From positions 3,455,501-3,519,500 of the forward strand of contig NZ_CP086136.1 in NCBI RefSeq assembly GCF_017565645.3: a DNA stretch of 64,000 nt, in the 5' to 3' direction. This document shows, in pieces, positions 1 to 64,000 of the stretch. Under the pieces are notes generated by a model. The model saw only the letters and a program-made list of their open reading frames with translations, was not told the DNA's origin and made no database searches. This stretch comes from Bradyrhizobium barranii subsp. barranii. GTDB lineage: Bacteria; Pseudomonadota; Alphaproteobacteria; Rhizobiales; Xanthobacteraceae. Position 1 is the first letter of the stretch. Every line of letters begins with the position of its first letter. The translations under genes were made by a program, and so were the position numbers.

Positions 1-747
1 GGCGCGCGCGTGACGGGGATGAAGCTGGATGAGCAGGGCATGCAGCGGATGCCGGGCATCGCCGCGCCAAAGCTCATCTTCATGACGCCCTCGCATCAGC
101 ACCCGACCGGGCGGCTGATGTCGCTCGCGCGCCGCACTGAATTCCTGGGCATGAGCAGGCCAGGCGAGACCTGGATCGTCGAAGACGATTACGACGGCGA
201 ATTCCATTATGACAGCCGGCCGGTGCCGGCCTTGCAGGGGTTAGACGCCCACGGCCGCGTGTTCTATGTCGGAACGTTCTCGAAGGCGATGACGTCGGAT
301 ATCCGGCTCGGCTATGTCGTCGCGCCACCGGGGCTGGTCGGCACCCTCGAGATCGCACAGCGGCACATCGGGCTGATCGCCTCCAGCCACATCCAGGAAG
401 CGCTGGCGGAGTTCATCGCCGACGGGCATTTTCTCGCGCATCTGCGCCGGATGCGGCGGCTCTATCACGCGCGCCGCGATCACCTCGTCGAGGGACTGGA
501 GCGCCATCTGGGCGAAGTTCTGTCCGCTGAAGTGCCGTCGGGCGGCATCCAGCTGGTCGCCCGCCTCAAGCGCGGTCGCGCCGATCAGGCGGCGGTACAA
601 CGGCTGGTCGAGGCAGGCGTCGAAACGCGGGCCCTGTCCAGCCTGGCGCTCGGCCGTCCACGCGACCATGGCCTGCTGCTCGGCTTCGCGGCCTGGCGCG
701 AGAATGAGATCAGCGCAGCGGTGCGGACGATGGCGTCGTGCTTCTAG
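1..747 (+). CDS. MocR/PdxR-type regulator, C-terminal aminotransferase-like domain (5' partial)
   Basis: The reading frame is open from the first base, so the N-terminal part lies outside the window. The visible 248 residues form a fold-type I aminotransferase domain. The motif VEDDYDGEF and the Schiff-base lysine context GTFSKAM, followed by RLGYVVAP, are typical of the PLP-binding domain of GntR/MocR regulators such as PdxR. In that family a winged-helix domain precedes this domain, and the protein senses PLP or amino-substrates to control vitamin B6 or amino-acid genes. The GntR domain itself cannot be seen here, so a stand-alone PLP aminotransferase is possible but less likely. A palindromic repeat follows the stop codon directly. 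Confidence 0.8.
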   Translation, partial: GARVTGMKLDEQGMQRMPGIAAPKLIFMTPSHQHPTGRLMSLARRTEFLGMSRPGETWIVEDDYDGEFHYDSRPVPALQGLDAHGRVFYVGTFSKAMTSDIRLGYVVAPPGLVGTLEIAQRHIGLIASSHIQEALAEFIADGHFLAHLRRMRRLYHARRDHLVEGLERHLGEVLSAEVPSGGIQLVARLKRGRADQAAVQRLVEAGVETRALSSLALGRPRDHGLLLGFAAWRENEISAAVRTMASCF

Positions 748-794
748 AGCATGATCCGGAAAAGTGTGAAGCGGTTTTCCGAAAAGATCATGCT
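748..794. repeat. Intergenic palindrome (AGCATGATC family)
   Basis: An imperfect inverted repeat with outer arms AGCATGATC and GATCATGCT and inner CGGAAAA/TTTTCCG pairing, lying directly between the regulator stop codon and the convergent OsmC-fusion gene. It can fold as an RNA hairpin and may end transcription from both sides, but there is no T-run. Similar elements are common in Bradyrhizobium intergenic regions (general knowledge, not checked here). Confidence 0.7.
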
Positions 795-808
795 TAAACA
801 ATAACGCG

Positions 809-2032
809 CTAGTCCACGGCCTTCGTTACGATGCGGATCTCCGAGGTCAGCGTCCGGTGCACCGGGCACTTGTCGGCGATCTCCATCAGCTTCTTGCGTT
901 GCTCCGCATCGAGCGCGCCGTCGATCGCGATGTCGCGCTCGATCTGGTCGAGCATGCCATCGCGCGTCTCGCACTCCGCGCAGTCCTTGGCGTAGATTTT
1001 CGAATGCTTCAGCGTGACCGTGACGCGATCGAGCGGCAGCGATTTGCGATCGGCATAGAGGCGCATGGTCATGGAGGTGCAGGCACCCAGCCCGGCGAGC
1101 AGGAAGTCGTAAGGGCCGGGGCCGGCATCCTCGCCGCCAGCGGCGACCGGCTCGTCAGCCACCAGATGGTGCGGGCCGACGGTGATGAGCTGGTTGAACT
1201 TGCTCTTGCGGGTCTCCTGCACGACCACTTTGCGCGGCTCTTCCGCGAGATCCATCGCCTTCGCGGGCTTCGCGGTGTCGATGTAGCGGCTGGCCCAGGC
1301 CGCGATCACGTCGGCCGCGTAGAGGGCGTCGGCCGGCTTGGTCAGGAGATGATCGGCGTGGTCGAGCGAGACGAAGCTCTTGGGGTGCTTGGCCGCAACG
1401 AAAATCTTGGTCGCATTGTCGATGCCGACGGTGTCGTCGACAGGGGACTGCATCACGAGCAGGGCCTTGTGCAGGCCGGTGATGTCCTTCATCAGTTCTT
1501 GCTCGGCGATGTCGTCGAGGAATTCGCGCTTGATGCGGAACGGGCGCCCCGCGAGCGAGACCTCGACTTCGCCCTGCGCGCGGATGCTGTCGAGATGCTC
1601 GCTGAACAGACCGGTGACGTGAGCGGGATCGGACGGCGCCGCGATGGTCACGACAGCCTTGGCTTCCGGAATCCTTCCGGCCGCGGCGAGGATCGCGGCA
1701 CCGCCGAGGCTGTGGCCGATCAGGATCGATGGCGCCGTGCGGAGCTGGCGCAGATGATCGGCGGCGCGCACGAGGTCGGCGACGTTGGAGGTGAACGTCG
1801 AATTGGCAAAATCGCCTTCGCTGGAGCCGAGCCCGGTGAAGTCGAAGCGCAGCACCGCAATGCCCGTGGCGGCGAGCGCGACCGAGATGCGTTTTGCTGC
1901 CAGCGTGTCCTTGCCGCAGGTGAAGCAGTGCGCGAACAGCGCGTAGGCCGCGGGCTCGCCATCGGGCAGTTCCAGCGCGGCGGCTAGTTGATGGCCACCT
2001 TCGCCGGTGAATTGAAAGCGTTCGGTCGGCAT
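809..2032 (-). CDS. Bifunctional alpha/beta hydrolase-OsmC family protein
   Basis: A 407-residue fusion. Residues 1 to about 250 form an alpha/beta hydrolase with the nucleophile elbow GHSLGG, a later acidic DDTVG segment and a C-terminal catalytic His candidate in DHADHLL. Residues from about 260 to 407 form an OsmC/Ohr-type domain with the two peroxidatic cysteine contexts GLGACTSMTMR and DKCPVHRTL. OsmC domains reduce organic hydroperoxides. The hydrolase may act on an ester or lipid substrate. It is the last gene of a minus-strand operon, 25 bases after the sulfite-oxidase-like gene. Fusions of this architecture are known and annotated as bifunctional; their true substrate is unknown. Confidence 0.85.
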   Translation of the reverse strand: MPTERFQFTGEGGHQLAAALELPDGEPAAYALFAHCFTCGKDTLAAKRISVALAATGIAVLRFDFTGLGSSEGDFANSTFTSNVADLVRAADHLRQLRTAPSILIGHSLGGAAILAAAGRIPEAKAVVTIAAPSDPAHVTGLFSEHLDSIRAQGEVEVSLAGRPFRIKREFLDDIAEQELMKDITGLHKALLVMQSPVDDTVGIDNATKIFVAAKHPKSFVSLDHADHLLTKPADALYAADVIAAWASRYIDTAKPAKAMDLAEEPRKVVVQETRKSKFNQLITVGPHHLVADEPVAAGGEDAGPGPYDFLLAGLGACTSMTMRLYADRKSLPLDRVTVTLKHSKIYAKDCAECETRDGMLDQIERDIAIDGALDAEQRKKLMEIADKCPVHRTLTSEIRIVTKAVD

Positions 2033-2057
2033 GGGCTTCCCCCGTCCTTGCTTGAAC

Positions 2058-2720
2058 CTAATCGGCTGAATAACGCTGCTCGGCCCAAGGATCGCCGCGG
2101 TTATGATAGCCGCGGACTTCCCAGAAGCCCGGCGCGTCCTCGGTCAGGAACTCGATGGCCTGAAGCCATTTGGCGCTCTTCCAGAAATACAGATGCGGCA
2201 CGACGAGCCGTACCGGGCCGCCGTGCTCTTCGGTCAGCGGCTGACCCGACCAGCTGTGGGCGAGCAGCGCGTCCTCGGCGGCAAAGTCTTCCAGCGTGAG
2301 GTTGGTGGTGTAGCCGTCATGGGAATGCAGGACCACGAAGCGAGCGTCCTCGCGCGGCTGGCAAGCCGCAAGCAGCTCGCGCGTGGCGAGGCCCTCCCAC
2401 TCATTGTCGTAGCGCGACCAGGTCGTCACGCAGTGAATGTCGGAGGTGATCTGCGCCTGCTTCTGCGCGGCGAATTCGGCAAAGGTCCAGAACACGGGGG
2501 TCTCGATCGCGCCGTAGACGTCGAGCCGCCAGCGTTCGCGCGAAACCGGCGGCACGACTCCGAGATCGAGCACCGGCCAGTCCTTGGTGAGATGCTGGCC
2601 CGGCGGCAGTCGCTTATCCTCCGGTCGCGTAACGCGGCCCGTGAGGAAGCGGCCTTCGCGCGCCCATTTCTCCTTGGTGCGCGTCAGCTTGCTGTCGGGC
2701 GGCTCGTTGTCGTCGGCCAT
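2058..2720 (-). CDS. Sulfite-oxidase-like molybdopterin-dependent oxidoreductase
   Basis: A 220-residue protein of the oxidoreductase molybdopterin-binding domain family (YuiH/MsrP-like). The segment DIHCVTTWSRYDNEWEG carries the cysteine expected to ligate molybdenum, and VRLVVPHLYFWKSAKW is typical of the family C-terminal half. No twin-arginine signal and no heme domain are visible, so it is probably cytoplasmic. The start lies 3 bases after the stop codon of the MHS transporter, indicating translational coupling. Its electron partner may be the ferredoxin encoded upstream in the same operon, but this is inference. Substrate unknown. Confidence 0.85.
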   Translation of the reverse strand: MADDNEPPDSKLTRTKEKWAREGRFLTGRVTRPEDKRLPPGQHLTKDWPVLDLGVVPPVSRERWRLDVYGAIETPVFWTFAEFAAQKQAQITSDIHCVTTWSRYDNEWEGLATRELLAACQPREDARFVVLHSHDGYTTNLTLEDFAAEDALLAHSWSGQPLTEEHGGPVRLVVPHLYFWKSAKWLQAIEFLTEDAPGFWEVRGYHNRGDPWAEQRYSAD

Positions 2721-2723
2721 GAG

Positions 2724-4058
2724 CTACTCGTGGCGATGCATCGCAGAGGCGTGCTTGGTGTCACGCATGGTGGAATAGATGATCAGCGACAGGCAGATGA
2801 CGCCGGCGAGATAGTAATAGAACCACTCCTCATGCCCGATGCTCTTGAAATAGAGCGCGATCGCCGGTGCCGTGCCGCCGAAGATCGAGACCGTGATGGC
2901 GTAGGGCAGGCCGACGCCGAGGGCGCGGACATTGGTCGGGAACAGCTCGGCCTTCACCACGGCGTTGATCGAGGTGTAACCGGCGACGAACAGCCAAGCG
3001 CAGCAGATCAGGATGAAGGCCATGAACGGCGACTTGGTCTCCTTCAGCGTCATCAGCAGCGGCACGGTCGCGAGCGTACCCGCGACGCCGAAAAAGATCA
3101 GCAGCGGTTTGCGGCCGATCTTGTCGGAGATCGCGCCGTAGATCGGCTGCAGGATGGTCGCGAAGATCAGCGTGCCGAAGATCACGAAAGTGGTCTGGTC
3201 CTCGGTCAGGCCGACCGAGAGCTTGACGAACGTCTGCATGTAGGTGGTGAAGGTGTAGAACGCCGCGGTGCCGCCGGCCGTGAGGCCCACTACCAGCAGC
3301 AACTCGCGCGGGTAGCGTAGCAGATTGGCCAGCGAGCCGGTCGGCTTCACCACCTTCTTGGCTTCCTCGAAGGCCTCAGTCTCGTGCAGATTGCGTCTCA
3401 TCACTGCGGCAAAGATCGCCAGCGCCGCGCCGATCGCAAACGGGATGCGCCAGCCCCAGGCTCTGAGCTCCTCCGGCGTGAGGAAGACCTTTTGCAGGAG
3501 CAGCAGCACAATGATCGCGGTGAGCTGGCCGCCGATCAACGTGACGTATTGAAAGCTCGAATAGAAGCCGCGATGCTTGGGATCGGCAACCTCGCTGAGA
3601 TAGGTCGCGCTGGCACCATATTCGCCGCCGAGGCTCAGGCCTTCGATGACGCGGGCGAGCGCCAGGATCACCGGCGCGGCGAAACCGATGGTCGCATAGG
3701 TCGGCGTCAGCGCGATGATCAGCGAGCCGAAGCACATGAAGACAACGGATAATGTCAGCGAGATACGACGGCCGAAATGATCTGCGATGTAGCCGAACAG
3801 CCAGCCGCCCAGGGGGCGCATCAGGAAGGTCGCCGCGAACACCACGGCGACGTTCAATTGCTGGACGACGGGGTCGTTGCCGGGGAAGAAGGCCGGAGCG
3901 AAATAGAGCGCGAACGCCGTATAGGCGTAAAAATCGTACCACTCGACGAGGTTGCCGATCGAGCCGATGAAGATCGCCTTGATCCGCCGTTTGGCGTCGG
4001 CGATGTCGATGTCGATGTCGATGTGATCAGAGGCCGGTAGGGTTGCTTGCTCTGTCAC
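2724..4058 (-). CDS. MFS transporter, metabolite:H+ symporter (MHS) family
   Basis: A 444-residue integral membrane protein with about 12 hydrophobic segments. The N-terminal signature GNLVEWYDFYAY and the loop RPLGGWLFGYIADHFGRR place it in the MHS family, whose members import dicarboxylates, betaines and similar acids with protons. I start it at the GTG at 4058, preceded by GGAGAGAGG at good spacing. An earlier in-frame start would run into the P450 gene. Residues about 10-17 are an acidic stretch, DIDIDID, encoded by a 6-base tandem repeat. It lies between the P450 gene (32-base gap) and the sulfite-oxidase-like gene, so it may import the substrate handled by those enzymes. Confidence 0.85.
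   Translation of the reverse strand: MTEQATLPASDHIDIDIDIADAKRRIKAIFIGSIGNLVEWYDFYAYTAFALYFAPAFFPGNDPVVQQLNVAVVFAATFLMRPLGGWLFGYIADHFGRRISLTLSVVFMCFGSLIIALTPTYATIGFAAPVILALARVIEGLSLGGEYGASATYLSEVADPKHRGFYSSFQYVTLIGGQLTAIIVLLLLQKVFLTPEELRAWGWRIPFAIGAALAIFAAVMRRNLHETEAFEEAKKVVKPTGSLANLLRYPRELLLVVGLTAGGTAAFYTFTTYMQTFVKLSVGLTEDQTTFVIFGTLIFATILQPIYGAISDKIGRKPLLIFFGVAGTLATVPLLMTLKETKSPFMAFILICCAWLFVAGYTSINAVVKAELFPTNVRALGVGLPYAITVSIFGGTAPAIALYFKSIGHEEWFYYYLAGVICLSLIIYSTMRDTKHASAMHRHE
4002..4024. repeat. Hexanucleotide tandem repeat inside the MHS transporter gene
   Basis: GATGTC is repeated about 3.8 times on the plus strand, encoding Asp-Ile repeats just after the transporter start. Because the unit is six bases, copy-number change would lengthen the acidic N-terminus without shifting frame. 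Confidence 0.8.
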
Positions 4059-4090
4059 GTCCGGCCTCTCTCCGTTGGTCTTGGAAAGGT

Positions 4091-5311
4091 CTACATCGCC
4101 TTTCCGAACAGAAATGGCAACTGGCGGGGGCCTCTCACGGTGCCCTGTGACCAGGTCACCGTGCCTGCCGGATCGAGGGCGAAGTCCGGGATCCGCTTCA
4201 GCCATTCCTCCAGCGCAACCTGCATCTCCATGCGTGCAAGGTTGGAACCGACGCAGCGGTGGATGCCGAGGCCGAAGGCGGCGTGGCGGTTCTCGCGGCG
4301 GTCGATCACGACTTTGTCAGCGTCCGGAAACATCTTGGGATCACGGTTCGCGGCCGGGAACGACAGCAGCACCATGTTGCCCGCCTTGACCGGGCAGCCC
4401 GAGATCGTGGTCTCCTTGACCACCTCACGGGCCATGGTCACCGGCGAATAGGCCCGCAGCAGCTCCTCCACGGCGATCGGGATCAGCCCGGGCTCGGCGA
4501 TCAGCCGTTCGCGGTCGGCCGGCGTCCGGGCGAGATGCCAGAGCGAGGAGCCGATCGCACTCCAGGTGGTGTCGATGCCCGCGATCAGGAGCAGCCGCAG
4601 CGAACCCAGCACATGGGACTCTTCCAGCGGCTGGCCTTCCTTGTCCTTGGCATTCATCAGATAGGAAATCAGATCGTCAGTCGGCTTCGATCTGCGCTCC
4701 TCGATATGCGTCCTGAAATAGGCGCTCATCTCCTGCACGGCCTGGAGCAGCTTGCTCTCGTCCTTGATGCCGAGCTCGAGGATCATGTGGATCCAGTCGA
4801 TGAACAGATCGCTGTCGCTCTCGGGAATGCCGAGCATGTGGGCGATGGCCTGAACCGGAATATATTTGCTGTAGCGCGCTGCGGCATCGACCTTGCCATC
4901 GGCAATGAACCCGTCGATCAGCTCGTTGCAGATCGCGCGCATCCGCGGTTCCAGCTTCTTCATCGCGTCCGGCGTGAAAGGCGGCAACAGCAATTGCTTG
5001 GCTGGCTTGTGCACGGGCGGGTCGGAGGTGATCGGCGGAGCGGCGTTCCTGGCGACTTCGGGCCGAACGTCACGGACGATGATGCGGCGCGAGGAGAAAT
5101 GCTCGGTGTCGTTGGCGATCTCGCGCACCGCCTCATAAGTCGTCGGCATGTAGCAGCCGAGGAAGCGCTTTGTATGCACCACCGGGCTCGCGGAGCGAAG
5201 CTCCTCCCAGATCGAGAACGGATCCTCCGTCCATTGCGGATCGGTGTGGTCGAAATCGTTGACCCAGTCGGTGACGGGCGGGTGGGCGACAGGCTGGCTG
5301 ACGTCGGACAT
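4091..5311 (-). CDS. Cytochrome P450
   Basis: A 406-residue soluble bacterial P450. The I-helix AGIDTT (oxygen activation), the K-helix ELLR (ExxR motif) and the heme-binding loop FGLGIHRCVG with its thiolate cysteine are all present and correct. I start it at the ATG at 5311 (MSDVSQ), with GAGGGA upstream. A longer form starting near 5350 lacks support. It is 59 bases downstream of a small ferredoxin gene, its likely electron donor. The ferredoxin reductase is not in the window. Substrate unknown; the MHS transporter and TetR regulator nearby suggest an inducible small-molecule hydroxylase. Confidence 0.92.
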   Translation of the reverse strand: MSDVSQPVAHPPVTDWVNDFDHTDPQWTEDPFSIWEELRSASPVVHTKRFLGCYMPTTYEAVREIANDTEHFSSRRIIVRDVRPEVARNAAPPITSDPPVHKPAKQLLLPPFTPDAMKKLEPRMRAICNELIDGFIADGKVDAAARYSKYIPVQAIAHMLGIPESDSDLFIDWIHMILELGIKDESKLLQAVQEMSAYFRTHIEERRSKPTDDLISYLMNAKDKEGQPLEESHVLGSLRLLLIAGIDTTWSAIGSSLWHLARTPADRERLIAEPGLIPIAVEELLRAYSPVTMAREVVKETTISGCPVKAGNMVLLSFPAANRDPKMFPDADKVVIDRRENRHAAFGLGIHRCVGSNLARMEMQVALEEWLKRIPDFALDPAGTVTWSQGTVRGPRQLPFLFGKAM

Positions 5312-5370
5312 GGCAGGAAATCCCTCGGGGCTCGTGTTCGCTAAAAGCACGCAAGCGGGCAGGGGCCGCG

Positions 5371-5580
5371 CTACTCCTCGATCACATCGATCGCAATCTC
5401 CGGGCAGTTGGATTTGGCAAGCCAGGCCTTGTCTTCGAGTCCGGGCGGCACGGTGCCGTCCCCGGCCTCATGGGCGTTGCCGTATTCGTCCAGCTCGAAC
5501 AGCTCCGGTGCGAGCGCCTTGCAGCGTGCGTGGCCCTGGCATTTGTCGGGATCGACGTGAACCCTCAGTCGCTCTGTCAT
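5371..5580 (-). CDS. Small ferredoxin (3Fe-4S type), P450 partner
   Basis: A 69-residue acidic protein with a cluster motif CQGHARC, where histidine replaces the usual second cysteine, and a distal CP in NCPE. This pattern is characteristic of the Fer4_13/3Fe-4S ferredoxins that feed electrons to bacterial P450s. The gene is first in the operon with the P450 gene and starts opposite the TetR gene. A candidate promoter (TTGACA, 18 bases, TGTAAT) lies about 100 bases upstream. Confidence 0.9.
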   Translation of the reverse strand: MTERLRVHVDPDKCQGHARCKALAPELFELDEYGNAHEAGDGTVPPGLEDKAWLAKSNCPEIAIDVIEE

Positions 5581-5678
5581 GGCGGCTTCCTCGGTCGTGT
5601 GCGCGGAGCCCGAAGGCTGGCGCGTTCCTCATGTCAATGTTGTCGGCGGCATTTGCCGCCTATTCTAAGTTATATGCT

Positions 5679-5708
5679 ATTACATTCGCGACAGGCTTCC
5701 CCTGTCAA
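5679..5708 (-). promoter_or_regulatory. Candidate promoter of the ferredoxin-P450 operon
   Basis: On the minus strand TTGACA (5708-5703) is separated by 18 bases from TGTAAT (5684-5679). This is a good match to a housekeeping sigma-70-type promoter and points at the ferredoxin gene. An inverted repeat (5690-5706) overlaps the -35 box and spacer, so bound repressor would block it. Confidence 0.5.
5690..5706. promoter_or_regulatory. Candidate TetR operator
   Basis: Perfect inverted repeat GACAGG-CTTCC-CCTGTC in the 155-base divergent region, 30 bases upstream of the TetR start and on top of the ferredoxin-P450 promoter candidate. Its position fits autorepression and operon repression by the adjacent TetR protein. 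Confidence 0.45.
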
Positions 5709-5735
5709 GCGCAAACTTATAGGCTTCGCCGTAAC

Positions 5736-6383
5736 ATGCGTTCACAACTCGTCCGTAAGCCGGAGAATACCTACCACCATGGCGATCTCCGTGACGCCCT
5801 GATCAAGGCCGCGCTGCGCGAGGCGGAGCAGGGCGGCGCCGAGGCGATCAGCATCAAGGCGCTTGCCAAACAGCTCGGCGTCTCGCAGCCGGCGCCGTAT
5901 CGGCATTTTGCCGACCGTGATGCGCTGCTAACGGCGGTGACGGCGGAGGCGTTCCGGCAGCTGAGTGCACTTCTGCGCGAGGCGATGGCGAAGCCGTCGA
6001 AGCAATCGAAATTGTCGCGGCTGGCGCAGGCGACGCTCGATTTCGGTCTGCGCCGCAACGGCATCTATCGCCTGATGTTCGCTTCCCGCACCGTGTCATG
6101 CGCGGCAAAGGGCAGCGAGCTGCACGACGCCACGCGCGAGACTTTCGCGCTGGTGATCGAGGCCCTCGAGGCGCCGGCGGTCGGCTTCTTGCGCGAGCGG
6201 CAAGCGCTCAAGATCTGGGCGGCGTTGCATGGCGTGGTGATGCTGGCCGAGCAGGGCCTGTTCACCGGCGAGGCCGCGCATGCCACGCGCGAGGAACTGG
6301 TCGAGGACTTTGTGAACGAAACGAAGGCCGCGCTCGTTGCTGCGATCAAGGATGCACGACGTCGGAAAAAGTCCGGCGCCTAG
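5736..6383 (+). CDS. TetR/AcrR family transcriptional regulator
   Basis: A 215-residue regulator. The N-terminal HTH is visible in AISIKALAKQLGVSQPAPYR followed by HFADRDALL, the usual TetR recognition-helix region (residues about 30-65). The C-terminal half resembles the WHG-type ligand domain, with MFASRTVSC in the middle. I start it at the ATG at 5736, because the frame is open further upstream only across the promoter region. It is divergent from the ferredoxin-P450 operon and probably represses it. Its stop overlaps the convergent racemase-like gene by 4 bases. Confidence 0.88.
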   Translation: MRSQLVRKPENTYHHGDLRDALIKAALREAEQGGAEAISIKALAKQLGVSQPAPYRHFADRDALLTAVTAEAFRQLSALLREAMAKPSKQSKLSRLAQATLDFGLRRNGIYRLMFASRTVSCAAKGSELHDATRETFALVIEALEAPAVGFLRERQALKIWAALHGVVMLAEQGLFTGEAAHATREELVEDFVNETKAALVAAIKDARRRKKSGA

Positions 6384-7030
6384 GCCTTCGCTTTCAGCAG
6401 CCTCATCAGCTTGTCGACCGCGCTGTCCGGAGTCGTCACGACCGGGCGTCCGGTGGCTTCGGCGACCAGCGGCGCGGTCGCCGCGATGCTGAATTGCGCA
6501 AGCGCAATGACGTCGCAATCGCGCAAGTCCTTTGAAGCCTCGACAATCAGCCTGTCGTGCGTGGCGCGGTCGCCGCGATCGAGCGCGGCCAGCGCGCCCT
6601 CGGCGAGTTTCGGCACGACCTGGGCGGAGGCCGGAAACTCCGGTGGCATCGAGGCCAGTGTCGGCGGGAAAGTCGAGAGCAGGCCGATGCGCTTGCCCAT
6701 GGTCACGGCCTGCTCGATCATCGCCTCGTTCGGCTTCAGCACGGGCATCGGCATATGCGCGTGTGCGACGGCCTCGATGCAGGGGCCGAAGGCCGAGCAG
6801 GTGAACAGGATTCCGTTCGCTCCCGTAGCTGCCGCATAGTCGCCGAGCGCGAGGAAGCGCTCGGTCATGGCATCGTTGAGCACGCCGTCGCAGGCCAGAT
6901 CCGCCGACAGGCTGTCGTCGAGCAGGTTCATCAGCCGCGCCTCTGGCCACGCCTTCGCGAACGCAGCCTCGATCGGCGCGATGGAATGCTTGAGGGCGTG
7001 GATGAGGGCGATGCGTGGGGGCGTCGTCAT
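6380..7030 (-). CDS. Aspartate/glutamate racemase family protein
   Basis: A 216-residue protein of the Asp/Glu/hydantoin racemase superfamily, which also includes arylmalonate decarboxylase. The segment LFTCSAFGPC carries a catalytic cysteine candidate. The second cysteine expected in true two-base racemases is not obvious at the usual C-terminal place, where AQFSIAA stands, so racemase activity is uncertain and another reaction on a similar acid is possible. It lies downstream of the AapJ-type binding protein, separated by a palindromic repeat, which suggests a role in metabolising an imported amino or dicarboxylic acid. It overlaps the convergent TetR gene by 4 bases. Confidence 0.75.
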   Translation of the reverse strand: MTTPPRIALIHALKHSIAPIEAAFAKAWPEARLMNLLDDSLSADLACDGVLNDAMTERFLALGDYAAATGANGILFTCSAFGPCIEAVAHAHMPMPVLKPNEAMIEQAVTMGKRIGLLSTFPPTLASMPPEFPASAQVVPKLAEGALAALDRGDRATHDRLIVEASKDLRDCDVIALAQFSIAATAPLVAEATGRPVVTTPDSAVDKLMRLLKAKA

Positions 7031-7049
7031 TGGAGGTGATTACCTGACA

Positions 7050-7195
7050 GGTCTCGCGCCCCGGACGCAGCGCAATGCGAAGTACTGCGCTGCAGAGCCG
7101 GAGCCCATTGTGGCCGCTGGGTCCCGGCTCTGCGCAGCGGCGTACCGGACGATGCTTCGCATCGCCGGGAACGCTGCAGCGCGTCCGGGACAGGG
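7050..7195. repeat. Large intergenic palindromic repeat
   Basis: An element with a perfect 10-base inner inverted repeat GCAGAGCCGG (7092-7101) / CCGGCTCTGC (7124-7133) and outer imperfect arms containing CCCCGGACGC and GCGTCCGGG. It fills the gap between the aapJ-like and racemase-like genes. It may act as an mRNA-stabilising or attenuating structure inside the operon. Confidence 0.7.
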
Positions 7196-7202
7196 GAGAC
7201 AC

Positions 7203-8216
7203 TTACTTGAACGGCACCGCGTACATCAAGCCGCCCTTGCTCCAGAGGCCGTTGAGGCCGCGGTCGAGCTTGAGCGGGCTCGCCTTGCCGACATTGCGCT
7301 CGTAGATCTCGCCGTAATTGCCGGTGGCCTTGATCACCGTCACCAGCCATTTGTTGTCGAGACCGAGCCGCGAGCCGAGGTCGCCGGAGGCACCCAGCAG
7401 GCGCTGGACCGCCGGCGTCTGTGACTTCGCCATCTCGTCGACATTGCCTTGCGTGACACCGAGTTCCTCGGCCTCGATCAGGCCGTAATGCAACCAGGTG
7501 ATGATGTCGCTCCAGACTTCGTCACCGTTGCGGGTGAACGGCCCGAGCGGCTCCTTGCTGATGGTCTGCGGCAGCACGACGTAGTCGGCCGGATTCGGCG
7601 CCGCGGTCGTGACCGCGCCGGCGAGCGCGGAGGCGTCCTGGGTCATGGCATCGCAGCGGCCGCCGAAGAAGGTCTGGTACATGGTGTCGACGCGGTCGAA
7701 CACCAGCGGCTTCCAGTCGATGCCGTTGGCGCGGCCGTAATCGCCGAGCGTGACTTCATGCGTGGTGCCCTGCGCGACGCAGACAGTCGCACCCTTCAAA
7801 TCCTTGATCTCCTTCACGCCGAGATCCTTCTTCACGACAAAGCCCTGGCCGTCATAGAAGTTGACCGGCCCCTGGCGGAGGCCCAGCGTCACGCCGCGCA
7901 GATAGGTCTGCGTCGAGTTGCGGTAGAGTACGTCGATCTCGCCCGATTGCAGCGCGGTGAAGCGATTCTGCGCGGTCAGCGAGACGTAGCGCACCTTGCT
8001 GGCGTCGCCGAGCACGCCGGCCGCGAGCGCGCGGCAATAATCGACGTCGAGACCCTTGTAATTGCCCTGCGAGTCCGGCGCGGAGAAACCGGCAAAGCCG
8101 GCGCTGACGCCGCAGATCAGCGTGCCGCGGCTCTTCACCGTGTCGAGCGTCGCCGCCGACGCGGCAACCGTCGATGCCGCAAGCATGCCGGCTACGATAA
8201 CCACTTTCCTCATCAT
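7203..8216 (-). CDS. aapJ: Amino-acid ABC transporter substrate-binding protein (AapJ/BztA type)
   Basis: A 337-residue periplasmic binding protein. Residues 1-22 form a Sec signal peptide ending in SAA. The mature part begins with the family-3 pattern RGTLICGVSAGFAGFS and contains GLDVDYCRALAAG and TALQSGEIDVL, closely matching AapJ/BztA of the general L-amino-acid importer. The gene is 12 bases after the aminotransferase gene in a minus-strand operon, while the matching permease genes run divergently from 10542. An additional copy of the Aap system elsewhere is expected in rhizobia, so this may be a paralog with narrower specificity. Confidence 0.9.
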   Translation of the reverse strand: MMRKVVIVAGMLAASTVAASAATLDTVKSRGTLICGVSAGFAGFSAPDSQGNYKGLDVDYCRALAAGVLGDASKVRYVSLTAQNRFTALQSGEIDVLYRNSTQTYLRGVTLGLRQGPVNFYDGQGFVVKKDLGVKEIKDLKGATVCVAQGTTHEVTLGDYGRANGIDWKPLVFDRVDTMYQTFFGGRCDAMTQDASALAGAVTTAAPNPADYVVLPQTISKEPLGPFTRNGDEVWSDIITWLHYGLIEAEELGVTQGNVDEMAKSQTPAVQRLLGASGDLGSRLGLDNKWLVTVIKATGNYGEIYERNVGKASPLKLDRGLNGLWSKGGLMYAVPFK

Positions 8217-8228
8217 ATGAATCTCCCC

Positions 8229-9578
8229 TCAGTGATTGACACTACGCAACACGTTGTCGATGGCGGTGCCGAGCTTGTCGACGATCAGATCGATCTCGGC
8301 AGCCGAAGCGATATAGGGCGGCGCCAGCAGCACATGGTCGCCACGGACGCCGTCCACGGTACCGCCGCCGGGATAGCAGCCGAGCCCGTTGGCGAAGGCT
8401 TCCGCCTTGATCTTCTGGTTCAGCTTGAGCGCGGGATCGAACGAGGTGCGGCCGGCGCGATCGGCGACGAGCTCGATCGCCCAGAACAGGCCACGGCCCC
8501 TGATATCGCCGACATGGCGGTGATTGCCGAAGCGTTCGGTCAGCCGCTGCTCGAGTTGCTTGCCGCGCTCCTTGACGCGGTCGAGCAGGCGGTCCTCGCG
8601 GATCACGTCCTGCACCGCGAGCGCGGCCGCGCAGGCGAGCGGATGCGCCAGATAGGTGTGGCCATGCTGGAACGCGCCGGAGCCCGCGCGGATGGTGTCG
8701 ATGATCTTGCCGCTCGCGAGCATCGCGCCGATCGGCTGGTAGCCGCCGCCGAGGCCCTTTGCGATCGCCTGGATATCAGGAGCAACGCCCTCCTGCTCCC
8801 AGGCGTGCGTCGTGCCGGTGCGGCCCATGCCGCTCATGACTTCGTCGAGGATGAGGAGGGCGCCATGCCGGTCGCAGATCTCGCGCACCGCCTTGAAGTA
8901 GCCGTCCGGTGCCGTCACCGCACCGGCGGTGGCACCGACGACGGGCTCGGCGAGGAACGCGGCGACGGTGTCGGGGCCCAGCCGCTGAAATTCGCCTTCG
9001 AGCTCCGCGGCCAGTCGCGCCACGAACTGCGCATCGGATTCGCCCTCGTGCTTCTCGTGATAGGCAAAGGCCGGCGTCACATGGCTGAAGGCACCGGACA
9101 GCAGGGGCGCATAGGGCGCGCGCCGCCAGGCATTGCCACCGGCGGCGAGCGCGCCGAGCGTGTTGCCGTGATAGCTCTGCCGCCGCGCAATGAAGTGCTG
9201 CCGCTGCGGCTCGCCGTGCTCGATGAAATATTGCCGCGCCAGCTTGATGCTGGCTTCGATCGCCTCCGATCCGCCACTGACGAAATAGGCGTAGGCGAGA
9301 CCGCCGGGTTCGTGCCCGACCAGCGTCTCGGCCAGCGCCTCGGCCGGCTCGGAGGAGAAGAAGGCGGTGTGCGCATAGGCCAGCGTCGAGGCTTGTTTTG
9401 CCATCGCCGCGATCACGCGCGGATGCTGATGGCCGAGGCAGGAGACGGCTGCGCCGCCGGAGGCGTCGATCACGCGCCGCCCGTCCTCGGCGAAGAGATA
9501 GACGCCTTCGCCGCCGATCGCCTTGGGCGGCGTTTCGCGCAACGAACGGTGCAGCACGCGGCTGGTGCGAGCGGCCAT
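8229..9578 (-). CDS. Class III (omega) aminotransferase, aspartate aminotransferase family
   Basis: A 449-residue PLP enzyme of fold type I, class III. The segments YFVSGGSEAIEAS, SYHGNTLGAL and LILDEVMSGMGRTG are the classic cofactor and aspartate motifs, and the Schiff-base lysine sits in IAKGLGGGYQPIGAM. Such enzymes move amino groups from beta-, gamma- or omega-amino acids to pyruvate or 2-oxoglutarate. The gene lies 3 bases after the RpiR regulator gene and 12 bases before the aapJ-like gene, so uptake and transamination of one amine are probably coupled. The exact amino donor cannot be read from sequence. Confidence 0.88.
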   Translation of the reverse strand: MAARTSRVLHRSLRETPPKAIGGEGVYLFAEDGRRVIDASGGAAVSCLGHQHPRVIAAMAKQASTLAYAHTAFFSSEPAEALAETLVGHEPGGLAYAYFVSGGSEAIEASIKLARQYFIEHGEPQRQHFIARRQSYHGNTLGALAAGGNAWRRAPYAPLLSGAFSHVTPAFAYHEKHEGESDAQFVARLAAELEGEFQRLGPDTVAAFLAEPVVGATAGAVTAPDGYFKAVREICDRHGALLILDEVMSGMGRTGTTHAWEQEGVAPDIQAIAKGLGGGYQPIGAMLASGKIIDTIRAGSGAFQHGHTYLAHPLACAAALAVQDVIREDRLLDRVKERGKQLEQRLTERFGNHRHVGDIRGRGLFWAIELVADRAGRTSFDPALKLNQKIKAEAFANGLGCYPGGGTVDGVRGDHVLLAPPYIASAAEIDLIVDKLGTAIDNVLRSVNH

Positions 9579-9581
9579 GGG

Positions 9582-10454
9582 TCAACCTTTCTCTGAAACG
9601 TATGTGGAGGCCGCGGCGAGCCGCGCCTCGGTGGTTTCCAGGCGCTTCTTGGCGGCCGTGCCGCCGAGCGAGAATGTGACCGCCGCGAGCGATTGCGCAA
9701 TCGCGATGGCACCCGTGAGACTCGGGAAGAAGCCGGGGGACGAGGCCGCCTCGAACAGCAGCACGTGGTCGGCGCCTTCGGCCATCGGCGCCGAGAGGCT
9801 GTCCGCGATCGCGATCAGCGCTGCGCCGGCACGATGGGCGGCCTGCGCAACACGGACGCTCGCATGCGTGTAGGGCAGGAAGCCGATGACGATGACGGCT
9901 TCGCCGGGACGAAAGGCGCCGAGATCGAGATCGTCGGGGCCGGATGCGCCGACGAGTTGCACCTGTTCGGGACGGAACAGCCGGAGCTCGTAGTTCACGA
10001 GCTCCGCGACGCTCCGGCAGCTTCGGTAACCGGCAATCCAGATCCGCTTGGCGTCGTGCAGCGCGCGGGCGGCATCCGCAATCGGCTGGGCCGGAATGCG
10101 CAGAAGGCCGGCGCCCTCGGCCTCGAGCTTGTCGGTGACGAGCGCGACATCGGCGTGCGGGCCGTGACGGCGGCTCTTGGCGCGGCCGGAGAAAGGTGAG
10201 ATCTGCGACGGCCGCCGCGCTTCGGTGAGTGCCGCGCGCAATTGGTCCCAGCCGGAATAGCCGATGGCCTTGGCAAGCCGCGTGAACGCGGCCGGGTCGG
10301 CGCCGGCCTCGGCGGCGAGATCGCGCATCGAACGGGTGGTGGCGTCGTAGTCATTGGCGGCAACGAAGCGGCCGACCTCCTGCAGGCGCAGGGGGAGCGA
10401 TGGCAACGCAATGCGCAGTTCGCTCAAGGGCGAGGATTTCGCGGGCTCGGCCAT
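9582..10454 (-). CDS. MurR/RpiR family transcriptional regulator with SIS domain
   Basis: A 290-residue regulator. Residues 1-80 form the HTH_6 domain (FVAANDYDATTRSMRDLA, then GADPAAFTRLAKAIGYSGW), and residues about 125-255 form a sugar-isomerase (SIS) ligand domain with IWIAGYRSCRSVAEL and AVIVIGFLPYTHASV. RpiR proteins usually bind phosphosugars, but several in alphaproteobacteria accompany amino-acid genes, as here. No Shine-Dalgarno is seen before the ATG, so the message may be leaderless or poorly translated. An 8-base inverted repeat begins 9 bases upstream of the start and is its likely operator. Confidence 0.88.
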   Translation of the reverse strand: MAEPAKSSPLSELRIALPSLPLRLQEVGRFVAANDYDATTRSMRDLAAEAGADPAAFTRLAKAIGYSGWDQLRAALTEARRPSQISPFSGRAKSRRHGPHADVALVTDKLEAEGAGLLRIPAQPIADAARALHDAKRIWIAGYRSCRSVAELVNYELRLFRPEQVQLVGASGPDDLDLGAFRPGEAVIVIGFLPYTHASVRVAQAAHRAGAALIAIADSLSAPMAEGADHVLLFEAASSPGFFPSLTGAIAIAQSLAAVTFSLGGTAAKKRLETTEARLAAASTYVSEKG

Positions 10455-10462
10455 GAAACATT

Positions 10463-10491
10463 TGTTGCACGCTTTTCAGATTGGTGCAACA
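10463..10491. promoter_or_regulatory. Candidate RpiR operator in the divergent region
   Basis: Perfect inverted repeat TGTTGCAC (10463-10470) and GTGCAACA (10484-10491), with 21 bases between arm centres (two helical turns). It lies in the 87-base region between the divergent rpiR-like and aapQ-like genes, so one bound dimer pair could control both directions. Confidence 0.5.
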
Positions 10492-10541
10492 GTTGACGTG
10501 CGCCGCCGGAAATCGTTGCTCGCCAGAAGGATTTTTGTGCT

Positions 10542-11728
10542 GTGACTTCAGACAGTCCAAGACCGCCGCCCCGCCGTCGCTTCTTCGGCGGATTTGGCCG
10601 CCGAGAGCTGCAAGGCCTGTTCTGGCAGGTGCTCGTCGTCGGGATCGTGCTTGGGGTTGTCGCCTTCCTCTGGTCCAACACCGTCACCAATCTCTCGGCC
10701 CGCCGCATCACCACCGGCTTCGCTTTCCTCGGCCGCGAAGCCGGCATGCCGATCGCCGACAGCCTGCTCGCCTATAATCCGAGAGACACGTACCTGTGGG
10801 CCTTCGTCGTCGGCATCGCCAACACCTTGCGTGTCGCCGTGATCGGCATCGTGCTCGCGACGATCCTGGGCACGCTGATCGGCATTTCGCGTCTCTCCGC
10901 CAACTGGCTGTTGTCGCGGCTCGCCGCCGTCTATGTCGAAACGCTCCGCGACATCCCGCTGCTGCTTCAGCTCCTGTTCTGGTACGTCTTGATGCAGGCA
11001 CTGCCGGCCGCGCGCGCGGCCTGGCGGCCGGTCGAGGGCGTATTTCTGTCCAATCGCGGCCTGATCCTGCCGGCAATCCAGCTGGGCTCGCCGCAGCTCT
11101 GGGTGCTCGGTACAGCCGTGCTCGGGCTTGCCGTGTTTTATCTCATCAGGCGATGGCTGATCGCGCAGCAGATGTGCGCGGCAAGCCGCGGCCGGCGTGG
11201 CCCTTTGCGGTTGGCTTCATCGTCGCGCTGCCGGCGGCAATGTCCGTGGCGCTTGGTGTGTCCTGGAAGATCGAATGGCCGGAGCTGCGCGGCTTCAACT
11301 TCGTCGGCGGGCTGACGCTCGCGCCGGAGTATTTCGCGCTGCTGATCGCGCTCGTGACCTACACCTCGGCCTTCATCGCCGAGATCGTGCGCAGCGGCAT
11401 CCAGTCCGTGCCGCGCGGACAGTGGGATGCTGCCAATGCGCTCGGCTTGCGCCGCAGCTTCATGCTGCGGCAGATCATCCTGCCGCAGGCGCTGCGCGTC
11501 ATCGTGCCGCCGATGACAAGCCAGTATCTCAACCTGACAAAGAACTCCTCGCTCGCGGTCGCGATCGGTTACCAGGACGTAGTGTCCGTCGCCAATACCA
11601 CGCTGAACCAGACCGGGCAGGCGATCGAGGCGATCGCGCTGATCATGGCGGTGTTCCTGACCATCAGCCTCGGCATCAGCTTCTTCATGAACTGGTACAA
11701 TTCGCGCATCGCGCTGGTGGAGCGCTGA
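10542..11728 (+). pseudogene. aapQ: Amino-acid ABC transporter permease (AapQ/BztB type), frame disrupted
   Basis: The first part reads from a GTG at 10542, with AGAAGGA upstream: MTSDSPRPPP, then membrane segments and VETLRDIPLLLQLLFWY. Homology then jumps by -1 near 11174 into RGKPRPAWPFAVGFIVALP and continues to 11728 with the permease EAA-type loop GQWDAANALGLRRSF and further membrane segments. One lost G in the context GATGTGCGC (GG read as G) would restore a single protein of about 395 residues, the AapQ length. Without repair the product stops near 11315 and lacks the EAA loop, so the transporter could not work. The cause may be a base-calling error or a real mutation. Confidence 0.85.
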
Positions 11729-11730
11729 TC

Positions 11731-12839
11731 ATGACGGCGATCGCCGATATTCCGGACGCCCCGCGCGCTGCCCGCCGCCCGCAGATGGGCAACCCGGTGC
11801 TGCGCTGGCTCCGCACCAATTTGTTCTCGTCGATCCCGAACGCTATTCTTTCGGTCGTGTTATTGGCGATCCTCGCCAAGGGCATCTTCAGCTTCGTGCA
11901 GTGGGGCATCGCGAACGCGGTCTGGCTCACGCCGGCAAACGACTCCAGTGCCTGCCGCGCCGCGCGCGGCCTCGGTGCCTGCTGGGCGATCATCCCCGAA
12001 AAATATCGCTTCATCCTGTTCGGCACCTATCCGTTCGACGAGCAGTGGCGGCCGGCGCTGTCGGTCGTTCTGTTCATCGCGCTGTTTTATCTCTCCACCC
12101 GCCGCGCCCTGTGGCGGCGCGAGCTGGCCTAGTCTGGATCGGCGCGCTGGCGTTGATCAGCGTGCTGATGTGGGGCGGCGTGTTCGGGCTCTCCTTCGTC
12201 TCGCAGGACCGTTGGGGCGGACTGCCGGTGACGCTGATCCTGGCGACGTTTGGTCTCGCGTTCGGCTTCCCGCTCGGCATCCTGGTCGCACTCGGCCGGC
12301 GTTCAAAGCTGCCGGTGATCCGTTCGCTCTCGGTGCTCTATGTCGAGCTGATCCGCGGCGTGCCGCTGGTGAGTCTGTTGTTCATGGCGAGCGTGATGTT
12401 TCCGCTGTTCATGCCGAGCGGATTCAACATCGACAAGCTGTTGCGCGCGCAGATCGCCATCATCCTGTTCGCGGGCGCGTATCTTGCCGAAGTCATCCGC
12501 GGCGGCCTCCAGGCCGTACCGCGCGGGCAATATGAGGCCGCCGATGCGCTGGGGCTGTCCTACTGGCGCAAGCATCGCCTGATCGTGCTGCCGCAGGCGA
12601 TCCGCCATGTCATCCCGCCGCTGGTCAACACCTTCATCGCGTTCTTCAAGGACACCAGCCTGGTCCTGATCATCGGCATCTTCGACCTGCTGACGACGGC
12701 CAAGACCGCGATCATCGATCCGGCCTGGCAGCAATTCTCGGTTGAGGTCTACATCTTCGTCGCCGCGATCTACTTTGTCTTTTGCTTTGCGATGTCGCGG
12801 TACAGTCGCGGCCTGGAGGCGAATACCGCCTCGAGGTGA
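11731..12839 (+). pseudogene. aapM: Amino-acid ABC transporter permease (AapM/BztC type), frame disrupted
   Basis: It starts with the ATG at 11731, 2 bases after the aapQ-like stop. The N-terminal part (MTAIADIPDAPRAARRPQMG, then membrane segments and IIPEKYRFILFGTYP) ends at a TAG at 12130. The rest of the protein continues in the -1 frame: LVWIGALALISVLMW, then IRGVPLVSLLFM and the EAA loop GQYEAADALGLSYWRKH, to 12839. Adding one C at GGCCTAG would join the two parts into about 369 residues, the AapM length. The next gene is not the AapP ATPase, so the ATP-binding subunit must come from elsewhere if the system functions. Confidence 0.85.
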
Positions 12840-13006
12840 GCGGATTTCCCCGCCGCGGGAGCGAGCCAGAAGCGCTGGAAGCCTATACTGGAGCGCGAAA
12901 TGCTTATGCCGTGCCTATATCGCGTGCCTGGATTCAAACTGGCAATCCTACGCGGCGAGATCCATCTGCAATTTGCTGGTGGCACTCACAAGAGGCACGT
13001 CACATC

Positions 13007-13219
13007 ATGATGAAATCAGTTCTCGCAGCGTCGGCCATGCTGGTCGCGCTTTGCTCCGCCGCCTCTGCTCACGAGGCAATGAATCACTCGCACATGGCTT
13101 CGGCGGCCACCGCCCAGATGTCGGAAACGCATCCGAACTCCTTCGCCTTCGCCGCTCCAACGGATGAGGCCGGATACGATGCGCATCGGTATCACGGCGG
13201 GCCGAAAGCGAACGACTAG
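13007..13219 (+). CDS. Small secreted His/Met-rich protein, unknown function
   Basis: A 70-residue protein not recognised as a named family. Residues 1-21 are a Sec signal peptide (MMKSVLAASAMLVALCSAAS, cleavage after ASA). The mature part starts HEAMNHSHMAS and holds five His and several Met residues with no Cys, a composition seen in small periplasmic metal-binding proteins; that role is inference only. A second ATG follows directly at 13010. It stands alone between the AapM-like gene and the convergent amidase, with a strong hairpin after its stop. Confidence 0.55.
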   Translation: MMKSVLAASAMLVALCSAASAHEAMNHSHMASAATAQMSETHPNSFAFAAPTDEAGYDAHRYHGGPKAND

Positions 13220-13230
13220 GGTCTGACCGG

Positions 13231-13265
13231 CGCACGGCGGGGACGGCCAAGTCCCCGCCGGTGCG
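13231..13265. terminator. Bidirectional terminator-like hairpin
   Basis: GGCGGGGAC (13236-13244), a 6-base loop, and GTCCCCGCC (13251-13259), extended outward by CGCAC/GTGCG. It sits between two convergent genes (stops at 13219 and 13273). The stem is strong, but there is no T-run, so it is only a probable terminator. Confidence 0.5.
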
Positions 13266-13272
13266 GCTCGCG

Positions 13273-14691
13273 TTATGCCTTCACCTTGGGATCAATCGGC
13301 GTGGAGCCGCGCAGACCCAGAATATCCTCCAACACCTTCGCGCCGGCGATCACCTGCGCATCCGCGCGCGGGGCGCCGACGACCTGCACACCGATCGGGA
13401 GGCCAGACGCCGTGAAGCCGCAGGGCAGCGACAGCGACGGGCAGCAGGCGAGCGTGATGGCGTAGACGATGCCGAGCCATTCGACATAGTTCTCGAACTT
13501 CTTGCCGGCGCATTCGGCGACATAGCGGTGCTCGATCGGGAAGGGCGGCACGATCGTGGTCGGCGTCAACAGCAGGTCGTAGCTTTTGAAGAACTCGATC
13601 GCGCGCGCGGTCATGCCGACGCGCTGCGCCTCGGCGCGCGCGAGCTGCTCGACGGTGAGCTTGATGCCTTCCTCGATGTTCCAGATCACCTCGGGCTTCA
13701 GAAGGTCGCGCTTGGTCCGCAGCAGATTGGCCTTGGTGATCGCGAAATCGAAGGCGCGCAGGACGTGGAAGCATTCATGCGCCTCGCGCCAGTCCGGATG
13801 CGCTTCTTCCACGATCGCGCCTGCCTCCGCAAAGCGTTCCGCGGCCTTGCGCGTGATCGCCTTGACCTCTGGATCGACCGGCGTGATGCCGAGATCGGGC
13901 GAATAGGCGATGCGCTTCGGCTTCTTGCCTGACTGCGCGGCCGACAGGAACGAGGTCGCAGGTGCGGGCAGCGAGAGCGGGTCGTCTGCATAGTCGCCGC
14001 TCATGGCATCCAACAGCAGCGCAAGATCCTCGACATTGCGCGCCATCGGCCCCACCACGCCGAGATTGCGGTCGATCGCCGATTTGGGCGTGTGTGCGAC
14101 GCGGCCGATGCTGGGCCGCATGCCGACCACGCCGCAGAACGCCGCGGGGCTGCGCAAGCTGCCGCCCATGTCAGAGCCCTGGGCGAGCCAGGCCATGCCG
14201 GTGGCAAGCGCCACCGCAGCGCCGCCGGAGGAGCCGGCCGCAGACTTCGTCGTATCCCAGGGATTGAGCGTCGCGCCGAACACTTCGTTGAAGGTGTTGG
14301 CGCCGGCGCCGAATTCCGGTGTGTTCGACTTGGCGTAGACGACCGCGCCATTGCCTTCGAGGTTCTCGACCATGAGATCGGACTGCTTAGGCACATTGTC
14401 CCTGAAGATCGGCGAACCCTGTGTGTTCAGCACGCCCGCGACATCGGTCAGGTCCTTGATCGGTACCGGCAGGCCCGCGAGCAGCCCGCGGGCTCCGGCC
14501 GGCTTCTGCATCAGCGCCTTGGCGTTGTCCCGCGCGCGATCGAAGCATAGCGTCGGCAGCGCGTTGACCTTGCCGTCGACCTCACCGATGCGCTTCTCCA
14601 GCACATCCAGAAGCTCGAGCGGCGAGACGTCGCCGGATCGCAGCTTGTCGACGACGGCGCGTGCGGTTTCGCGGATCAGGTCTTGAGACAA
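13273..14691 (-). CDS. Amidase (amidase signature family)
   Basis: A 472-residue amidase signature enzyme. The Ser-cisSer-Lys triad is visible: Lys in PVPIKDLTDV, the glycine-serine motif SAAGSSGGAAVALATG, and the nucleophile region GSDMGGSLRSPA. Such enzymes hydrolyse amides to acid plus ammonia. The start is a TTG at 14691, chosen because AGGAG lies 8 bases upstream and the protein then begins MSQDLIRETA as its relatives do. No transport or pathway partner is adjacent. A palindromic repeat separates it from the SDR gene transcribed in the same direction. Substrate unknown. Confidence 0.9.
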   Translation of the reverse strand: MSQDLIRETARAVVDKLRSGDVSPLELLDVLEKRIGEVDGKVNALPTLCFDRARDNAKALMQKPAGARGLLAGLPVPIKDLTDVAGVLNTQGSPIFRDNVPKQSDLMVENLEGNGAVVYAKSNTPEFGAGANTFNEVFGATLNPWDTTKSAAGSSGGAAVALATGMAWLAQGSDMGGSLRSPAAFCGVVGMRPSIGRVAHTPKSAIDRNLGVVGPMARNVEDLALLLDAMSGDYADDPLSLPAPATSFLSAAQSGKKPKRIAYSPDLGITPVDPEVKAITRKAAERFAEAGAIVEEAHPDWREAHECFHVLRAFDFAITKANLLRTKRDLLKPEVIWNIEEGIKLTVEQLARAEAQRVGMTARAIEFFKSYDLLLTPTTIVPPFPIEHRYVAECAGKKFENYVEWLGIVYAITLACCPSLSLPCGFTASGLPIGVQVVGAPRADAQVIAGAKVLEDILGLRGSTPIDPKVKA

Positions 14692-14717
14692 CTATTTTAC
14701 TCCTGTGCTTATTGTGT

Positions 14718-14798
14718 CGTCATTGCGAGCGCAGCGAAGCAATTCGAACTGCCACAGCGGATGCATTCCTGGATTGCTTCGCTGCGCTCGCAATGACG
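14718..14798. repeat. Perfect 26-base inverted repeat (CGTCATTGCGAGCG family)
   Basis: Arms of 26 bases at 14718-14743 and 14773-14798 pair perfectly around a 29-base loop. A second, diverged copy is at 39793-39879. It lies between two minus-strand genes. As RNA it would form a very stable hairpin. Confidence 0.85.
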
Positions 14799-14805
14799 GG
14801 AAAAA

Positions 14806-15582
14806 CTAACCCCAGCCCGCGCTGATGCCGCCATCCACGGTATAGATGACCCCCGACGTATATCCGGCGCGATCGGACGCCAGGAACGCCATGAGATCGC
14901 CGATCTCGCGCGCATGCGCGGGCCGGCCGAGCGGCAGGCTCTTCTGGAATTCCTTGTAACGGCTCTCATCGCCGAACTGGTGCTTTGCCCGCGTCTTGAG
15001 CAGGGTGACGTGGCGATCAGTGCCGACCGGGCCGGGATTGATGCCGACCACGCGGATGTTGTCGGCGAGGCTCTTGCCGCCGAGCGCACGGGTGAAGGCC
15101 ATCAATGCGGCGTTGCCGGCGCTGCCGCAGATGTAGTTGGCATCGAATTTTTCGCCGGCCGCGCCGATGTCATTGACGATGACGCCGCGACCCTTCGCCT
15201 TCATCTGCGCGTAGATCTGCCGCGTCAGGTTGATATAGCCGAATACTTTCAATTCCCAGGCGTGCCGCCAGGTCGCCTCGTCGATCTTGTCGATGGAGCC
15301 ACCGGGGATGTCGCCGGCATTGTTGACGAGCACGTCGATATCGGCGGCTTCCCTCGCGAGCCGTGCCACGTCCTCGGCCTTGCGCAGGTCCACGATGCTC
15401 GTCGCGGCATCGATCTGGTGTGCGGAGCGCAGGCGGTCCGCTAGCGCCTTGAGCTGGTCGCCGCTGCGGGCGGCGAGCAGGAGGTTTGCGCCTTCCTCGG
15501 CAAACGCCTCGGCGGCGGCTGCGCCAATGCCTTTGGACGCGCCCGTGATCAGGACGCGCTTGCCACGCAGATGCAGATCCAT
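14806..15582 (-). CDS. SDR family protein with substituted catalytic lysine
   Basis: A 258-residue short-chain dehydrogenase/reductase fold. The cofactor motif TGASKGIG (residues about 13-20) and LVNNAGDIPGG are intact. The active-site segment reads NYICGSAGNAAL: serine stands where YxxxK has its lysine. The usual catalytic serine before it is also not obvious (VIVNDIGAAGEKFD). It may therefore use a different mechanism or act non-catalytically. The C-terminus GVIYTVDGGISAGWG is normal. It is divergent from the tartrate-dehydrogenase gene, with a palindromic operator candidate between them. Confidence 0.8.
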   Translation of the reverse strand: MDLHLRGKRVLITGASKGIGAAAAEAFAEEGANLLLAARSGDQLKALADRLRSAHQIDAATSIVDLRKAEDVARLAREAADIDVLVNNAGDIPGGSIDKIDEATWRHAWELKVFGYINLTRQIYAQMKAKGRGVIVNDIGAAGEKFDANYICGSAGNAALMAFTRALGGKSLADNIRVVGINPGPVGTDRHVTLLKTRAKHQFGDESRYKEFQKSLPLGRPAHAREIGDLMAFLASDRAGYTSGVIYTVDGGISAGWG

Positions 15583-15652
15583 GAAGGGTACTCACTCGGT
15601 GGGAACATCAGGATCAAACCAGTAGGCGCTCGGCCGCGCCACGGTCAACATT

Positions 15653-15697
15653 GCAGTGCAGCGTTGCACTGCTGCCGAGTTTGGTCCATTGCAGTGC
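15653..15697. promoter_or_regulatory. Palindromic operator candidate with third half-site
   Basis: Perfect palindrome GCAGTGCA-GCGT-TGCACTGC (15653-15672). The 11-base string CATTGCAGTGC occurs at 15649 and again at 15687 as a direct repeat, so three half-sites line up between the divergent SDR and tartrate-dehydrogenase genes. No regulator gene is adjacent. Confidence 0.45.
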
Positions 15698-15741
15698 GGT
15701 CAAAAAGGCGGCGGCTGCCGGACCAACCAAGGACGTTCTCG

Positions 15742-16815
15742 ATGAGCAAGAAACAATACCGGATTGCAGTCATTCCCGGCGACGGCATCGGCAAGGAAGT
15801 GATGCCAGAGGGCCTGCGCGTTCTGGAGGCAGCGGCGAAGAAGCACGGGGTGTCCCTGCATTTCGACCATTTCGACTTCTCGTCCTGGGACTATTACGAG
15901 AAGCACGGCCAGATGATGCCGGACGACTGGAAAGAAAAGATCGGCAAGCATGACGCGATCTATTTCGGCGCCGTCGGCTGGCCGGCCAAGATTCCGGATC
16001 ACGTCTCGCTGTGGGGGTCGCTGATCAAGTTTCGCCGCGAGTTCGACCAGTATGTGAATTTGCGCCCGGTGCGGCTGATGCCCGGCGTGCCGTCGCCGCT
16101 GGCGAACCGCAAGCCTGGCGACATCGATTTCTGGGTGGTGCGAGAGAACACCGAAGGTGAATATTCCTCCGTCGGCGGCCGCATGTTCCCGGACACCGAC
16201 CGCGAGTTCGTGACGCAGCAGACGGTGTTGACCCGCATCGGCGTCGACCGCATCCTGAAATTCGCTTTCGAGCTCGCGCAGTCGCGGCCGAAGAAGCACC
16301 TGACCTCGGCGACCAAGTCGAACGGCATCTCCATCACCATGCCCTATTGGGACGAGCGCGTGGAGGCGATGGCGAAGAAGTTTCCGGGCGTGAAGTGGGA
16401 CAAGTACCACATCGACATTCTGACCGCGAACTTCGTGCTGCATCCGGACTGGTTCGACGTCGTGGTTGGCTCGAATCTGTTCGGCGACATCCTCTCCGAT
16501 CTCGGCCCGGCCTGCACCGGCACCATCGGCATCGCGCCATCGGGCAACATCAATCCCGAGGGCGATTTCCCCTCGGTGTTCGAGCCGGTGCACGGCTCGG
16601 CGCCCGACATTGCGGGGCAGGGCATCGCCAACCCGATCGGCGCGATCTGGTCCGGCGCGATGATGCTCGAGCACCTCGGCGAGAAGGAAGCCGGCAAGTC
16701 GATCGTCGATGCGATCGAACGCACGCTTGCCGAACGCACGCTGCGCACCAAGGACCTCGGCGGCAACGCCGACACCACCGCCTGCGGCAAGGCGGTCGCG
16801 GATATGGTGGATTAA
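15742..16815 (+). CDS. Tartrate dehydrogenase / D-malate dehydrogenase-type enzyme
   Basis: A 357-residue NAD-dependent beta-decarboxylating dehydrogenase of the isocitrate/isopropylmalate family. It has the N-terminal IAVIPGDGIGKEV, the substrate-binding arginine and the VRENTEGEYSSVGG loop, the acidic metal ligands in GSNLFGDILSDLG, and the adenine loop FEPVHGSAPDIAG. Details such as GAVGWPAKIPDHVSLWG match tartrate/D-malate dehydrogenases rather than LeuB. It oxidises tartrate, or D-malate to pyruvate, in the cytoplasm. ATG 15742 is preceded by AAGGACG. It stands alone, with an operator-like palindrome upstream and a repeat downstream. Confidence 0.9.
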   Translation: MSKKQYRIAVIPGDGIGKEVMPEGLRVLEAAAKKHGVSLHFDHFDFSSWDYYEKHGQMMPDDWKEKIGKHDAIYFGAVGWPAKIPDHVSLWGSLIKFRREFDQYVNLRPVRLMPGVPSPLANRKPGDIDFWVVRENTEGEYSSVGGRMFPDTDREFVTQQTVLTRIGVDRILKFAFELAQSRPKKHLTSATKSNGISITMPYWDERVEAMAKKFPGVKWDKYHIDILTANFVLHPDWFDVVVGSNLFGDILSDLGPACTGTIGIAPSGNINPEGDFPSVFEPVHGSAPDIAGQGIANPIGAIWSGAMMLEHLGEKEAGKSIVDAIERTLAERTLRTKDLGGNADTTACGKAVADMVD

Positions 16816-16827
16816 GGCGGCAGATCT

Positions 16828-16995
16828 TCCCCTCTCCCCTTGTGGGAGAGGGTGGCTCGCCGCGTAGCGGCGAGACGGGTGAGGGGTCTGTCTCCGCAGA
16901 GACGGGCCTCCCGTCCGAGAAGTTTTTCTTCGCGGAGAGAACCCCTCATCCGGCGCTTCGCGCCACCATCTCCCACAAGGGGAGAAGGGAAGGGG
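16828..16995. repeat. Intergenic palindromic repeat (CCCTTGTGGGAG family)
   Basis: Left arm contains CCCCTTGTGGGAGA and right arm TCTCCCACAAGGGG, a near-perfect outer pairing, with GTGAGGGGT and ACCCCTCAT as a second pair inside. It separates the convergent tartrate-dehydrogenase and SUFU genes. A related element occurs at 43972-44113. Confidence 0.8.
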
Positions 16996-17017
16996 CAGCG
17001 GTGGTTTTGGGCGCGCT

Positions 17018-17659
17018 CTACACGTAAGATTTCCGCGTCGGATCGAAGATCGGCGGATAATTGTTCTCGTCGAGCAGATCGAGAAACGGGTCGAGTCCCC
17101 TGGACTTGATGAGGCCGAGCTCCTGATGCGAGATCAGGTTCACGGTCAGGATCTCCACGGGATCGCTCGCGATCTCGAGCGCCTCGGCGATCTGCTTATC
17201 GGGGCCGATGACCGGTGTGAGAAACAGGAATGTCTGGAAGTCCGTTCCTGCAACCGGCGGACACGGCAGCGCGACGCGATGACCAAAACCGAACCAGGTC
17301 GTGTCGATGGACGGCAGATTGGCGAGCCAGCGCAGATTGGCGCAAACCTCCTCTGTCGGCTCCCGGACATACCACATCAGCTCGGCACGTGGCTTTGCGT
17401 CGCCATGCACCCCCGGCATTCGCTGTTCGCTCATGCCGTTGGTCAGAAGCACATAACCTTCGTCAGATCCCTCCTGGCACACCGGCACGAAATCGCGGCC
17501 AAAGGCGTGGATGTCGATGCGGCGCTCCGCGCTGTCGGTGAAGCTGTGCTCGGGCTCGCCAAGCTCGCTTTCATAGATCGCGAGCCGATGCCGGTAGAAG
17601 TCGGTTTCGGGTAACGGCTCGCTCGAGTCGGACATGAGCGTTGCAAGACGGGAGAACAT
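17018..17659 (-). CDS. Suppressor-of-fused (SUFU) domain protein
   Basis: A 213-residue protein matching the bacterial SUFU-like domain: RRIDIHAFGRDF, LTNGMSEQRM, AELMWYV, FGFGHRVALPCPP and a C-terminal DPTRKSYV. ATG 17659 is preceded by GAGG at 5 bases. In bacteria many SUFU-domain proteins are immunity proteins for polymorphic or contact-dependent toxins, while others have unknown housekeeping roles. No toxin, secretion gene or repeat-rich protein is nearby, so the toxin-immunity reading has no support here. No signal peptide, therefore cytoplasmic. Confidence 0.8.
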   Translation of the reverse strand: MFSRLATLMSDSSEPLPETDFYRHRLAIYESELGEPEHSFTDSAERRIDIHAFGRDFVPVCQEGSDEGYVLLTNGMSEQRMPGVHGDAKPRAELMWYVREPTEEVCANLRWLANLPSIDTTWFGFGHRVALPCPPVAGTDFQTFLFLTPVIGPDKQIAEALEIASDPVEILTVNLISHQELGLIKSRGLDPFLDLLDENNYPPIFDPTRKSYV

Positions 17660-17826
17660 GTGAACCTCGGGGGCGGATGTGGACCGGGATATTCGCGTTG
17701 TCGTGAGACGACGCGGGCCGGTTCAAATCCGCTCCACGAGTGCGGTGATGCTTCGCTTTAGTCCAGATCTCGTTGCGCGATAGTGCACTTGGCCGGGCTA
17801 TTCTCAGCGATGCGCTTCGTTCCCGA

Positions 17827-18900
17827 CTAGCCCGCGATCTTCTCGATCGCGGCCTGGTCCAGTCCGAACTTCGTCCCGGCCTCCAGGATTTCCTGCCAGG
17901 TGGTCGGGTCGACCGGAATGCCTTCGGCCAGACGCTTCTTCCTGGTCTCGCGCTCGGGATCGCCGGCGATCTTCACCTTGTCGACGCCGGGAGCGGGCGG
18001 CGAGCCGGTGTGCCAGGCAACAAAACTCTCGACCTCGCTCGCAAGGTTGTCGCCGGTGCCGAGCTTGTTCGGGTCGATGACGATCGAGAGCATGCCGTTG
18101 AGGACGTTGTACTTGCCGTCGGACGGGCCCTTGACCACCTGCCCGCCGGAGAGCGCGCCGCCGAGGATTTCGCACACCAGTGCGAGGCCGGAGCCCTTGT
18201 GCTCGCCGAACGGCAGGATGGCGCCGTGCGGCGGGATCACGGTGTAGCGCGGGTTGGTGGTCGGCTTGCCTTCGTTGTCGATGATGGTGCCGGGCTCCAG
18301 TTCGACGCCCTTGTTGTGGGCGACCCGGGTCTTGCCTTGCGCGATCCTGCTGGTGGCGAAGTCGAGCACGATCGGGTCCTTGCCCCTGCGCGGGATGCCG
18401 ACGCAGAACGGGTTGGTGCCGTGGCGCGCATCGCTGCCGCCCCACGGCGCCACGATCGGGCGCGAGATCACGTTGACGAAGTGGATCGAGACCAGCCCGT
18501 GGTCGATGCACTGCTCGGCCCAATGGCCGATGCGGCCAATGTGGTGCGAGTTGGAGAGGCCGACGAGACACACGCCGTTGCGCTTGGCGCGCTCTGCCGC
18601 CAGCTCCATCGCCTCGTGCCCGATCACCTGGCCATAGCCGGTGAGGCCGTCGAGCGTGAGGAGCGGACCGGTGTCGAGCACGATCTTGACGTGCGCGTTC
18701 ACGGCGAGGCCGCCCGTGGTGACGCTCTGGACATAGCGCGGGATCATGCCGACGCCGTGCGAGTCATGTCCTCTAAGATTGGCCTCGACGAGGTTGGTGG
18801 ACACGAGCTCGGCTTCGCGGTCCGTAGACCCGCCCGCCTTGACGATGGCACGGACGACGTTGGTGAGCGGCTGTGCCTTGATGGTGCGATAGTCGGCCAT
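17827..18900 (-). CDS. Ldh family (malate/L-lactate/ureidoglycolate-type) NAD(P) dehydrogenase
   Basis: A 357-residue enzyme of the LDH2/MDH2 fold, distinct from classical Rossmann lactate dehydrogenases. Family motifs are LRGHDSHGVGMIPRYV, SNSHHIGRIGHW (catalytic histidine region), PIVAPWGG, DFATSRIAQGK and GEHKGSGLAL. Members oxidise malate, sulfolactate, 2,3-diketogulonate or ureidoglycolate. It is the last gene of a minus-strand set with a D-2-hydroxyacid dehydrogenase (11-base gap), an M20 hydrolase and a LysR regulator. The M20 neighbour makes a ureidoglycolate-like substrate thinkable, but this is not shown. The start at 18900 gives MADYRT. Confidence 0.87.
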   Translation of the reverse strand: MADYRTIKAQPLTNVVRAIVKAGGSTDREAELVSTNLVEANLRGHDSHGVGMIPRYVQSVTTGGLAVNAHVKIVLDTGPLLTLDGLTGYGQVIGHEAMELAAERAKRNGVCLVGLSNSHHIGRIGHWAEQCIDHGLVSIHFVNVISRPIVAPWGGSDARHGTNPFCVGIPRRGKDPIVLDFATSRIAQGKTRVAHNKGVELEPGTIIDNEGKPTTNPRYTVIPPHGAILPFGEHKGSGLALVCEILGGALSGGQVVKGPSDGKYNVLNGMLSIVIDPNKLGTGDNLASEVESFVAWHTGSPPAPGVDKVKIAGDPERETRKKRLAEGIPVDPTTWQEILEAGTKFGLDQAAIEKIAG

Positions 18901-18911
18901 TGTTGTTGCTT

Positions 18912-19823
18912 TTATCCCTTCACGATCCGGCGGCAATGGACCCATGCCGCTTCAATCAGGTTCTCGCTCGCTTCCGGCGTGCGGAAGGCCGAATGCGCCG
19001 ACAGCGTCACGTTCGGCAGTCTTGTCAGCGGATGGTCGCCGGGCAGGGGCTCGATGTTGAAGACGTCGAGGCCGGCATGGCGGATATGCCCCGACTTCAG
19101 CGCGTCGATCATCGCCTGCTCGTCGACGACCGCGGCACGCGCGGTGTTGATCAGGATGACACCGGGCTTCATCGCAGAAATCTTCTCGCGCGTGATCATG
19201 CCGCGCGTCTCGTCGTTGAGCAGCAGATGCAGCGACACGACGTCGCTTCTGGCCAGCAGCGTGTCGAGATCAGTGAACTCGACGCCCGGATGGCTCTTCG
19301 GCGAGCGGTTCCAGGCGATCACCTTCATGCCCGAGCCGGCCGCAATACGTGCGACTTCCGCGGCGATGCCGCCGAAGCCGATCAGGCCGAGCGTCTTGCC
19401 GGAGAGCTGCATGCCATCCTCGCGCAGCCAGTTGCCGCCGCGCATCTCGCGATCCATCATCGCGATGACGCGGGCGGAGGCCCACATCAGCGCAATCGCG
19501 GATTCGGCGACGGCGGTGTCGCCATAGCCCTTGATCAGGTGCACGGAGATGCCGAGCTCGGCGAGTTCTTCCGGATTCATGTAGCTGCGCGCGCCGGTGC
19601 CGAGGAACACGACGTGCTTCAGCCCCGCGCATTTCTTCGCGACCTCGGTCGGCAGCGCTGTGTGGTCGACGATGGCGATCTCCGCACCATCGAGGACTTC
19701 AGGATATTGCTCGGGCTTGATGTCGGGATCCCTGTGGATCCGCACCTCGGGGTCGCCGGGCTTCCCCAGCCGCTCCATGATCACGGCGAGGGCTTCGTTG
19801 GCGTCGACGAAAACTCCGCGCAT
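18912..19823 (-). CDS. D-2-hydroxyacid dehydrogenase (NAD)
   Basis: A 303-residue enzyme of the D-isomer-specific 2-hydroxyacid dehydrogenase family (phosphoglycerate/hydroxypyruvate reductase type). The nucleotide-binding loop is LGLIGFGGIA, and LINTARAAVVDEQA carries the family signature. The catalytic Arg-Glu-His set appears as Arg in NTARAA, the downstream acidic residue, and His in LSAHSAF. It reduces a 2-keto acid to the D-hydroxy acid, or the reverse. It lies 12 bases after the M20 hydrolase gene and 11 bases before the Ldh-family gene, so two dehydrogenases with likely opposite stereochemistry are made together. Confidence 0.9.
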   Translation of the reverse strand: MRGVFVDANEALAVIMERLGKPGDPEVRIHRDPDIKPEQYPEVLDGAEIAIVDHTALPTEVAKKCAGLKHVVFLGTGARSYMNPEELAELGISVHLIKGYGDTAVAESAIALMWASARVIAMMDREMRGGNWLREDGMQLSGKTLGLIGFGGIAAEVARIAAGSGMKVIAWNRSPKSHPGVEFTDLDTLLARSDVVSLHLLLNDETRGMITREKISAMKPGVILINTARAAVVDEQAMIDALKSGHIRHAGLDVFNIEPLPGDHPLTRLPNVTLSAHSAFRTPEASENLIEAAWVHCRRIVKG

Positions 19824-19835
19824 GGCTCTCTCCGA

Positions 19836-21086
19836 TCAGGACGCGACGCCGGCGATCGCCAGCACGGTATGCATCAGCACGTTGGTGCCTGCGGCGCAGT
19901 CGGGCTGCGTGGCGTCTTCCAGCTCGTTGTGGCTGATACCGTCCTTGCAGGGCACGAACACCATCGCCGCCGGCATGACGGTGTTTAGGTTGCAGGCATC
20001 GTGGCCGGCGCCGGAGGTGATGCGACGGGAGGAATAGCCGAGCGTCTTCGCCGCGTTCTCGACCGCCGCGATCAGCTTGGGATCGAAATGCGTCGGCGGC
20101 TTGCGCCAGACCTGGTCGATCTTGACCTCGACCTTGCGGCGCGCGGCGATCTCGGCAATGGCGGCGCGCAAATCGCGATCGAGCGCATCCATGATGGCGC
20201 CATCCGCGCTGCGACAATCCATGGTGAAGGCGATCTCGCCGGGAATGACGTTGCGCGAGGGATTTGCGATCACGGCCTCGCCGATGGTGCCCACTGCTTT
20301 CGGCCCGTGCTTCTTCGCGATGGCCTCCATCGCCAGCACGATTTCGGAGAGCGTCGCGAGCGCATCGCGCCGCAGCGGCATCGGCGTCGATCCGGCATGG
20401 CTCTCGAAGCCGGAAATCTTGCCGTCGTACCAGAGCACGCCCTGGCCGGAATCGACCACGCCGATGGTCTTGCCTTCGGCCTCGAGGATCGGACCCTGCT
20501 CGATGTGCAGCTCGACGAAGCAGCCGAGCTTCTGGAAGCCGACCGGCTTGTCGCCGCGATAGCCGATGCTGTCGAGCGCCTGGCTGACGGAAGTGCCGTC
20601 GATATCCTTGCGCGACAGGATGTCATCGGTGGTGAAATCGCCGACGTAAGCGGCGGAGGCCATCATCGCCGGTGCGAAGCGCGAGCCTTCCTCGTTGGTC
20701 CAGTTGACGACGCAGATCGGCGCTTCGGTTTCGATGCCTGCGTCGTTCAGCGTGCGGATCACTTCCAGCGCGCCGAGCGTCCCCAGAATGCCGTCATACT
20801 TGCCGCCGGTCGGCTGGGTGTCGAGATGCGAGCCGATCCCGACGGGCAGCTTCGACATGTCGCGGCCCTTGCGCAGGCCGAACTGTGAGCCGAGCGCATC
20901 GGTGTGCACCTCGAGGCCGGCGTCCTCGCAGGCCTTGCGGAACCAGTCGCGCACCTGCTTGTCTTCGCTGCTCAGCGTCAGCCGCCGCACACCGCCCTTG
21001 GCCGTCCCGCCAAACTGGGCGGTCTCGTGGATGGAGCCCCAGAGGCGGGCGGAATCGATTTGCAGATTGGTGGCGGCTCGGCTCAT
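19836..21086 (-). CDS. M20 family Zn-dependent hydrolase (allantoate amidohydrolase / N-carbamoyl-amino-acid hydrolase type)
   Basis: A 416-residue dimetal hydrolase. Metal ligands are visible in order: GIGSHLDTQPTGGKYDG (His, Asp), NWTNEEGSRFAP (Glu pair), FVELHIEQGP (His) and SGAGHDACNLN (His). These match the AllC/HyuC branch, which cleaves N-carbamoyl or ureido groups to release ammonia and CO2. I start it at the ATG at 21086 with AAGAGAGACC upstream; a TTG at 21122 overlapping the LysR stop is possible. It is co-transcribed after LysR and before two hydroxyacid dehydrogenases. The true substrate is unknown. Confidence 0.88.
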   Translation of the reverse strand: MSRAATNLQIDSARLWGSIHETAQFGGTAKGGVRRLTLSSEDKQVRDWFRKACEDAGLEVHTDALGSQFGLRKGRDMSKLPVGIGSHLDTQPTGGKYDGILGTLGALEVIRTLNDAGIETEAPICVVNWTNEEGSRFAPAMMASAAYVGDFTTDDILSRKDIDGTSVSQALDSIGYRGDKPVGFQKLGCFVELHIEQGPILEAEGKTIGVVDSGQGVLWYDGKISGFESHAGSTPMPLRRDALATLSEIVLAMEAIAKKHGPKAVGTIGEAVIANPSRNVIPGEIAFTMDCRSADGAIMDALDRDLRAAIAEIAARRKVEVKIDQVWRKPPTHFDPKLIAAVENAAKTLGYSSRRITSGAGHDACNLNTVMPAAMVFVPCKDGISHNELEDATQPDCAAGTNVLMHTVLAIAGVAS

Positions 21087-21118
21087 GCGGTCGGTCTCTC
21101 TTTTGTCCGGCGCCTTTT

Positions 21119-22036
21119 TCAATGACGCGCCGGCGCAGACTCGTCAACCGCGAGGCTGCTCTGCGCAATCTGCCGTGCGAGCTCGGCGACGCGCTCCACC
21201 GCGACGACGTCAGGCGAGGCGAGCCAGCTCGCCGTGAATGTCAGCGGCGCTATGGCGAGATCGGTTTTGAGCAGTTGCAACCGCCCGTCGGCGAGCTCGT
21301 TCTCGACGATGGCGTCGGGGATCACGGCGATGCCGAGCCCTTCGACCGCCATGTGGATGACCGTCGCCAGCGATGCGGACGCATGCAGCCGGATCGGCGG
21401 CAGCTCCGGCCGGTCGAAGACTTCGCGCACGACCTCGTAAGGCCTGGTCTTGCGCGGGAAGGTGATGATCGGAAACCGCGCGAGGTCGGCGCGCGTCACC
21501 GGGCCGTCGCCGAGCCCGAGCGAGGGGCTTGCGAGAAAGCCGATCGGATAATCCGCGAGCACGCGATTGTGGACGCCCGAGGCCGACAGCGGCCCCACCA
21601 CGAAGGCAAGCTCGATCTCCTGCGCGAGCAGGCGCGCAGTGAGGTTCGGCGTGATGTCGACCTCGATCTCCAGCGACAGGTTCGGATAGACTTCGTTCAT
21701 GCTCTTGACGAGCCGCGGCAGCCAGGTGTGCACGATGGTCTCGGCGACGCCGAGGCGCATCACGCCGCGCATCGCCGAGCGATCGCCGATCTCGGCGATC
21801 ATCGCCGCCCTCAGGCCGATCAACTTCTCCGCATAGACCATCATCTGCCGGCCGCTCGGCGTCGGCGAAGCAACGCGATGGTCGCGGTTGAGGAGCTTTA
21901 CGCCCATCTCGCGCTCGAGCTGGGCGATGCGCTGGGAGATCGCCGGCTGGGTCGTATTGAGCCGTGCTGCGGCGCCGCGAAAGCTGCCGAGCTTCACAAC
22001 CCAAAGGAAGGTTTCGATCGACCTGAAGTCCAGCAT
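21119..22036 (-). CDS. LysR family transcriptional regulator
   Basis: A 305-residue LysR protein. The HTH is SFRGAAARLNTTQPAISQRI (residues about 17-36), followed by the linker helix and a substrate-binding domain with PTPSGRQMMVYAEKL at its beginning. It is the first gene of the minus-strand set and overlaps or abuts the M20 gene, so it is likely co-transcribed with the genes it controls. Its start faces the DUF1445 gene across 119 bases that contain a palindromic LysR-box candidate. The inducer is probably the imported substrate of this locus. Confidence 0.92.
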   Translation of the reverse strand: MLDFRSIETFLWVVKLGSFRGAAARLNTTQPAISQRIAQLEREMGVKLLNRDHRVASPTPSGRQMMVYAEKLIGLRAAMIAEIGDRSAMRGVMRLGVAETIVHTWLPRLVKSMNEVYPNLSLEIEVDITPNLTARLLAQEIELAFVVGPLSASGVHNRVLADYPIGFLASPSLGLGDGPVTRADLARFPIITFPRKTRPYEVVREVFDRPELPPIRLHASASLATVIHMAVEGLGIAVIPDAIVENELADGRLQLLKTDLAIAPLTFTASWLASPDVVAVERVAELARQIAQSSLAVDESAPARH

Positions 22037-22055
22037 GAGAAGGATTTTCCCGATC

Positions 22056-22072
22056 GATAAATCTAATTTATC
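22056..22072. promoter_or_regulatory. Candidate LysR-binding box
   Basis: Perfect inverted repeat GATAAAT-CTA-ATTTATC, an AT-rich island in GC-rich DNA, with a further GATCGAT copy on each side. It contains the T-N11-A pattern expected for LysR sites and lies 20 bases upstream of the LysR start, 84 bases before the DUF1445 gene. Confidence 0.55.
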
Positions 22073-22155
22073 AAGATCGATTAGAAAGGAAGATTAGACT
22101 TTATAGCATGCTTGGTGTTGGCTGTCTTTGTCGAGTTTATAGGCAGGTCGATCAA

Positions 22156-22971
22156 ATGACTGTTTTGGTGGCAGCGCAGCAAACTGAAACGCCCGACACG
22201 CTCCCGAGCCGCCAGGCGCGGCTCGCCTATCGCGGCGGCCAGGTCGGATCTACCGCCGGCGTCGCCCCCGGCTTCGTCCAGGGCAATCTGGCGATCCTGC
22301 CAGCCGAATATGCCAGCGCCTTTCACCGCTTCTGCCAGCTCAATCCGAAACCGTGCCCGATCATCGGCATGTCCGACGTCGGCAGCCCGCACATCCCCGC
22401 GCTCGGCGCCGATCTCGACATCCGCACCGACGTGCCGCGCTATCGCATCTGGCGCGACGGCGAGGTGGTCGACGAGCCGACCGACGTGACCAAGCATTGG
22501 CGCGACGATCTCGTGACCTTCGTGCTCGGCTGCTCGTTCTCGTTCGAAGAGGCGTTGCTCGACGAGGGCATGCCGATCCGCCACATCGAGCAGAACGTGC
22601 GCGTGCCGATGTACCGCACCAACATCGCCTGCGGCGAGGCCGGTCCGTTCGCCGGTCCCATGGTGGTGTCGATGCGTCCGTTCAAGCCGGCCGATGCGAT
22701 CCGCGCGGTGCAGATCACCTCGCGTTATCCCGCCGTGCACGGTGCACCCGTGCATCTCGGCCATCCGCACCTGATCGGCATCAAGGATCTCGCCAAGCCG
22801 GATTACGGCGATCCCGTGCCCGTCGCCGACGACGAGATCCCGGTGTTCTGGGCCTGCGGCGTGACGCCGCAATCGGTGATCAACGCCGCCAGGCTGCCGT
22901 TCGCGATCACGCATTCGCCCGGCCTGATGCTGGTGACGGATCTGAAGAACTGGAACATGGCCGTGATTTAG
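22156..22971 (+). CDS. DUF1445 family putative hydro-lyase (D-glutamate cyclase-like)
   Basis: A 271-residue protein of the DUF1445 family (YcsI in Bacillus), which includes mammalian D-glutamate cyclase. Family segments are [45 protein letters not shown] and [13 protein letters not shown], with conserved Cys and Asp/Glu residues. The reaction in bacteria is not established; cyclisation or dehydration of an amino diacid is the best guess. I start it at the ATG at 22156. It is the first plus-strand gene opposite LysR and is followed by an ABC importer, which indicates a catabolic role. Confidence 0.85.
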
Positions 22972-23060
22972 TAGGCAGCGTTTGCTGCTTCTTCGGGCTT
23001 TACCGCATCCATCAATCGCTCCATTCGATCAGTCGAAATTTAGTAACAGGGGACTTTGCC

Positions 23061-24305
23061 ATGACGATCTCTCGCCGTGACGTGCTGCTTGGTGCCACAG
23101 CCACTGCCGCGCTGGTGCCGCTCGCTGCACGCGCCCAGACCTCCGAGGTCGTGATCGGCGTGATCTATCCGTTCTCCGGCGGCAGCGCGCAGCAGGGCGT
23201 CGACGCGCAGAAGGCCTATGAGACCGCGCTCGAGGTCATCAACAAGGACACCGATTTCGATCTGCCGCTGGCCAAGGGCGAGGGTCTGCCGGGCCTCGGC
23301 GGCGCAAAAGTCCGCCTCGTGTTCGCCGACCACCAGGCCGATCCGCAAAAGGGCCGCGCCGAGGCCGAGCGCCTGATCACGCAGGAGAAGGTCTCCGCGA
23401 TCATCGGCACCTATCAAAGCGCGGTCGCCGTCACCGTCAGCCAGATCTGCGAGCGCTACCAGATCCCGTTCGTCTCCGCCGACAACTCCTCGCCGAGCCT
23501 GCATCGCCGCGGCCTCAAATATTACTTCCGCGCCGCCCCGCATGACGAGATGTACTCGGCTGCTATGTTCGACTTCTTCGATGCCTTGAAGAAGAAGGGC
23601 ACCAAGATCGAGACGCTGTCGCTGTTCCACGAGGACACCATCTTCGGCACCGACTCCGGCAACGCCCAGGCCAAGATCGCCGGAGAGCGCGGTTACAAGA
23701 TCGTCTCCGACATCAAGTATCGCGCCAATTCGCCGTCGCTGTCGGCCGAAGTGCAGCAGCTCAAGAGCGCCAATGCCGACGTGCTGATGCCCTCGAGCTA
23801 CACCACCGACGGCATCCTGCTGGTCAAGACCATGGGCGAGCTCGGCTACAAGCCGAACGCGATCGTGGCGCAGGACGCCGGCTTCTCGGAGAAGGCGCTC
23901 TATGATGCCGTCGGCGACAAGCTCGAAGGCGTGATCTCGCGCGGCACCTTCTCGCTCGATCTCGCGCAGAAGCGTCCCATGGTCGGCAAGATCAACGAGA
24001 TGTTCAAGGCGCGCTCGGGCAAGGACTTCAACGACCTGACCTCACGCCAGTTCATGGGCCTGATCATCCTGGCCGACGCCATCAACCGCGCCAAATCGGC
24101 CGACGGCGAGAAGATCCGCGATGCACTGGCCGCGACCGACATCCCGGGCGAGCAGACCATCATGCCCTGGAAGCGCGTCAAGTTCGACGAGGCCGGCCAG
24201 AACAACGACGCCGACCCGGTGCTGCTGCAATATGTCGGCGGCAAGTTCGTCACCATCTTCCCGCCGCAGGCCGCGATCGCGGAAGCGATCTGGCCGATGA
24301 AGTAA
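23061..24305 (+). CDS. Branched-chain-amino-acid-type ABC transporter substrate-binding protein
   Basis: A 414-residue periplasmic binding protein (Peripla_BP_6 family). The N-terminus MTISRRDVLLGATATAALVP is a twin-arginine-like signal ending ARAQ. Mature domains begin EVVIGVIYPFSGGSAQQG and include HQADPQKGRAEAERLI and AIIGTYQSAVAVTVSQ. AGGGGA precedes the ATG. It is the first gene of a full LivKHMGF-type importer, but several members of this family carry urea, amides or aromatic acids rather than Leu/Ile/Val. The LysR-M20-dehydrogenase context suggests such an unusual substrate. Confidence 0.9.
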   Translation: MTISRRDVLLGATATAALVPLAARAQTSEVVIGVIYPFSGGSAQQGVDAQKAYETALEVINKDTDFDLPLAKGEGLPGLGGAKVRLVFADHQADPQKGRAEAERLITQEKVSAIIGTYQSAVAVTVSQICERYQIPFVSADNSSPSLHRRGLKYYFRAAPHDEMYSAAMFDFFDALKKKGTKIETLSLFHEDTIFGTDSGNAQAKIAGERGYKIVSDIKYRANSPSLSAEVQQLKSANADVLMPSSYTTDGILLVKTMGELGYKPNAIVAQDAGFSEKALYDAVGDKLEGVISRGTFSLDLAQKRPMVGKINEMFKARSGKDFNDLTSRQFMGLIILADAINRAKSADGEKIRDALAATDIPGEQTIMPWKRVKFDEAGQNNDADPVLLQYVGGKFVTIFPPQAAIAEAIWPMK

Positions 24306-24314
24306 GATTGGGAA

Positions 24315-24339
24315 GCGGGAGCTCGGACGTAGCTCCCGC
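24315..24339 (+). promoter_or_regulatory. Stem-loop after the binding-protein gene
   Basis: Perfect hairpin GCGGGAGCT, 7-base loop, AGCTCCCGC, starting 10 bases after the stop of the binding-protein gene and followed by a second larger palindrome rather than a T-run. It probably protects the upstream mRNA and limits read-through, giving more binding protein than permease. Confidence 0.55.
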
Positions 24340-24434
24340 CCTCATCCTGAGGAGCGGGCGTAGCCCGCGTCTCGAAGGACGAGGGCTGGGCCATCCTTCG
24401 AGACGCACGCTGGTGCGCGCTCCTCAGGATGAGG
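24340..24434. repeat. Intergenic palindrome (CCTCATCCTGAGGAGCG family)
   Basis: Outer arms of 17 bases (24340-24356 / 24418-24434) and inner arms of 13 bases (24368-24380 / 24394-24406) both pair perfectly. It fills the gap between the binding-protein and first permease genes of the same transcription unit. Elements of this family are frequent in Bradyrhizobium (general knowledge). Confidence 0.85.
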
Positions 24435-24455
24435 ATCTATTTCGGGGGACGACTT

Positions 24456-25334
24456 TTGACAGCTCAAGCCATTATCCAGAGTCTCGCGAGCGGCCTTCTG
24501 ATGGGCCTGCTCTACGGACTGATCGCGGTCGGCCTCGCGCTGATTTTCGGCCTGATGGACGTCACGAACTTCGCCCATGGCGAATTCCTGATGCTCGCGA
24601 TGTACCTGTCCTTCTTTCTGTTCGCGTTCTTCGCGATCGATCCCCTGCTGTCGGCCCCATTGGTCGCAGCGGCGATGTTCGTGTTCGGAGCAGTGGTCTA
24701 TCTACTCCTTGTACGCTTCGCCATGCGGGCCAAGGCCAATGCCGGCATGGTGCAGATCTTCACGACTTTCGGCCTTGCGATCGTGATGCGCGGCCTCGCG
24801 CAGTACTTCTTCACGCCGGACTATCGCAGCATTCCACAGTCCTGGCTCGGCGGTAAAACCATCTCGGTCGCCGGCATCTTCCTGCCCGAGCCGCAGCTCA
24901 TCGGTGCGCTGGTCTCGATCGCGGCCTTCGCCGGGCTCTACCTCTTCATCCACCGCACCGACTTCGGCCGCGCGCTGGAAGCCACCCGCGAGGATCCCGG
25001 CGCGGTCGCGCTCGTCGGCATCGACAAGAACCGCGTGTTCGCGTTCGGCTGGGGCCTCGGCGCCGCGCTGGTCGGTCTCGCCGGTGCGATCATGGCAGTG
25101 TTCTTCTACATCTATCCCGATGTCGGCGCGTCGTTCGCGCTGATCGCCTACGTCACCGTGGCGCTCGGCGGCTTCGGCAGCGTGTTTGGCGCCTTCGCCG
25201 GCGGCATCATTGTCGGCCTGGTCGAAGCGGTGACCGCGCTGGTGTTGCCGCCATCGCTGAAGTCCGTCGGCATCTATGCCGTCTATCTCCTCGTCGTCTT
25301 CATCCGGCCGCGCGGCCTGTTCGGGTCGATGTGA
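24456..25334 (+). CDS. Branched-chain-amino-acid-type ABC transporter permease (LivH type)
   Basis: A 292-residue membrane protein with about eight hydrophobic segments. LLYGLIAVGLALIFGLMDV and NFAHGEFLML are the LivH N-terminal signature, and RATREDPGAVALVGIDK-like sequence marks the cytoplasmic loop that contacts the ATPases. I start it at a TTG at 24456 with GGGGGA upstream, because an ATG at 24429 lies inside the palindromic repeat. Its stop overlaps the LivM-type start in a TGATG arrangement. Confidence 0.88.
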   Translation: MTAQAIIQSLASGLLMGLLYGLIAVGLALIFGLMDVTNFAHGEFLMLAMYLSFFLFAFFAIDPLLSAPLVAAAMFVFGAVVYLLLVRFAMRAKANAGMVQIFTTFGLAIVMRGLAQYFFTPDYRSIPQSWLGGKTISVAGIFLPEPQLIGALVSIAAFAGLYLFIHRTDFGRALEATREDPGAVALVGIDKNRVFAFGWGLGAALVGLAGAIMAVFFYIYPDVGASFALIAYVTVALGGFGSVFGAFAGGIIVGLVEAVTALVLPPSLKSVGIYAVYLLVVFIRPRGLFGSM

Positions 25335-26323
25335 TGGACAAGGCTTTTGCAGCGCGGCGCCGCCGCGACCTCATCATCGCCGCAGTGCTGGCCGGGCTCG
25401 CAGCGCTGGCTCCGCTGTTGATCAAGGATGTTTACGTCCAGAACATCCTGATCCTGATCCTGACCCTGATGTATGCGGCGCTGTCGCAGAGCTGGAACAT
25501 CCTGTCCGGCTATTGCGGACAGATCTCGCTGGGGCACGCGCTCTATTTCGGCATCGGCGCCTACACCACCGAGCTGCTGTTCACGAAGTTCGGCGTGCTG
25601 CCCTGGTTCGGCATGCTCGCCGGCGGCGTGATTGCGGCGATCATCGCAATGGGGCTCGGCTATCCCTTCTTCCGCCTGCGCGGCCATTACTTCGTGATCG
25701 CGACCATCGTCATCGCCGAAATCGGACTGCTCTTGTTCCAGAACTGGGAATGGGCGGGGGCTGCGATGGGAATCACCGTTCCCGTGCGCGGCGACAGCTG
25801 GCTGAAATTCCAGTTTATGCGCAGCAAGCTGCCGTACTTCTATTTTGCGCTGGTGCTGTGCAGCCTCGCCTGGTTCGTCACCTGGTGGCTGGAGGACTCC
25901 AAATGGGGCTTTTGGTGGCGCGCGGTGAAGGACAATCCGGAAGCGGCCGAGAGCCTCGGCGTCGTCGTGTTCAACTCCAAGATGGGCGCGGCGGCGGTCT
26001 CCGCCTTCCTCGTCGCCATCGGCGGTGCCTTCTATGCGCAGTTTCTCGCCTATATCGACCCTGAAAGTGTGATGGGCTTCCAGTTCTCGCTGCTGATGGC
26101 GTTGCCGGCCGTGCTCGGCGGCATCGGCACCCTCTGGGGGCCTGTGCTTGGGGCTGCCATCCTGATCCCGATGACGGAGCTGACGCGCTCTTATATCGGC
26201 GGCTCAGGCCGTGGCGTTGACCTGATCGTCTACGGCGCCCTGATCGTCGCGATCTCGCTGGCCCTGCCGCGCGGCTTGGTGAGCCTGTTCTCCCGTTCGA
26301 AGGCAAGAGGAGCCACGCGATGA
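25334..26323 (+). CDS. Branched-chain-amino-acid-type ABC transporter permease (LivM type)
   Basis: A 329-residue membrane protein. The segments YAALSQSWNILSGYCGQISL and GHALYFGIGAYTTELL are diagnostic for LivM, and VKDNPEAAESLGV is the coupling-helix loop. About nine hydrophobic segments are visible. It overlaps the upstream gene by one base and the downstream ATPase gene by four (ATGA), so the three are translationally coupled. Confidence 0.9.
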   Translation: MDKAFAARRRRDLIIAAVLAGLAALAPLLIKDVYVQNILILILTLMYAALSQSWNILSGYCGQISLGHALYFGIGAYTTELLFTKFGVLPWFGMLAGGVIAAIIAMGLGYPFFRLRGHYFVIATIVIAEIGLLLFQNWEWAGAAMGITVPVRGDSWLKFQFMRSKLPYFYFALVLCSLAWFVTWWLEDSKWGFWWRAVKDNPEAAESLGVVVFNSKMGAAAVSAFLVAIGGAFYAQFLAYIDPESVMGFQFSLLMALPAVLGGIGTLWGPVLGAAILIPMTELTRSYIGGSGRGVDLIVYGALIVAISLALPRGLVSLFSRSKARGATR

Positions 26324-27051
26324 CTGCGCTCCTTGAAACCCGCGGCGTCTGGCAGCGGTTTGGTGGCCTCGTCGCCAACAGCGATGTCTCGATCTCGGTC
26401 GGCCGCGGCGAGATCGTCGGCCTGATCGGGCCGAACGGTGCCGGCAAGTCGACGCTGTTCAATCTCATCGCCGGCGTCCTGCCGCCGACGCAAGGGTCGA
26501 TCTGGTTCGACGGCGAGGATGTCACCAACATGCCGGCGGCCGAGCGCTGCCAGCGCGGCGTCGGGCGCACCTTCCAGGTGGTCAAGAGCTTCGAGACCAT
26601 GACTGTCATCGACAACGTCATCGTCGGTGCTCTCGTCCGCAACACCGTGATGCGCGAGGCACGCCGCAAGGCGCATGAGGTGCTCGAATTCACCGGCCTT
26701 GCCGCGCGCGCCGACGTGCTCGCGAGCGACCTCGTGCCGGCCGAGAAACGCCGCCTCGAAGTCGCCCGTGCGCTGGCGACCGAACCAAAGCTGCTGCTGC
26801 TGGACGAAGTCCTCACCGGCCTGACGCCGACCGAGGCGCAGACCGGCGTCGCGCTGGTGCGCAAGGTGCGCGATGCCGGCATCACCGTTTTGATGGTCGA
26901 GCATGTCATGGAGATCGTGATGCCGCTGGTCGACCGCGCCATCGTGCTCGACCTCGGCAAGGTGCTGGTCGAGGGTAAACCTTCCGACGTCGTCCGCGAT
27001 CCCAAGGTGATCAGCGCATATCTGGGAGATCGTCATGCTGTCGGTGCATGA
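26320..27051 (+). CDS. Branched-chain-amino-acid-type ABC transporter ATPase (LivG type)
   Basis: A 243-residue ATPase. Walker A is GPNGAGKST, Walker B is LLLLDEVLTGL, and the switch His is in VEHVMEIV. The signature segment reads LVPAEKRRLEVARAL instead of the usual LSGGQQRRLE: the canonical LSGG serine-glycine core is replaced by LVPAE. That deviates from most LivG proteins and may reduce or reshape ATP hydrolysis, with the partner LivF supplying the canonical site. Start ATG overlaps the previous stop; the end overlaps the LivF-type gene by 17 bases. Confidence 0.88.
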   Translation: MTALLETRGVWQRFGGLVANSDVSISVGRGEIVGLIGPNGAGKSTLFNLIAGVLPPTQGSIWFDGEDVTNMPAAERCQRGVGRTFQVVKSFETMTVIDNVIVGALVRNTVMREARRKAHEVLEFTGLAARADVLASDLVPAEKRRLEVARALATEPKLLLLDEVLTGLTPTEAQTGVALVRKVRDAGITVLMVEHVMEIVMPLVDRAIVLDLGKVLVEGKPSDVVRDPKVISAYLGDRHAVGA

Positions 27052-27739
27052 AGTCACGACCGCCTATCAGGGCCTGGTCGCGATCTCGGCGGTCTCGATC
27101 GAGGTCCAGAAGGGCGAGATCGTCTGCGTGGCCGGCGCCAATGGCGCGGGCAAGTCGACGCTGCTCAAATCCATCGCCGGCGCCGAGCGCCCGCGCTCGG
27201 GCACGGTGACGGTCGACGGCAAGCGGCTCGACGGCATGGCGCAGCATCACGTCACCGCCACCGGCATCGCCTATGTGCCGGAGAACCGCCGCCTGTTCCC
27301 GCGCCTGTCGGTGCGCGACAATCTCCGCCTCGGCAGTTATCTCTATCGCGGTGAGGCGGATCGTGAAGGGCCGCTCGACCTCGTCTTCACGCTGTTCCCG
27401 CGTCTCCAGGAACGTTTGGAGCAGCGCGCCGAGACGCTGTCCGGCGGCGAGCAGCAGATGCTTGCGATCGGCCGGGCGCTGATGACGCGCCCGCGGCTGT
27501 TGATGCTGGACGAGCCCTCGCAGGGCATCATGCCGAAGCTGGTCGACGAAATCTTCCAGGCGGTACTGCGCATCCGCGACGCCGGCATGACCGTGCTGAT
27601 CGTCGAGCAGCGCATGGCCGAGTGCCTCGAAATCGCCGACCGCGCCTACATCCTGCAAACCGGCCGCGTGCTGATGCAGGGCCCGGCAGCCGAAATCAGG
27701 GGCAACCCGGACGTGCGGAAGGCGTATCTGGGGCTGTAG
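27035..27739 (+). CDS. Branched-chain-amino-acid-type ABC transporter ATPase (LivF type)
   Basis: A 234-residue ATPase with Walker A GANGAGKST, a canonical LSGGEQQMLAIGRAL signature, Walker B LLMLDEPSQGI and the switch His region replaced by VEQRMAECL, where Gln is usual for LivF. YVPENRRLFPRLSVRDNL is typical of the subfamily. It completes the importer made of binding protein, two permeases and two ATPases. A palindromic repeat follows, then the convergent otnC gene. Confidence 0.92.
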   Translation: MLSVHEVTTAYQGLVAISAVSIEVQKGEIVCVAGANGAGKSTLLKSIAGAERPRSGTVTVDGKRLDGMAQHHVTATGIAYVPENRRLFPRLSVRDNLRLGSYLYRGEADREGPLDLVFTLFPRLQERLEQRAETLSGGEQQMLAIGRALMTRPRLLMLDEPSQGIMPKLVDEIFQAVLRIRDAGMTVLIVEQRMAECLEIADRAYILQTGRVLMQGPAAEIRGNPDVRKAYLGL

Positions 27740-27754
27740 TTACTACACGATCGG

Positions 27755-27856
27755 TGTCATCGCCCGCGAAGGCGGGCGATCCAGTATTCCAGAGACATTA
27801 ATTGGCTACGGAGAAGCCGCAGCGTACTGGATTCCCCGCCTTCGCGGGGAATGACA
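27755..27856. repeat. Intergenic repeat (TGTCATCGCCCG family), copy 1
   Basis: About 102 bases. The ends TGTCATC and GAATGACA pair, and two hairpins (CGCCCGCGAAGGCGGGCG and CCCCGCCTTCGCGGGG) flank a central AGTATTCCAGAG...GCGTACTGGAT stem. Two more copies are at 46349-46469 and 50104-50225. Confidence 0.85.
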
Positions 27857-27902
27857 GCGGTGAGTGAGGCCGCGCCATCGCGCTCGTCACGAGACGGTGG
27901 CG

Positions 27903-28577
27903 CTAATGCTCGTGCCCATGCTCCGGCAGCGTCACCCCGAACACCTTCACCAGATCCTTCACCTGCTCCGGCGACAGATACCGCGGGTTCATCCCGCGCA
28001 GCAGCAGGTACAGCTTCGCCGTCTCCTCCAGCTCCTCCGTCGCGAACACCGCGGCTTCCAGCGTATCGCCGGCGACCACCGGGCCGTGATTGGCGAGCAG
28101 CACCGATGAATATTTGCCCGCCAGTCCCTTGATCGCATCCGCAACCGCGGGATCGCCGGGGCGGTAATAGGGCACAAGCGCAGTGGCGCCGCATTTCATC
28201 AGATAATAAGCCGTCATCGGCGGCAGCGCGGCGCGCGGGTCGATCTCGGGCAGCATCGAGAGCGCGACCGAATGGGTGGAGTGCAGATGCACGATCGCCC
28301 GCGCGTTTTCGCGCGTGTCGTAGAGCGCGGTGTGCAGCGGAACTTCCTTGGTCGGCGCATCGCCCGAGAGGAGGCGCCCCCGTGCGTCCAGCCGCGACAG
28401 TCGCGCCGGGTCGAGGAAACCGAGCGAGGCGTTGGTGGGGGTGACGAGCCAACCCCCATCGTGCATCTTGACGCTGATATTGCCGGAAGAGCCCGGTGTC
28501 AGGCCGCGCTCGAACAAGGACCGTCCGAAGCGGCAGATATCCTCACGCAGCCGGGTCTCGTTGCTCATAGCCGTCAT
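27903..28577 (-). CDS. otnC: 3-oxo-tetronate 4-phosphate decarboxylase (class II aldolase family)
   Basis: A 224-residue class II aldolase/adducin protein. LTPGSSGNISVKM, the zinc ligands HLHSTHSVAL with the distal LANHGPVVAG, and PTNASLGFLD match OtnC, which decarboxylates 3-oxo-tetronate 4-phosphate to dihydroxyacetone phosphate. The assignment rests on context as well: LtnD, OtnI and OtnK are encoded divergently just upstream. The start is uncertain between ATGs at 28577 and 28568; neither has a strong Shine-Dalgarno. Confidence 0.88.
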   Translation of the reverse strand: MTAMSNETRLREDICRFGRSLFERGLTPGSSGNISVKMHDGGWLVTPTNASLGFLDPARLSRLDARGRLLSGDAPTKEVPLHTALYDTRENARAIVHLHSTHSVALSMLPEIDPRAALPPMTAYYLMKCGATALVPYYRPGDPAVADAIKGLAGKYSSVLLANHGPVVAGDTLEAAVFATEELEETAKLYLLLRGMNPRYLSPEQVKDLVKVFGVTLPEHGHEH

Positions 28578-28682
28578 GCCCGCTTGTCTCACGCTTTGGC
28601 AGCGCGGCCAAGCCGTGTTATTCGGATCAGTGAGCCGCCGCAAAGGGCGGCCGTCCAGGAAACGTTCGCAAGGGTCAGTTGC

Positions 28683-29600
28683 ATGTCCGCCTCCACGTCA
28701 CAAAATCAGCGTATCGCGGTCATCGGGCTCGGCTCGATGGGGTTCGGCATGGCGACCTCGCTGAAGCGCGCCGGTCATGCGGTGACCGGCTGCGACGTCT
28801 CGGCTGACGCCGTGGCGCGCTTCGTGAAGGACGGCGGCACAGGCGCCAGCACGCCGGCGGAAGCGGCCAAGGGCGCCGACATCGTCGTCAGCGTCGTCGT
28901 CAATGCCGCGCAGACCGAGACCATCCTGTTCGGCAAGGATGGCGCCGCCGAGACCCTGCCGAAGGACAGCGTCTTCCTTTCCTCCGCAACCATGGACCCG
29001 GATGTGGCCCGTCGCCTCGCAAAGCAGCTGGAGGCGTCCGGCCGTCACTATCTGGATGCGCCGATCTCCGGCGGCGCGCAGCGCGCGGCCCAAGGCGAGC
29101 TGACGATCCTTGCCTCCGGCAGTCCCGCTGCCTTTGCAAAGGCACGGCCGGCGCTCGATGCCATGGCGGCAAAACTGTACGAGCTCGGCGATGCCGCAGG
29201 GCAGGGCGCCGCCTTCAAGATGATCAACCAGTTGCTCGCCGGCGTGCATATCGCCGCCGCCAGCGAAGCGATGGCGTTCGCCGCCAGGCAGGGCCTCGAC
29301 ATCCGCAAGGTCTATGAGGTGATCACGGCCTCCGCGGGCAATTCTTGGATGTTCGAGAATCGCATGCCGCACGTGCTCGACGGCGATTACACGCCGCGCA
29401 GCGCGGTCGAGATCTTCGTCAAGGACCTCGGCATCATCCAGGACATGGCGCGCAGCGCCCGCTTCCCGGTTCCGGTCTCGGCCGCCGCTCTCCAGATGTT
29501 CCTGATGACATCCGCTGCCGGCATGGGCCGCGATGACGACGCCTCGGTGGCGCGCATGTACGCGCAGGTCACCGGCGTAAAACTTCCCGGCGAAAAGTAA
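28683..29600 (+). CDS. ltnD: L-threonate dehydrogenase
   Basis: A 305-residue NAD-dependent beta-hydroxyacid dehydrogenase. The N-terminal Rossmann loop is IAVIGLGSMGFGMA, the substrate loop DAPISGGAQRAAQGELTIL is typical of this family, and the catalytic lysine lies in GAAFKMINQLLAG. With OtnI, OtnK and OtnC around it, oxidation of L-threonate to 2-oxo-tetronate is the best assignment. AAGGGT precedes the ATG. The 105 bases between otnC and this gene probably hold both promoters. The next gene starts 15 bases downstream. Confidence 0.9.
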   Translation: MSASTSQNQRIAVIGLGSMGFGMATSLKRAGHAVTGCDVSADAVARFVKDGGTGASTPAEAAKGADIVVSVVVNAAQTETILFGKDGAAETLPKDSVFLSSATMDPDVARRLAKQLEASGRHYLDAPISGGAQRAAQGELTILASGSPAAFAKARPALDAMAAKLYELGDAAGQGAAFKMINQLLAGVHIAAASEAMAFAARQGLDIRKVYEVITASAGNSWMFENRMPHVLDGDYTPRSAVEIFVKDLGIIQDMARSARFPVPVSAAALQMFLMTSAAGMGRDDDASVARMYAQVTGVKLPGEK

Positions 29601-29615
29601 GCCAAGAGGATTCCG

Positions 29616-30398
29616 ATGCTCCGTTTCGCCGCCAATCTCTCGATGATGTTCACCGAGGTGCCGTTTCTCGACCGTTTCGATGCCGCCGCGCAAGCAGGCT
29701 TCACCGCTGTCGAATTCCTCTTTCCCTACGAGCATCCGGCCGAGGTGGTTGGCGAGCGGCTCAAGCGCAACGGTTTGACGCAGGCGCTGTTCAACCTGCC
29801 GCCGGGCGACTGGAACGCCGGTGAGAAGGGCTTTGCGGCGCTGCCGGCGCGGTTCTCCGATCTCAAGGCGAGCCTGGAGACAGCGTTGCCTTACGCCAAG
29901 GCGACCGGTGTCAAGCGGCTGCACTTGATGGCCGGCATTGCCAACCGCGGCGAGCGGGTCGCGATCGAGGCGTTCTACAAGTCGGTGGCGTGGGCTGCGG
30001 AGTTCTTCGCTCCGCACGGCATCGACATCGTGCTCGAGCCGATCAATGCGCGCAATGTGCCCGGCTACTTCCTCAATGATTTCGGCTTCGCGCGCGACCT
30101 GATCCAGGAGCTGAGACTGGCGAACCTGAAGCTCCAGTTCGACATCTATCACTGCCAGATCATCCACGGCGACGTCACCATGCGCCTGCGTGAGATGATG
30201 CCGATCATCGGGCACATCCAGATCGCCAGCGTTCCCTCGCGCAACGAGCCCGACGGCGAGGAGCTGAACTATCCGTTCCTGTTCACTGAACTCGACCGGC
30301 TCGGCTATACCGGCTTCGTCGGCTGCGAATACAATCCGCGCGGTAAGACCACCGATGGCCTCGCCTGGTTCAAGCCTTATGCGGGAGTGAAGCCGTGA
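29616..30398 (+). CDS. otnI: 2-oxo-tetronate isomerase (Hyi family)
   Basis: A 260-residue TIM-barrel isomerase of the hydroxypyruvate isomerase family. It begins LRFAANLSMMFTEVPFLDRF, and carries VEFLFPYEH, the metal-binding glutamates in IVLEPINARNVPGYF and FVGCEYNPRG, and QFDIYHCQIIHGD. It converts 2-oxo-tetronate to 3-oxo-tetronate before phosphorylation. AGAGGA precedes the ATG. Its stop overlaps the GTG start of otnK (GTGA). Confidence 0.92.
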   Translation: MLRFAANLSMMFTEVPFLDRFDAAAQAGFTAVEFLFPYEHPAEVVGERLKRNGLTQALFNLPPGDWNAGEKGFAALPARFSDLKASLETALPYAKATGVKRLHLMAGIANRGERVAIEAFYKSVAWAAEFFAPHGIDIVLEPINARNVPGYFLNDFGFARDLIQELRLANLKLQFDIYHCQIIHGDVTMRLREMMPIIGHIQIASVPSRNEPDGEELNYPFLFTELDRLGYTGFVGCEYNPRGKTTDGLAWFKPYAGVKP

Positions 30399-31672
30399 CG
30401 CTCGCACTGGGTTGCATCGCCGACGACTACACCGGCGCCTCCGATCTCGCCAATACGCTGACGCGCGCGGGCCTGCGTACCGTGCAGACCATCGGCGTGC
30501 CCGCGGACGATCTCGCGCTGCCCGAGGTCGACGCCGTCGTGGTGTCGCTGAAGAGCCGCTCGATCGAGGCAGGCCTTGCCGTGTCGCGTTCGCGCGCGGC
30601 GGAGAAATGGCTGCGTGGTCGCGGGGCGCGCCATGTGCTGTTCAAGATCTGCTCGACCTTCGATTCCACCGATGCGGGCAATATCGGCCCGGTGATGGAC
30701 GCGCTGCGCGCCGATAGCGGCGAGGCCGTCGTGCTGGTGACGCCGGCCTTCCCGGAGACCGGTCGCACGGTCTACCAGGGCAATCTGTTCGTCGGCGCCG
30801 TGCCGCTGAACGAGAGCCCGCTCAAGGACCATCCGCTCAACCCGATGCGCGATTCCAACCTGGTGCGCGTGCTGGCACGCCAGAGCAAGACGCAGGTCGG
30901 CCTGGTCGACCTCGCGACCGTCACCCGCGGCGCGGAGGCCGTGCGGGCTCGGCTTACCGAATTGTCAGGCAAGGGCACCGGTGCTGCGATCATCGATGCC
31001 GTGTTCGACCGCGACCTCGAGACCATCGGCCTCGTCGCTGCCCAGCATCGGCTGTCGGTCGGCGCCTCCGGCATCGGCCTCGGACTGGCGCGGGCTCTGG
31101 TCTCGACGGGCAAGGTCAAGTCGGCCGCTGGCAGCGGCGGGGCGGACGCCGCCGTCGGCGGACCGGCGGCCTGCCTCGCCGGAAGCTGCTCGCAGGCGAC
31201 GCTTCAGCAGATCGCCAACGCCGAACGCGTCATGGCCGTGCTCCATCTCGATCAGGACCGTATTCTTACGGGAGCGGACGAAGTGCAACGCGCGATCGCC
31301 TGGGCCAAGCCGCGTTTAGCCGACGGTCCGGTCCTGATCGCGTCGAGCGCGACACCGGATCAGGTCGCCGCCTTGCAGGCGCGCCACGGCCGCGATGCAG
31401 CCGGTCACGCCATCGAGCAGGCGATGGCCGACATTGCGGAAAACCTAGTCAAATCAGGCGTCAGGCGGCTGGTCGTGGCTGGCGGCGAGACCTCCGGCGC
31501 CGTCGTCGATCGCCTCGGGATTCCCGGCTTCCTTGTCGGCGCGGAGATCGCTGCGGGCGTCCCGGTGCTGCGCGCCGTCGGCGCTGAAGCAGGCGATATG
31601 CTGCTCGCGCTGAAGTCCGGAAATTTCGGCGGGCCGGAATTCTTCGCGGACGCGCTTGGGCTCATGCGCTGA
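30395..31672 (+). CDS. otnK: 3-oxo-tetronate kinase
   Basis: A 425-residue four-carbon acid sugar kinase. The N-terminal domain starts LGCIADDYTGASDLANTL and includes HVLFKICSTFDSTDAGNIG and VTPAFPETGRTVYQGNLFV. The C-terminal nucleotide-binding domain has RLVVAGGETSGAV. It phosphorylates 3-oxo-tetronate at C4. The GTG start overlaps the otnI stop. The set ltnD-otnI-otnK with divergent otnC is a complete route from L-threonate to dihydroxyacetone phosphate. No dedicated transporter or regulator is adjacent unless the LivKHMGF-type system next door serves it. Confidence 0.92.
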   Translation: MTLALGCIADDYTGASDLANTLTRAGLRTVQTIGVPADDLALPEVDAVVVSLKSRSIEAGLAVSRSRAAEKWLRGRGARHVLFKICSTFDSTDAGNIGPVMDALRADSGEAVVLVTPAFPETGRTVYQGNLFVGAVPLNESPLKDHPLNPMRDSNLVRVLARQSKTQVGLVDLATVTRGAEAVRARLTELSGKGTGAAIIDAVFDRDLETIGLVAAQHRLSVGASGIGLGLARALVSTGKVKSAAGSGGADAAVGGPAACLAGSCSQATLQQIANAERVMAVLHLDQDRILTGADEVQRAIAWAKPRLADGPVLIASSATPDQVAALQARHGRDAAGHAIEQAMADIAENLVKSGVRRLVVAGGETSGAVVDRLGIPGFLVGAEIAAGVPVLRAVGAEAGDMLLALKSGNFGGPEFFADALGLMR

Positions 31673-31842
31673 GCGCAGGGCGTTCTTAGCTGCCTGTTCA
31701 TTTCTTTCAGGCTCCGTACTCGAACGGAGTCGTAGTTAACATCTGCTCAGTCGCTCTGTTGTCTGATGTCGGCGTCGCTCCTTTTGGTTGATTGTTAAGA
31801 CCTCCCGGACGCGCGCCCGCGCCAGCACAACGAGACCCGATT

Positions 31843-33534
31843 ATGTTCGCCACCATTTCCATTCGCGCCAAGATCATCAGTGTCGTGGCGTTCCTGCTGG
31901 TCGCTATGACCGGCATGGGCCTGCTCGCCGTCACGAAGATGCGGTCAATGAACGCCAACACCACCGACATCACCACGAGCTGGCTGCCCAGCGTCCGGGT
32001 GCTCGGCGAACTCCGCGCCAGCGTCATCACCTACCGCAACGTGGTCCGCCAGCACATGCTGTCCGAGACCCTCGAGGAGAAGCTCGCCAACGAAAAGACG
32101 GCCGGCACCGTCATCGAGGCGCTCGCCAAGTCCCGCAAGGCCTACGAGCCGATGATCACTTCGCCCGAGGAACGCCGGCTGTACAACGAATGGGCCAAGC
32201 TCTGGGACGATTACAAGAAGGGCACCGAAGACGTCATGGCGCTGTCGCGCAAGGAGGCCGGCAAGGTCCCGCATGACGCCCAGGAGCTGAACACCAAGAC
32301 GGTCAACAAGATCGGCCTTGCGTCGGATGAGGTCCTGATGAAGGACATCGATCTCAACACCAAGGGCGGCGACCAGGCTGCCCAGGATGCCGCCGACAGC
32401 TATTTCTATGCCTTCATGCTGGTCTCGATCATCCTCGGCGCCGCCGTGATCATCGGCATCGGCGTCAGCTTCTACGTGGTCCAGGACGTCTCCGCCGGCA
32501 TCAACTCGATCATCCAGCCGATGCAGGCGCTCGGCAAGGGCGACCTCTCCGCCGAAGTCCCGCATCGCGGCGAGAAGACCGAGATCGGCGCCATGGCCGA
32601 TGTGCTCCAGATCTTCAAGGAAGCCTTGATCGCCAAGAAAGCCGCCGATGAGGCCGCCGCCGCCGATGCCGAAGCCAAGATCGAGCGCGGCCGCCGCGTC
32701 GACGGCATCACCCGCGATTTCGAAACGATGATCGGCGAGATTGTCCAGACCGTGTCGTCGGCCTCGACCCAGCTCGAAGCCTCCGCCTCGACGCTGACTT
32801 CGACCGCCGACCGCTCGCAGCGGATGGCGACCACGGTCGCCGCGGCCTCAGAGGAAGCCTCGACCAACGTGCAGTCGGTGGCCTCGGCCACCGAGGAGAT
32901 GGCCTCGTCGGTCGGCGAGATCAGCCGTCAGGTGCAGGAATCAGCGCGGATGGCGGGCGATGCCGTCGGCCAGGCCCGTGCCACCACCGAGCGCGTCAGC
33001 GAGCTGTCCAAGGCGGCTTCCCGCATCGGCGACGTCGTCGAGCTGATCAACACCATCGCCGGCCAGACCAACCTCTTGGCGCTGAACGCCACCATCGAGG
33101 CGGCGCGTGCCGGTGAAGCCGGCCGCGGCTTCGCGGTGGTCGCCTCCGAGGTGAAGGCGCTTGCCGAGCAGACCGCCAAGGCGACCGGCGAAATCGGCCA
33201 GCAGATCTCCGGCATCCAGGCGGCGACCAACGACTCGGTCGGCGCCATCAAGGAGATCTCCTCGACCATCGAGCGTCTCTCCGAAATCTCCTCGGCGATT
33301 GCCGCTGCGGTGGAAGAGCAGGGCGCAGCGACCCAGGAGATCGCCCGCAACGTGCAGCAGGCGGCGCAGGGCACACAGCAGGTCTCCTCCAACATCACCG
33401 ACGTGCAGCGCGGTGCGACCGAGACCGGCACGGCCTCCTCGCAGGTGCTGTCGGCAGCGCAGATGCTGTCCAACGACTCGAGCCGCCTCAAGACCGAGGT
33501 CAGCAAGTTCCTGACCAACGTCCGCGCGGCCTGA
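31843..33534 (+). CDS. Methyl-accepting chemotaxis protein
   Basis: A 563-residue transmembrane chemoreceptor. Membrane segments lie at about 8-30 and 188-212. The periplasmic part between them looks like a helical four-helix-bundle sensor. A HAMP domain follows (about 212-265: [20 protein letters not shown]), then a signalling domain with the strictly conserved tip [20 protein letters not shown] and [20 protein letters not shown]. No C-terminal CheR-binding pentapeptide is seen. ATG 31843 has no clear Shine-Dalgarno. A strong terminator follows. Ligand unknown. Confidence 0.93.
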
Positions 33535-33560
33535 GCCGGGAAACCATCGCAGTTCTGAAG

Positions 33561-33586
33561 GCGGCGCCTGCGGGCGCCGCTTTTTT
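33561..33586 (+). terminator. Intrinsic terminator of the chemoreceptor gene
   Basis: Perfect stem GCGGCGCC, loop TGCG, GGCGCCGC, followed by six T residues, 26 bases after the chemoreceptor stop codon. This is the clearest factor-independent terminator in the window. Confidence 0.9.
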
Positions 33587-33779
33587 ACGTGGGGGTAAGC
33601 CGCTTCCGTAATATTCCGGCCGCAGGCTGCATATCTGGAATGCGATTTCGCAGTGCGATGGCAGGGAAGTGACCGCACGGGGCGGCGCCGTCGTTGGCCA
33701 TTTCCACGGTGTTCGGGTAAATCAGCCTCAGGAACCCGTGGGGCGTGTTCCCTGTCCCCTATTTGGAATTGCCTGACCG

Positions 33780-36700
33780 ATGATTGCTCTGGTCCGTATT
33801 GCCCTGAGCCGACCCTACACGTTTGTCGTGCTCGCGCTTCTGCTCCTGATCATCGGGCCGCTCGCGGCCCTGCGGACGCCGACCGACATCTTCCCGGACA
33901 TCCGCATCCCCGTGATCGGCGTGGTCTGGCAGTACACCGGCCTGCCGCCGGACCAGATGTCCGGCCGCATCACCACGCCGTTCCAGCGCGCGCTGACGAC
34001 GACCGTCAACGACATCGAGCACATTACCGCCAACTCCTATAACGGCTTTGGCATCATCAAGATCTTCTTCCAGCCGAACGTCGACATCCGCACCGCTAAC
34101 GCGCAGGTCACCGCGATCTCGCAGACGCTGCTGAAGCAGATGCCGCCGGGCGCAACGCCGCCCCTGATCCTGAACTACTCCGCCTCGACCGTGCCGATCA
34201 TCCAGGTGGCTTTGTCGGGCGATGGCCTGACCGAGCAGAACCTCGCCGATATCGGCATCAATAATCTGCGCACCCCGCTGGTCACCGTGCCCGGCGCGGC
34301 GATCCCGTATCCGTTCGGCGGCAAGCAGCGCCAAATCCAGATCGACCTCGATCCGACCGCGCTCCAGGCCCGTGGCCTGTCGGGCCAGGACGTCGCCAAC
34401 GCGCTCGCAGCCCAAAACCTGATCACGCCGGTCGGCACCCAGAAGATCGGCCAGTTCGAATACAACATCCAGCTCAACAACTCGCCGCTGAAGATCGACG
34501 AGCTCGGCAATCTGCCGATCAGGACCGTCAACGGCGCGATGGTCTATGTGCGCGACGTCGCGACCGTGCGTGACGGCAATCCGCCGCAGACCAACATCGT
34601 CCATGTCGACGGCAACCGCTCGGTGCTGATGATGGTGCTGAAGGCGGGCGCGACCTCGACGCTCGATATCATCGCCGGCATCAAGCAGAAGGTGATCGAC
34701 GTCAAGGACCAGCTGCCGGACGCGCTGAAGATCGGCTTCATCGGCGACCAGTCGGTGTTCGTCCGCGGCGCGATTCAAGGCGTCGCGATCGAAGGCGTGA
34801 TCGCGGCGCTGCTGACCAGCGTCATGATCCTGCTGTTCCTCGGTAGCTGGCGCTCCACGGTCATCATCGCGGTCTCGATCCCGCTCTCGGTGCTCGGCGC
34901 CATCATCATGCTGTCGGCGATCGGTGAGACGCTGAACATCATGACGCTCGGCGGCCTTGCGCTCGCGGTCGGCATCCTCGTCGACGACGCCACCGTCACC
35001 ATCGAGAACATCAACTACCATCTGGAGCAGGGCAAGCCGGTCGAGCAGTCGATCCTCGACGGCGCCAACCAGATCGTGACGCCGGCTTTCGTCTCGTTGC
35101 TGTGCATCTGCATCGTGTTCGTGCCGATGTTCTTCCTCGCCGGCGTCGCGCGCTTCCTGTTCGTGCCGATGGCCGAAGCCGTGATGTTCGCGATGATCTG
35201 GTCGTTCATCCTGTCGCGCACGCTGGTGCCGACCATGGCGAACTATCTGCTGCAGGCACACGTCCATCACGAGGGCGGCCCGCCGAAGTCGCGCAATCCG
35301 CTGGTCTGGTTCCAGCGCGGTTTCGAGGCCCGGTTCGAGCGCATTCGCAGCGGCTACCATGACTTCCTCGGGCTCGCGCTGGCGCACCGCGCGGTGTTCG
35401 TGATCGGCTTCCTCTGCGTGGTCGGCGCGTCCTTCGCGCTGGTGCCGTTTCTGGGACGCAACTTCTTCCCCGCGGTCGATGCCGGCAATATCCTGATGCA
35501 TGTCCGCACCCAGGTCGGCACCCGCGTGGAGGAGACGGCGAACCAGCTCGCCGACGTCCAGAAGGCGATCCGCAAGCTGATCCCCGGTGAAATCGAGACG
35601 CTGACCGACAACATCGGCATGCCGATCTCCGGCATCAACATGACCTACAACAACACGGGCGTGATCGGCCCGCAGGACGGCGACATCCAGATCAAGCTGA
35701 AAGAGGGCCACAAGCCGACGGAAGAGCACGTGCGCGTGCTGCGCGAGCAGCTGCCGCGCCTGTTCCCCGGCGTCAGCTTCGCATTCCTGCCGGCCGACAT
35801 CGTCAGCCAGATCCTGAACTTCGGCGCGCCGGCGCCGATCGACCTGCAAATCCGTGGTGCCAATATCGGCGCCAACTTTGCCTACGCCAACAATTTGCTG
35901 GCGAGGGTTCGCAAGATCCCGGGCGTTGCCGATGCGCGCATCCAGCAGTCGCCGAATAACCCCACCTTCAACATCGACGTCGACCGTACCCGCGCGCAAT
36001 ATGTCGGCCTGACCGAGCGCGACGTCACCAACAGTCTCGTCGTCAACCTCGCCGGCTCCTCGCAGGTCGCGCCGACCTACTATCTCAATCCGGAGAACGG
36101 CGTTTCCTACTCCATCGTGATGCAGACGCCGCAATACCAGATCGACTCGCTCAGCGCGCTGCAGACGCTGCCGATCACGGCAACGGGCGCCTCGCAGTCG
36201 CCGATCCTCGGCGGCATCGCCGACATCAAGCGCGCGACCTCGAGTGCGGTAGTGTCGCAATACGACATCCAGAACCTCGTCCAGATCTTTGCCACGACCT
36301 CGGGCCGCGATCTCGGTGCGGTCGCCGCCGACATCCGTCAGGTGATCGCCGACACCGCCAAGGACGTGCCGAAGGGCTCCTCCGTGGTGCTGCTCGGCCA
36401 GGTGCAGACGATGAACAGCGCCTTCACCGGCCTTCTGTTCGGCCTGCTCGGTGCCGTCGTGCTGATCTACTTCCTGATCGTCGTGAACTTCCAGTCCTGG
36501 TCCGACCCGTTCGTGATCATCACCGCGCTGCCGGCCGCGCTTGCCGGTATCGTCTGGATGCTGTTCGCGACCGAGACGACGCTGTCGGTGCCCGCCCTGA
36601 CCGGCGCGATCATGTGCATGGGCGTTGCCACCGCCAACAGCGTGCTGGTGATCTCCTTCGCCCGCGAGCGCTACGAGGAGCTCGGTGACCCCGTCGCCGC

Positions 36701-36959
36701 TGCACTCGAGGCCGGGTTCGTCCGGTTCCGCCCGGTCCTGATGACCGCGCTCGCCATGATCATCGGCATGGCGCCGATGGCCTTGGGGCTCGGGGAGGGC
36801 GGCGAGCAGAATGCGCCGCTTGGCCGCGCCGTGATCGGCGGCCTGATCTTTGCAACTTTCGCCACGCTGATGTTTGTTCCCGTGGTGTTCAGTATGGTAC
36901 ACAAGAAACAAGGCGCCAAAGCCGCCGCCCCATTGGAGACTCCGCATGTCGCCCACTGA
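33780..36959 (+). CDS. RND efflux pump permease subunit (AcrB/MexF-like family)
   Basis: A 1059-residue inner-membrane proton-driven exporter. It begins MIALVRIALSRPYTFVVLAL (TM1) and has the long periplasmic porter domains, the TM4 motif LALAVGILVDDATVTIENIN with paired aspartates for proton relay, and the C-terminal repeat of the fold ending near FATLMFVPVVFSMVHKK. TM segments fall in two clusters as expected. Unusually, the pump gene comes first and the fusion-protein gene second, overlapping by 14 bases, with no outer-membrane factor or regulator gene next to them. An inverted repeat CAGGAAC/GTTCCCTG at 33729-33754 may be an operator. Substrate unknown. Confidence 0.92.
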   Translation: MIALVRIALSRPYTFVVLALLLLIIGPLAALRTPTDIFPDIRIPVIGVVWQYTGLPPDQMSGRITTPFQRALTTTVNDIEHITANSYNGFGIIKIFFQPNVDIRTANAQVTAISQTLLKQMPPGATPPLILNYSASTVPIIQVALSGDGLTEQNLADIGINNLRTPLVTVPGAAIPYPFGGKQRQIQIDLDPTALQARGLSGQDVANALAAQNLITPVGTQKIGQFEYNIQLNNSPLKIDELGNLPIRTVNGAMVYVRDVATVRDGNPPQTNIVHVDGNRSVLMMVLKAGATSTLDIIAGIKQKVIDVKDQLPDALKIGFIGDQSVFVRGAIQGVAIEGVIAALLTSVMILLFLGSWRSTVIIAVSIPLSVLGAIIMLSAIGETLNIMTLGGLALAVGILVDDATVTIENINYHLEQGKPVEQSILDGANQIVTPAFVSLLCICIVFVPMFFLAGVARFLFVPMAEAVMFAMIWSFILSRTLVPTMANYLLQAHVHHEGGPPKSRNPLVWFQRGFEARFERIRSGYHDFLGLALAHRAVFVIGFLCVVGASFALVPFLGRNFFPAVDAGNILMHVRTQVGTRVEETANQLADVQKAIRKLIPGEIETLTDNIGMPISGINMTYNNTGVIGPQDGDIQIKLKEGHKPTEEHVRVLREQLPRLFPGVSFAFLPADIVSQILNFGAPAPIDLQIRGANIGANFAYANNLLARVRKIPGVADARIQQSPNNPTFNIDVDRTRAQYVGLTERDVTNSLVVNLAGSSQVAPTYYLNPENGVSYSIVMQTPQYQIDSLSALQTLPITATGASQSPILGGIADIKRATSSAVVSQYDIQNLVQIFATTSGRDLGAVAADIRQVIADTAKDVPKGSSVVLLGQVQTMNSAFTGLLFGLLGAVVLIYFLIVVNFQSWSDPFVIITALPAALAGIVWMLFATETTLSVPALTGAIMCMGVATANSVLVISFARERYEELGDPVAAALEAGFVRFRPVLMTALAMIIGMAPMALGLGEGGEQNAPLGRAVIGGLIFATFATLMFVPVVFSMVHKKQGAKAAAPLETPHVAH

Positions 36960-38151
36960 ACCCCGCTCCCCGGTGTCGCACCGGAAACTGGGCATCTTCG
37001 GCGTGGTGGCGCTGATTGCGGCAGGTCTCGTCGTCGGCACCGGCATTCGTGCCCGCGAGGAGCACGGCTCCAAGCTGAAGGAATGGACCGACGATCAGGC
37101 CGTTCCCAGCGTTGCGGTGACGCTGCCGAACGCAAAATCCCTCAACGGTACCATCGACCTGCCGGGTCGGCTCGAGGCCTATTACCGCGCGCCGATCTTC
37201 GCGCGCGTCTCCGGCTATCTGAAGAGCTGGAGCGTCGACATGGGCGCGCGCGTCAAGGCGGGGCAGGTGATCGCCGAGATCGAGGCGCCCGACCTCGACC
37301 AGCAACTGCTTCAGGCCCGCGCCGACCTCGCCAGCCAGCAGGCCAGTGCCAGGCTCTCGGAAGCAACGCTCAACCGGCGCAAGACGCTGGTCGCCTCCAA
37401 CTTCGTCTCCGCCCAGGAGATCGACGAGCGCACCGCCGATCTCTCCAACAAGAACGCGGCCGTCCACTCAGGCCAGGCAAATGTCGAGCGGCTTGAAGCG
37501 CTGGCCGGCTACAAGAAGATCACGGTGCCGTTCGATGGCGTGGTCACGGCGCGCGATACCGACGTCGGCGCGTTGATCAATGCCGGCGGCGGCTCCGGCC
37601 CGGCGATGTTCGTGGTCTCCGACATCACCAAGCTGCGCGTTTACGTCAACGTTCCCCAGAACTACGTGCCTGCGATCAAGATCGGCGCCAAGGCCACCAT
37701 GGTCATGCCGGAATACCCGAACCGGACATTCCAGGCGACGGTCGAGGCGTCTTCGCAGGCCGTCGACGTCGCCTCAGGAACCACCCGCATGCAGCTTCGG
37801 CTCGACAATTCCAACGGCGAGTTGATGCCCGGCGGCTATGCCAGCGTGAAGCTCAACCTTCAGCGCGACACCGCGCCGCTGAGCATTCCCGCCAGCGCCC
37901 TGATCTTCAACGGCAGCGGTCTGCGTGTTGCGACCGTCGGTCCCGACGACAAGGTGCAGTTCAAGACCGTGACCATCGCGCGCGATCTCGGCAAGGAGAT
38001 TGAACTCGCCTCGGGCATCGCACCCGACGACCGCGTCATCGCCGCCCCGCCGGATGGCATTTCCGACGGCGACCAGGTTCGCGTCGTTGGCGGCGCCGGT
38101 GCCAAGGGCAAGCCGGCGACGGCGTCGGAGAAGCAGGCGCCGAAGGGCTAG
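36946..38151 (+). CDS. RND efflux membrane-fusion protein (HlyD/AcrA type)
   Basis: A 401-residue periplasmic adaptor. Residues about 12-32 are one membrane anchor (LGIFGVVALIAAGLVVGTGI). The lipoyl half-motifs APIFARVSGYL and AGYKKITVPFDGVVTARDTD flank a coiled-coil hairpin (LLQARADLASQQASARLSEA and following). The beta-barrel part has PGGYASVKLNL. GGAG precedes the ATG, which lies inside the end of the pump gene, so the two are translationally coupled. A palindromic repeat follows. It needs an outer-membrane channel encoded elsewhere. Confidence 0.92.
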   Translation: MSPTEPRSPVSHRKLGIFGVVALIAAGLVVGTGIRAREEHGSKLKEWTDDQAVPSVAVTLPNAKSLNGTIDLPGRLEAYYRAPIFARVSGYLKSWSVDMGARVKAGQVIAEIEAPDLDQQLLQARADLASQQASARLSEATLNRRKTLVASNFVSAQEIDERTADLSNKNAAVHSGQANVERLEALAGYKKITVPFDGVVTARDTDVGALINAGGGSGPAMFVVSDITKLRVYVNVPQNYVPAIKIGAKATMVMPEYPNRTFQATVEASSQAVDVASGTTRMQLRLDNSNGELMPGGYASVKLNLQRDTAPLSIPASALIFNGSGLRVATVGPDDKVQFKTVTIARDLGKEIELASGIAPDDRVIAAPPDGISDGDQVRVVGGAGAKGKPATASEKQAPKG

Positions 38152-38159
38152 GTTGATCT

Positions 38160-38253
38160 CGTAGGGTGGGCAAAGCGAAGCGTGCCCACCATCTTCATGT
38201 GATTGGAAGAAGAATGGTGGGTACGGCGCAAGAGCGCCTTTGCCCACCCTACG
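38160..38253. repeat. Intergenic palindrome (CGTAGGGTGGGCA family), copy 1
   Basis: Outer arms CGTAGGGTGGGCAAAG and CTTTGCCCACCCTACG, inner arms GTGCCCACC and GGTGGGTAC. Three other copies are at 44773, 52561 and 58001. Confidence 0.85.
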
Positions 38254-38257
38254 AAAG

Positions 38258-39765
38258 CTACGCCACCCGCCACTCCGGCACGCCATCCGCCGCCATCGTG
38301 ATCTCGCCGAGCGAACCCAGCGGCGTGCGATCCATGTTGAGCAGATGCGCCAGCGTCGCCGCGTCGCTCGCCGGAATCCGCGCCAGGGTGCGTCGATCAT
38401 CTTCCGTCCGCAGCATCACCACGCCGTGCTCGACATCGCCGCCGCGGCCATAGAGCACCGTGAAACTCTCGACCTTGCCCTTGCCTGAGACCTCCGTGAC
38501 GAACTCGGGCACCGCGCGCTTGTTGCGGTCGGCCTCGCCTTGCACGCTCGTCTCCTGCGCCAGCGCCTCACGTGGCGTCTTCGACACCACCAATGCGTGG
38601 TGCTTGGTGACGAAGCCGCCCTGGCCGTAGAGCAGCCCGAGCTTGGCGCCATCACGCACACGCCGCACCATCGCGCAGGCCGCATGCGTCATGTAGGTGT
38701 TGAGCGGCGCACCGAAAAAGGTGAGGCCACCGGTCACGGTCGGCTGCACGTCGGCCCCGAGGCCCAGCGTCCGCCGCGCCATCTTGGGCACGCACGGGAA
38801 GCAGCTATAGAGCTCGATCGCGTCGAACTTTTTACCGTCGCCGCCGGCGAGGTCCATCGCCGCCTTCAGCACCGCATTCTGCGGATGGCTTTCATGGAAC
38901 TGATCGCGCAGGAGGTAATCGCGCGGCTCTTCGGCCGAGGCGCCGCCGAGCGGATAGACCAGCTTGTCCTCCGCGATGCCGGCCGCGCGCGCCCTGGCGA
39001 GGCTGGTGAGCAGCAGCGCGCCGCCCATGTTGACGCTGGGGTTGGCGACCATGAGCTTGTTGTAGGGCCAGGCGATCAGCCGGTTGTCCGCCGTCGGCGT
39101 CGTGATCTCGTCCGGCGCATGGCGCCGCTTCAGCCAGGCGTTGGGATTTTCGGCGGCGGCCTCGGAGTAGCGCGACCACAGCGTGCCGGACTCTGCCATG
39201 GCTTCGCGCGGCGTCTGGCCCCAATGGGCGGAGGAGGCGGACTCATAGAATGGATAGACGGTGACGGGACGGAACACGCCGAGCTTCACCGCTAGCGGCT
39301 TCTGGAATGCCGCCCCACGCTTGGGCTCCTCGACGTCATGGGCGAACGGCGTCCAGGGCAGCTTGACCCCGGCGCGCTCCGCCTTGGTCGCGGTCGACTG
39401 CGCCTCCGCGCCGCAGACTGCCGCCACAGTGCATTCGCCACGCGCGATGCGTTTTGCCGCCTCGTGGATGTAGCGGATCGGGCTCTCACCGCCGACCGGG
39501 CCGTAATAGCAATGCGCCGGCGCAATGCCGAGCCGCTGCGCCAAAGCTTTTCCGGATCGCGATAGCGCCAGCTCAGGAAGTTGACGACGTCGAGCGACTG
39601 CACCTCGCCAAGCAGCTTTGCGCCGGCGTCCTGCTCGGCCCGCCGCAGCGCTTGCTCCAGAAGATCGAGAGGCTCGAGGCCCTCGGTGATCTCCTTGGGT
39701 CGGTCGATGATCTCGCCGATGCCGACGACGACGGGGATGCGGTCTTCCGGGATGTTGTCAGTCAT
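38258..39765 (-). pseudogene. Thiolase-like acetyl-CoA acetyltransferase, frame disrupted
   Basis: The N-terminal part reads from 39765 (MTDNIPEDRIPVVVGIGEII ... FLSWRYRDPE). The remainder continues in the -1 frame with ALAQRLGIAPAHCYYGPVGG, the GECTVAAVCGAEA segment, NPSVNMGGALLL and YMTHAACAMVRRVRDGAKLG to 38258. Joining needs one A added to the A-run at about 39548-39551. The joined protein, about 502 residues, is a long bacterial thiolase-like (SCP-x related) protein. The N-terminal nucleophile Cys of biosynthetic thiolases is not obvious; Cys in THAACAM is a candidate. It may cleave a beta-ketoacyl-CoA in this acyl-CoA region. Confidence 0.8.
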
Positions 39766-39792
39766 AATCTCGATTCACGATGTTAGTTGTCT

Positions 39793-39879
39793 CGTCATTG
39801 AGAGGAGCGAAGGCACGAAGCAATCCCGAAATGTATCCGCGGAAGAAGTCTGGATTGCTTCGCTTCGCTCGCAATGACG
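39793..39879. repeat. Intergenic palindrome (CGTCATTGCGAGCG family), diverged copy
   Basis: Right arm ATTGCTTCGC...GCAATGACG matches the element at 14773-14798. The left arm CGTCATTGAGAGGAGCG has drifted and gained bases, so pairing is imperfect here. Confidence 0.75.
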
Positions 39880-39888
39880 ATGTGGATG

Positions 39889-41022
39889 CTACTCCGCCAC
39901 CAGCGCATTCATGTGCTCGACGGCCTCGGCAAATTCTTCCTTGAACTCCTGCACCACGGCGCCCGCCGACTTCACGCTGTCGATCAGGCCGACGCCCTGG
40001 CCGACGAAATAGCTGACGAGGTCGCGCGCCTTGGCGTTGCCGCTCGCCGCCGCGCGATCGATCGCGTTGAAGGCGTCGCGGCTGATGACGCTTTGCAGCG
40101 GCATCGGCAGCGCGCCGGGGCTTTCCGGCGCGCGGTCCCAGGCATCGGTCCAGACCGAGCGGAGCTGGCGTGCCGGCTTGCCGGTGCGCCCCTTTGAACG
40201 GATCGCATCGCGCGAGGACGCCGCGATCATCTTCTCGCGGAAGATCTCCGTGGTCTCGGCCTCGACGGTGGCGAGCCACACCGAGCCGGTCCAGGCGCCG
40301 GCCGCGCCCATCGCCATGCAGGCGGCCATCTGCCGTCCCGTCATGATGCCGCCGGCCGCGAGCACCGGCACGTCGCGGATCTTCTTGATCGCCTTGATCA
40401 CCTCCGGCACCAGCACCAGGGTGGAGACCTCGCCGCAATGGCCGCCGGCCTCGGTGCCCTGCACCACGAGAATGTCGACGCCGGCCGCGACCTGGCGCAA
40501 CGCATGCTCCTTGGCGCCGACGAGGGCGGCAACCGGCACGCCGTGCTTCCTGCCCATCTCGATCATCGCCTTCGGCGGCACGCCCAGCGCGTTGGCGATC
40601 AAACGGATCGGATGGTTGAAGGAGACCTCGAGCAGCTGAAGTGCGGTCTTCGCGTCGAACGGTTGCGGCTGGTTGTCGGCCACATCACTTGTCGTCAACT
40701 CGATATCGTATTTCTTCAGGAGGTCGCGCGTGTAGGCGCGGTGCTCCTGCGGCACGCGCGCCTCCAGGCTCTTCCAGGTGACGTCCTTCTCGCCTGCGGT
40801 CGAGATGTTCTCGGGGATCAGCACGTCGATGCCGTAGGGCTTGCCGTCGACATGCTCGTCAATCCATTTCAGCTCGCGCTCGAGCGTGTCGGGCGTGTGC
40901 ACGGTGGCACCCAACACGCCAAAGCCGCCGGCACGGCTGACGGCGGCAACGACGTCGCGGCAATGGCTGAAGGCGAGCAGCGGGAACTCGATGCCCAGCA
41001 TGTCGCAGATCGGCGATTTCAT
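39889..41022 (-). CDS. Nitronate monooxygenase family flavoprotein
   Basis: A 377-residue FMN enzyme of the 2-nitropropane dioxygenase fold. Motifs: LAFSHCRDVVAAVSRAGGFG near the N-terminus, VVQGTEAGGHCG (phosphate-binding and catalytic region) and VPVLAAGGIMTGRQMAACMA. True nitronate monooxygenases oxidise alkyl nitronates, but relatives act as enoyl reductases or CoA-ester oxidoreductases. In this region, full of acyl-CoA genes, the latter type is plausible. GGGAGAGAG precedes the ATG. It lies downstream of no other minus-strand gene, and a repeat separates it from the thiolase-like gene. Confidence 0.88.
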   Translation of the reverse strand: MKSPICDMLGIEFPLLAFSHCRDVVAAVSRAGGFGVLGATVHTPDTLERELKWIDEHVDGKPYGIDVLIPENISTAGEKDVTWKSLEARVPQEHRAYTRDLLKKYDIELTTSDVADNQPQPFDAKTALQLLEVSFNHPIRLIANALGVPPKAMIEMGRKHGVPVAALVGAKEHALRQVAAGVDILVVQGTEAGGHCGEVSTLVLVPEVIKAIKKIRDVPVLAAGGIMTGRQMAACMAMGAAGAWTGSVWLATVEAETTEIFREKMIAASSRDAIRSKGRTGKPARQLRSVWTDAWDRAPESPGALPMPLQSVISRDAFNAIDRAAASGNAKARDLVSYFVGQGVGLIDSVKSAGAVVQEFKEEFAEAVEHMNALVAE

Positions 41023-41277
41023 GGCTCTCTCCCGGCAGCCGTCGCGTTGCTGTTGTTGCTTTGCTTGAGCGAAGGCGCTTCGACGCTAGCTCATCGTCAC
41101 CCGCGATGCCAAGCCGGATTTGGCCGCGCATCTTGCGTGCAGACGCCACGCGGCGGATGAGCCATTCCGCTGCACAAAATAAACAGACCAGAGCTCGCCG
41201 ATTTGCCTCTTGCGCTTTTGTGGGCCTTTGAGAATGCTGGCGCAAACAAAGAGAAAACAGCGAGGGAGCGCCTACCG

Positions 41278-42897
41278 ATGTCGCCAGCGCAAGTCGTCGG
41301 CGCGGGCTTTGCCGGCATGTACATGTTGCACCGCCTGCGCGGTCTTGGCTTCTCGGCGCGCGTCTATGAGCAGGGTGGTGGCGTCGGAGGCACCTGGTAC
41401 TGGAATCGCTATCCCGGCGCGCGCTGCGATGTCGAGAGCATGCAGTACTCCTACTCGTTTTCGGAAGAGCTGCAGCAGGAGTGGGACTGGAGCGAGCGCT
41501 ACGCGCCGCAGCCGGAGATCCTGAACTACGCCAACCACGTTGCCGACCGTTTTGATCTTCGCCGCGACATCCAGTTCGACACCCGCGTCGAGCGCGCGGC
41601 GTTCGACGCGCGGGCGAAGTGCTGGTCGGTGACGACGTCCGACGGCAAGACGGTTGAGGCGCAGTTCATCGTGCTTGCGACCGGCTGCCTCTCGAACGCG
41701 CGCAAGCCTGACATCAAGGGCCTCGAGAGCTTCAAGGGACCTGTCTACCACACCGGCAACTGGCCGCATGAAGACGTCGACTTCACGGGCTTGCGCGTCG
41801 GCCTGATCGGGACGGGATCGTCTGGCATCCAATCGACGCCCGTCATCGCCGAACAAGCAAAACATCTCACCGTATTTCAGCGCACGGCGAATTTTTCGAT
41901 TCCCGCGCGCAACGCCGCGCTGACCGACGAAGAACGCAGCAACGTCCGCAAGACCTATCCGGAGATCCGCCGCTTCGCCCGCGAAGTCGCACGCAACGGC
42001 ATTTTCGCCGAGCAACCCGATCGCGGCGCGCTCGACGACAGCGACGAGACCAGGAATGGCAAATATTCGGCGCGCTGGGAGCGCGGCGGGCTCACCTTCA
42101 TGTATGTCTACAACAATCTCGGCCTGGAGCGATCCGCGAACGACACCGCGGCGAACTTCGTGCGCGGCAAGATCGCCGAGATCGTGCAGGACCCCGAAAC
42201 CGCGAAGCTGCTCCAGCCCAACAGCCATCCGATCGGCACCAAGCGCATCTGCATCGATACGGATTATTTCGCGACCTTCAACCGGCCGAACGTCTCGCTG
42301 GTCGACATCAAGACCAATCCGATCGAGGAGATCACCGCGAATGCCGTGCGTGTCGCAGGCAAGGACCACGAGGTCGACGCGCTGGTGATGGCGACGGGCT
42401 TCGATGCCATGACCGGCTCGGTCGCGAAGATCGACATCAGTGGCCCGGGCGGACGGACGCTGAACGAAAAGTGGGCGGAAGGCCCGAAGACCTATCTCGG
42501 TCTGATGAGCGCGGGCTTTCCGAACCTCTTCATCATCACCGGCCCCGGCAGCCCGTCGGTGCTCTCGAACATGATCGTCTCGATCGAGCAGCATGTCGAC
42601 TGGATCGCCGATTGCCTCGTCCACATGCGCAGGCAGGGTGTTGCCACCATGGAGGCAAGCGGGGAGGCCGAGGACAAGTGGGTCGCCCATGTCAACGAGG
42701 TCGCCCGCGGCACGCTCTATCCGCAGGCCAATTCCTGGTACATGGGCGCCAACATTCCAGGCAAGCCGCGCATCTTCATGCCCTATATCGGCGGCGTCGG
42801 TGTCTACCGCCGGATCTGCGACGAGGTCGCGGCGAAGGGATATGAGGGGTTTTTGCTGGGGCAGGCCGAGCAGGGGCTGACGGCGGCCGCGTCCTGA
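41278..42897 (+). CDS. Baeyer-Villiger-type flavin monooxygenase
   Basis: A 539-residue FAD/NADPH enzyme. The FAD loop is GAGFAG at residues 8-13, the Baeyer-Villiger fingerprint FKGPVYHTGNWP is perfect, and the second Rossmann loop is GLIGTGSSGIQ. It inserts oxygen next to a ketone to give an ester or lactone. The sequence before GAGFAG is unusually short (MSPAQVV; relatives have a longer strand such as DVVVVGAG), so the start may be wrong or a small deletion may exist. GAGGGAG lies upstream of ATG 41278. Ketone substrate unknown. Confidence 0.88.
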   Translation: MSPAQVVGAGFAGMYMLHRLRGLGFSARVYEQGGGVGGTWYWNRYPGARCDVESMQYSYSFSEELQQEWDWSERYAPQPEILNYANHVADRFDLRRDIQFDTRVERAAFDARAKCWSVTTSDGKTVEAQFIVLATGCLSNARKPDIKGLESFKGPVYHTGNWPHEDVDFTGLRVGLIGTGSSGIQSTPVIAEQAKHLTVFQRTANFSIPARNAALTDEERSNVRKTYPEIRRFAREVARNGIFAEQPDRGALDDSDETRNGKYSARWERGGLTFMYVYNNLGLERSANDTAANFVRGKIAEIVQDPETAKLLQPNSHPIGTKRICIDTDYFATFNRPNVSLVDIKTNPIEEITANAVRVAGKDHEVDALVMATGFDAMTGSVAKIDISGPGGRTLNEKWAEGPKTYLGLMSAGFPNLFIITGPGSPSVLSNMIVSIEQHVDWIADCLVHMRRQGVATMEASGEAEDKWVAHVNEVARGTLYPQANSWYMGANIPGKPRIFMPYIGGVGVYRRICDEVAAKGYEGFLLGQAEQGLTAAAS

Positions 42898-42914
42898 ACC
42901 TGGCTCTTTCCGAT

Positions 42915-42950
42915 CGTCATTCCCGGGCGCGCGGCGGGCCCGGAACGACG
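42915..42950. repeat. Short intergenic palindrome
   Basis: CGTCATTCCCGGGC and GCCCGGAACGACG form a near-perfect hairpin 17 bases after the monooxygenase stop codon. It could act as a terminator-like structure and resembles the arms of the larger element at 54319-54482. Confidence 0.6.
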
Positions 42951-43074
42951 GCGGGAAGCGGCCTGCCATGACGAAACGTAGAGTTGCCCCGCCCGGCAAT
43001 GCATTTCTGCGCCCTTGCCATCGGCCATTCGCGAGCTAATTAATGCAAGCGCATCTTTTCGCCGGAGCCCCCGC

Positions 43075-43956
43075 ATGACCGACGCCCCCGCCTACGTGCC
43101 GCCCAAAGTCTGGACCTGGAACAAGGAGAACGGCGGGCAGTTCGCCAGCATCAACCGCCCCATTGCCGGCGCGACCCACGACAAGGAGCTGCCGGTCGGC
43201 AAGCATCCCTTCCAGCTCTATTCGCTGGCGACGCCGAACGGCGTGAAGGTCACGGTGATGCTGGAGGAACTGCTGGCGCTCGGCCACAAGGGCGCCGAAT
43301 ACGATGCCTGGCTGATCAGGATCGGCAATGGCGACCAGTTCGGCAGCGGCTTTGTCGACATCAACCCGAACTCGAAAATTCCCGCGCTGGTGGACCGGTC
43401 CGGTCCCGAGCCGATCCGGGTGTTCGAATCCGGCTCGATCCTGGTCTACCTCGCCGAGAAGTTCGGCGCCTTCCTGCCGAAGGACATCAAGAGCCGCACC
43501 GAAGCGATGTCCTGGCTGTTCTGGCAGATGGGCAGCGCGCCCTATCTCGGCGGCGGCTTTGGTCACTTCTACGCCTATGCGCCGACCAAGATCGAATACG
43601 CCATCGACCGCTTTGCGATGGAGGTCAAGCGCCAGCTCGACGTGCTCGACCGGCGCCTCGCCGACAACGAGTACCTCGCGGGCAATGAGTACACCATCGC
43701 CGACATCGCGGTGTGGCCCTGGTACGGCGCGCTCGCCAAGGGGCTGGTCTATGGCGCCGGCGAATTCCTGTCGGTGCAGGACTACAAGTACGTGCAGCGC
43801 TGGACCGACCAGATCGCCAAGCGCCCGGCCGTCAAGCGCGGCCGCATGGTCAACCGCGTTTCCGGCGATCCCGCCAGCCAGCTCCACGAGCGGCACGACG
43901 CCGGCGATTTCGACACCAAGACCCAGGACAAGATCGGCGAGCCGGCCGCGACGTAA
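43075..43956 (+). CDS. yghU: Glutathione-dependent disulfide-bond oxidoreductase (YghU-like GST)
   Basis: A 293-residue glutathione transferase-fold protein. YVPPKVWTWNKENGGQFA and NRPIAGATHDKELPVGKHPF are the N-terminal extension typical of YghU. The thioredoxin-like domain has NPNSKIPALVD, and the helical domain has NEYTIADIAVWPW. YghU proteins bind two glutathiones and act on disulfides and organic peroxides. ATG 43075 is followed by MTDAPAYVPPK as in relatives. It follows the monooxygenase gene by 177 bases, including a small hairpin, so it is probably a separate unit. Confidence 0.9.
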   Translation: MTDAPAYVPPKVWTWNKENGGQFASINRPIAGATHDKELPVGKHPFQLYSLATPNGVKVTVMLEELLALGHKGAEYDAWLIRIGNGDQFGSGFVDINPNSKIPALVDRSGPEPIRVFESGSILVYLAEKFGAFLPKDIKSRTEAMSWLFWQMGSAPYLGGGFGHFYAYAPTKIEYAIDRFAMEVKRQLDVLDRRLADNEYLAGNEYTIADIAVWPWYGALAKGLVYGAGEFLSVQDYKYVQRWTDQIAKRPAVKRGRMVNRVSGDPASQLHERHDAGDFDTKTQDKIGEPAAT

Positions 43957-43971
43957 ACGGTGCTCGCTTCA

Positions 43972-44113
43972 CCTCGCCCCGCTTGCGGGGAGAGGTCGAA
44001 TTCGATCGAAGATCGAATTCGGGTGAGAGGGACTCTCCGCGAGCCCAACTCACACTGTTTTCTCGGAAGCAGCCCCTCACCCCAGCCCTCTCCCCGTAAG
44101 AACGGGGCGAGGG
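43972..44113. repeat. Intergenic palindrome with a second palindrome inside
   Basis: Outer arms CCTCGCCCCG (43972-43981) and CGGGGCGAGG (44103-44112). Inside the left half sits a separate palindrome, CGAATTCGATC-GAA-GATCGAATTCG. The flanks GGTGAGAGGG and CCCTCACCCC relate it to the element at 16828-16995, which lacks this insert. Confidence 0.75.
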
Positions 44114-44129
44114 AGCGCGATGGCGCGGC

Positions 44130-44747
44130 CTACTTCCCCTTCGCCCCCTCCGCCGCCGGAAACACCACGCGATCATCCGTGCGGCAGTAGCGGTCGGCGA
44201 ACATCCGGCCGATCGGGTGATAGCGGTCCATGTGCACCCGCATCGCCTTGTCGTCCCACAGCTCGTCGCGGATATGGAAGTGGATGCCTTCGCCCATGAT
44301 CAGCCGGCGATCGTCGTTGACGTCGATCATCTTCCAGAGCTTGCACTCCATCGCCCAGGGCGTGTCGGCGAGCCGCGGCACGGCGATCTTCGCCGACGGT
44401 GCGAGCTTCAGCCCGAGATAGTCAGGCTCGCCCACTTCAGGGGGAAAGTCGCCGCTGCTCTCGTGCATGGCCTTCGCCAGCGGCTCGTCGGCGAGGTTGA
44501 CCACGAACTCGCCGGTGCGCTGGATGTTGAGAAACGTGTCCTTGTCCTGGCCGTTGGGCTTGCGGTTCGCCGCGAACATGCACAGCGGCGGATCTTCGCA
44601 GAAGGCGTTGAAGAAGCTGAACGGCGCGGCGTTGACGACGCCGGTCGGCCCGACCGAGGTCACCCACGCGATCGGCCGTGGCAGGATGAAGGACGTCAGC
44701 ACCTTGTAGCGCTCGCGTGGCGTCAGGTCGCTGGCGGCGTATTCCAT
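44130..44747 (-). CDS. Flavin reductase family protein
   Basis: A 205-residue FMN-binding split-barrel protein. FILPRPIAWVTSVGPTGVVN and NAAPFSFFNAFCEDPPLCMF are the flavin-contact segments of the flavin reductase-like family. It may supply reduced flavin or act as a small flavoenzyme. The start at ATG 44747, with GGAG upstream, was chosen because longer forms would read through a palindromic repeat. It lies downstream of the ACAD10/11-type gene on the same strand, with the repeat between. Confidence 0.85.
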   Translation of the reverse strand: MEYAASDLTPRERYKVLTSFILPRPIAWVTSVGPTGVVNAAPFSFFNAFCEDPPLCMFAANRKPNGQDKDTFLNIQRTGEFVVNLADEPLAKAMHESSGDFPPEVGEPDYLGLKLAPSAKIAVPRLADTPWAMECKLWKMIDVNDDRRLIMGEGIHFHIRDELWDDKAMRVHMDRYHPIGRMFADRYCRTDDRVVFPAAEGAKGK

Positions 44748-44772
44748 GGTGGCTCCGTGGGGGTGAAACTCT

Positions 44773-44867
44773 CGTAGGGTGGGCAAAGCGAAGCGTGCCC
44801 ACCACTTTCTTGCGAAGCCGCGATGGTGGGCACGGCGCGCGAAGAGCGCGCCTTTGCCCACCCTACC
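44773..44867. repeat. Intergenic palindrome (CGTAGGGTGGGCA family), copy 2
   Basis: Same architecture as the 38160 copy; the right inner stem is expanded to GGCGCGCGAAGAGCGCGCC. Lies between two minus-strand genes. Confidence 0.85.
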
Positions 44868-44899
44868 GCTCTTCCCGAGCGGGGAGAGGCCAGAGACTT

Positions 44900-46177
44900 T
44901 TACGCCATGCTCAGCTCGTGGCGTCCCACCACCATCCAGTGCACCTCGTCCGGACCGTCGGCGAAGCGCAGATGGCGGACGTCCTGGTACATCTCGGCGA
45001 GCGGGGTCCAGTGCGAGATACCGGTGGCGCCGTGCATCTGGATCGACTGGTCGATGATCTTGCAGGCGCGCTCCGGCACCATGGCCTTGACCATGGAGAC
45101 CCAGACGCGGGCCTCCTTGTTGCCGAGCACGTCCATGGCCTTGGCGGCCTTCAGCACCATCAGCCGCATCGCCTCGATCTCGCAGCGGGCCTGCGCGATG
45201 ATCTGCATGTTGCCGCCGAGATGGGCGATCTTCTTGCCGAAGGCCTCACGGGTGAGGCCACGCTGCACCATCAGATCCAGCGCCTTCTCGGCCTTGCCGA
45301 TGGTGCGCATGCAGTGATGGATGCGGCCCGGGCCGAGGCGGAGCTGCGAGATCTCGAAGCCGCGGCCTTCGCCGAGCAGCATGTTCTCCTTGGGCACACG
45401 GACGTTGTTGAAGCGCATGTGCATGTGGCCGCGCGGGGCGTGGTCCTGGCCGAACACGTACATGGGCCCGAGCACCTCGACGCCGGGCGTGTCGCGCGGC
45501 ACCAGGATCTGCGACTGCTGCTTGCTCGGCGCCGCATCCGGATTGGTCTTCACCATCACGATGAGGATTTTGCAGCGGGGATCGCCGACGCCGGAGATGT
45601 AATATTTCTCGCCGTTGATGACCCATTCGTCGCCGACGAGCTTTGCGGTCGTCGAAATGTTCTTGGCGTCGGAGGAGGCGACGTTCGGCTCGGTCATGAC
45701 ATAGGCCGAACGGATCTCGCCGTTCATCAGCGGCTTCAGCCACTTCTCCTTCTGCTCCTTGGTGCCGACGCGCTCCAGCACTTCCATGTTGCCGGTGTCC
45801 GGCGCCGAGCAGTTCATCGTCTCGGAGGCCAGCGGGCTCTTGCCGAGCTCGGAGGCGATATAGGCGTAGTCGAGATTCTTCAGGCCCTGACCGGTCTCGT
45901 CGTCGGGCAGGAAGAAATTCCAGAGGCCTTCCTTCTTGGCCTTGTTCTTGGCGACCTCGAGCACCTCGAGCTGTTTCGGCGTAAAGCTCCAGCGATCCTG
46001 CTTGCCTTCGCCGGCCTTGGCGAATTCGATCGACATCGGCTCGACGGTGTCGCGGATGAATTTCCTGACGTGATCGTAGAGCGGCCGGACCTGGTCCGAC
46101 ATGCGGAGATCGTTGAGCTCATCGCCGGGATTGAGAGTGTAGTTGGTGGTGCGGGGTATGTAGGCGTGCTTTGTCAT
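44900..46177 (-). CDS. Acyl-CoA dehydrogenase, ACAD10/11 (LvaC-like) type
   Basis: A 425-residue FAD acyl-CoA dehydrogenase. It carries AYVMTEPNVASSDAKNI (flavin contact) and stretches such as NCSAPDTGNMEVL and LGEGRGFEISQLRLGPGRIH that, from memory, closely match human ACAD11 and bacterial LvaC. In those systems the enzyme acts on a 4-phosphoacyl-CoA made by an APH-type kinase and yields the enoyl-CoA. Such a kinase and its DUF6285 partner are encoded at 48717-50084. GGGAGGAACAATG gives a very good start at 46177. The link is inference from family resemblance and neighbourhood. Confidence 0.9.
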   Translation of the reverse strand: MTKHAYIPRTTNYTLNPGDELNDLRMSDQVRPLYDHVRKFIRDTVEPMSIEFAKAGEGKQDRWSFTPKQLEVLEVAKNKAKKEGLWNFFLPDDETGQGLKNLDYAYIASELGKSPLASETMNCSAPDTGNMEVLERVGTKEQKEKWLKPLMNGEIRSAYVMTEPNVASSDAKNISTTAKLVGDEWVINGEKYYISGVGDPRCKILIVMVKTNPDAAPSKQQSQILVPRDTPGVEVLGPMYVFGQDHAPRGHMHMRFNNVRVPKENMLLGEGRGFEISQLRLGPGRIHHCMRTIGKAEKALDLMVQRGLTREAFGKKIAHLGGNMQIIAQARCEIEAMRLMVLKAAKAMDVLGNKEARVWVSMVKAMVPERACKIIDQSIQMHGATGISHWTPLAEMYQDVRHLRFADGPDEVHWMVVGRHELSMA

Positions 46178-46348
46178 TGTTCCTCCCGGGGTCACTGAGA
46201 TCGCGTTGGGCCGCAGAATAGTCGCAGCGCGGCCAAAGCGCGAGCGCGCATTTTTCAGGCGACCCATGCCATGCGATGGAATATCGCGAGAGCGTTTGAA
46301 ATGCTGTTTGAACGGGGTGAGGAGGCAGGTGCGGGCCGCACTCACTGT
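46178..46348. other. Intergenic stretch, no gene recognised
   Basis: Upstream region of the ACAD10/11-type gene, within a 306-base gene-free gap that also holds the repeat at 46349-46469. No convincing coding frame. Presumably contains the promoter of the dehydrogenase gene, but I see no strong -35/-10 pair. Confidence 0.4.
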
Positions 46349-46469
46349 TGTCATCGCCCGGCTTGACCGGACGATCCAGTACTCCGTGACGTCAGCGATT
46401 TACGGAGAAGCCGCGGCGTACTGGATTCCCCGCTCCAGTGCGCAATTGCGCACAAGGCGGGGAATGACA
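46349..46469. repeat. Intergenic repeat (TGTCATCGCCCG family), copy 2, with inserted palindrome
   Basis: Matches copy 1 at 27755, but the tip of the right hairpin (CCCCGC...GCGGGG) is replaced by a sequence containing the palindrome TGCGCAATTGCGCA. Confidence 0.85.
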
Positions 46470-46483
46470 CCGTCCTGGAGCAA

Positions 46484-46864
46484 TCAGTTCGGCAGCCGAT
46501 GCATCGCGCAGATCTTGTTGCCGTCGAGATCGCGCAAATAAGCGATGTAGAGCTTGTTCCCTGCGCCCTCGCGGATGCCGGGCGGATTCTCGATCGGCGT
46601 TCCGCCGGCGGCGACACCGGCTGCGTGCCACTTGTCGACCTGCTCAGGCGAGTTGGCGGCAAAGCCGATAGTGCCGCCATTCGCACACGTGGCGGCCTCG
46701 CCGTTGATCGGCTTCGTCACCGAGAACACGCCGGTCTTGGTGATGTAGAAGATGCGATGGCCGTCGACCCTGGCCGGGCGCACCTCGAGCGTGCCGAGCA
46801 GGTTGTCGTAAAAAGCCTTGGCCTTGTCGAGATCGTTAGTGCCGATCATGATGTGTGAGAACAT
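46484..46864 (-). CDS. VOC family (glyoxalase-like) protein
   Basis: A 126-residue single-domain vicinal-oxygen-chelate protein: FSHIMIGTNDLDKAKAFYD at the N-terminus, the central half GEAATCANGGTIGFA, and the metal-site end LYIAYLRDLDGNKICAMH. Members include glyoxalases, epimerases and fosfomycin-resistance enzymes; the reaction cannot be told from sequence. It is on the minus strand, after the SDR gene and a palindromic repeat, upstream of the ACAD10/11-type gene. Confidence 0.85.
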   Translation of the reverse strand: MFSHIMIGTNDLDKAKAFYDNLLGTLEVRPARVDGHRIFYITKTGVFSVTKPINGEAATCANGGTIGFAANSPEQVDKWHAAGVAAGGTPIENPPGIREGAGNKLYIAYLRDLDGNKICAMHRLPN

Positions 46865-46885
46865 TTGCCCATTCCCCTCAGAGTT

Positions 46886-46968
46886 TATAGCCCGGATGGA
46901 GCGCAGCGAAATCCGGGTCTTGCTTGCTTCTAGAAATCCCGGATTACGCTTCGCTCCATCCGGGCTAC
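46886..46968. repeat. Intergenic palindrome (TAGCCCGGATGGAGCG family)
   Basis: Perfect 16-base arms at 46888-46903 and 46952-46967, with an inner ATCCGGG/CCCGGAT pair. Only one copy of this family is in the window. It sits between two minus-strand genes. Confidence 0.85.
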
Positions 46969-46973
46969 GAGAT

Positions 46974-47752
46974 TCAAAACGCCGTATAGCCGCCGTCGAT
47001 CACGAACGTATCCGCGGTGTGATACGACGACGCCTTGCTCATCAGATACACCGCGATGCCGCCGAAATCGCTGGCCTCGCCGAAGCGCCGCACCGGAATG
47101 CGCGGCATCACATTGGCCACGAACTTCTCGTTGGCCATGATGCCCGCGGTCATGTCGCTCTTGATCCAGCCGGGCAGGATCGCATTCGCGGTGACGCCGT
47201 GACGCGCCAGCTCGACGCCGAGCGCGCGCACCAGCGCTTGATCGCGGCCTTGGTCGCGGCATAGTGCTCGTTGCGCGCAGTGCCGAAGATCGAGGCGAGG
47301 CTCGATGTCGCGACCAGCCGGCCGAAGGGATCACCGGCATTGGCGCGCTCGGTCATGTGTTTTGCGGCGGCCTGGAACGCGTGGAACACGCCGTCCAGAT
47401 TGGTCGCAAACATCGTGCGCCACTCTTCCTCGGTGCGCTCGATGAAGGAGCGCCGGCCGCCGCCGCCGATGCCGGCATTGGCAAAGCAGCCGTCGACCCG
47501 GCCGAAAATGTCGAGTGTCGCCTTCATCGCGGCATTGACCGAAGCCGGATCGGTGACGTCGCAGACGCGGGTGTCGACCTTGCCGGTAAGGCCCGTCATG
47601 CTCGCGGCAGCAGCCTTGTTCTTGTCAGGATTGCGGCCCCAGATCGAGACGTTGCAGCCCTGGCCGGCCAGTGCCTGCGCGATGCCGAGCCCGATACCGC
47701 CATTGCCGCCGGTGATCACGGCGACGCGGCCGGTAAGGTCGAAAAGGTTCAT
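46974..47752 (-). pseudogene. SDR family oxidoreductase, frame disrupted
   Basis: It starts MNLFDLTGRVAVITGGNGGI (TGxxxGxG motif) at 47752 and runs to the active site NEHYAATKAAI. Homology then shifts by -1 near 47240 and continues ALVRALGVELARHGVTANAI ... VIDGGYTAF to 46974. Restoring one C in ATCAAGCG (ATCCAAGCG) gives the standard YxxxK helix and a 259-residue enzyme. All catalytic residues are intact in the restored form. It is a candidate keto/hydroxyacyl reductase of the hydroxyacyl-CoA set around it. Without repair the product loses its C-terminal third. Confidence 0.85.
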
Positions 47753-47931
47753 GGCGCGTTTCCTGTTTTTGGCACGGGCGCGCGCCAGCCTGTGCGCGCA
47801 AGATTGTGCGATACGACGACAAGGTATGTTCGGACCACCATGGACAAGGCCGCGACAAAAATCAAATATGCGCCCCGGCAAAACTAATTCCGGTCTGCGA
47901 AACATCGCTAGTACCAACTGACGAGGAAACC

Positions 47932-48720
47932 ATGCAGTTCAAACACGTCACGCTCGATTTCGATGGCTCGGTCGCGATCCTCCGGCTCGACCATCAGGAG
48001 GTGATGAACGCGGTCTCCATGGACATGCTGGGCGGCCTCTCCGATGCCCTCGACGCGATCGAGGAGAAGAAGGGCGAGGTCCGCTGCGTGGTGCTGACCG
48101 GCGCGGGGCGGGCGTTCTGCACCGGCGCGAATCTGCAAGGGCGCAACAATCAGTCGAAGAAGACCAAGGCCGGCCTGACGCTCGAGACCGGCTTTCATCC
48201 CTTCTTGCGGCGCATCCGCAATCTGCATTGCCCGATCGTGACCGCGGTCAACGGCCCGGCGGCCGGCGCCGGCATGAGCTTCGCGCTGCTCGGCGACATG
48301 ATTTTGTGCGCGCGGTCCTCTTACTTTCTTCAAGCCTTCCGCCGCATCGGCCTCGTGCCGGATTGCGGCTCGACCTGGCTACTGCCGCGCCTGATCGGCC
48401 GGGCGCGCTCGGTCGAATTGTCGCTGATGGGTGAGCGGCTACCGGCCGAGAAGGCGCTGGAATGGGGCCTCGTCAACCGCGTCTACGACGACGGCGTGCT
48501 GATGGAGGAGGCGATGAAGCTCGCGCGTGATCTCGCCAGCGGCCCGACGGTCGCGCTGTCGCTGATCCGCAAGCTTTACTGGGACAGCCCCGAAAATTCG
48601 TTCGAGGATCAGCTCAATCTCGAATTCCAGTGCCAGCTGCGCGCCGGCGACACGGACGATTTCCGTGAAGGCGTTGGCGCGTTTTTGGAGAAGCGCCCGG
48701 CGCAGTTCAAAGGCAAATGA
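47932..48720 (+). CDS. Enoyl-CoA hydratase/isomerase family protein (PaaG-like signature)
   Basis: A 262-residue crotonase. The oxyanion-hole segments are GRAFCTGANL and GPAAGAGMSFALLGD. Both glutamates used by true enoyl-CoA hydratases are absent: Ser replaces the first (GAGMSF). An aspartate in IGLVPDCGSTWLLPR stands where PaaG-type isomerases have their catalytic Asp, so isomerase activity is more likely than hydration. GAGGAA precedes the ATG. It overlaps the APH-type kinase gene by 4 bases (ATGA), so the three plus-strand genes to 50084 form one operon. Confidence 0.88.
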   Translation: MQFKHVTLDFDGSVAILRLDHQEVMNAVSMDMLGGLSDALDAIEEKKGEVRCVVLTGAGRAFCTGANLQGRNNQSKKTKAGLTLETGFHPFLRRIRNLHCPIVTAVNGPAAGAGMSFALLGDMILCARSSYFLQAFRRIGLVPDCGSTWLLPRLIGRARSVELSLMGERLPAEKALEWGLVNRVYDDGVLMEEAMKLARDLASGPTVALSLIRKLYWDSPENSFEDQLNLEFQCQLRAGDTDDFREGVGAFLEKRPAQFKGK

Positions 48721-49703
48721 TCGAGGCCGAGCTCTCCCGCAGCGTCGCGCGCTGGTGCGAAGGGGCGACCGGCGTCACCGGCGCGGCAAAACTGTCCGGC
48801 GGCGCCAGCCAGGAAACCTGGCGTTTCGACATCGCGCATCCCGATGGGCCGATCGGCGCGATCCTGCGCCGCTCGCCGAAGGGCTATGGCGCCGCGCCGA
48901 CGCGCGCGGCGGGCCTCGCGGCCGAAGCGCAGCTGATGCAACTCGCTTTCGAGGCCGGAGTGCCGTCGCCGCGCGTGATGCATGTGTTGACGCCGGACGA
49001 AAATCTCGGCACCGGCTTCATCATGCAGCGGGTCGAGGGCGAGACCATCGCCCGCAAGATTCTTCGCGATGATGAGTACGCGGCGGCGCGGCCGCGTCTC
49101 GCGCGGCAGATCGGCGGCGTGCTCGCCGGCCTGCACAAACTGCCGCAGGACAAGCTGCCCGAGCTGCGCAGCCGGTCCGCGACCCAGGAGATCTCCGAGT
49201 TCGAGCGCGACTATCGTAGCCTGAACTGGCCAAAGCCCGTGTTCGAGCTGGCGCTGCGCTGGCTGCGCGACCATGATCCCGGCCCCTCGGCCGAGACGAC
49301 GCTGGTGCACGGCGATTTCCGCAACGGCAATCTCATCATCGGCGCCGACGGCGTCCGCGCCGTGCTCGACTGGGAGCTCGCCCATCTCGGCGATCCCATG
49401 GAGGATCTCGGCTGGGTCTGCGTTAACTCCTGGCGTTTTGGTGAGATCGACAAGCCGGTGGGCGGTTTTGGCACACGCGAGGAGTTGTTCGCCGGCTATG
49501 AGGCCGCGGGCCGCAAAGTCGTCCCGTCGCGTGTAAAATTCTGGGAAGTGATGGGCACACTGCGCTGGGGCATCATGTGCGGCGGCATGATGCAGCGGTT
49601 TCGCGAGGGGCCGGATCATTCGATGGAACGCGCCATGATCGGCCGCCGCGCTTCGGAAACCGAAATTGATCTCTTGCGGCTGCTCGCGCCGCGGGGAGGG
49701 TGA
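48717..49703 (+). CDS. APH-fold phosphotransferase (LvaA/ACAD10-11 kinase type)
   Basis: A 328-residue aminoglycoside-phosphotransferase-fold kinase. The catalytic loop is LVHGDFRNGNLII, the metal-binding motif is VLDWELAHLGDPMEDLGWV, and the N-terminal KLSGGASQETWRF is the nucleotide loop of the family. Related kinases fused to ACAD10/ACAD11, or separate as LvaA, phosphorylate the 4-hydroxyl of hydroxyacyl-CoA. Here it is directly followed by a DUF6285 gene (3-base gap), as LvaA is by LvaB, with the matching dehydrogenase at 44900. A resistance role is unlikely. Confidence 0.88.
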   Translation: MIEAELSRSVARWCEGATGVTGAAKLSGGASQETWRFDIAHPDGPIGAILRRSPKGYGAAPTRAAGLAAEAQLMQLAFEAGVPSPRVMHVLTPDENLGTGFIMQRVEGETIARKILRDDEYAAARPRLARQIGGVLAGLHKLPQDKLPELRSRSATQEISEFERDYRSLNWPKPVFELALRWLRDHDPGPSAETTLVHGDFRNGNLIIGADGVRAVLDWELAHLGDPMEDLGWVCVNSWRFGEIDKPVGGFGTREELFAGYEAAGRKVVPSRVKFWEVMGTLRWGIMCGGMMQRFREGPDHSMERAMIGRRASETEIDLLRLLAPRGG

Positions 49704-49706
49704 GAC

Positions 49707-50084
49707 ATGCAGGACGAACCGACCCCGATCGAGCTGACCAAGGCGGTCGCCGATTTCCTCCGCAACGACATCACGCCGCTGGTCTCCGGCCATCAGGCCT
49801 TCAAGCTGCGCGTCGCCATCAACATTCTCGACCTCGTCACGCGGCAGCTGACGCAGGAGGAGGAAAGCGATGCGAAGGAGGTCGAGCGGCTGCGCGCGCT
49901 GCTGGGCATTGACGGCTCGGTCGCCGATCTCAACCGCGCGCTCGCTGAGCGCATCGCCAAGGGTGAGGTTGATCTGGCAACGCCGGGGCTCGCCGAGCAT
50001 CTCTGGCAGACCACGATGGATAAGCTAGCGGTCGACCAGCCGAACTATGCCTCATACAAGCGGGAGCTGGGGCGAGACGGGTAG
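49707..50084 (+). CDS. DUF6285 protein (LvaB-like)
   Basis: A 125-residue helical protein with no catalytic motif that I recognise: ELTKAVADFLRNDITPLVSG, then FKLRVAINILDLVTRQL. It matches the small DUF6285 family that accompanies APH-type kinases; in the Pseudomonas levulinate pathway LvaB is required with LvaA for phosphorylation of 4-hydroxyvaleryl-CoA. GGGTGAG precedes the ATG. A palindromic repeat begins 19 bases after its stop. Confidence 0.8.
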   Translation: MQDEPTPIELTKAVADFLRNDITPLVSGHQAFKLRVAINILDLVTRQLTQEEESDAKEVERLRALLGIDGSVADLNRALAERIAKGEVDLATPGLAEHLWQTTMDKLAVDQPNYASYKRELGRDG

Positions 50085-50103
50085 ACGGTGCCATATTCTC
50101 CGC

Positions 50104-50225
50104 TGTCATCGCCCGCCTAGTGCGCAATTGCGCACAGGGGCGGGCGATCCAGTATTCCAGAGACGGCAGTGAGATGCGTTGAAGCCGCGGCGTACTGGAT
50201 GCCCCGGTCAAGCCGGGGCATGACA
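50104..50225. repeat. Intergenic repeat (TGTCATCGCCCG family), copy 3, with inserted palindrome
   Basis: Matches copies at 27755 and 46349, but here the left hairpin tip (CGCCCGC...GCGGGCG) contains the palindrome TGCGCAATTGCGCA, whereas copy 2 has it in the right hairpin. Copy 1 has none. Confidence 0.85.
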
Positions 50226-50271
50226 CCTGTGGTGTTGGGGCATCCGTCGTCGTGACGAGGAGAACGGCGCT

Positions 50272-51049
50272 CTACTTCCCCACCCATTTCGGCGGCCGCT
50301 TCTCCGAGAACGCCTTCGGGCCCTCGATGTAATCCTGCGAGGCCACCATCGCCTTCACCGCCGGATATTCGCGCTGCTCCTCGATCGCCTGCTCCAGCGA
50401 CACGGCGAGCCCCTTCTGGATGGTCTGCTTCGACGCCCGGATCGACATCGGTGAGTTCTTGGTGATCATCTCCGCCCAGCGCAGTGCGCCCGACAGCGCC
50501 TCGCCCTGCGGCACCACCTCGTTGACGAAGCCGAGCTCATGGCCCTCCTTGGCGCTGACATGGCGCGGTGAGGATCATGCCCATGGCGCGCTTCAGGCCG
50601 ATCTGGCGCGGCAGGCGATGCAGGCCGCCGGCGAGTGCGGCGAGGCCAACGCGTGGCTCGGGCAGGGCGAAGGTCGCGTTCTCCGACGCGATGATCAGGT
50701 CGCAGGCGAGCGCGATCTCGAAGCCGCCGCCCATGGCGACGCCGTTGACCGCGGCGATGATCGGCTTGTCGCAATCGAATCGCGAGGTGAGGCCGGCAAA
50801 GCCGCCCTTGTCCCAGCCGCGCTTGCCGCCTGCCGCCTGCCACTTCAGATCGTTGCCGGCGCAGAACGCCTTGTCGCCGGCGCCGGTGACAACCGCGACC
50901 CACTGCTCGGGGTCGGCGGAGAAATCGTCGAACACCTTGTTGAGTTCGAAATGCGCATCGATGTGCAGGGCGTTGTAGACCTCGGGCCGCGACAGCGTGA
51001 TGATCGTGATCGGCCCCTTGCGTTCCACCTTTGAGAATTTCAGATCCAT
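50272..51049 (-). pseudogene. Enoyl-CoA hydratase with both catalytic glutamates, frame disrupted
   Basis: It begins MDLKFSKVERKGPITIITLS at 51049 with GGGAG upstream. AGDKAFCAGNDLKW and GVAMGGGFEIALACD (first catalytic Glu) plus TFALPEPRVGLAALAGG (second catalytic Glu) show a classical hydratase. After GMILTA at about 50565 the frame is lost; the rest (HVSAKEGHELGFVNE, then VPQGEALSGALRWAEM to KWVGK) is in another frame. Restoring two bases, for example a second CG at GGCGCGG, would give LTARHVSAKE and a protein of about 260 residues. It is the only crotonase here with the full hydratase pair. Confidence 0.85.
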
Positions 51050-51261
51050 CGCGCGCTCCCGCATTTACTCGTGAAGGAATATTGCGGACATACTAGCGCG
51101 CGTCAGCGCCGCGACACCATCGGATTGCGCGGGCGCGCCTTGCGCCTGTCACACGCCTCGCCTTGCTTGACTTGCGCGCGCACTTCTCACCTTAATCGCG
51201 CGAAGCAAAAGCGCGGTTAGCGCCTTAACGCAAAACGACAAAACTACTCCGGGAGAGAGCC

Positions 51262-52536
51262 GTGGATTTCTCATTGCCTGCCGATCTCGTCGCCTATCTC
51301 GGAGAGCTCGACCGATTCATCGAACGCGAGATCAAGCCGCTCGAACAGGCCGACGACAACATCCGCTTCTTCGACCATCGCCGCGAATGGGCGCGCACCG
51401 ATTTCGACAATGGCGGCCTGCCGCGCCATGAATGGGAAGCGCTGCTGCGCAAGGCCAAGGATCTCGCGGACGCCGCCGGCCATCTGCGCTTTCCGGTGCC
51501 GAAGCAATATGGCGGCAAGGACGGCTCCAACCTCTGGATGGCTGTGATCCGCGAGCATTTTGCCGCCAAGGGTCTCGGCCTGCACAACGATCTCCAGAAC
51601 GAGCACTCCGTCGTCGGCAATTTCCCCGTTGTCACCATGCTCGATCGCTATGGCCGCGACGACCAGAAGGCGATGATCGACGGTTCGATCAAGGGCAAGT
51701 ACCGCATCACCTTTGGCTTGACGGAGCCGCATCACGGCTCGGACGCCACCCACATGGAGACGCGTGCGGTGCCCGCGACCCGCGACAACGTCAAGGGCTG
51801 GATCATCAACGGCGAGAAGATGTGGACGACCGGCATGCATGTCGCCACGCATTGCGCGCTGTTCGCGCGCACGAGCGGCAATGACGGCGATGCCCGCGGC
51901 ATCACCTGCTTCCTGGTGCCGGCCAAGAGCCATGGCGTGAAGGTCGAGGAGTACATGTGGACCTTCAACATGCCCACCGACCATCCCCGCGTCAGCTTTA
52001 CGGACGTGTTCGTGCCTGAGGATGCGCTGTTCGGCGAAGTCGGGCGCGGCCTGTCGCTGGCGCAGTGCTTTGTCCATCAGAACCGCATCCGCCAGGCGGC
52101 AAGCTCGCTCGGCGCTGCCGTCTACTGCATCAACGAGAGTGTCAAATACGCGCGCGAGCGAAAGCCGTTCGGCAAGGCGCTCGCCGAGAATCAGGCGATC
52201 CAGTTCCCGCTGGTCGAGCTCGCGACCCAAGCCGAGATGCTGCGCCTGTTGATCCGCAAGACCGCATGGGAGATGGACCAGCTCAACGAGGAGCAGATCG
52301 AGCGCACGCTCTCCGACCGCGTCTCCATGTGCAACTACTGGGCAAACCGCCTCTGCTGCGAATCCGCCGACCGCGCCATGCAGGTCCACGGCGGCATGGG
52401 CTATTCACGCCACAAGCCGTTCGAGCACATCTACCGCCACCACCGCCGCTATCGCATCACGGAGGGCAGCGAGGAGATCCAGATGCGCAAGGTGGCGGGG
52501 TTCCTGTTCGGGTATATGGGGCCGGGGAAGCATTGA
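51262..52536 (+). CDS. Acyl-CoA dehydrogenase
   Basis: A 424-residue FAD enzyme starting at a GTG with GGGAGAGAG at good spacing. Flavin/substrate motifs are ITFGLTEPHHGSDATHM, WIINGEKMWTTGMHVATH and VHGGMGYSRHKPFEHIYRHH, ending in RITEGSEEIQMRKVAGFLFG. It performs the first oxidation of beta-oxidation. It has the long N-terminal helical part typical of proteobacterial dehydrogenases annotated as caiA-like. Its 212-base upstream region separates it from the divergent crotonase. It is a different subfamily from the 44900 gene. Confidence 0.9.
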   Translation: MDFSLPADLVAYLGELDRFIEREIKPLEQADDNIRFFDHRREWARTDFDNGGLPRHEWEALLRKAKDLADAAGHLRFPVPKQYGGKDGSNLWMAVIREHFAAKGLGLHNDLQNEHSVVGNFPVVTMLDRYGRDDQKAMIDGSIKGKYRITFGLTEPHHGSDATHMETRAVPATRDNVKGWIINGEKMWTTGMHVATHCALFARTSGNDGDARGITCFLVPAKSHGVKVEEYMWTFNMPTDHPRVSFTDVFVPEDALFGEVGRGLSLAQCFVHQNRIRQAASSLGAAVYCINESVKYARERKPFGKALAENQAIQFPLVELATQAEMLRLLIRKTAWEMDQLNEEQIERTLSDRVSMCNYWANRLCCESADRAMQVHGGMGYSRHKPFEHIYRHHRRYRITEGSEEIQMRKVAGFLFGYMGPGKH

Positions 52537-52560
52537 GCGGTTGCTGCGAAGCATCGCTGC

Positions 52561-52650
52561 CGTAGGGTGGGCAAAGCGGAGCGTGCCCACCGTTCTTGTT
52601 GCAAACGAAGAATGGTGGGCACGGCGCTTTGCGCCTTTGCCCACCCTACG
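52561..52650. repeat. Intergenic palindrome (CGTAGGGTGGGCA family), copy 3
   Basis: Shortest and cleanest copy; 18-base outer arms pair almost perfectly. It lies between the convergent dehydrogenase and acyl-CoA ligase genes. Confidence 0.85.
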
Positions 52651-52661
52651 GCACCGTGGGA

Positions 52662-54242
52662 TCAATTCACCCGCCGATCCTTCCCCGCCCAATACGGCTC
52701 GCGCAACTGCCGCCGCAAGATCTTGCCTGACGGATTCCGCGGCAGCGCCGGCAAGAACTCCACGCTCTTCGGCGTCTTGAACCCGGCAATGCGTTCGCGG
52801 GTGAAGTTGATGATGTCGGTGGCGGTCGCCTGCTTGCCGGGCTTCATCACCACCACCGCCCTCACCGCCTCGCCCCATTTGTCGTCGGGCACGCCGATCA
52901 CGGCGGCTTCCGCGACATCAGGATGATCGCACAGCGCGCTCTCGACCTCGGCCGGGTAGATGTTCTCGCCGCCGGAGATGATCATGTCCTTGATGCGGTC
53001 GTGGATGTAGAGGTAGCCGTCCTCGTCCATGTAGCCGGCGTCACCCGTGCGCAGCCAGCCATCGCCGCGCAGGGTCGAGGCGGTCGCTTCGGGCAGGTTC
53101 CAGTAGCCGGCCATGTTCGAGCCCGAGCGCGTCGCGATCTCGCCGACCTCGCGCGGCGGCAGTGGTTTGCCGTCCGCATCCAGGATCGCGATCTCGACGC
53201 CCGGCAGCGCCTTGCCGGCCGAGCGCATCCGCTCGAGGCCCTCGACGTGGTCCTCAGGCGGTAGCGCGACGATGGTGCCTGTCGTCTCGGTCATGCCGTA
53301 CATCTGCACGAAGCCGCATTTGAAGACCTCGATGCATTCCTTCAGCAGCGCCGCCGGAATCGGCGAGGCGCCATACAGCATGTATTTCAGCCGCGAGAAA
53401 TCGACCGTCTTCGCGCGCGGCTGCCGTACCACGAACTGCATCGCCGCCGGCACCATGAAGAGTTTTGTGATGCCCGACTGCTCGAAGAAATCCAAAACCT
53501 TGGTCGGATCGAACTCGCGCGCGATCACGCCGCGGGCGCCGTGATAGAGTCCCATCACGCCCCAGCCGGAGCCGCCGATGTGGAAGATCGGCATCGCCAC
53601 CAGCGACACGTCGTCGGTCGACCACCGGTTCCACTCCGGCTTGTCCTCGGCATTGCCGGTTTGTACCAGGTTGAGGAAGTTCGCATGCGACAGCATCGCG
53701 CCCTTGGGCTTGCCTGTGGTGCCCGACGTATAAAGCTGGATTGCGATGTCCCGGGTGTCGATCGGCACCCTGGGATCATCGCCGCTCTGCGCATCGCGCC
53801 AGGCCGTAAAATCCTGCCATTCCGGCGCGCCGCCTTCGGTGGTGATGACAGTGCGCACGCCAGGCAGCTGGCCCTTGATCTGGCGGACCTGCGCGATGAA
53901 CTCCGGCCCCACGAACAGCACCGGCGCCCTGCAATCCGCAACGATGAAAGCGACCTCGGGCCCTGCAAGCCGCCAGTTCACCGGCGCCATCACCACACCG
54001 GCCTTCATCGCGCCCATCAGCAGCTCGAAGTAGAGGTCGCTGTTCTTGCCGAGATAGGCGATGCGGTCGCCCTTCTCCACGCCCATCGCGATCAACGCGT
54101 TGGCGACCTTGTTGGTCTTGACGTCGAACTCGGCAAAGCTGGTGATGTGGCCCTCGAACTCGTAGGCGGTCGCGTTGCCGCGGCTGGTCGCGCGCTCGCG
54201 CACCATGTCGGCGAGATTCGCCAATGGCTGTGTGGTGGACAT
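52662..54242 (-). CDS. AMP-dependent acyl-CoA synthetase/ligase
   Basis: A 526-residue adenylate-forming enzyme. The P-loop is LYTSGTTGKPKGAM, the A5 motif is QMYGMTETTGT, the hinge is GWLRTGDAGYMDEDGYLYI with DRIKDMIISGGENIYPAEVE, and the catalytic lysine lies in NPSGKILRRQLRE. It activates a medium or long acid with CoA. The start at 54242 gives MSTTQPLANL with GGGAGAG upstream. It is on the minus strand, alone between the convergent dehydrogenase and the SDR gene. LvaE-like activation of a hydroxy or keto acid is one possible role. Confidence 0.92.
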   Translation of the reverse strand: MSTTQPLANLADMVRERATSRGNATAYEFEGHITSFAEFDVKTNKVANALIAMGVEKGDRIAYLGKNSDLYFELLMGAMKAGVVMAPVNWRLAGPEVAFIVADCRAPVLFVGPEFIAQVRQIKGQLPGVRTVITTEGGAPEWQDFTAWRDAQSGDDPRVPIDTRDIAIQLYTSGTTGKPKGAMLSHANFLNLVQTGNAEDKPEWNRWSTDDVSLVAMPIFHIGGSGWGVMGLYHGARGVIAREFDPTKVLDFFEQSGITKLFMVPAAMQFVVRQPRAKTVDFSRLKYMLYGASPIPAALLKECIEVFKCGFVQMYGMTETTGTIVALPPEDHVEGLERMRSAGKALPGVEIAILDADGKPLPPREVGEIATRSGSNMAGYWNLPEATASTLRGDGWLRTGDAGYMDEDGYLYIHDRIKDMIISGGENIYPAEVESALCDHPDVAEAAVIGVPDDKWGEAVRAVVVMKPGKQATATDIINFTRERIAGFKTPKSVEFLPALPRNPSGKILRRQLREPYWAGKDRRVN

Positions 54243-54318
54243 GTCTCTCCCGTGGCGTCTTGTTTTTATGCCTGGGAGTGTGGCGTCATCCGCGGGTGAA
54301 GACAAGATGGGAGAGGCC

Positions 54319-54482
54319 CCGCTGTCGTCCCGGACAAGCGCAGCGGAGCGGAGCGCAGATCCGGGACCTATAGCCACAGGGAGGAGTTGTGGCGCGAGAT
54401 CGGGGTTATGAGTCTTCGCCAAACCTCATCCTGGGGTTATGGGTCCCGGGCTCGCGCTATGCGCGCCCCGGGACGACAGCGG
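54319..54482. repeat. Intergenic palindrome (CCGCTGTCGTCCCGG family)
   Basis: Perfect 15-base outer arms at 54319-54333 and 54468-54482, with inner ATCCGGGACC/GGGTCCCGGG pairing. It occupies most of the 248-base gap between the synthetase and SDR genes, both on the minus strand. Confidence 0.85.
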
Positions 54483-54490
54483 TGAGAGCA

Positions 54491-55363
54491 TCACCCCCGC
54501 TTCGCCCGGTCCTTCTCGTTCTGCGCCATGATGCTCTCGCGCGCGGTTTTCCAGTCGTCGTCGCTCCAGTCGCGGAGCTGGTAGAAATTGCCGCCCATCG
54601 CCAGCGCCTGCGCGCCGTCCATCGCGATGGTCTCGCCGCTGATCCAGTCGCAGCCGCCGGAGATCACGAACACCGCGAGGTTCTGCAATTCCTCCATGGT
54701 GCCGACGCGGCCCATCGGGTTCATCGCCTTGGTGCGCGCGCCGGCTTCGTCGCCGGGCTTGATGCGCTTGCTCATGCCCTCGGTCGGGATCTCGCCCGGC
54801 GCGATCGTGTTGAGGCGGATGCCGTAGCGGCCCCATTCGGTCGCGAGCGACATCGTCATGGCGTGGATCGCCGACTTGCTCATCGCGGACGGTACCACGT
54901 AAGGTGAGCCGTTGCGCACCCAGGTCGTGGTGATGGAAACGACATTGCCGGGCTGCTTCAAGGCGATCCAGCGTTTGCCGACCGCATGGGTGACATAGAA
55001 CGTGCCGTGCATCACGATGTTGGCGACGGCATCGAAGCCGCGCGGCGACAGCTCCTCGCTGCGCGAGATGAAATTGCCGGCCGCGTTGTTGATGAGATCG
55101 GTGAGGGGAGCGTCACGAAAGATCGTCTCGATCATCTCTTCGACCGCGAGCGCGTTGCGGATGTCGACGCCGTGGCTGGTGACGCGGCCACCATGCAGGT
55201 CCATCAGCTCGGTCGCGGTCTCGTCGCACACGATCTTGCGCCGGCCGCAGATGTGCACCTCTGCTCCAAGCTGGAGGAAGCGCGCCGCCATCGACTTGCC
55301 GAGTCCGGTGCCACCACCGGTGACAAGGATGTTCCTGCCGGCCAGAAGATTTTCCTTGAACAT
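54491..55363 (-). CDS. SDR family, 2,4-dienoyl-CoA reductase-like
   Basis: A 290-residue SDR. The cofactor loop is VTGGGTGLGKS and NNAAGNF is normal. The active-site segment VVPSAMSKSAIHAM has serine in place of the YxxxK tyrosine, with lysine kept four residues later. That pattern, together with CGRRKIVCDE and APGEIPTEGM, matches peroxisomal/mitochondrial-type 2,4-dienoyl-CoA reductases, which reduce dienoyl-CoA with NADPH during degradation of unsaturated acids. It is divergent from the crotonase at 55469, whose isomerase-like active site would fit the same pathway. Confidence 0.88.
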   Translation of the reverse strand: MFKENLLAGRNILVTGGGTGLGKSMAARFLQLGAEVHICGRRKIVCDETATELMDLHGGRVTSHGVDIRNALAVEEMIETIFRDAPLTDLINNAAGNFISRSEELSPRGFDAVANIVMHGTFYVTHAVGKRWIALKQPGNVVSITTTWVRNGSPYVVPSAMSKSAIHAMTMSLATEWGRYGIRLNTIAPGEIPTEGMSKRIKPGDEAGARTKAMNPMGRVGTMEELQNLAVFVISGGCDWISGETIAMDGAQALAMGGNFYQLRDWSDDDWKTARESIMAQNEKDRAKRG

Positions 55364-55468
55364 GGCTGTTTCTCCCGTACGGATTGTCAGTTAATTGGTC
55401 GATTGACTAAATCCGGCCGCTGGCTTCCTGTAAAGCGGCACTGAACAAGAACAGGGGAGAATTCATCC

Positions 55469-56278
55469 ATGGAAGAGCGCGTCTCGATCTCGATCTCGGA
55501 AGGCGTCGCCGACGTGCGGCTGGTGCGCGCCGACAAGATGAATGCGCTCGATCAGGCGATGTTCGAGGCCCTTGTTGCCGCAACTGACCGGCTTTCGAAG
55601 GAAAAGGGCGTGCGTGTCGTCGTGCTCTCGGGCGAAGGCCGCGCCTTCTGCGCCGGTCTCGACATGGGGCGTTTTGCCGCCATGAAGGAGAAGGGCGGCA
55701 ACGGAATTCCGGGTGGCGAAAATCGCGACCTCACGGCGCGTACGCACGGCCAGGCGAATTTTCCGCAACAGGCGGTGTGGGGCTGGCGCCAGTTGCCGGT
55801 TCCGGTGATCGCGGCCGTGCACGGCGTCGCTTTCGGTGGTGGGTTCCAGCTCTCGCTCGGTGCCGACATGCGCTTTCTCTCGGCCGATGCGCGGATGTCG
55901 GTGATGGAGATCAAATGGGGCCTCGTGCCCGACATGGCCGGCACGCCGATCCTGGCCTCGCTCGTGCGCGACGACATTTTGCGCGATCTCACCTACACCG
56001 GCCGCATCTTCTCCGCACAGGAGGCGATGAGCTACGGCCTCGCGACGCGCATCTGCGACGACCCCCGCGCCACGGCTCTCGAAGTCGCGCGCGAAATCGC
56101 CGGCAAGAGCCCCGATGCGATCCGCGCCGCAAAGCGCCTGCTCAACAATCTCTCGGTCGATCCGGGCCCGGCGCTGCTCGCCGAGTCGGTCGAGCAGCAG
56201 AAGCTGATCGGCAGTGCGAACCAGACCGAAGCGGTGCGCTCCAATCTGGAGAAGCGCGAGGCGAGGTATGTAGACTGA
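55469..56278 (+). CDS. Enoyl-CoA hydratase/isomerase family protein (dienoyl-CoA isomerase-like signature)
   Basis: A 269-residue crotonase with GRAFCAGLDMGRF and GVAFGGGFQLSLGADMRF. Gln replaces the first hydratase glutamate, while MEIKWGLVPDMAG keeps a Glu and an Asp eight residues apart, the spacing used by delta3,5-delta2,4-dienoyl-CoA isomerase. It is therefore likely an isomerase, consistent with the dienoyl-reductase-like gene opposite. AGGGGAGA precedes the ATG. Confidence 0.88.
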   Translation: MEERVSISISEGVADVRLVRADKMNALDQAMFEALVAATDRLSKEKGVRVVVLSGEGRAFCAGLDMGRFAAMKEKGGNGIPGGENRDLTARTHGQANFPQQAVWGWRQLPVPVIAAVHGVAFGGGFQLSLGADMRFLSADARMSVMEIKWGLVPDMAGTPILASLVRDDILRDLTYTGRIFSAQEAMSYGLATRICDDPRATALEVAREIAGKSPDAIRAAKRLLNNLSVDPGPALLAESVEQQKLIGSANQTEAVRSNLEKREARYVD

Positions 56279-56287
56279 CAGGCTCTC

Positions 56288-56406
56288 CGTCATGGCCGGG
56301 CAGAAGCGCGAAGCGCGTCTTCGCGCTAGATGTCCCGGCCATCCACGTTCTTGGTCAGAAGCGGCAAGCAAGAACGTGGATCACCGGGACAAGCCCGGTG
56401 ATGACG
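56288..56406. repeat. Intergenic palindrome (CGTCATGGCCGGG family)
   Basis: Outer CGTCAT/ATGACG ends, an inner perfect 12-base pair ATCCACGTTCTT (56341-56352) / AAGAACGTGGAT (56370-56381), and two local hairpins. It lies between two plus-strand genes. Confidence 0.85.
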
Positions 56407-56446
56407 ACTAACTGGCAACGTCGCTAAACAACAAAGAAAAACAAAA

Positions 56447-57991
56447 ATGAGCGAAACGTCCCCATTCCTCGGCATCGTCTCCGGCGCCCGCCGCCGTACC
56501 CACGCCGAAGTCGCCAACCGCGCCGATTGCATCGCGAGCGGCCTCGCCAAAATCGGCGTCAAGCAAGGCGATTGCGTCTGCATGCTGATGCGCAACGATA
56601 TCGCCTTCCTCGAAGCGGCCTACGCCGCGATGCGGTTAGGTGCGTATGGTGTGCCGATCAACTGGCACTTCAAGCCGGAGGAGATCAACTACATCCTCGG
56701 GGATACCGGCACGTCCGTGCTGATCGGACATGCCGACATGCTACATGCCCTGCGCGATGCGATTCCGAAAGGCGTCACCGTGCTCAGCGTGCCGACCCCG
56801 CCGGAGATCCTGTCCAACTACAAGATCAATCCAGATCATCTGGTGACGCCGGACTTCGCGGTCGATTTCGAATCCTGGCTGGCGCAACACCAGCCCTATG
56901 ACGGCCCGGTCGTGCCGCAGCCCATGAACATGATCTACACGTCAGGGACAACGGGCCATCCCAAGGGCGTGCGGCGCAACGCACCGACGCCGGAACAGGC
57001 CGCGGCCGGCGAGCGCATGCGTGCGATGATCTATGGGCTCAAGCCCGGCGCCCGCGCGATCCTGCCGGGCCCGCTCTATCACTCCGCGCCGAACTCGTTC
57101 GGCATCCGCGCCGGCAAGCTCGACGGCGCGCTGGTGCTGATGCCGCGCTTCGAGGCCGAGGAGTTCCTGGACCTGATCGAACGATACAAGATCGACACCA
57201 TCTTCATGGTCCCGACCATGTTCATTCGCCTGATGAAGCTGCCGGAGGTGGTCCGCAAGAAATACGATGTCTCGTCGCTGCGCCACATCATCCATGCCGC
57301 CGCGCCATGTCCGGCCGACGTCAAGCGCGCGATGATCGAATGGTGGGGGCCGGTGATCTACGAATTCTACGGCTCGACCGAATCCAGCGCCGTCACCTTC
57401 GCGACCTCCGAGGATGCACTCAAAAAGCCCGGCACCGTCGGCAGGATTTCGCCCGGCGCCGAGCTGCGCTTCATCGGCGATGACGGCCGCGTGCTGGGCG
57501 TGGGCGAGATCGGCGAGATCTATTCCCGCATGGCCCAAATGGCTGACTTCACTTACCACAACAAGCCGGAGAAGCGCGCCGAGATCGACCGCGACGGCTT
57601 CATCACCTCCGGCGACGTCGGCTATATCGACGAGGACGGCTACGTCTTCATCTGCGACCGCAAGCGCGACATGGTGATCTCAGGCGGCGTCAACATCTAT
57701 CCGGCCGAGATCGAATCCGTGCTCCACGCCGTGCCCGGCGTGCATGATTGCGCCGTGTTCGGCATCCCCGATGCCGAGTTCGGCGAGGCGCTGATGGCGG
57801 TGGTCGAGCCGCAACCAGGTGTCACGCTCGATGCCGGCGATATCCGCACCCGGCTCAAGGGCTCGCTCGCCGACTACAAGGTGCCCAAGCACATCGAGAT
57901 CCGCACGAGCCTGCCGCGCGAAGACTCCGGAAAAATATTCAAGCGCCGCCTGCGTGATCCCTATTGGGAGCAGGCGGGGCGGAAGATTTGA
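56447..57991 (+). CDS. Acyl-CoA synthetase (AMP-forming)
   Basis: A 514-residue adenylate-forming ligase. Motifs: IYTSGTTGHPKGVRR, FYGSTESSAVT, FITSGDVGYIDEDGYVFI, DRKRDMVISGGVNIYPAEIE and the lysine in EDSGKIFKRRLRD. The N-terminus is short, beginning near the first nucleotide-binding strand, as in FadD13/CaiC-like enzymes. No Shine-Dalgarno is visible before the ATG, which follows an A-rich stretch. It is separated from the crotonase downstream only by a palindromic repeat, so the two may share a transcript. Confidence 0.9.
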   Translation: MSETSPFLGIVSGARRRTHAEVANRADCIASGLAKIGVKQGDCVCMLMRNDIAFLEAAYAAMRLGAYGVPINWHFKPEEINYILGDTGTSVLIGHADMLHALRDAIPKGVTVLSVPTPPEILSNYKINPDHLVTPDFAVDFESWLAQHQPYDGPVVPQPMNMIYTSGTTGHPKGVRRNAPTPEQAAAGERMRAMIYGLKPGARAILPGPLYHSAPNSFGIRAGKLDGALVLMPRFEAEEFLDLIERYKIDTIFMVPTMFIRLMKLPEVVRKKYDVSSLRHIIHAAAPCPADVKRAMIEWWGPVIYEFYGSTESSAVTFATSEDALKKPGTVGRISPGAELRFIGDDGRVLGVGEIGEIYSRMAQMADFTYHNKPEKRAEIDRDGFITSGDVGYIDEDGYVFICDRKRDMVISGGVNIYPAEIESVLHAVPGVHDCAVFGIPDAEFGEALMAVVEPQPGVTLDAGDIRTRLKGSLADYKVPKHIEIRTSLPREDSGKIFKRRLRDPYWEQAGRKI

Positions 57992-58000
57992 GAAAGAACC

Positions 58001-58123
58001 CGTAGGGTGGGCAAAGCGACTTGTCCGCCGTAGCTCAACGAGCGAAGGCGGAAGCGTGCCCACCATGGCGATCGCAGGTACCGAAGGTGGGCACGGCGCA
58101 AACGCGCCTTTGCCCACCCGACG
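58001..58123. repeat. Intergenic palindrome (CGTAGGGTGGGCA family), copy 4, with inserted hairpin
   Basis: Same outer and inner arms as the 38160 copy, but 33 extra bases containing TCCGCC...GGCGGA and GCTC/GAGC pairing interrupt the left half after CAAAGCGA. The insert ends so that the original AGCGTGCCC continues exactly. Confidence 0.85.
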
Positions 58124-58148
58124 AGGGACACGCAGGGAAACATTCATT

Positions 58149-58943
58149 ATGAGCGACGCTGCCAAGGAAGTGCTGTACGAAGTCGCCGACCACATCGCGG
58201 TGATCACGCTGAATGCGCCGGAGCGCATGAACACGATCTCCGGCCCGATGCTGAACGATCTGGCGCGGCTGCTGACCGAGGCCAATGAGGACCGCAACGT
58301 CCGGGTCGTGATCCTCACCGGCAAGGGGCGAGCATTCTGCGCCGGCCTCGATTTGCGCAAGGAGCGCGACGGCAATGGCCTCAGTGCCGCGTCCTCGCCG
58401 ACCACGATCAATCTGCGCAACACGCCGCCGACCGTGCTTCAGGCTATGGACAAGCCGACCATCTGCGCCGTCAACGGCGGCGCCGCCGGTTACGGCATGG
58501 ACACCGCGCTCGGCTGCGACATCCGCATCATGGCGGAGTCCTCGAAACTCGCCGCCGCCTTCGTCAAGCGCGGCGTCGTGCCGGAATCCGGCGGCACCTG
58601 GCTGCTGCCGCGGATGCTCGGCTGGGCCAAGGCTTCCGAGCTGATCTTCACCGGTCGGACGCTCAGCGCCCGCGAGTGTCTGGACTGGGGCCTCGCCAAC
58701 GAGGTCGTGCCGGATGCCGACCTGATGGGCCGCACCCGCGCCATCGCCCGCGAAATCGCAGCCAACGCGCCGCTCGCGGTGCAGGCCTCCAAGCGCATGA
58801 TGCGGATGGGCCTCAACGAGAACTTCTCCGATCACGTTCACCACGTCTACCTCCAGCTTCTGCCGCTGTTCAAGACACAGGACATGGCCGAGGGCATGAA
58901 GGCGTTCATGGAGAAGCGCGAGCCGAAATTCGAGGGACGGTAG
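58149..58943 (+). CDS. Enoyl-CoA hydratase/isomerase family protein
   Basis: A 264-residue crotonase with GRAFCAGLDLRKE and GGAAGYGMDTALGCD. Asp stands at the first hydratase-glutamate position; the second active-site segment AFVKRGVVPESGGTWLLPR carries Glu where PaaG-type enzymes have Asp. The reaction is therefore uncertain (hydratase, isomerase or dehydratase). ATG 58149 gives MSDAAKEVLYEV. It follows the synthetase and a repeat, on the same strand. Confidence 0.88.
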   Translation: MSDAAKEVLYEVADHIAVITLNAPERMNTISGPMLNDLARLLTEANEDRNVRVVILTGKGRAFCAGLDLRKERDGNGLSAASSPTTINLRNTPPTVLQAMDKPTICAVNGGAAGYGMDTALGCDIRIMAESSKLAAAFVKRGVVPESGGTWLLPRMLGWAKASELIFTGRTLSARECLDWGLANEVVPDADLMGRTRAIAREIAANAPLAVQASKRMMRMGLNENFSDHVHHVYLQLLPLFKTQDMAEGMKAFMEKREPKFEGR

Positions 58944-59030
58944 GCGCCGCCTGATCGCGCACGCTGGAGTAGCAATCAGTAATCGGCTCGGCTAGGTTGA
59001 CGTTCCCACGCCAACCGCTTGCGATCGCCG

Positions 59031-60110
59031 ATGCCCTTATACCGCGCCAGCTTCTTCGAAGTTCCTCATGCGGCCCTTTACGCGCTGATGACGGTGACCG
59101 TCCTGGCGTCGGGATTCTGCTTCATCCAGGCAGGCAGTCCGGCGGCGCCGGCAGAGTTGCTGTATCGCTATGGCGGCATGTATTCGGGCGCAATCGCGCG
59201 GCATGAGTACTGGCGCCTGCTCGCCTATGGCTTCCTGCATGTCAACTTCGTCCACCTCACCATGAACATGTTGTGCCTCGTGCTGTGGGGCGGACATCTC
59301 GAGCGGCGAGTGGGACCGGCCTATTTCCTCATCATCTATCTCTGCGCGATGGTGTTCGGCGCCGTCATCGGCAATGGCATCCATTCCACGCCCTATTTGA
59401 CTGTCGGCGCGTCCGGCGCCACGTCGGGCATTTTGGGTGCGCTGCTCTGCCTGTGGATCCTCGGCAAGCTCGACGTCAGGTTCGACTTCTTCGCCATCAA
59501 CATCGGATTGAACATCGCGTTTGCGCTCGGCAATTCGCGGATCGACTGGGGCGTCCATCTCGGCGGCTTTGCGGCCGGATTGATCGCCTGCGCATTGCTG
59601 GACCTCATCGAGAAGGCGAATCCTTACGCGCTTCGTTGCAAATTTCCCGAAGCCGTGAAGGTCAATCTCACTCTGTTGGCCTGTGTTGCTGCTGCGTGGG
59701 CTTGGAGCGGTCAGGCCATCGCCGCCGGGATTTCCGGATGGGGCCTGGCCATCGTTGTCGTGGTCGCATGCTGTGCGGTCGTGAAGGTGGTTGATCTCGT
59801 CCTCTCCATGAAGAAGGGTCTTGCGATCGTCGTGGTCGCCCTGGCTGGAGCGAATGCTGTCACCATCCTGCTGTGCGGTTTGGCTCTGGCATCTTCTTGC
59901 AGTCCGCGCTGGCCAACCGGGTCCGTTCCACTCGATAATCTTCTCGTCATATTCTGTCCCAATCCTGTTCTGATCTCGGGGCTGGCCGCGATCGGTGCCG
60001 CCGCGCTGACGCTGTGGCTCTGTGCAAGGGAAATTTCGCGCGGGATCGAGGATGTCGGATTTGTCGGCACATCGCTGCGTGCCGAACGCAGCCGGCGTCA
60101 TGGACTATGA
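59031..60110 (+). CDS. Rhomboid family intramembrane serine protease
   Basis: A 359-residue membrane protein. The rhomboid core (residues about 15-195) carries the loop-1 region GFLHVNFVHLTMNML with the conserved His and Asn, the catalytic serine motif GASGATSG, and the catalytic His in WGVHLGGFAAGL. About four further hydrophobic segments follow (195-340), an added C-terminal module unlike the compact GlpG form. It cleaves transmembrane substrates. I use the ATG at 59031; a TTG 12 bases earlier is possible. No clear operon partner. Confidence 0.9.
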   Translation: MPLYRASFFEVPHAALYALMTVTVLASGFCFIQAGSPAAPAELLYRYGGMYSGAIARHEYWRLLAYGFLHVNFVHLTMNMLCLVLWGGHLERRVGPAYFLIIYLCAMVFGAVIGNGIHSTPYLTVGASGATSGILGALLCLWILGKLDVRFDFFAINIGLNIAFALGNSRIDWGVHLGGFAAGLIACALLDLIEKANPYALRCKFPEAVKVNLTLLACVAAAWAWSGQAIAAGISGWGLAIVVVVACCAVVKVVDLVLSMKKGLAIVVVALAGANAVTILLCGLALASSCSPRWPTGSVPLDNLLVIFCPNPVLISGLAAIGAAALTLWLCAREISRGIEDVGFVGTSLRAERSRRHGL

Positions 60111-60173
60111 CCGCGGAGGTCGTGCTATAAGAGGGCTCATTGACCCCGGATCATCCCAAGGTTCCTAAATCTA

Positions 60174-60578
60174 ATGGCCCCCGTTTCCATTCTGCTCAAC
60201 GTGATCTGGATTCTCATCGGCGGTGCCTGGATGGCATTCGGCTGGCTGGTGGCTTCCGTCATCATGGCCATTACCATCATCGGCCTTCCCTGGGCGCGGG
60301 CGGCGTTCAACATCGCGGTCTACGCCCTGCTGCCGTTCGGCTCGCGCGCGGTCAACCGCGACGAGGTCACCGGTATGGGCGATATCGGCACCGGCCCGCT
60401 CGGGGTGATCGGGAACATTATCTGGTTCGTGCTGGCCGGCTGGTGGCTGGCACTCGGCCACGTGCTGACAGCCGTGATCTTCGCCGTCACCATCATCGGC
60501 ATTCCCTTTGCCTGGGCCCATCTGAAGCTCGCGGGGATCGCGCTCTGGCCGATCGGCAAGGTGATCGTGCCGGCCTAG
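60174..60578 (+). CDS. YccF domain inner-membrane protein
   Basis: A 134-residue membrane protein made of two related YccF halves: [20 protein letters not shown] and [20 protein letters not shown], each followed by a short PFGS/WPIGK turn. Four hydrophobic segments are visible. Function unknown in all family members that I know of. It starts 63 bases after the rhomboid gene and precedes ppc. Confidence 0.85.
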
Positions 60579-60700
60579 CCGCAAGGAGTGATCGTCCCTT
60601 TCAGTGTGCGCCGCCCCCAACTTCATCTTGCGCTGCGGCAAAAAACTTGCACACTCGGCGGAGCCGGGCAGCGAAGCGAGCTCGAACAAGGAAGCGAGCC

Positions 60701-63499
60701 ATGTCCCTCCAGACCGTGCCACCCGACGCCATTGACAACCGCGCGAACCGCGCTGAGGACGCCCAGGCGCTGGAGGCGGATGCGCGGCTGCGTGACGACA
60801 TCCGCCTGCTTGGACGCATCCTGGGCGACACCGTGCGCGACCAGGAAGGTGCCGAGTTGTTCGACCTGGTCGAGCGCATCCGGCAGACCTCGATCCGGTT
60901 CCACCGCGACGAGGACCGGCTCGCCCGCCGCGAGCTCGAGCAGATCCTCGACACCATGTCGACCTCCGAGACGGTGCGGATCGTCCGCGCCTTCAGCTAT
61001 TTCTCCCACCTCGCCAACATCGCCGAGGACCAGAACAACATTCGCCAGATGCGCGCCCGCAGTGCCGCCCAGAGCACCGGTTCCGGCGTGCTGGCGGAGA
61101 CGCTGGCCCACGCCAGGGACGCCGGGATCAGCTCCGACGTGCTGCGCAATTTCTTCAAGACCGCGCTGGTCAGCCCGGTCCTGACCGCGCACCCGACCGA
61201 GGTCCGCCGCAAGAGCACCATGGACCGCGAGATGGAGGTCGCTAGCCTGCTGGACCGCCGCGAGCGCGTTGCGCTGACTGCGGACGAGGCCGCCGCCAGC
61301 GACGAACAGCTTCGCCGCGAGGTGCTGACGCTGTGGCAGACCAATCTCTTGCGCCGGACCAAGCTCACCGTGCTCGACGAGGTCGCCAACGGTCTGTCGT
61401 TCTACGACTACACCTTCCTGCGCGAGGTGCCGCGGCTGGTCAATGTGCTCGAAGACCGGCTGGAGGAGGCTGGCGAGGCGGCTGCCAGCGAGCTCGCCTC
61501 GTTCCTGCGCATGGGCAGCTGGATCGGCGGCGACCGCGACGGCAATCCCTTCGTCACCGCCGACGTGATGCGCGGGACCCTGCGGCTCCAGTCGAGCCGG
61601 GTGATGCAATTCTATCTCAACGAGCTGCATGTGCTCGGCTCGGAGCTGTCGATCGCGGCGCACCTCGCCGACGTCTCCGAGGAGCTGCGGACGCTGGCGG
61701 AACGCTCGCCCGACACCTCGCCGCACCGGAGCGGCGAGCCTTATCGTCTCGCGGTCTCCGGCATCTATGCGCGCCTGACGGCGACGGCCGAAAAGCTCGA
61801 GGTCGAGATCACGCGCCGGCCGGTCGGCAAGGGCAGGCCTTACGAGACCGTCAAGGAGTTGCAGGCCGATCTCGACGTGCTGCACCGTTCGCTGATCTCC
61901 AACAATGCCCGCGTCATCGCCCGCGGCCGGCTGCGGCTGCTGCGGCGTGCGGTGGATTGCTTCGGCTTCCATCTGGCCCGGCTCGACATCCGCCAGAACT
62001 CGGCTGTGCACGAACGTACCATCGCCGAGCTGATGGATGCCGCGAACCCCGGCATGTCCTATCTCGCGCTGGGCGAGGACGCGCGCATCTCGCTGCTCAC
62101 CAATGAATTACGCAGCACGCGCTCGCTGGTCTCGCCATTCGTCAAATACAGTGACGAGACCATGGGCGAGCTCAACGTCTTCCATTCCGCCGCAGAGGCG
62201 CATGCGAAGTTCGGCTCGGACGCCATCCCCCAATGCATCATCTCGATGTGCAAGGGCATGTCCGACATGCTCGAAGTGGCCGTGCTGCTCAAGGAAGTCG
62301 GCCTCGTCCATCCCTCCGGGCGCAGCGCCATCAACATCGTGCCGCTGTTCGAGACCATTGAGGATTTGCAGGCCTCCAGCGCCATCATGGATCGCATGCT
62401 GTCGCTGCACGATTACCGCCGCCTCGTCGACAGCCGCGGCAGCGTACAGGAGGTCATGCTCGGCTATTCCGACTCGAACAAGGATGGCGGCTTCGTCACC
62501 TCGGGCTGGGAGCTTTACAAGGCTGAAATCGGCCTCGTCGACGTGTTCGAGCGCCACGGCGTGCGACTGCGCCTGTTCCACGGCCGCGGCGGCTCGGTCG
62601 GCCGCGGCGGCGGCCCGAGCTATGATGCCATCATCGCCCAGCCCGGCGGCGCGGTGAACGGGCAGATCCGCATCACCGAGCAGGGCGAGATCATCTCGTC
62701 GAAATATTCCAACGCCGAAGTCGGCCGCAACAATCTGGAGATCCTCGCGGCCGCGACGCTGGAGGCGAGCCTGCTGCATCCGCGCCAGAGCGCGCCGCGC
62801 CGCGAATATCTCACCGCGATGGACGAGCTTTCAAATCTCGCTTTCAAGGCCTATCGCGGCCTCGTCTACGAGACCGACGGTTTCGTCGATTATTTCTGGG
62901 CCTCCACCGTCATCAACGAGATCGCGACGCTGAACATCGGCAGCCGTCCGGCCTCGCGCAAGAAGACCCGCGCGATCGAGGATCTGCGCGCCATCCCCTG
63001 GGTGTTCTCCTGGGCGCAGTGCCGCCTGATGCTGCCGGGCTGGTATGGCTTTGGCAGTGCGGTCGAGCAGTGGATCGCGGAGCATCCCGACAAGGGCATG
63101 CCGTTCCTGAAGGAGCTCTACAGGGAATGGCCGTTCTTCCGCATGCTGCTCTCGAACATGGACATGGTGCTGGCGAAAAGCTCGATCGCGATCGCCTCGC
63201 GCTATGCCGAGCTCGTGCCCGACGAGGCGCTCCGCGAAAAGATCTTCGGCCGCATCCGCCGCGAATGGCATTCCTGCATCGAGACGCTGCTCGACATCAT
63301 GGGGCAGGATCGGCTCCTCCAGGGCAACCCGCTGCTGGAGCGCTCGGTGCGCCACCGCTTCCCCTATCTGGATCCGCTCAACCACGTGCAGGTCGAATTG
63401 CTGAAAGAGCATCGCGCGCAGAACCCGGACGAGCAGGTGCTGCGCGGGATTCAGCTGACGATCAACGGCATTTCGGCCGGATTGCGGAATACGGGGTAG
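60701..63499 (+). CDS. ppc: Phosphoenolpyruvate carboxylase
   Basis: A 932-residue enzyme that carboxylates PEP to oxaloacetate to refill the TCA cycle. The catalytic histidine lies in [13 protein letters not shown], the catalytic lysine segment is [18 protein letters not shown], the [17 protein letters not shown] loop is complete, and the C-terminus [11 protein letters not shown] ends in the essential glycine. AGGAAG precedes ATG 60701, and the protein then begins [14 protein letters not shown] short IR-type repeat follows the stop. It is monocistronic by appearance. Confidence 0.96.
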
Positions 63500-63505
63500 T
63501 AGGGC

Positions 63506-63548
63506 GAGTAGCGAACAGAAGGCGTGCGCTGCCGACTATTCGCTACTC
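63506..63548. repeat. Short intergenic palindrome after ppc
   Basis: Perfect 10-base arms GAGTAGCGAA (63506-63515) and TTCGCTACTC (63539-63548) between convergent genes. Could end transcription of ppc; no T-run. Confidence 0.6.
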
Positions 63549-63570
63549 ACCATTCGCTATTCGTTGATGT

Positions 63571-64000
63571 TCACGGCTTTAGTGCGCCCTGCACACCGGT
63601 GTACACAGCATAGAGCGATGTCGAGCCACAGATATAGAGTCTGTTTCGCTGCTGCCCGCCGAAGCTCAGGTTGGCGACGGTTTCCGGGATGTGAATTTTG
63701 CCAAGCAGTTGGCCGTTGGCCGTATAGCAGCGCACGCCGTCTTCGTTCGGATCGCCCCAGCCCACCGAACACCAGACCCGTCCTTCGGTGTCACAGCGGA
63801 CGCCGTCGGTGATGCTTGGCTTTGGCATCTCGGCGAAGACCTTGCTGTTCGACACCTTCCCCGCCGCCACGTCGAGGTCGAACACGCGGATATGCGATGG
63901 GTTGTCCGGTCCGTCCGTGAATCCGGTCTCGCAGATGTAGAGCTTCTTCTCGTCGGGCGAGATGGTGATCCCGTTGGGCTCCACAAAATCGTCGATGACG
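63571..64000 (-). CDS. SMP-30/gluconolactonase/LRE family protein (5' partial)
   Basis: The C-terminal 142 residues of a six-bladed beta-propeller protein; the frame is open to the window end. FVEPNGITISPDEKKLYICE and TDGVRCDTEGRVWCSVG are the SMP-30 metal-site repeats, and the protein ends SFGGQQRNRLYICGSTSLYA, typical of gluconolactonase-like enzymes. The N-terminal metal ligand and any signal peptide are outside the window. It probably hydrolyses a sugar lactone. Confidence 0.87.
   Translation of the reverse strand, partial: VIDDFVEPNGITISPDEKKLYICETGFTDGPDNPSHIRVFDLDVAAGKVSNSKVFAEMPKPSITDGVRCDTEGRVWCSVGWGDPNEDGVRCYTANGQLLGKIHIPETVANLSFGGQQRNRLYICGSTSLYAVYTGVQGALKP

Follow-up and report, generated by a model that had tools for sequence, protein, structure and literature searches.

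The window, by which we mean the whole 64,000-nucleotide stretch of Bradyrhizobium barranii subsp. barranii DNA analysed here, carries a locus of acyl-CoA-processing genes around an APH-fold kinase gene (Table 1). Open reading frames for a Baeyer–Villiger monooxygenase (BVMO), an acyl-CoA dehydrogenase (ACAD1), the kinase and a DUF6285 protein lie where an earlier note on this DNA had placed them, and a Pfam scan assigned these four products to FMO-like/Pyr_redox, Acyl-CoA_dh N/M/1, APH (128.7 bits) and DUF6285 (115 bits), respectively. The SDR, crotonase and acyl-CoA synthetase genes described as surrounding them also exist, although both synthetase genes fall outside the interval claimed for the set (41278..50084). 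A second acyl-CoA dehydrogenase gene, ACAD2, was missing from that description, and is retained beside kinase–DUF6285 pairs in some other lineages. In the present assembly the reading frame is broken in three locus genes, which encode an SDR, a crotonase and the thiolase-like protein; the first two occur as longer single frames in other Bradyrhizobium, and the thiolase-like gene has frames of about 508–546 aa in those whose stretch covers this end of the locus.

Table 1. Genes of the locus, with positions in the window.
Product	Position	Strand	Remarks
Thiolase-like protein (type 1)	38258..39765	-	PF18313 42.5 bits; frame broken near 39.5 kb
Nitronate-monooxygenase/FabK-like flavoprotein	39889..41022	-	PF03060 161 bits
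Type I Baeyer–Villiger monooxygenase (BVMO)	41278..42897	+	Closest solved relative phenylacetone monooxygenase; optional in genus
YghU-type glutathione-dependent disulfide-bond oxidoreductase	43015..43956	+	NF008731 537 bits, above its cut-off
Flavin reductase-like protein	44130..44861	-	PF01613
ACAD1, ACAD11-type phosphoacyl-CoA dehydratase candidate	44900..46354	-	HCMR motif; start probably near 46177 (~425 aa)
VOC/glyoxalase-fold protein	46484..46864	-	PF00903
SDR oxidoreductase	46977..47917	-	Frame broken near 47.25 kb
Enoyl-CoA hydratase, PRK05981 type	47932..48720	+	NF004635 483 bits, above its cut-off; 4-base overlap with kinase start
LvaA-type APH-fold kinase, proposed 4-hydroxyacyl-CoA kinase	48717..49703	+	HGDFRNGN (D200, N205) and LDWE (D218) kept
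DUF6285, LvaB-type kinase subunit (predicted)	49707..50084	+	PF19802 115 bits; sole PF19802 match in genome
Enoyl-CoA hydratase	50275..51064	-	PF00378 148.7 bits (first part); frame broken near 50.55 kb
ACAD2, ordinary acyl-CoA dehydrogenase	51262..52536	+	Catalytic Glu, without HCMR
Acyl-CoA synthetase (AMP-binding)	52662..54422	-	PF00501 288 bits
SDR oxidoreductase	54491..55363	-	PF13561 127.5 bits
Enoyl-CoA hydratase/crotonase	55469..56278	+	PF00378 139.7 bits
Acyl-CoA synthetase (AMP-binding)	56447..57991	+	PF00501 220.9 bits
Enoyl-CoA hydratase/crotonase	58149..58943	+	PF00378 196.4 bits

Type I BVMOs are recognized by the fingerprint FxGxxxHxxxW[PD]. In the window BVMO it is present as FKGPVYHTGNWP, between two Rossmann motifs (GAGFAG and GTGSSG), and among solved structures it scores best against phenylacetone monooxygenase (662 bits) and steroid monooxygenase (637 bits). 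The enzyme thus shares the fingerprint of that group, and differs from it in that its gene adjoins a putative kinase–dehydratase module.

The kinase, the DUF6285 protein and the dehydrogenases

In a kinase tree of 51 rows (49 of the 86 in the set and two more added, with LvaA of strain KT2440 itself absent), the window kinase joins the DUF6285-linked kinases of Pseudomonas lva-type operons, split from the KIN2/ACAD11 kinase clade with support of 100/100; its identity to the 12 Pseudomonas rows is 28–35%. The Pseudomonas proteins that their sources name LvaB (two of the 120 matches listed) belong to PF19802/DUF6285, and a natural kinase–DUF6285 fusion was found at one locus (L104). The kinase clade, the adjacent PF19802 gene and the family of Pseudomonas LvaB bear out the earlier proposal of an LvaA/LvaB pair, and the assignment of the two proteins as a predicted LvaA/LvaB-type 4-hydroxyacyl-CoA kinase is well supported. 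Orthology of the window kinase to the ACAD11 kinase was rejected; that ortholog is at C1:6651339, with 252 bits to ACAD11 versus 43 for the window kinase. The treatment of LvaA as a KIN2-like kinase was dropped after lva-type operons turned up. The predicted structure of the DUF6285 protein is all-helical (mean pLDDT 89) and matched no PDB entry at E ≤ 0.001 (25 at E ≤ 10), so it gave no functional hint; no paper with the name DUF6285 was found in the literature searched.

Among solved structures, ACAD1 is closest to ACAD11 (387 bits) and to 4hr3 (369 bits), annotated as a "putative acyl-CoA dehydrogenase"; an ordinary ACAD follows at 139 bits. It keeps the equivalents of ACAD11 R626, R631, H634 and R637 (HCMR; phosphate site) and of the catalytic D753, and both ACAD10/11-type segments quoted for it earlier are present in the translation. 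In a quick tree of 61 hand-chosen rows with long outgroup branches, ACAD1 groups with ACAD11 in a 33-row clade (SH-aLRT 100), within which the branching order, including that of the ACAD1 clade, is unsettled; the ACADs of lva operons and ordinary ACADs stand apart. Identity is 49–50% to ACAD11 and 29–33% to 11 ACADs of Pseudomonas lva-type operons. These features lend good support to ACAD1 as a putative phosphoacyl-CoA dehydratase. The host genome encodes three other HCMR ACADs, one of them beside its own ACAD11-type kinase, and the function may therefore be shared.

The tree and the identities argue against ACAD1 being LvaC, with the caveat that KT2440 LvaC is absent from the comparison: the lva-type operon ACADs sampled are 31–37% identical (51–56% similar) to ACAD11, versus 56% printed for LvaC in PMC11342911. 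These operon ACADs have relatives in P. putida and P. citronellolis (75–81%), none named LvaC by its source, and no protein of that name was among the 120 matches listed. Of the LvaC/ACAD11 type first suggested for the dehydrogenase, the ACAD11 part stands, by clade and residues, and the LvaC part does not; for the kinase it is the LvaA side that holds, and the ACAD11 side that fails. Because ACAD1 lies outside the lva-operon ACAD clade and the kinase outside the ACAD11 kinase clade, the locus is, by sequence, a mixed set of a predicted LvaAB-type kinase and a putative ACAD11-type dehydratase.

Pseudomonas putida reportedly possesses a levulinic acid operon, lvaABCDEFG. The work describing it (Rand et al. 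2017) is cited in PMC6692424 and PMC9399607. At L258, the gene order is PrpR-type regulator, kinase, DUF6285, HCMR ACAD, SDR, synthetase, DUF485 and SSF symporter; among the Pseudomonas DUF6285 places fetched (18 of 24), the order kinase, HCMR ACAD, SDR, synthetase occurs in nine and an HCMR ACAD in 17. The Bradyrhizobium locus resembles the lva operon in its LvaA-clade kinase gene directly followed by that for DUF6285/LvaB, with HCMR-type ACAD, SDR and acyl-CoA synthetase genes nearby, but its ACAD1 is of ACAD11 type rather than of the Pseudomonas lva-type operon clade, transcription is divergent, and it additionally holds crotonase genes, another ACAD gene of the ordinary kind and often a BVMO gene. 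The window genes from 36.9 to 60.1 kb did not match the lvaA–lvaG order with PrpR-type regulator, DUF485 and SSF symporter seen at L258, and a scan of 20 neighbourhood genes identified no regulator, DUF485 or SSF family. In mammals, the 4-hydroxy acid pathway is that of ACAD10/ACAD11, according to PMC12440821 and PMC11342911. Compared with ACAD11, the mammalian protein used here, ACAD1 has all five cited active-site residues in common, whereas the window kinase belongs to the other (LvaA/DUF6285) clade, shows 27% identity across 187 columns, has no counterpart of the CoA-contact Arg R176 (the residue on which the CoA-contact comparison rests) and is not fused to an ACAD.

Conservation in Bradyrhizobium and distribution beyond it

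Among 117 Bradyrhizobium genomes, including that of the window, DUF6285 is present in 111 and ACAD1 in 106 (genus identity cuts of 85% for ACAD1 and 78% for the BVMO, set after inspecting the tables). Of the 92 genomes in which DUF6285 and ACAD1 share a contig, 91 have them on opposite strands and no more than 25 kb apart, so the arrangement is not due to chance. Six genomes have DUF6285 without ACAD1; in G053, G065, G083 and G098, ACAD1 is missing and the kinase, ACAD2 and DUF6285 remain, the last split in two in G053.

Outside the genus, linkage of the module parts is rare and their co-occurrence strong. DUF6285 was found in 32 of 299 genomes of a Pseudomonadota sample; an ACAD11-class ACAD, called by score (E ≤ 1e-45) rather than by motif letters genome by genome, is present in 32/32 of these versus 86/267 of the others. 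The ACAD1 clade (at least 70% identity, a cut also chosen after inspection) has DUF6285 in 16 of its 18 carrier genomes in this sample, and in 44 of 50 further carriers. These correspond to the first 50 entries of a set of 77 loci outside Bradyrhizobium, and one of them (G733) is, judging by contig coordinates, apparently the same genome as G254 of the phylum sample. Across 80 ACAD1-clade loci, a DUF6285-type kinase lies within 10 kb only in the three from Bradyrhizobium, and a KIN2 (ACAD11-type) kinase in eight others. Thirteen other alphaproteobacterial kinase–DUF6285 loci have ACAD1 in none and ACAD2 beside or near the pair in four, with no ACAD like the query set in the stretches of the remaining nine. 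One gene at L134, at first labelled MAOC, had no Pfam match, and that label is not applied here.

The kinase, DUF6285 and ACAD2 genes form an uninterrupted run in G281 (ACAD2 79%) and Sulfitobacter pontiacus (71%), and are near one another in G324 (74%) and G346 (90%), the last with no ACAD1-clade gene. Together with the four Bradyrhizobium genomes that keep this trio without ACAD1, these cases favor ACAD2 as the older neighbour and as partner of the kinase in some other chemistry, with ACAD1 close by in Bradyrhizobium through happenstance. We regard this as improbable, given that the phosphate-contact positions are occupied by Phe, Gln and Ser in ACAD2, whose base is Glu, and given the co-occurrence of DUF6285 with ACAD11-class and ACAD1-clade genes described above.

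The Baeyer–Villiger monooxygenase and the proposed pathway

A BVMO ortholog is present in 64 of the 117 Bradyrhizobium genomes and absent from 53. In all 50 genomes where it shares a contig with DUF6285, it lies within 22 kb on the same strand, at spacings of 4.7 to 21.7 kb and across both sub-clades. Conservation of the neighbourhood, and linkage of the BVMO to the kinase module in related genomes, thus held inside the genus as the earlier note had anticipated. DUF6285 and ACAD1 are found in 61 and 58, respectively, of the 64 genomes with the BVMO and in 50 and 48 of the 53 without it, and three genomes have the BVMO without either. The BVMO is linked to the locus but optional.

That BVMO presence does not track DUF6285 or ACAD1 is consistent with an unrelated neighbour (for example, in ketone detoxification) kept in place by general Bradyrhizobium synteny, the pathway then consisting of the kinase, DUF6285 and the ACADs only. 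Outside Bradyrhizobium and G346, BVMOs near ACAD1 or DUF6285 are few: L203 (57%, about 7.5 kb), L195 (45%), Sphingomonas sp. Leaf412 (13 kb from the kinase/DUF6285 pair) and G322, where the gene adjoins ACAD1 and has an alpha/beta hydrolase and a CoA transferase for neighbours. A hand estimate puts the chance of direct adjacency, the G322 case, at ~0.1% per genome and that of a 13-kb distance, the Leaf412 case, at ~1%; over some 40–50 genomes, therefore, only G322 is notable. Set against this reading are the persistence of linkage in both sub-clades despite the variable spacing, the linked BVMO of G346 and the G322 case. Of four fetched neighbourhoods without a BVMO ortholog, moreover, L123 and L124 are also devoid of ACAD1 and the nitronate-monooxygenase-like gene, and L119 and L121 keep both. 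We give an unrelated BVMO a little less than an even chance.

The converse, in which the BVMO is dedicated to the entry step of a single pathway from ketone through ester or lactone, hydroxyacyl-CoA and phosphorylated intermediate to enoyl-CoA, seems rather unlikely. It would account for the invariant same-strand linkage, for a BVMO also at the locus in a genus of the same family (g3, L091) and for the G322 cluster. BVMOs of at least 54% identity co-occur with DUF6285 in 15 of 17 genomes of the phylum sample and 29 of 31 among the 50 ACAD1-carrying genomes, but the cut was post hoc, and the association is confounded because degradative genomes carry many BVMOs. The Fisher p-values computed for these co-occurrences take no account of phylogeny, and the one for the ACAD1-carrying genomes used 32 in a BVMO cell for which the count is 31. 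The 53 genomes without the ortholog, most of which keep DUF6285 and ACAD1, and the three with the BVMO alone count against a dedicated role, as does a scan of 20 neighbourhood genes in which no ester/lactone hydrolase family was found. Substrate specificity does so too: in PMC11342911, ACAD10-dependent phosphorylation in cells occurs with 4-hydroxyhexanoate and not with 5- or 6-hydroxyhexanoate. Ring ketones except cyclobutanones would therefore not yield a substrate directly, and feeding by the BVMO would depend on shortening of the chain or on the use of a 5-oxo acid.

We infer that the locus is probably a core Bradyrhizobium catabolic locus that would let beta-oxidation pass a 4-hydroxyl, with the BVMO as an accessory feeder in about half of the genomes. 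An acyl-CoA synthetase would form the CoA ester, and the LvaA-type kinase, acting with DUF6285 as its LvaB-type subunit, would phosphorylate the 4-hydroxyl of the acyl-CoA, as its family suggests and as reported for LvaAB. ACAD1 would then remove the phosphate to give the 2-enoyl-CoA, as its residues suggest and as reported for ACAD10/11, and the crotonases, SDRs, ACAD2 and thiolase-like protein would carry out ordinary rounds of beta-oxidation. Baeyer–Villiger feeding of this module is plausible. If it takes place, the most likely routes on chemical grounds alone are from an n-oxo acid to an (n-1)-hydroxy acid, or from a six-ring ketone to a 6-hydroxyacyl-CoA, which would become the 4-hydroxyacyl-CoA through one round of beta-oxidation. 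The fuller proposal is unlikely to hold as a whole, namely that a two-part LvaA/DUF6285 kinase and an ACAD11-type dehydratase, usually unlinked and gathered in Bradyrhizobium, remove 4-hydroxyls arising from Baeyer–Villiger ketone cleavage after chain shortening. In the literature searched, the parts of such a route from ketone to beta-oxidation via kinase and dehydratase are described, and the whole is not.

Across the sampled Pseudomonadota, DUF6285 goes together with a single kinase clade and with ACAD11-class ACADs, a pairing that provides a sequence criterion by which 4-hydroxyacyl-CoA catabolism may be recognized. The combination of an LvaA-type kinase with an ACAD11-type dehydratase suggests that the kinase and dehydratase halves recombine between lineages, and the Bradyrhizobium locus offers a testable case for the source of 4-hydroxyacyl-CoAs in soil and symbiotic bacteria.

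Layout and conservation of the locus in Bradyrhizobium

The BVMO (type I Baeyer-Villiger monooxygenase), ACAD1 (an ACAD11-like acyl-CoA dehydrogenase), kinase and DUF6285 (PF19802) genes all lie where an earlier note had placed them, and were well identified there; the host genome comprises 11.4 Mb in four contigs. Among the 120 best relatives listed for the DUF6285 protein, every one with an organism name comes from Bradyrhizobium. The kinase gene overlaps the preceding enoyl-CoA hydratase gene by 4 bases and is followed by the DUF6285 gene after a 3-base gap, and ACAD1, a VOC protein and an SDR are encoded in the opposite direction to this run. The BVMO gene is flanked by a nitronate-monooxygenase-like gene and a GST, and the 3' part of the locus encodes crotonases, an ordinary acyl-CoA dehydrogenase (ACAD2), two AMP-binding synthetases and an SDR. 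Gaps between named genes are at most 198 bases (33.8–58.9 kb; the RND gene at 33780 lies outside the Pfam scan). No alpha/beta hydrolase was found among the 20 genes of the Pfam scan (36.9–60.1 kb). Thiolase-like, SDR and crotonase genes (39.5, 47.25 and 50.55 kb, all within 12 kb) have broken frames, and their orthologs are longer single frames in the fetched Bradyrhizobium neighbourhoods; either errors in the assembled sequence or recent gene decay could account for this.

Coordinates of the genes and neighbourhoods discussed
Feature	Location	Coordinates	Strand
BVMO	window	41278-42897	+
ACAD1	window	44900-46354	-
Enoyl-CoA hydratase	window	47932-48720	+
Kinase	window	48717-49703	+
DUF6285 gene	window	49707-50084	+
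ACAD2	window	51262-52536	+
Kinase and HCMR ACAD pair (L110)	own genome, C1	6651339-6653498	
HCMR ACAD	own genome, C1	4501657	
HCMR ACAD	own genome, C1	3557397	
Two-kinase neighbourhood (L128)	Cupriavidus metallidurans CH34 megaplasmid	2263790-2282122	
Split DUF6285 gene (L115)	Bradyrhizobium genome G053, C1	2583840-2584210	

Across 117 Bradyrhizobium genomes, own included, DUF6285 was present in 111, ACAD1 (at least 85% identity) in 106 and BVMO (at least 78%) in 64. DUF6285 and ACAD1 co-occur in 105 genomes and share a contig in 92, lying at most 25 kb apart on opposite strands in 91 of these and 4.2 Mb apart in the remaining one. Linkage of the BVMO in related genomes, which the earlier note had proposed as a check, was borne out: 61 genomes hold both DUF6285 and BVMO, on different contigs in 11, and in all 50 with both on one contig the genes are within 22 kb on the same strand. 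Three of the 117 genomes have the BVMO without DUF6285 and ACAD1, six have DUF6285 without ACAD1, and the 53 lacking a BVMO ortholog include 50 with DUF6285 and 48 with ACAD1. Four of the fifteen neighbourhoods fetched came from genomes lacking a BVMO ortholog; two (L119 and L121) retain the other locus genes, and from two (L123 and L124) ACAD1 and the nitronate-monooxygenase-like gene are missing as well. The locus of another genome of the family (G346; L091) has BVMO, kinase, DUF6285 and ACAD2, with no ACAD1 there.

ACAD1 shows 97–100% full-length identity in 56 of these 117 genomes (own included), which is strong conservation for a catabolic gene; the BVMO is 84–96% identical in the 23 other members of this sub-clade that have it. 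In one genome (L115) the DUF6285 gene is split over two reading frames.

Affiliation of the kinase and the dehydrogenases

Pseudomonas lva operons were located by gene content, without KT2440 sequences as reference. PF19802 is present in 24 of 298 Pseudomonas genomes, and the neighbourhoods of 18 of these were retrieved. One of them (L258) has the order divergent PrpR_N/sigma-54 regulator, kinase, DUF6285, HCMR ACAD (carrying the ACAD11-type phosphate-site motif), SDR, synthetase, DUF485 and SSF symporter, in agreement with lvaR-lvaABCDEFG as tabulated in PMC6692424 (cited, like the other PMC papers here, from excerpts), where LvaF stands beside a DUF485 protein and LvaG is an acetate permease. 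Kinase, HCMR ACAD, SDR and synthetase follow in that order in 9/18 neighbourhoods, and an HCMR ACAD occurs in 17/18 (all except L263). A search with the L257 DUF6285 protein gave Pseudomonas matches; by domain content LvaB, described as a 12 kDa interaction partner of LvaA (PMC6692424), is a DUF6285 protein, because two matches named 4-hydroxypentanoyl-CoA kinase subunit LvaB both carry PF19802.

In a 51-row tree, the kinases split (100/100) into a group of DUF6285-linked kinases, including those of the window and Pseudomonas, and a group of ACAD11 and ACAD11-type (KIN2) kinases. Together with the LvaB-named proteins, this upholds the earlier assignment of the window pair to the LvaA/LvaB type. 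The catalytic Asp and Asn are present in both groups; an equivalent of R176, which PMC12440821 places at CoA, is found in 12/12 ACAD11-group kinases versus 0/39 in the DUF6285 group, where 3/6 Bradyrhizobium-family rows have Lys at this position. This comparison of CoA-contact arginines covers R176, the second named, R86, being unmappable. One idea is that some of the acyl-CoA-binding role may have passed to DUF6285; a natural kinase-DUF6285 fusion occurs in L104.

ACAD1 had been expected to correspond to LvaC. It does retain all phosphate and catalysis residues named in PMC12440821, but falls outside the clade of Pseudomonas lva-type operon ACADs and clusters with ACAD11 (quick tree with long outgroup branches). 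Eleven operon ACADs have 31–37% identity (51–56% similarity) to ACAD11, in contrast to the 62% identity to ACAD10 and 56% to ACAD11 given for LvaC (PMC11342911); another, non-operon Pseudomonas ACAD reaches 58–59%. The L257 operon ACAD has relatives at 75–81% in P. putida and P. citronellolis, none of them named LvaC, in agreement with the 78% printed for LvaC between these species (PMC6692424). If the operon ACADs stand for LvaC, the LvaA/LvaB-type kinase and ACAD11-type ACAD1 would form a mixed set; should KT2440 LvaC prove ACAD11-like, the earlier comparison of ACAD1 with LvaC would be correct and there would be no mixed set.

The own genome encodes three HCMR ACADs besides ACAD1. One adjoins a kinase with a 252-bit match to the ACAD11 kinase, so judging by sequence this is a second complete ACAD11-style pair.

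In L128, DUF6285-type and KIN2 kinases lie ~2.6 kb apart, alongside a synthetase and two ACADs that lack HCMR. ACAD11-class dehydrogenases without HCMR (37–40% identity) were seen in L144 (18.8 kb), L145 (19.2 kb), and L194 and L202 (8.6 kb); the two included in the tree branch separately. On Thermus brockianus pTB1 (L131), a histidine-phosphatase gene is directly 3' of kinase-DUF6285; P. citronellolis has such a gene by an lvaA homologue, at a place without lvaB (PMC6692424).

Co-occurrence beyond Bradyrhizobium

Of 299 Pseudomonadota genomes sampled, 32 have DUF6285; judged by score (E ≤ 1e-45), an ACAD11-class ACAD is present in 32/32 of these versus 86/267 of the others. Sixteen of the 18 sampled genomes with the ACAD1 clade (at least 70%) hold DUF6285 (7/8 by genus), as do 15 of the 17 with BVMO (at least 54%). 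For the first 50 of 77 other ACAD1-clade loci, 44/50 genomes hold DUF6285 and 31/50 BVMO (at least 54%). These co-occurrences are strong, although uncorrected for phylogeny and degradative life-style and without an unrelated catabolic control gene. The best 80 ACAD1-clade loci, several on contigs ending within 10 kb, include Caulobacter, Reyranella, Sphingopyxis, Sphingomonas, gammaproteobacterial and acidobacterial records. Three of the 80 have a DUF6285-type kinase at most 10 kb away (all Bradyrhizobium), eight a KIN2-type kinase and three a BVMO of at least 57% (two Bradyrhizobium and L203). G322 belongs to a different family of the class; its matching BVMO (61%) and ACAD1 (74%) segments are ~70 bases apart on one strand, adjoined by genes for an alpha/beta hydrolase, a GST and a family III CoA transferase, and no other such case had a hydrolase. 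In Sphingomonas sp. Leaf412, BVMO (57%) lies 13 kb from the kinase/DUF6285 pair.

Predicted route and origin of the cluster

The earlier note envisaged a ketone converted via an ester or lactone to a hydroxyacyl-CoA that is phosphorylated and eliminated to an enoyl-CoA at one locus. Its kinase-dehydratase half is well supported as a prediction, with ACAD1 moved to the ACAD11 side; the Baeyer-Villiger half is plausible, with a BVMO gene that is linked but optional. The BVMO resembles phenylacetone/steroid monooxygenase, which favours open-chain ketones as predicted substrates. From a six-ring ketone, Baeyer-Villiger oxidation leads to a 6-hydroxy acid, and therefore one round of beta-oxidation would be needed to feed the kinase; alternatively, a 5-oxo acid ending in a methyl ketone would yield a 4-hydroxy acid directly. 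In cells, ACAD10-dependent phosphorylation was reported with 4-, not 5- or 6-hydroxyhexanoate (PMC11342911). The LvaAB and ACAD10/11 steps are reported chemistry (PMC6692424, PMC12440821, PMC11342911); in Bradyrhizobium every reaction of this route is predicted from sequence. Baeyer-Villiger oxidation joined to a kinase-dehydratase route was not found in titles and abstract starts of the open-licence PMC papers that matched, and among such papers none was found for DUF6285 by name; PMC10237457 (Fmo5 mice) mentions both BVMO and ACAD11.

An HCMR ACAD (34–39% identity) adjoins kinase-DUF6285 on T. brockianus pTB1, in three gammaproteobacterial genomes of one genus and in G161, G132 and G124; none was seen beside it in L108, L109, L128 and L129. 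ACAD2 has 0/3 phosphate-site residues. A window-type kinase occurs at 13 further alphaproteobacterial loci (L090-L100, L104, L130), and in four of them, those of G281, G324, G346 and a Sulfitobacter pontiacus plasmid, ACAD2 (71–90%) is beside or near it. Because of this association, the locus in Bradyrhizobium may represent an old cluster of kinase, DUF6285, ACAD2 and crotonase genes, with ACAD1 as a further member and the BVMO as an optional one.
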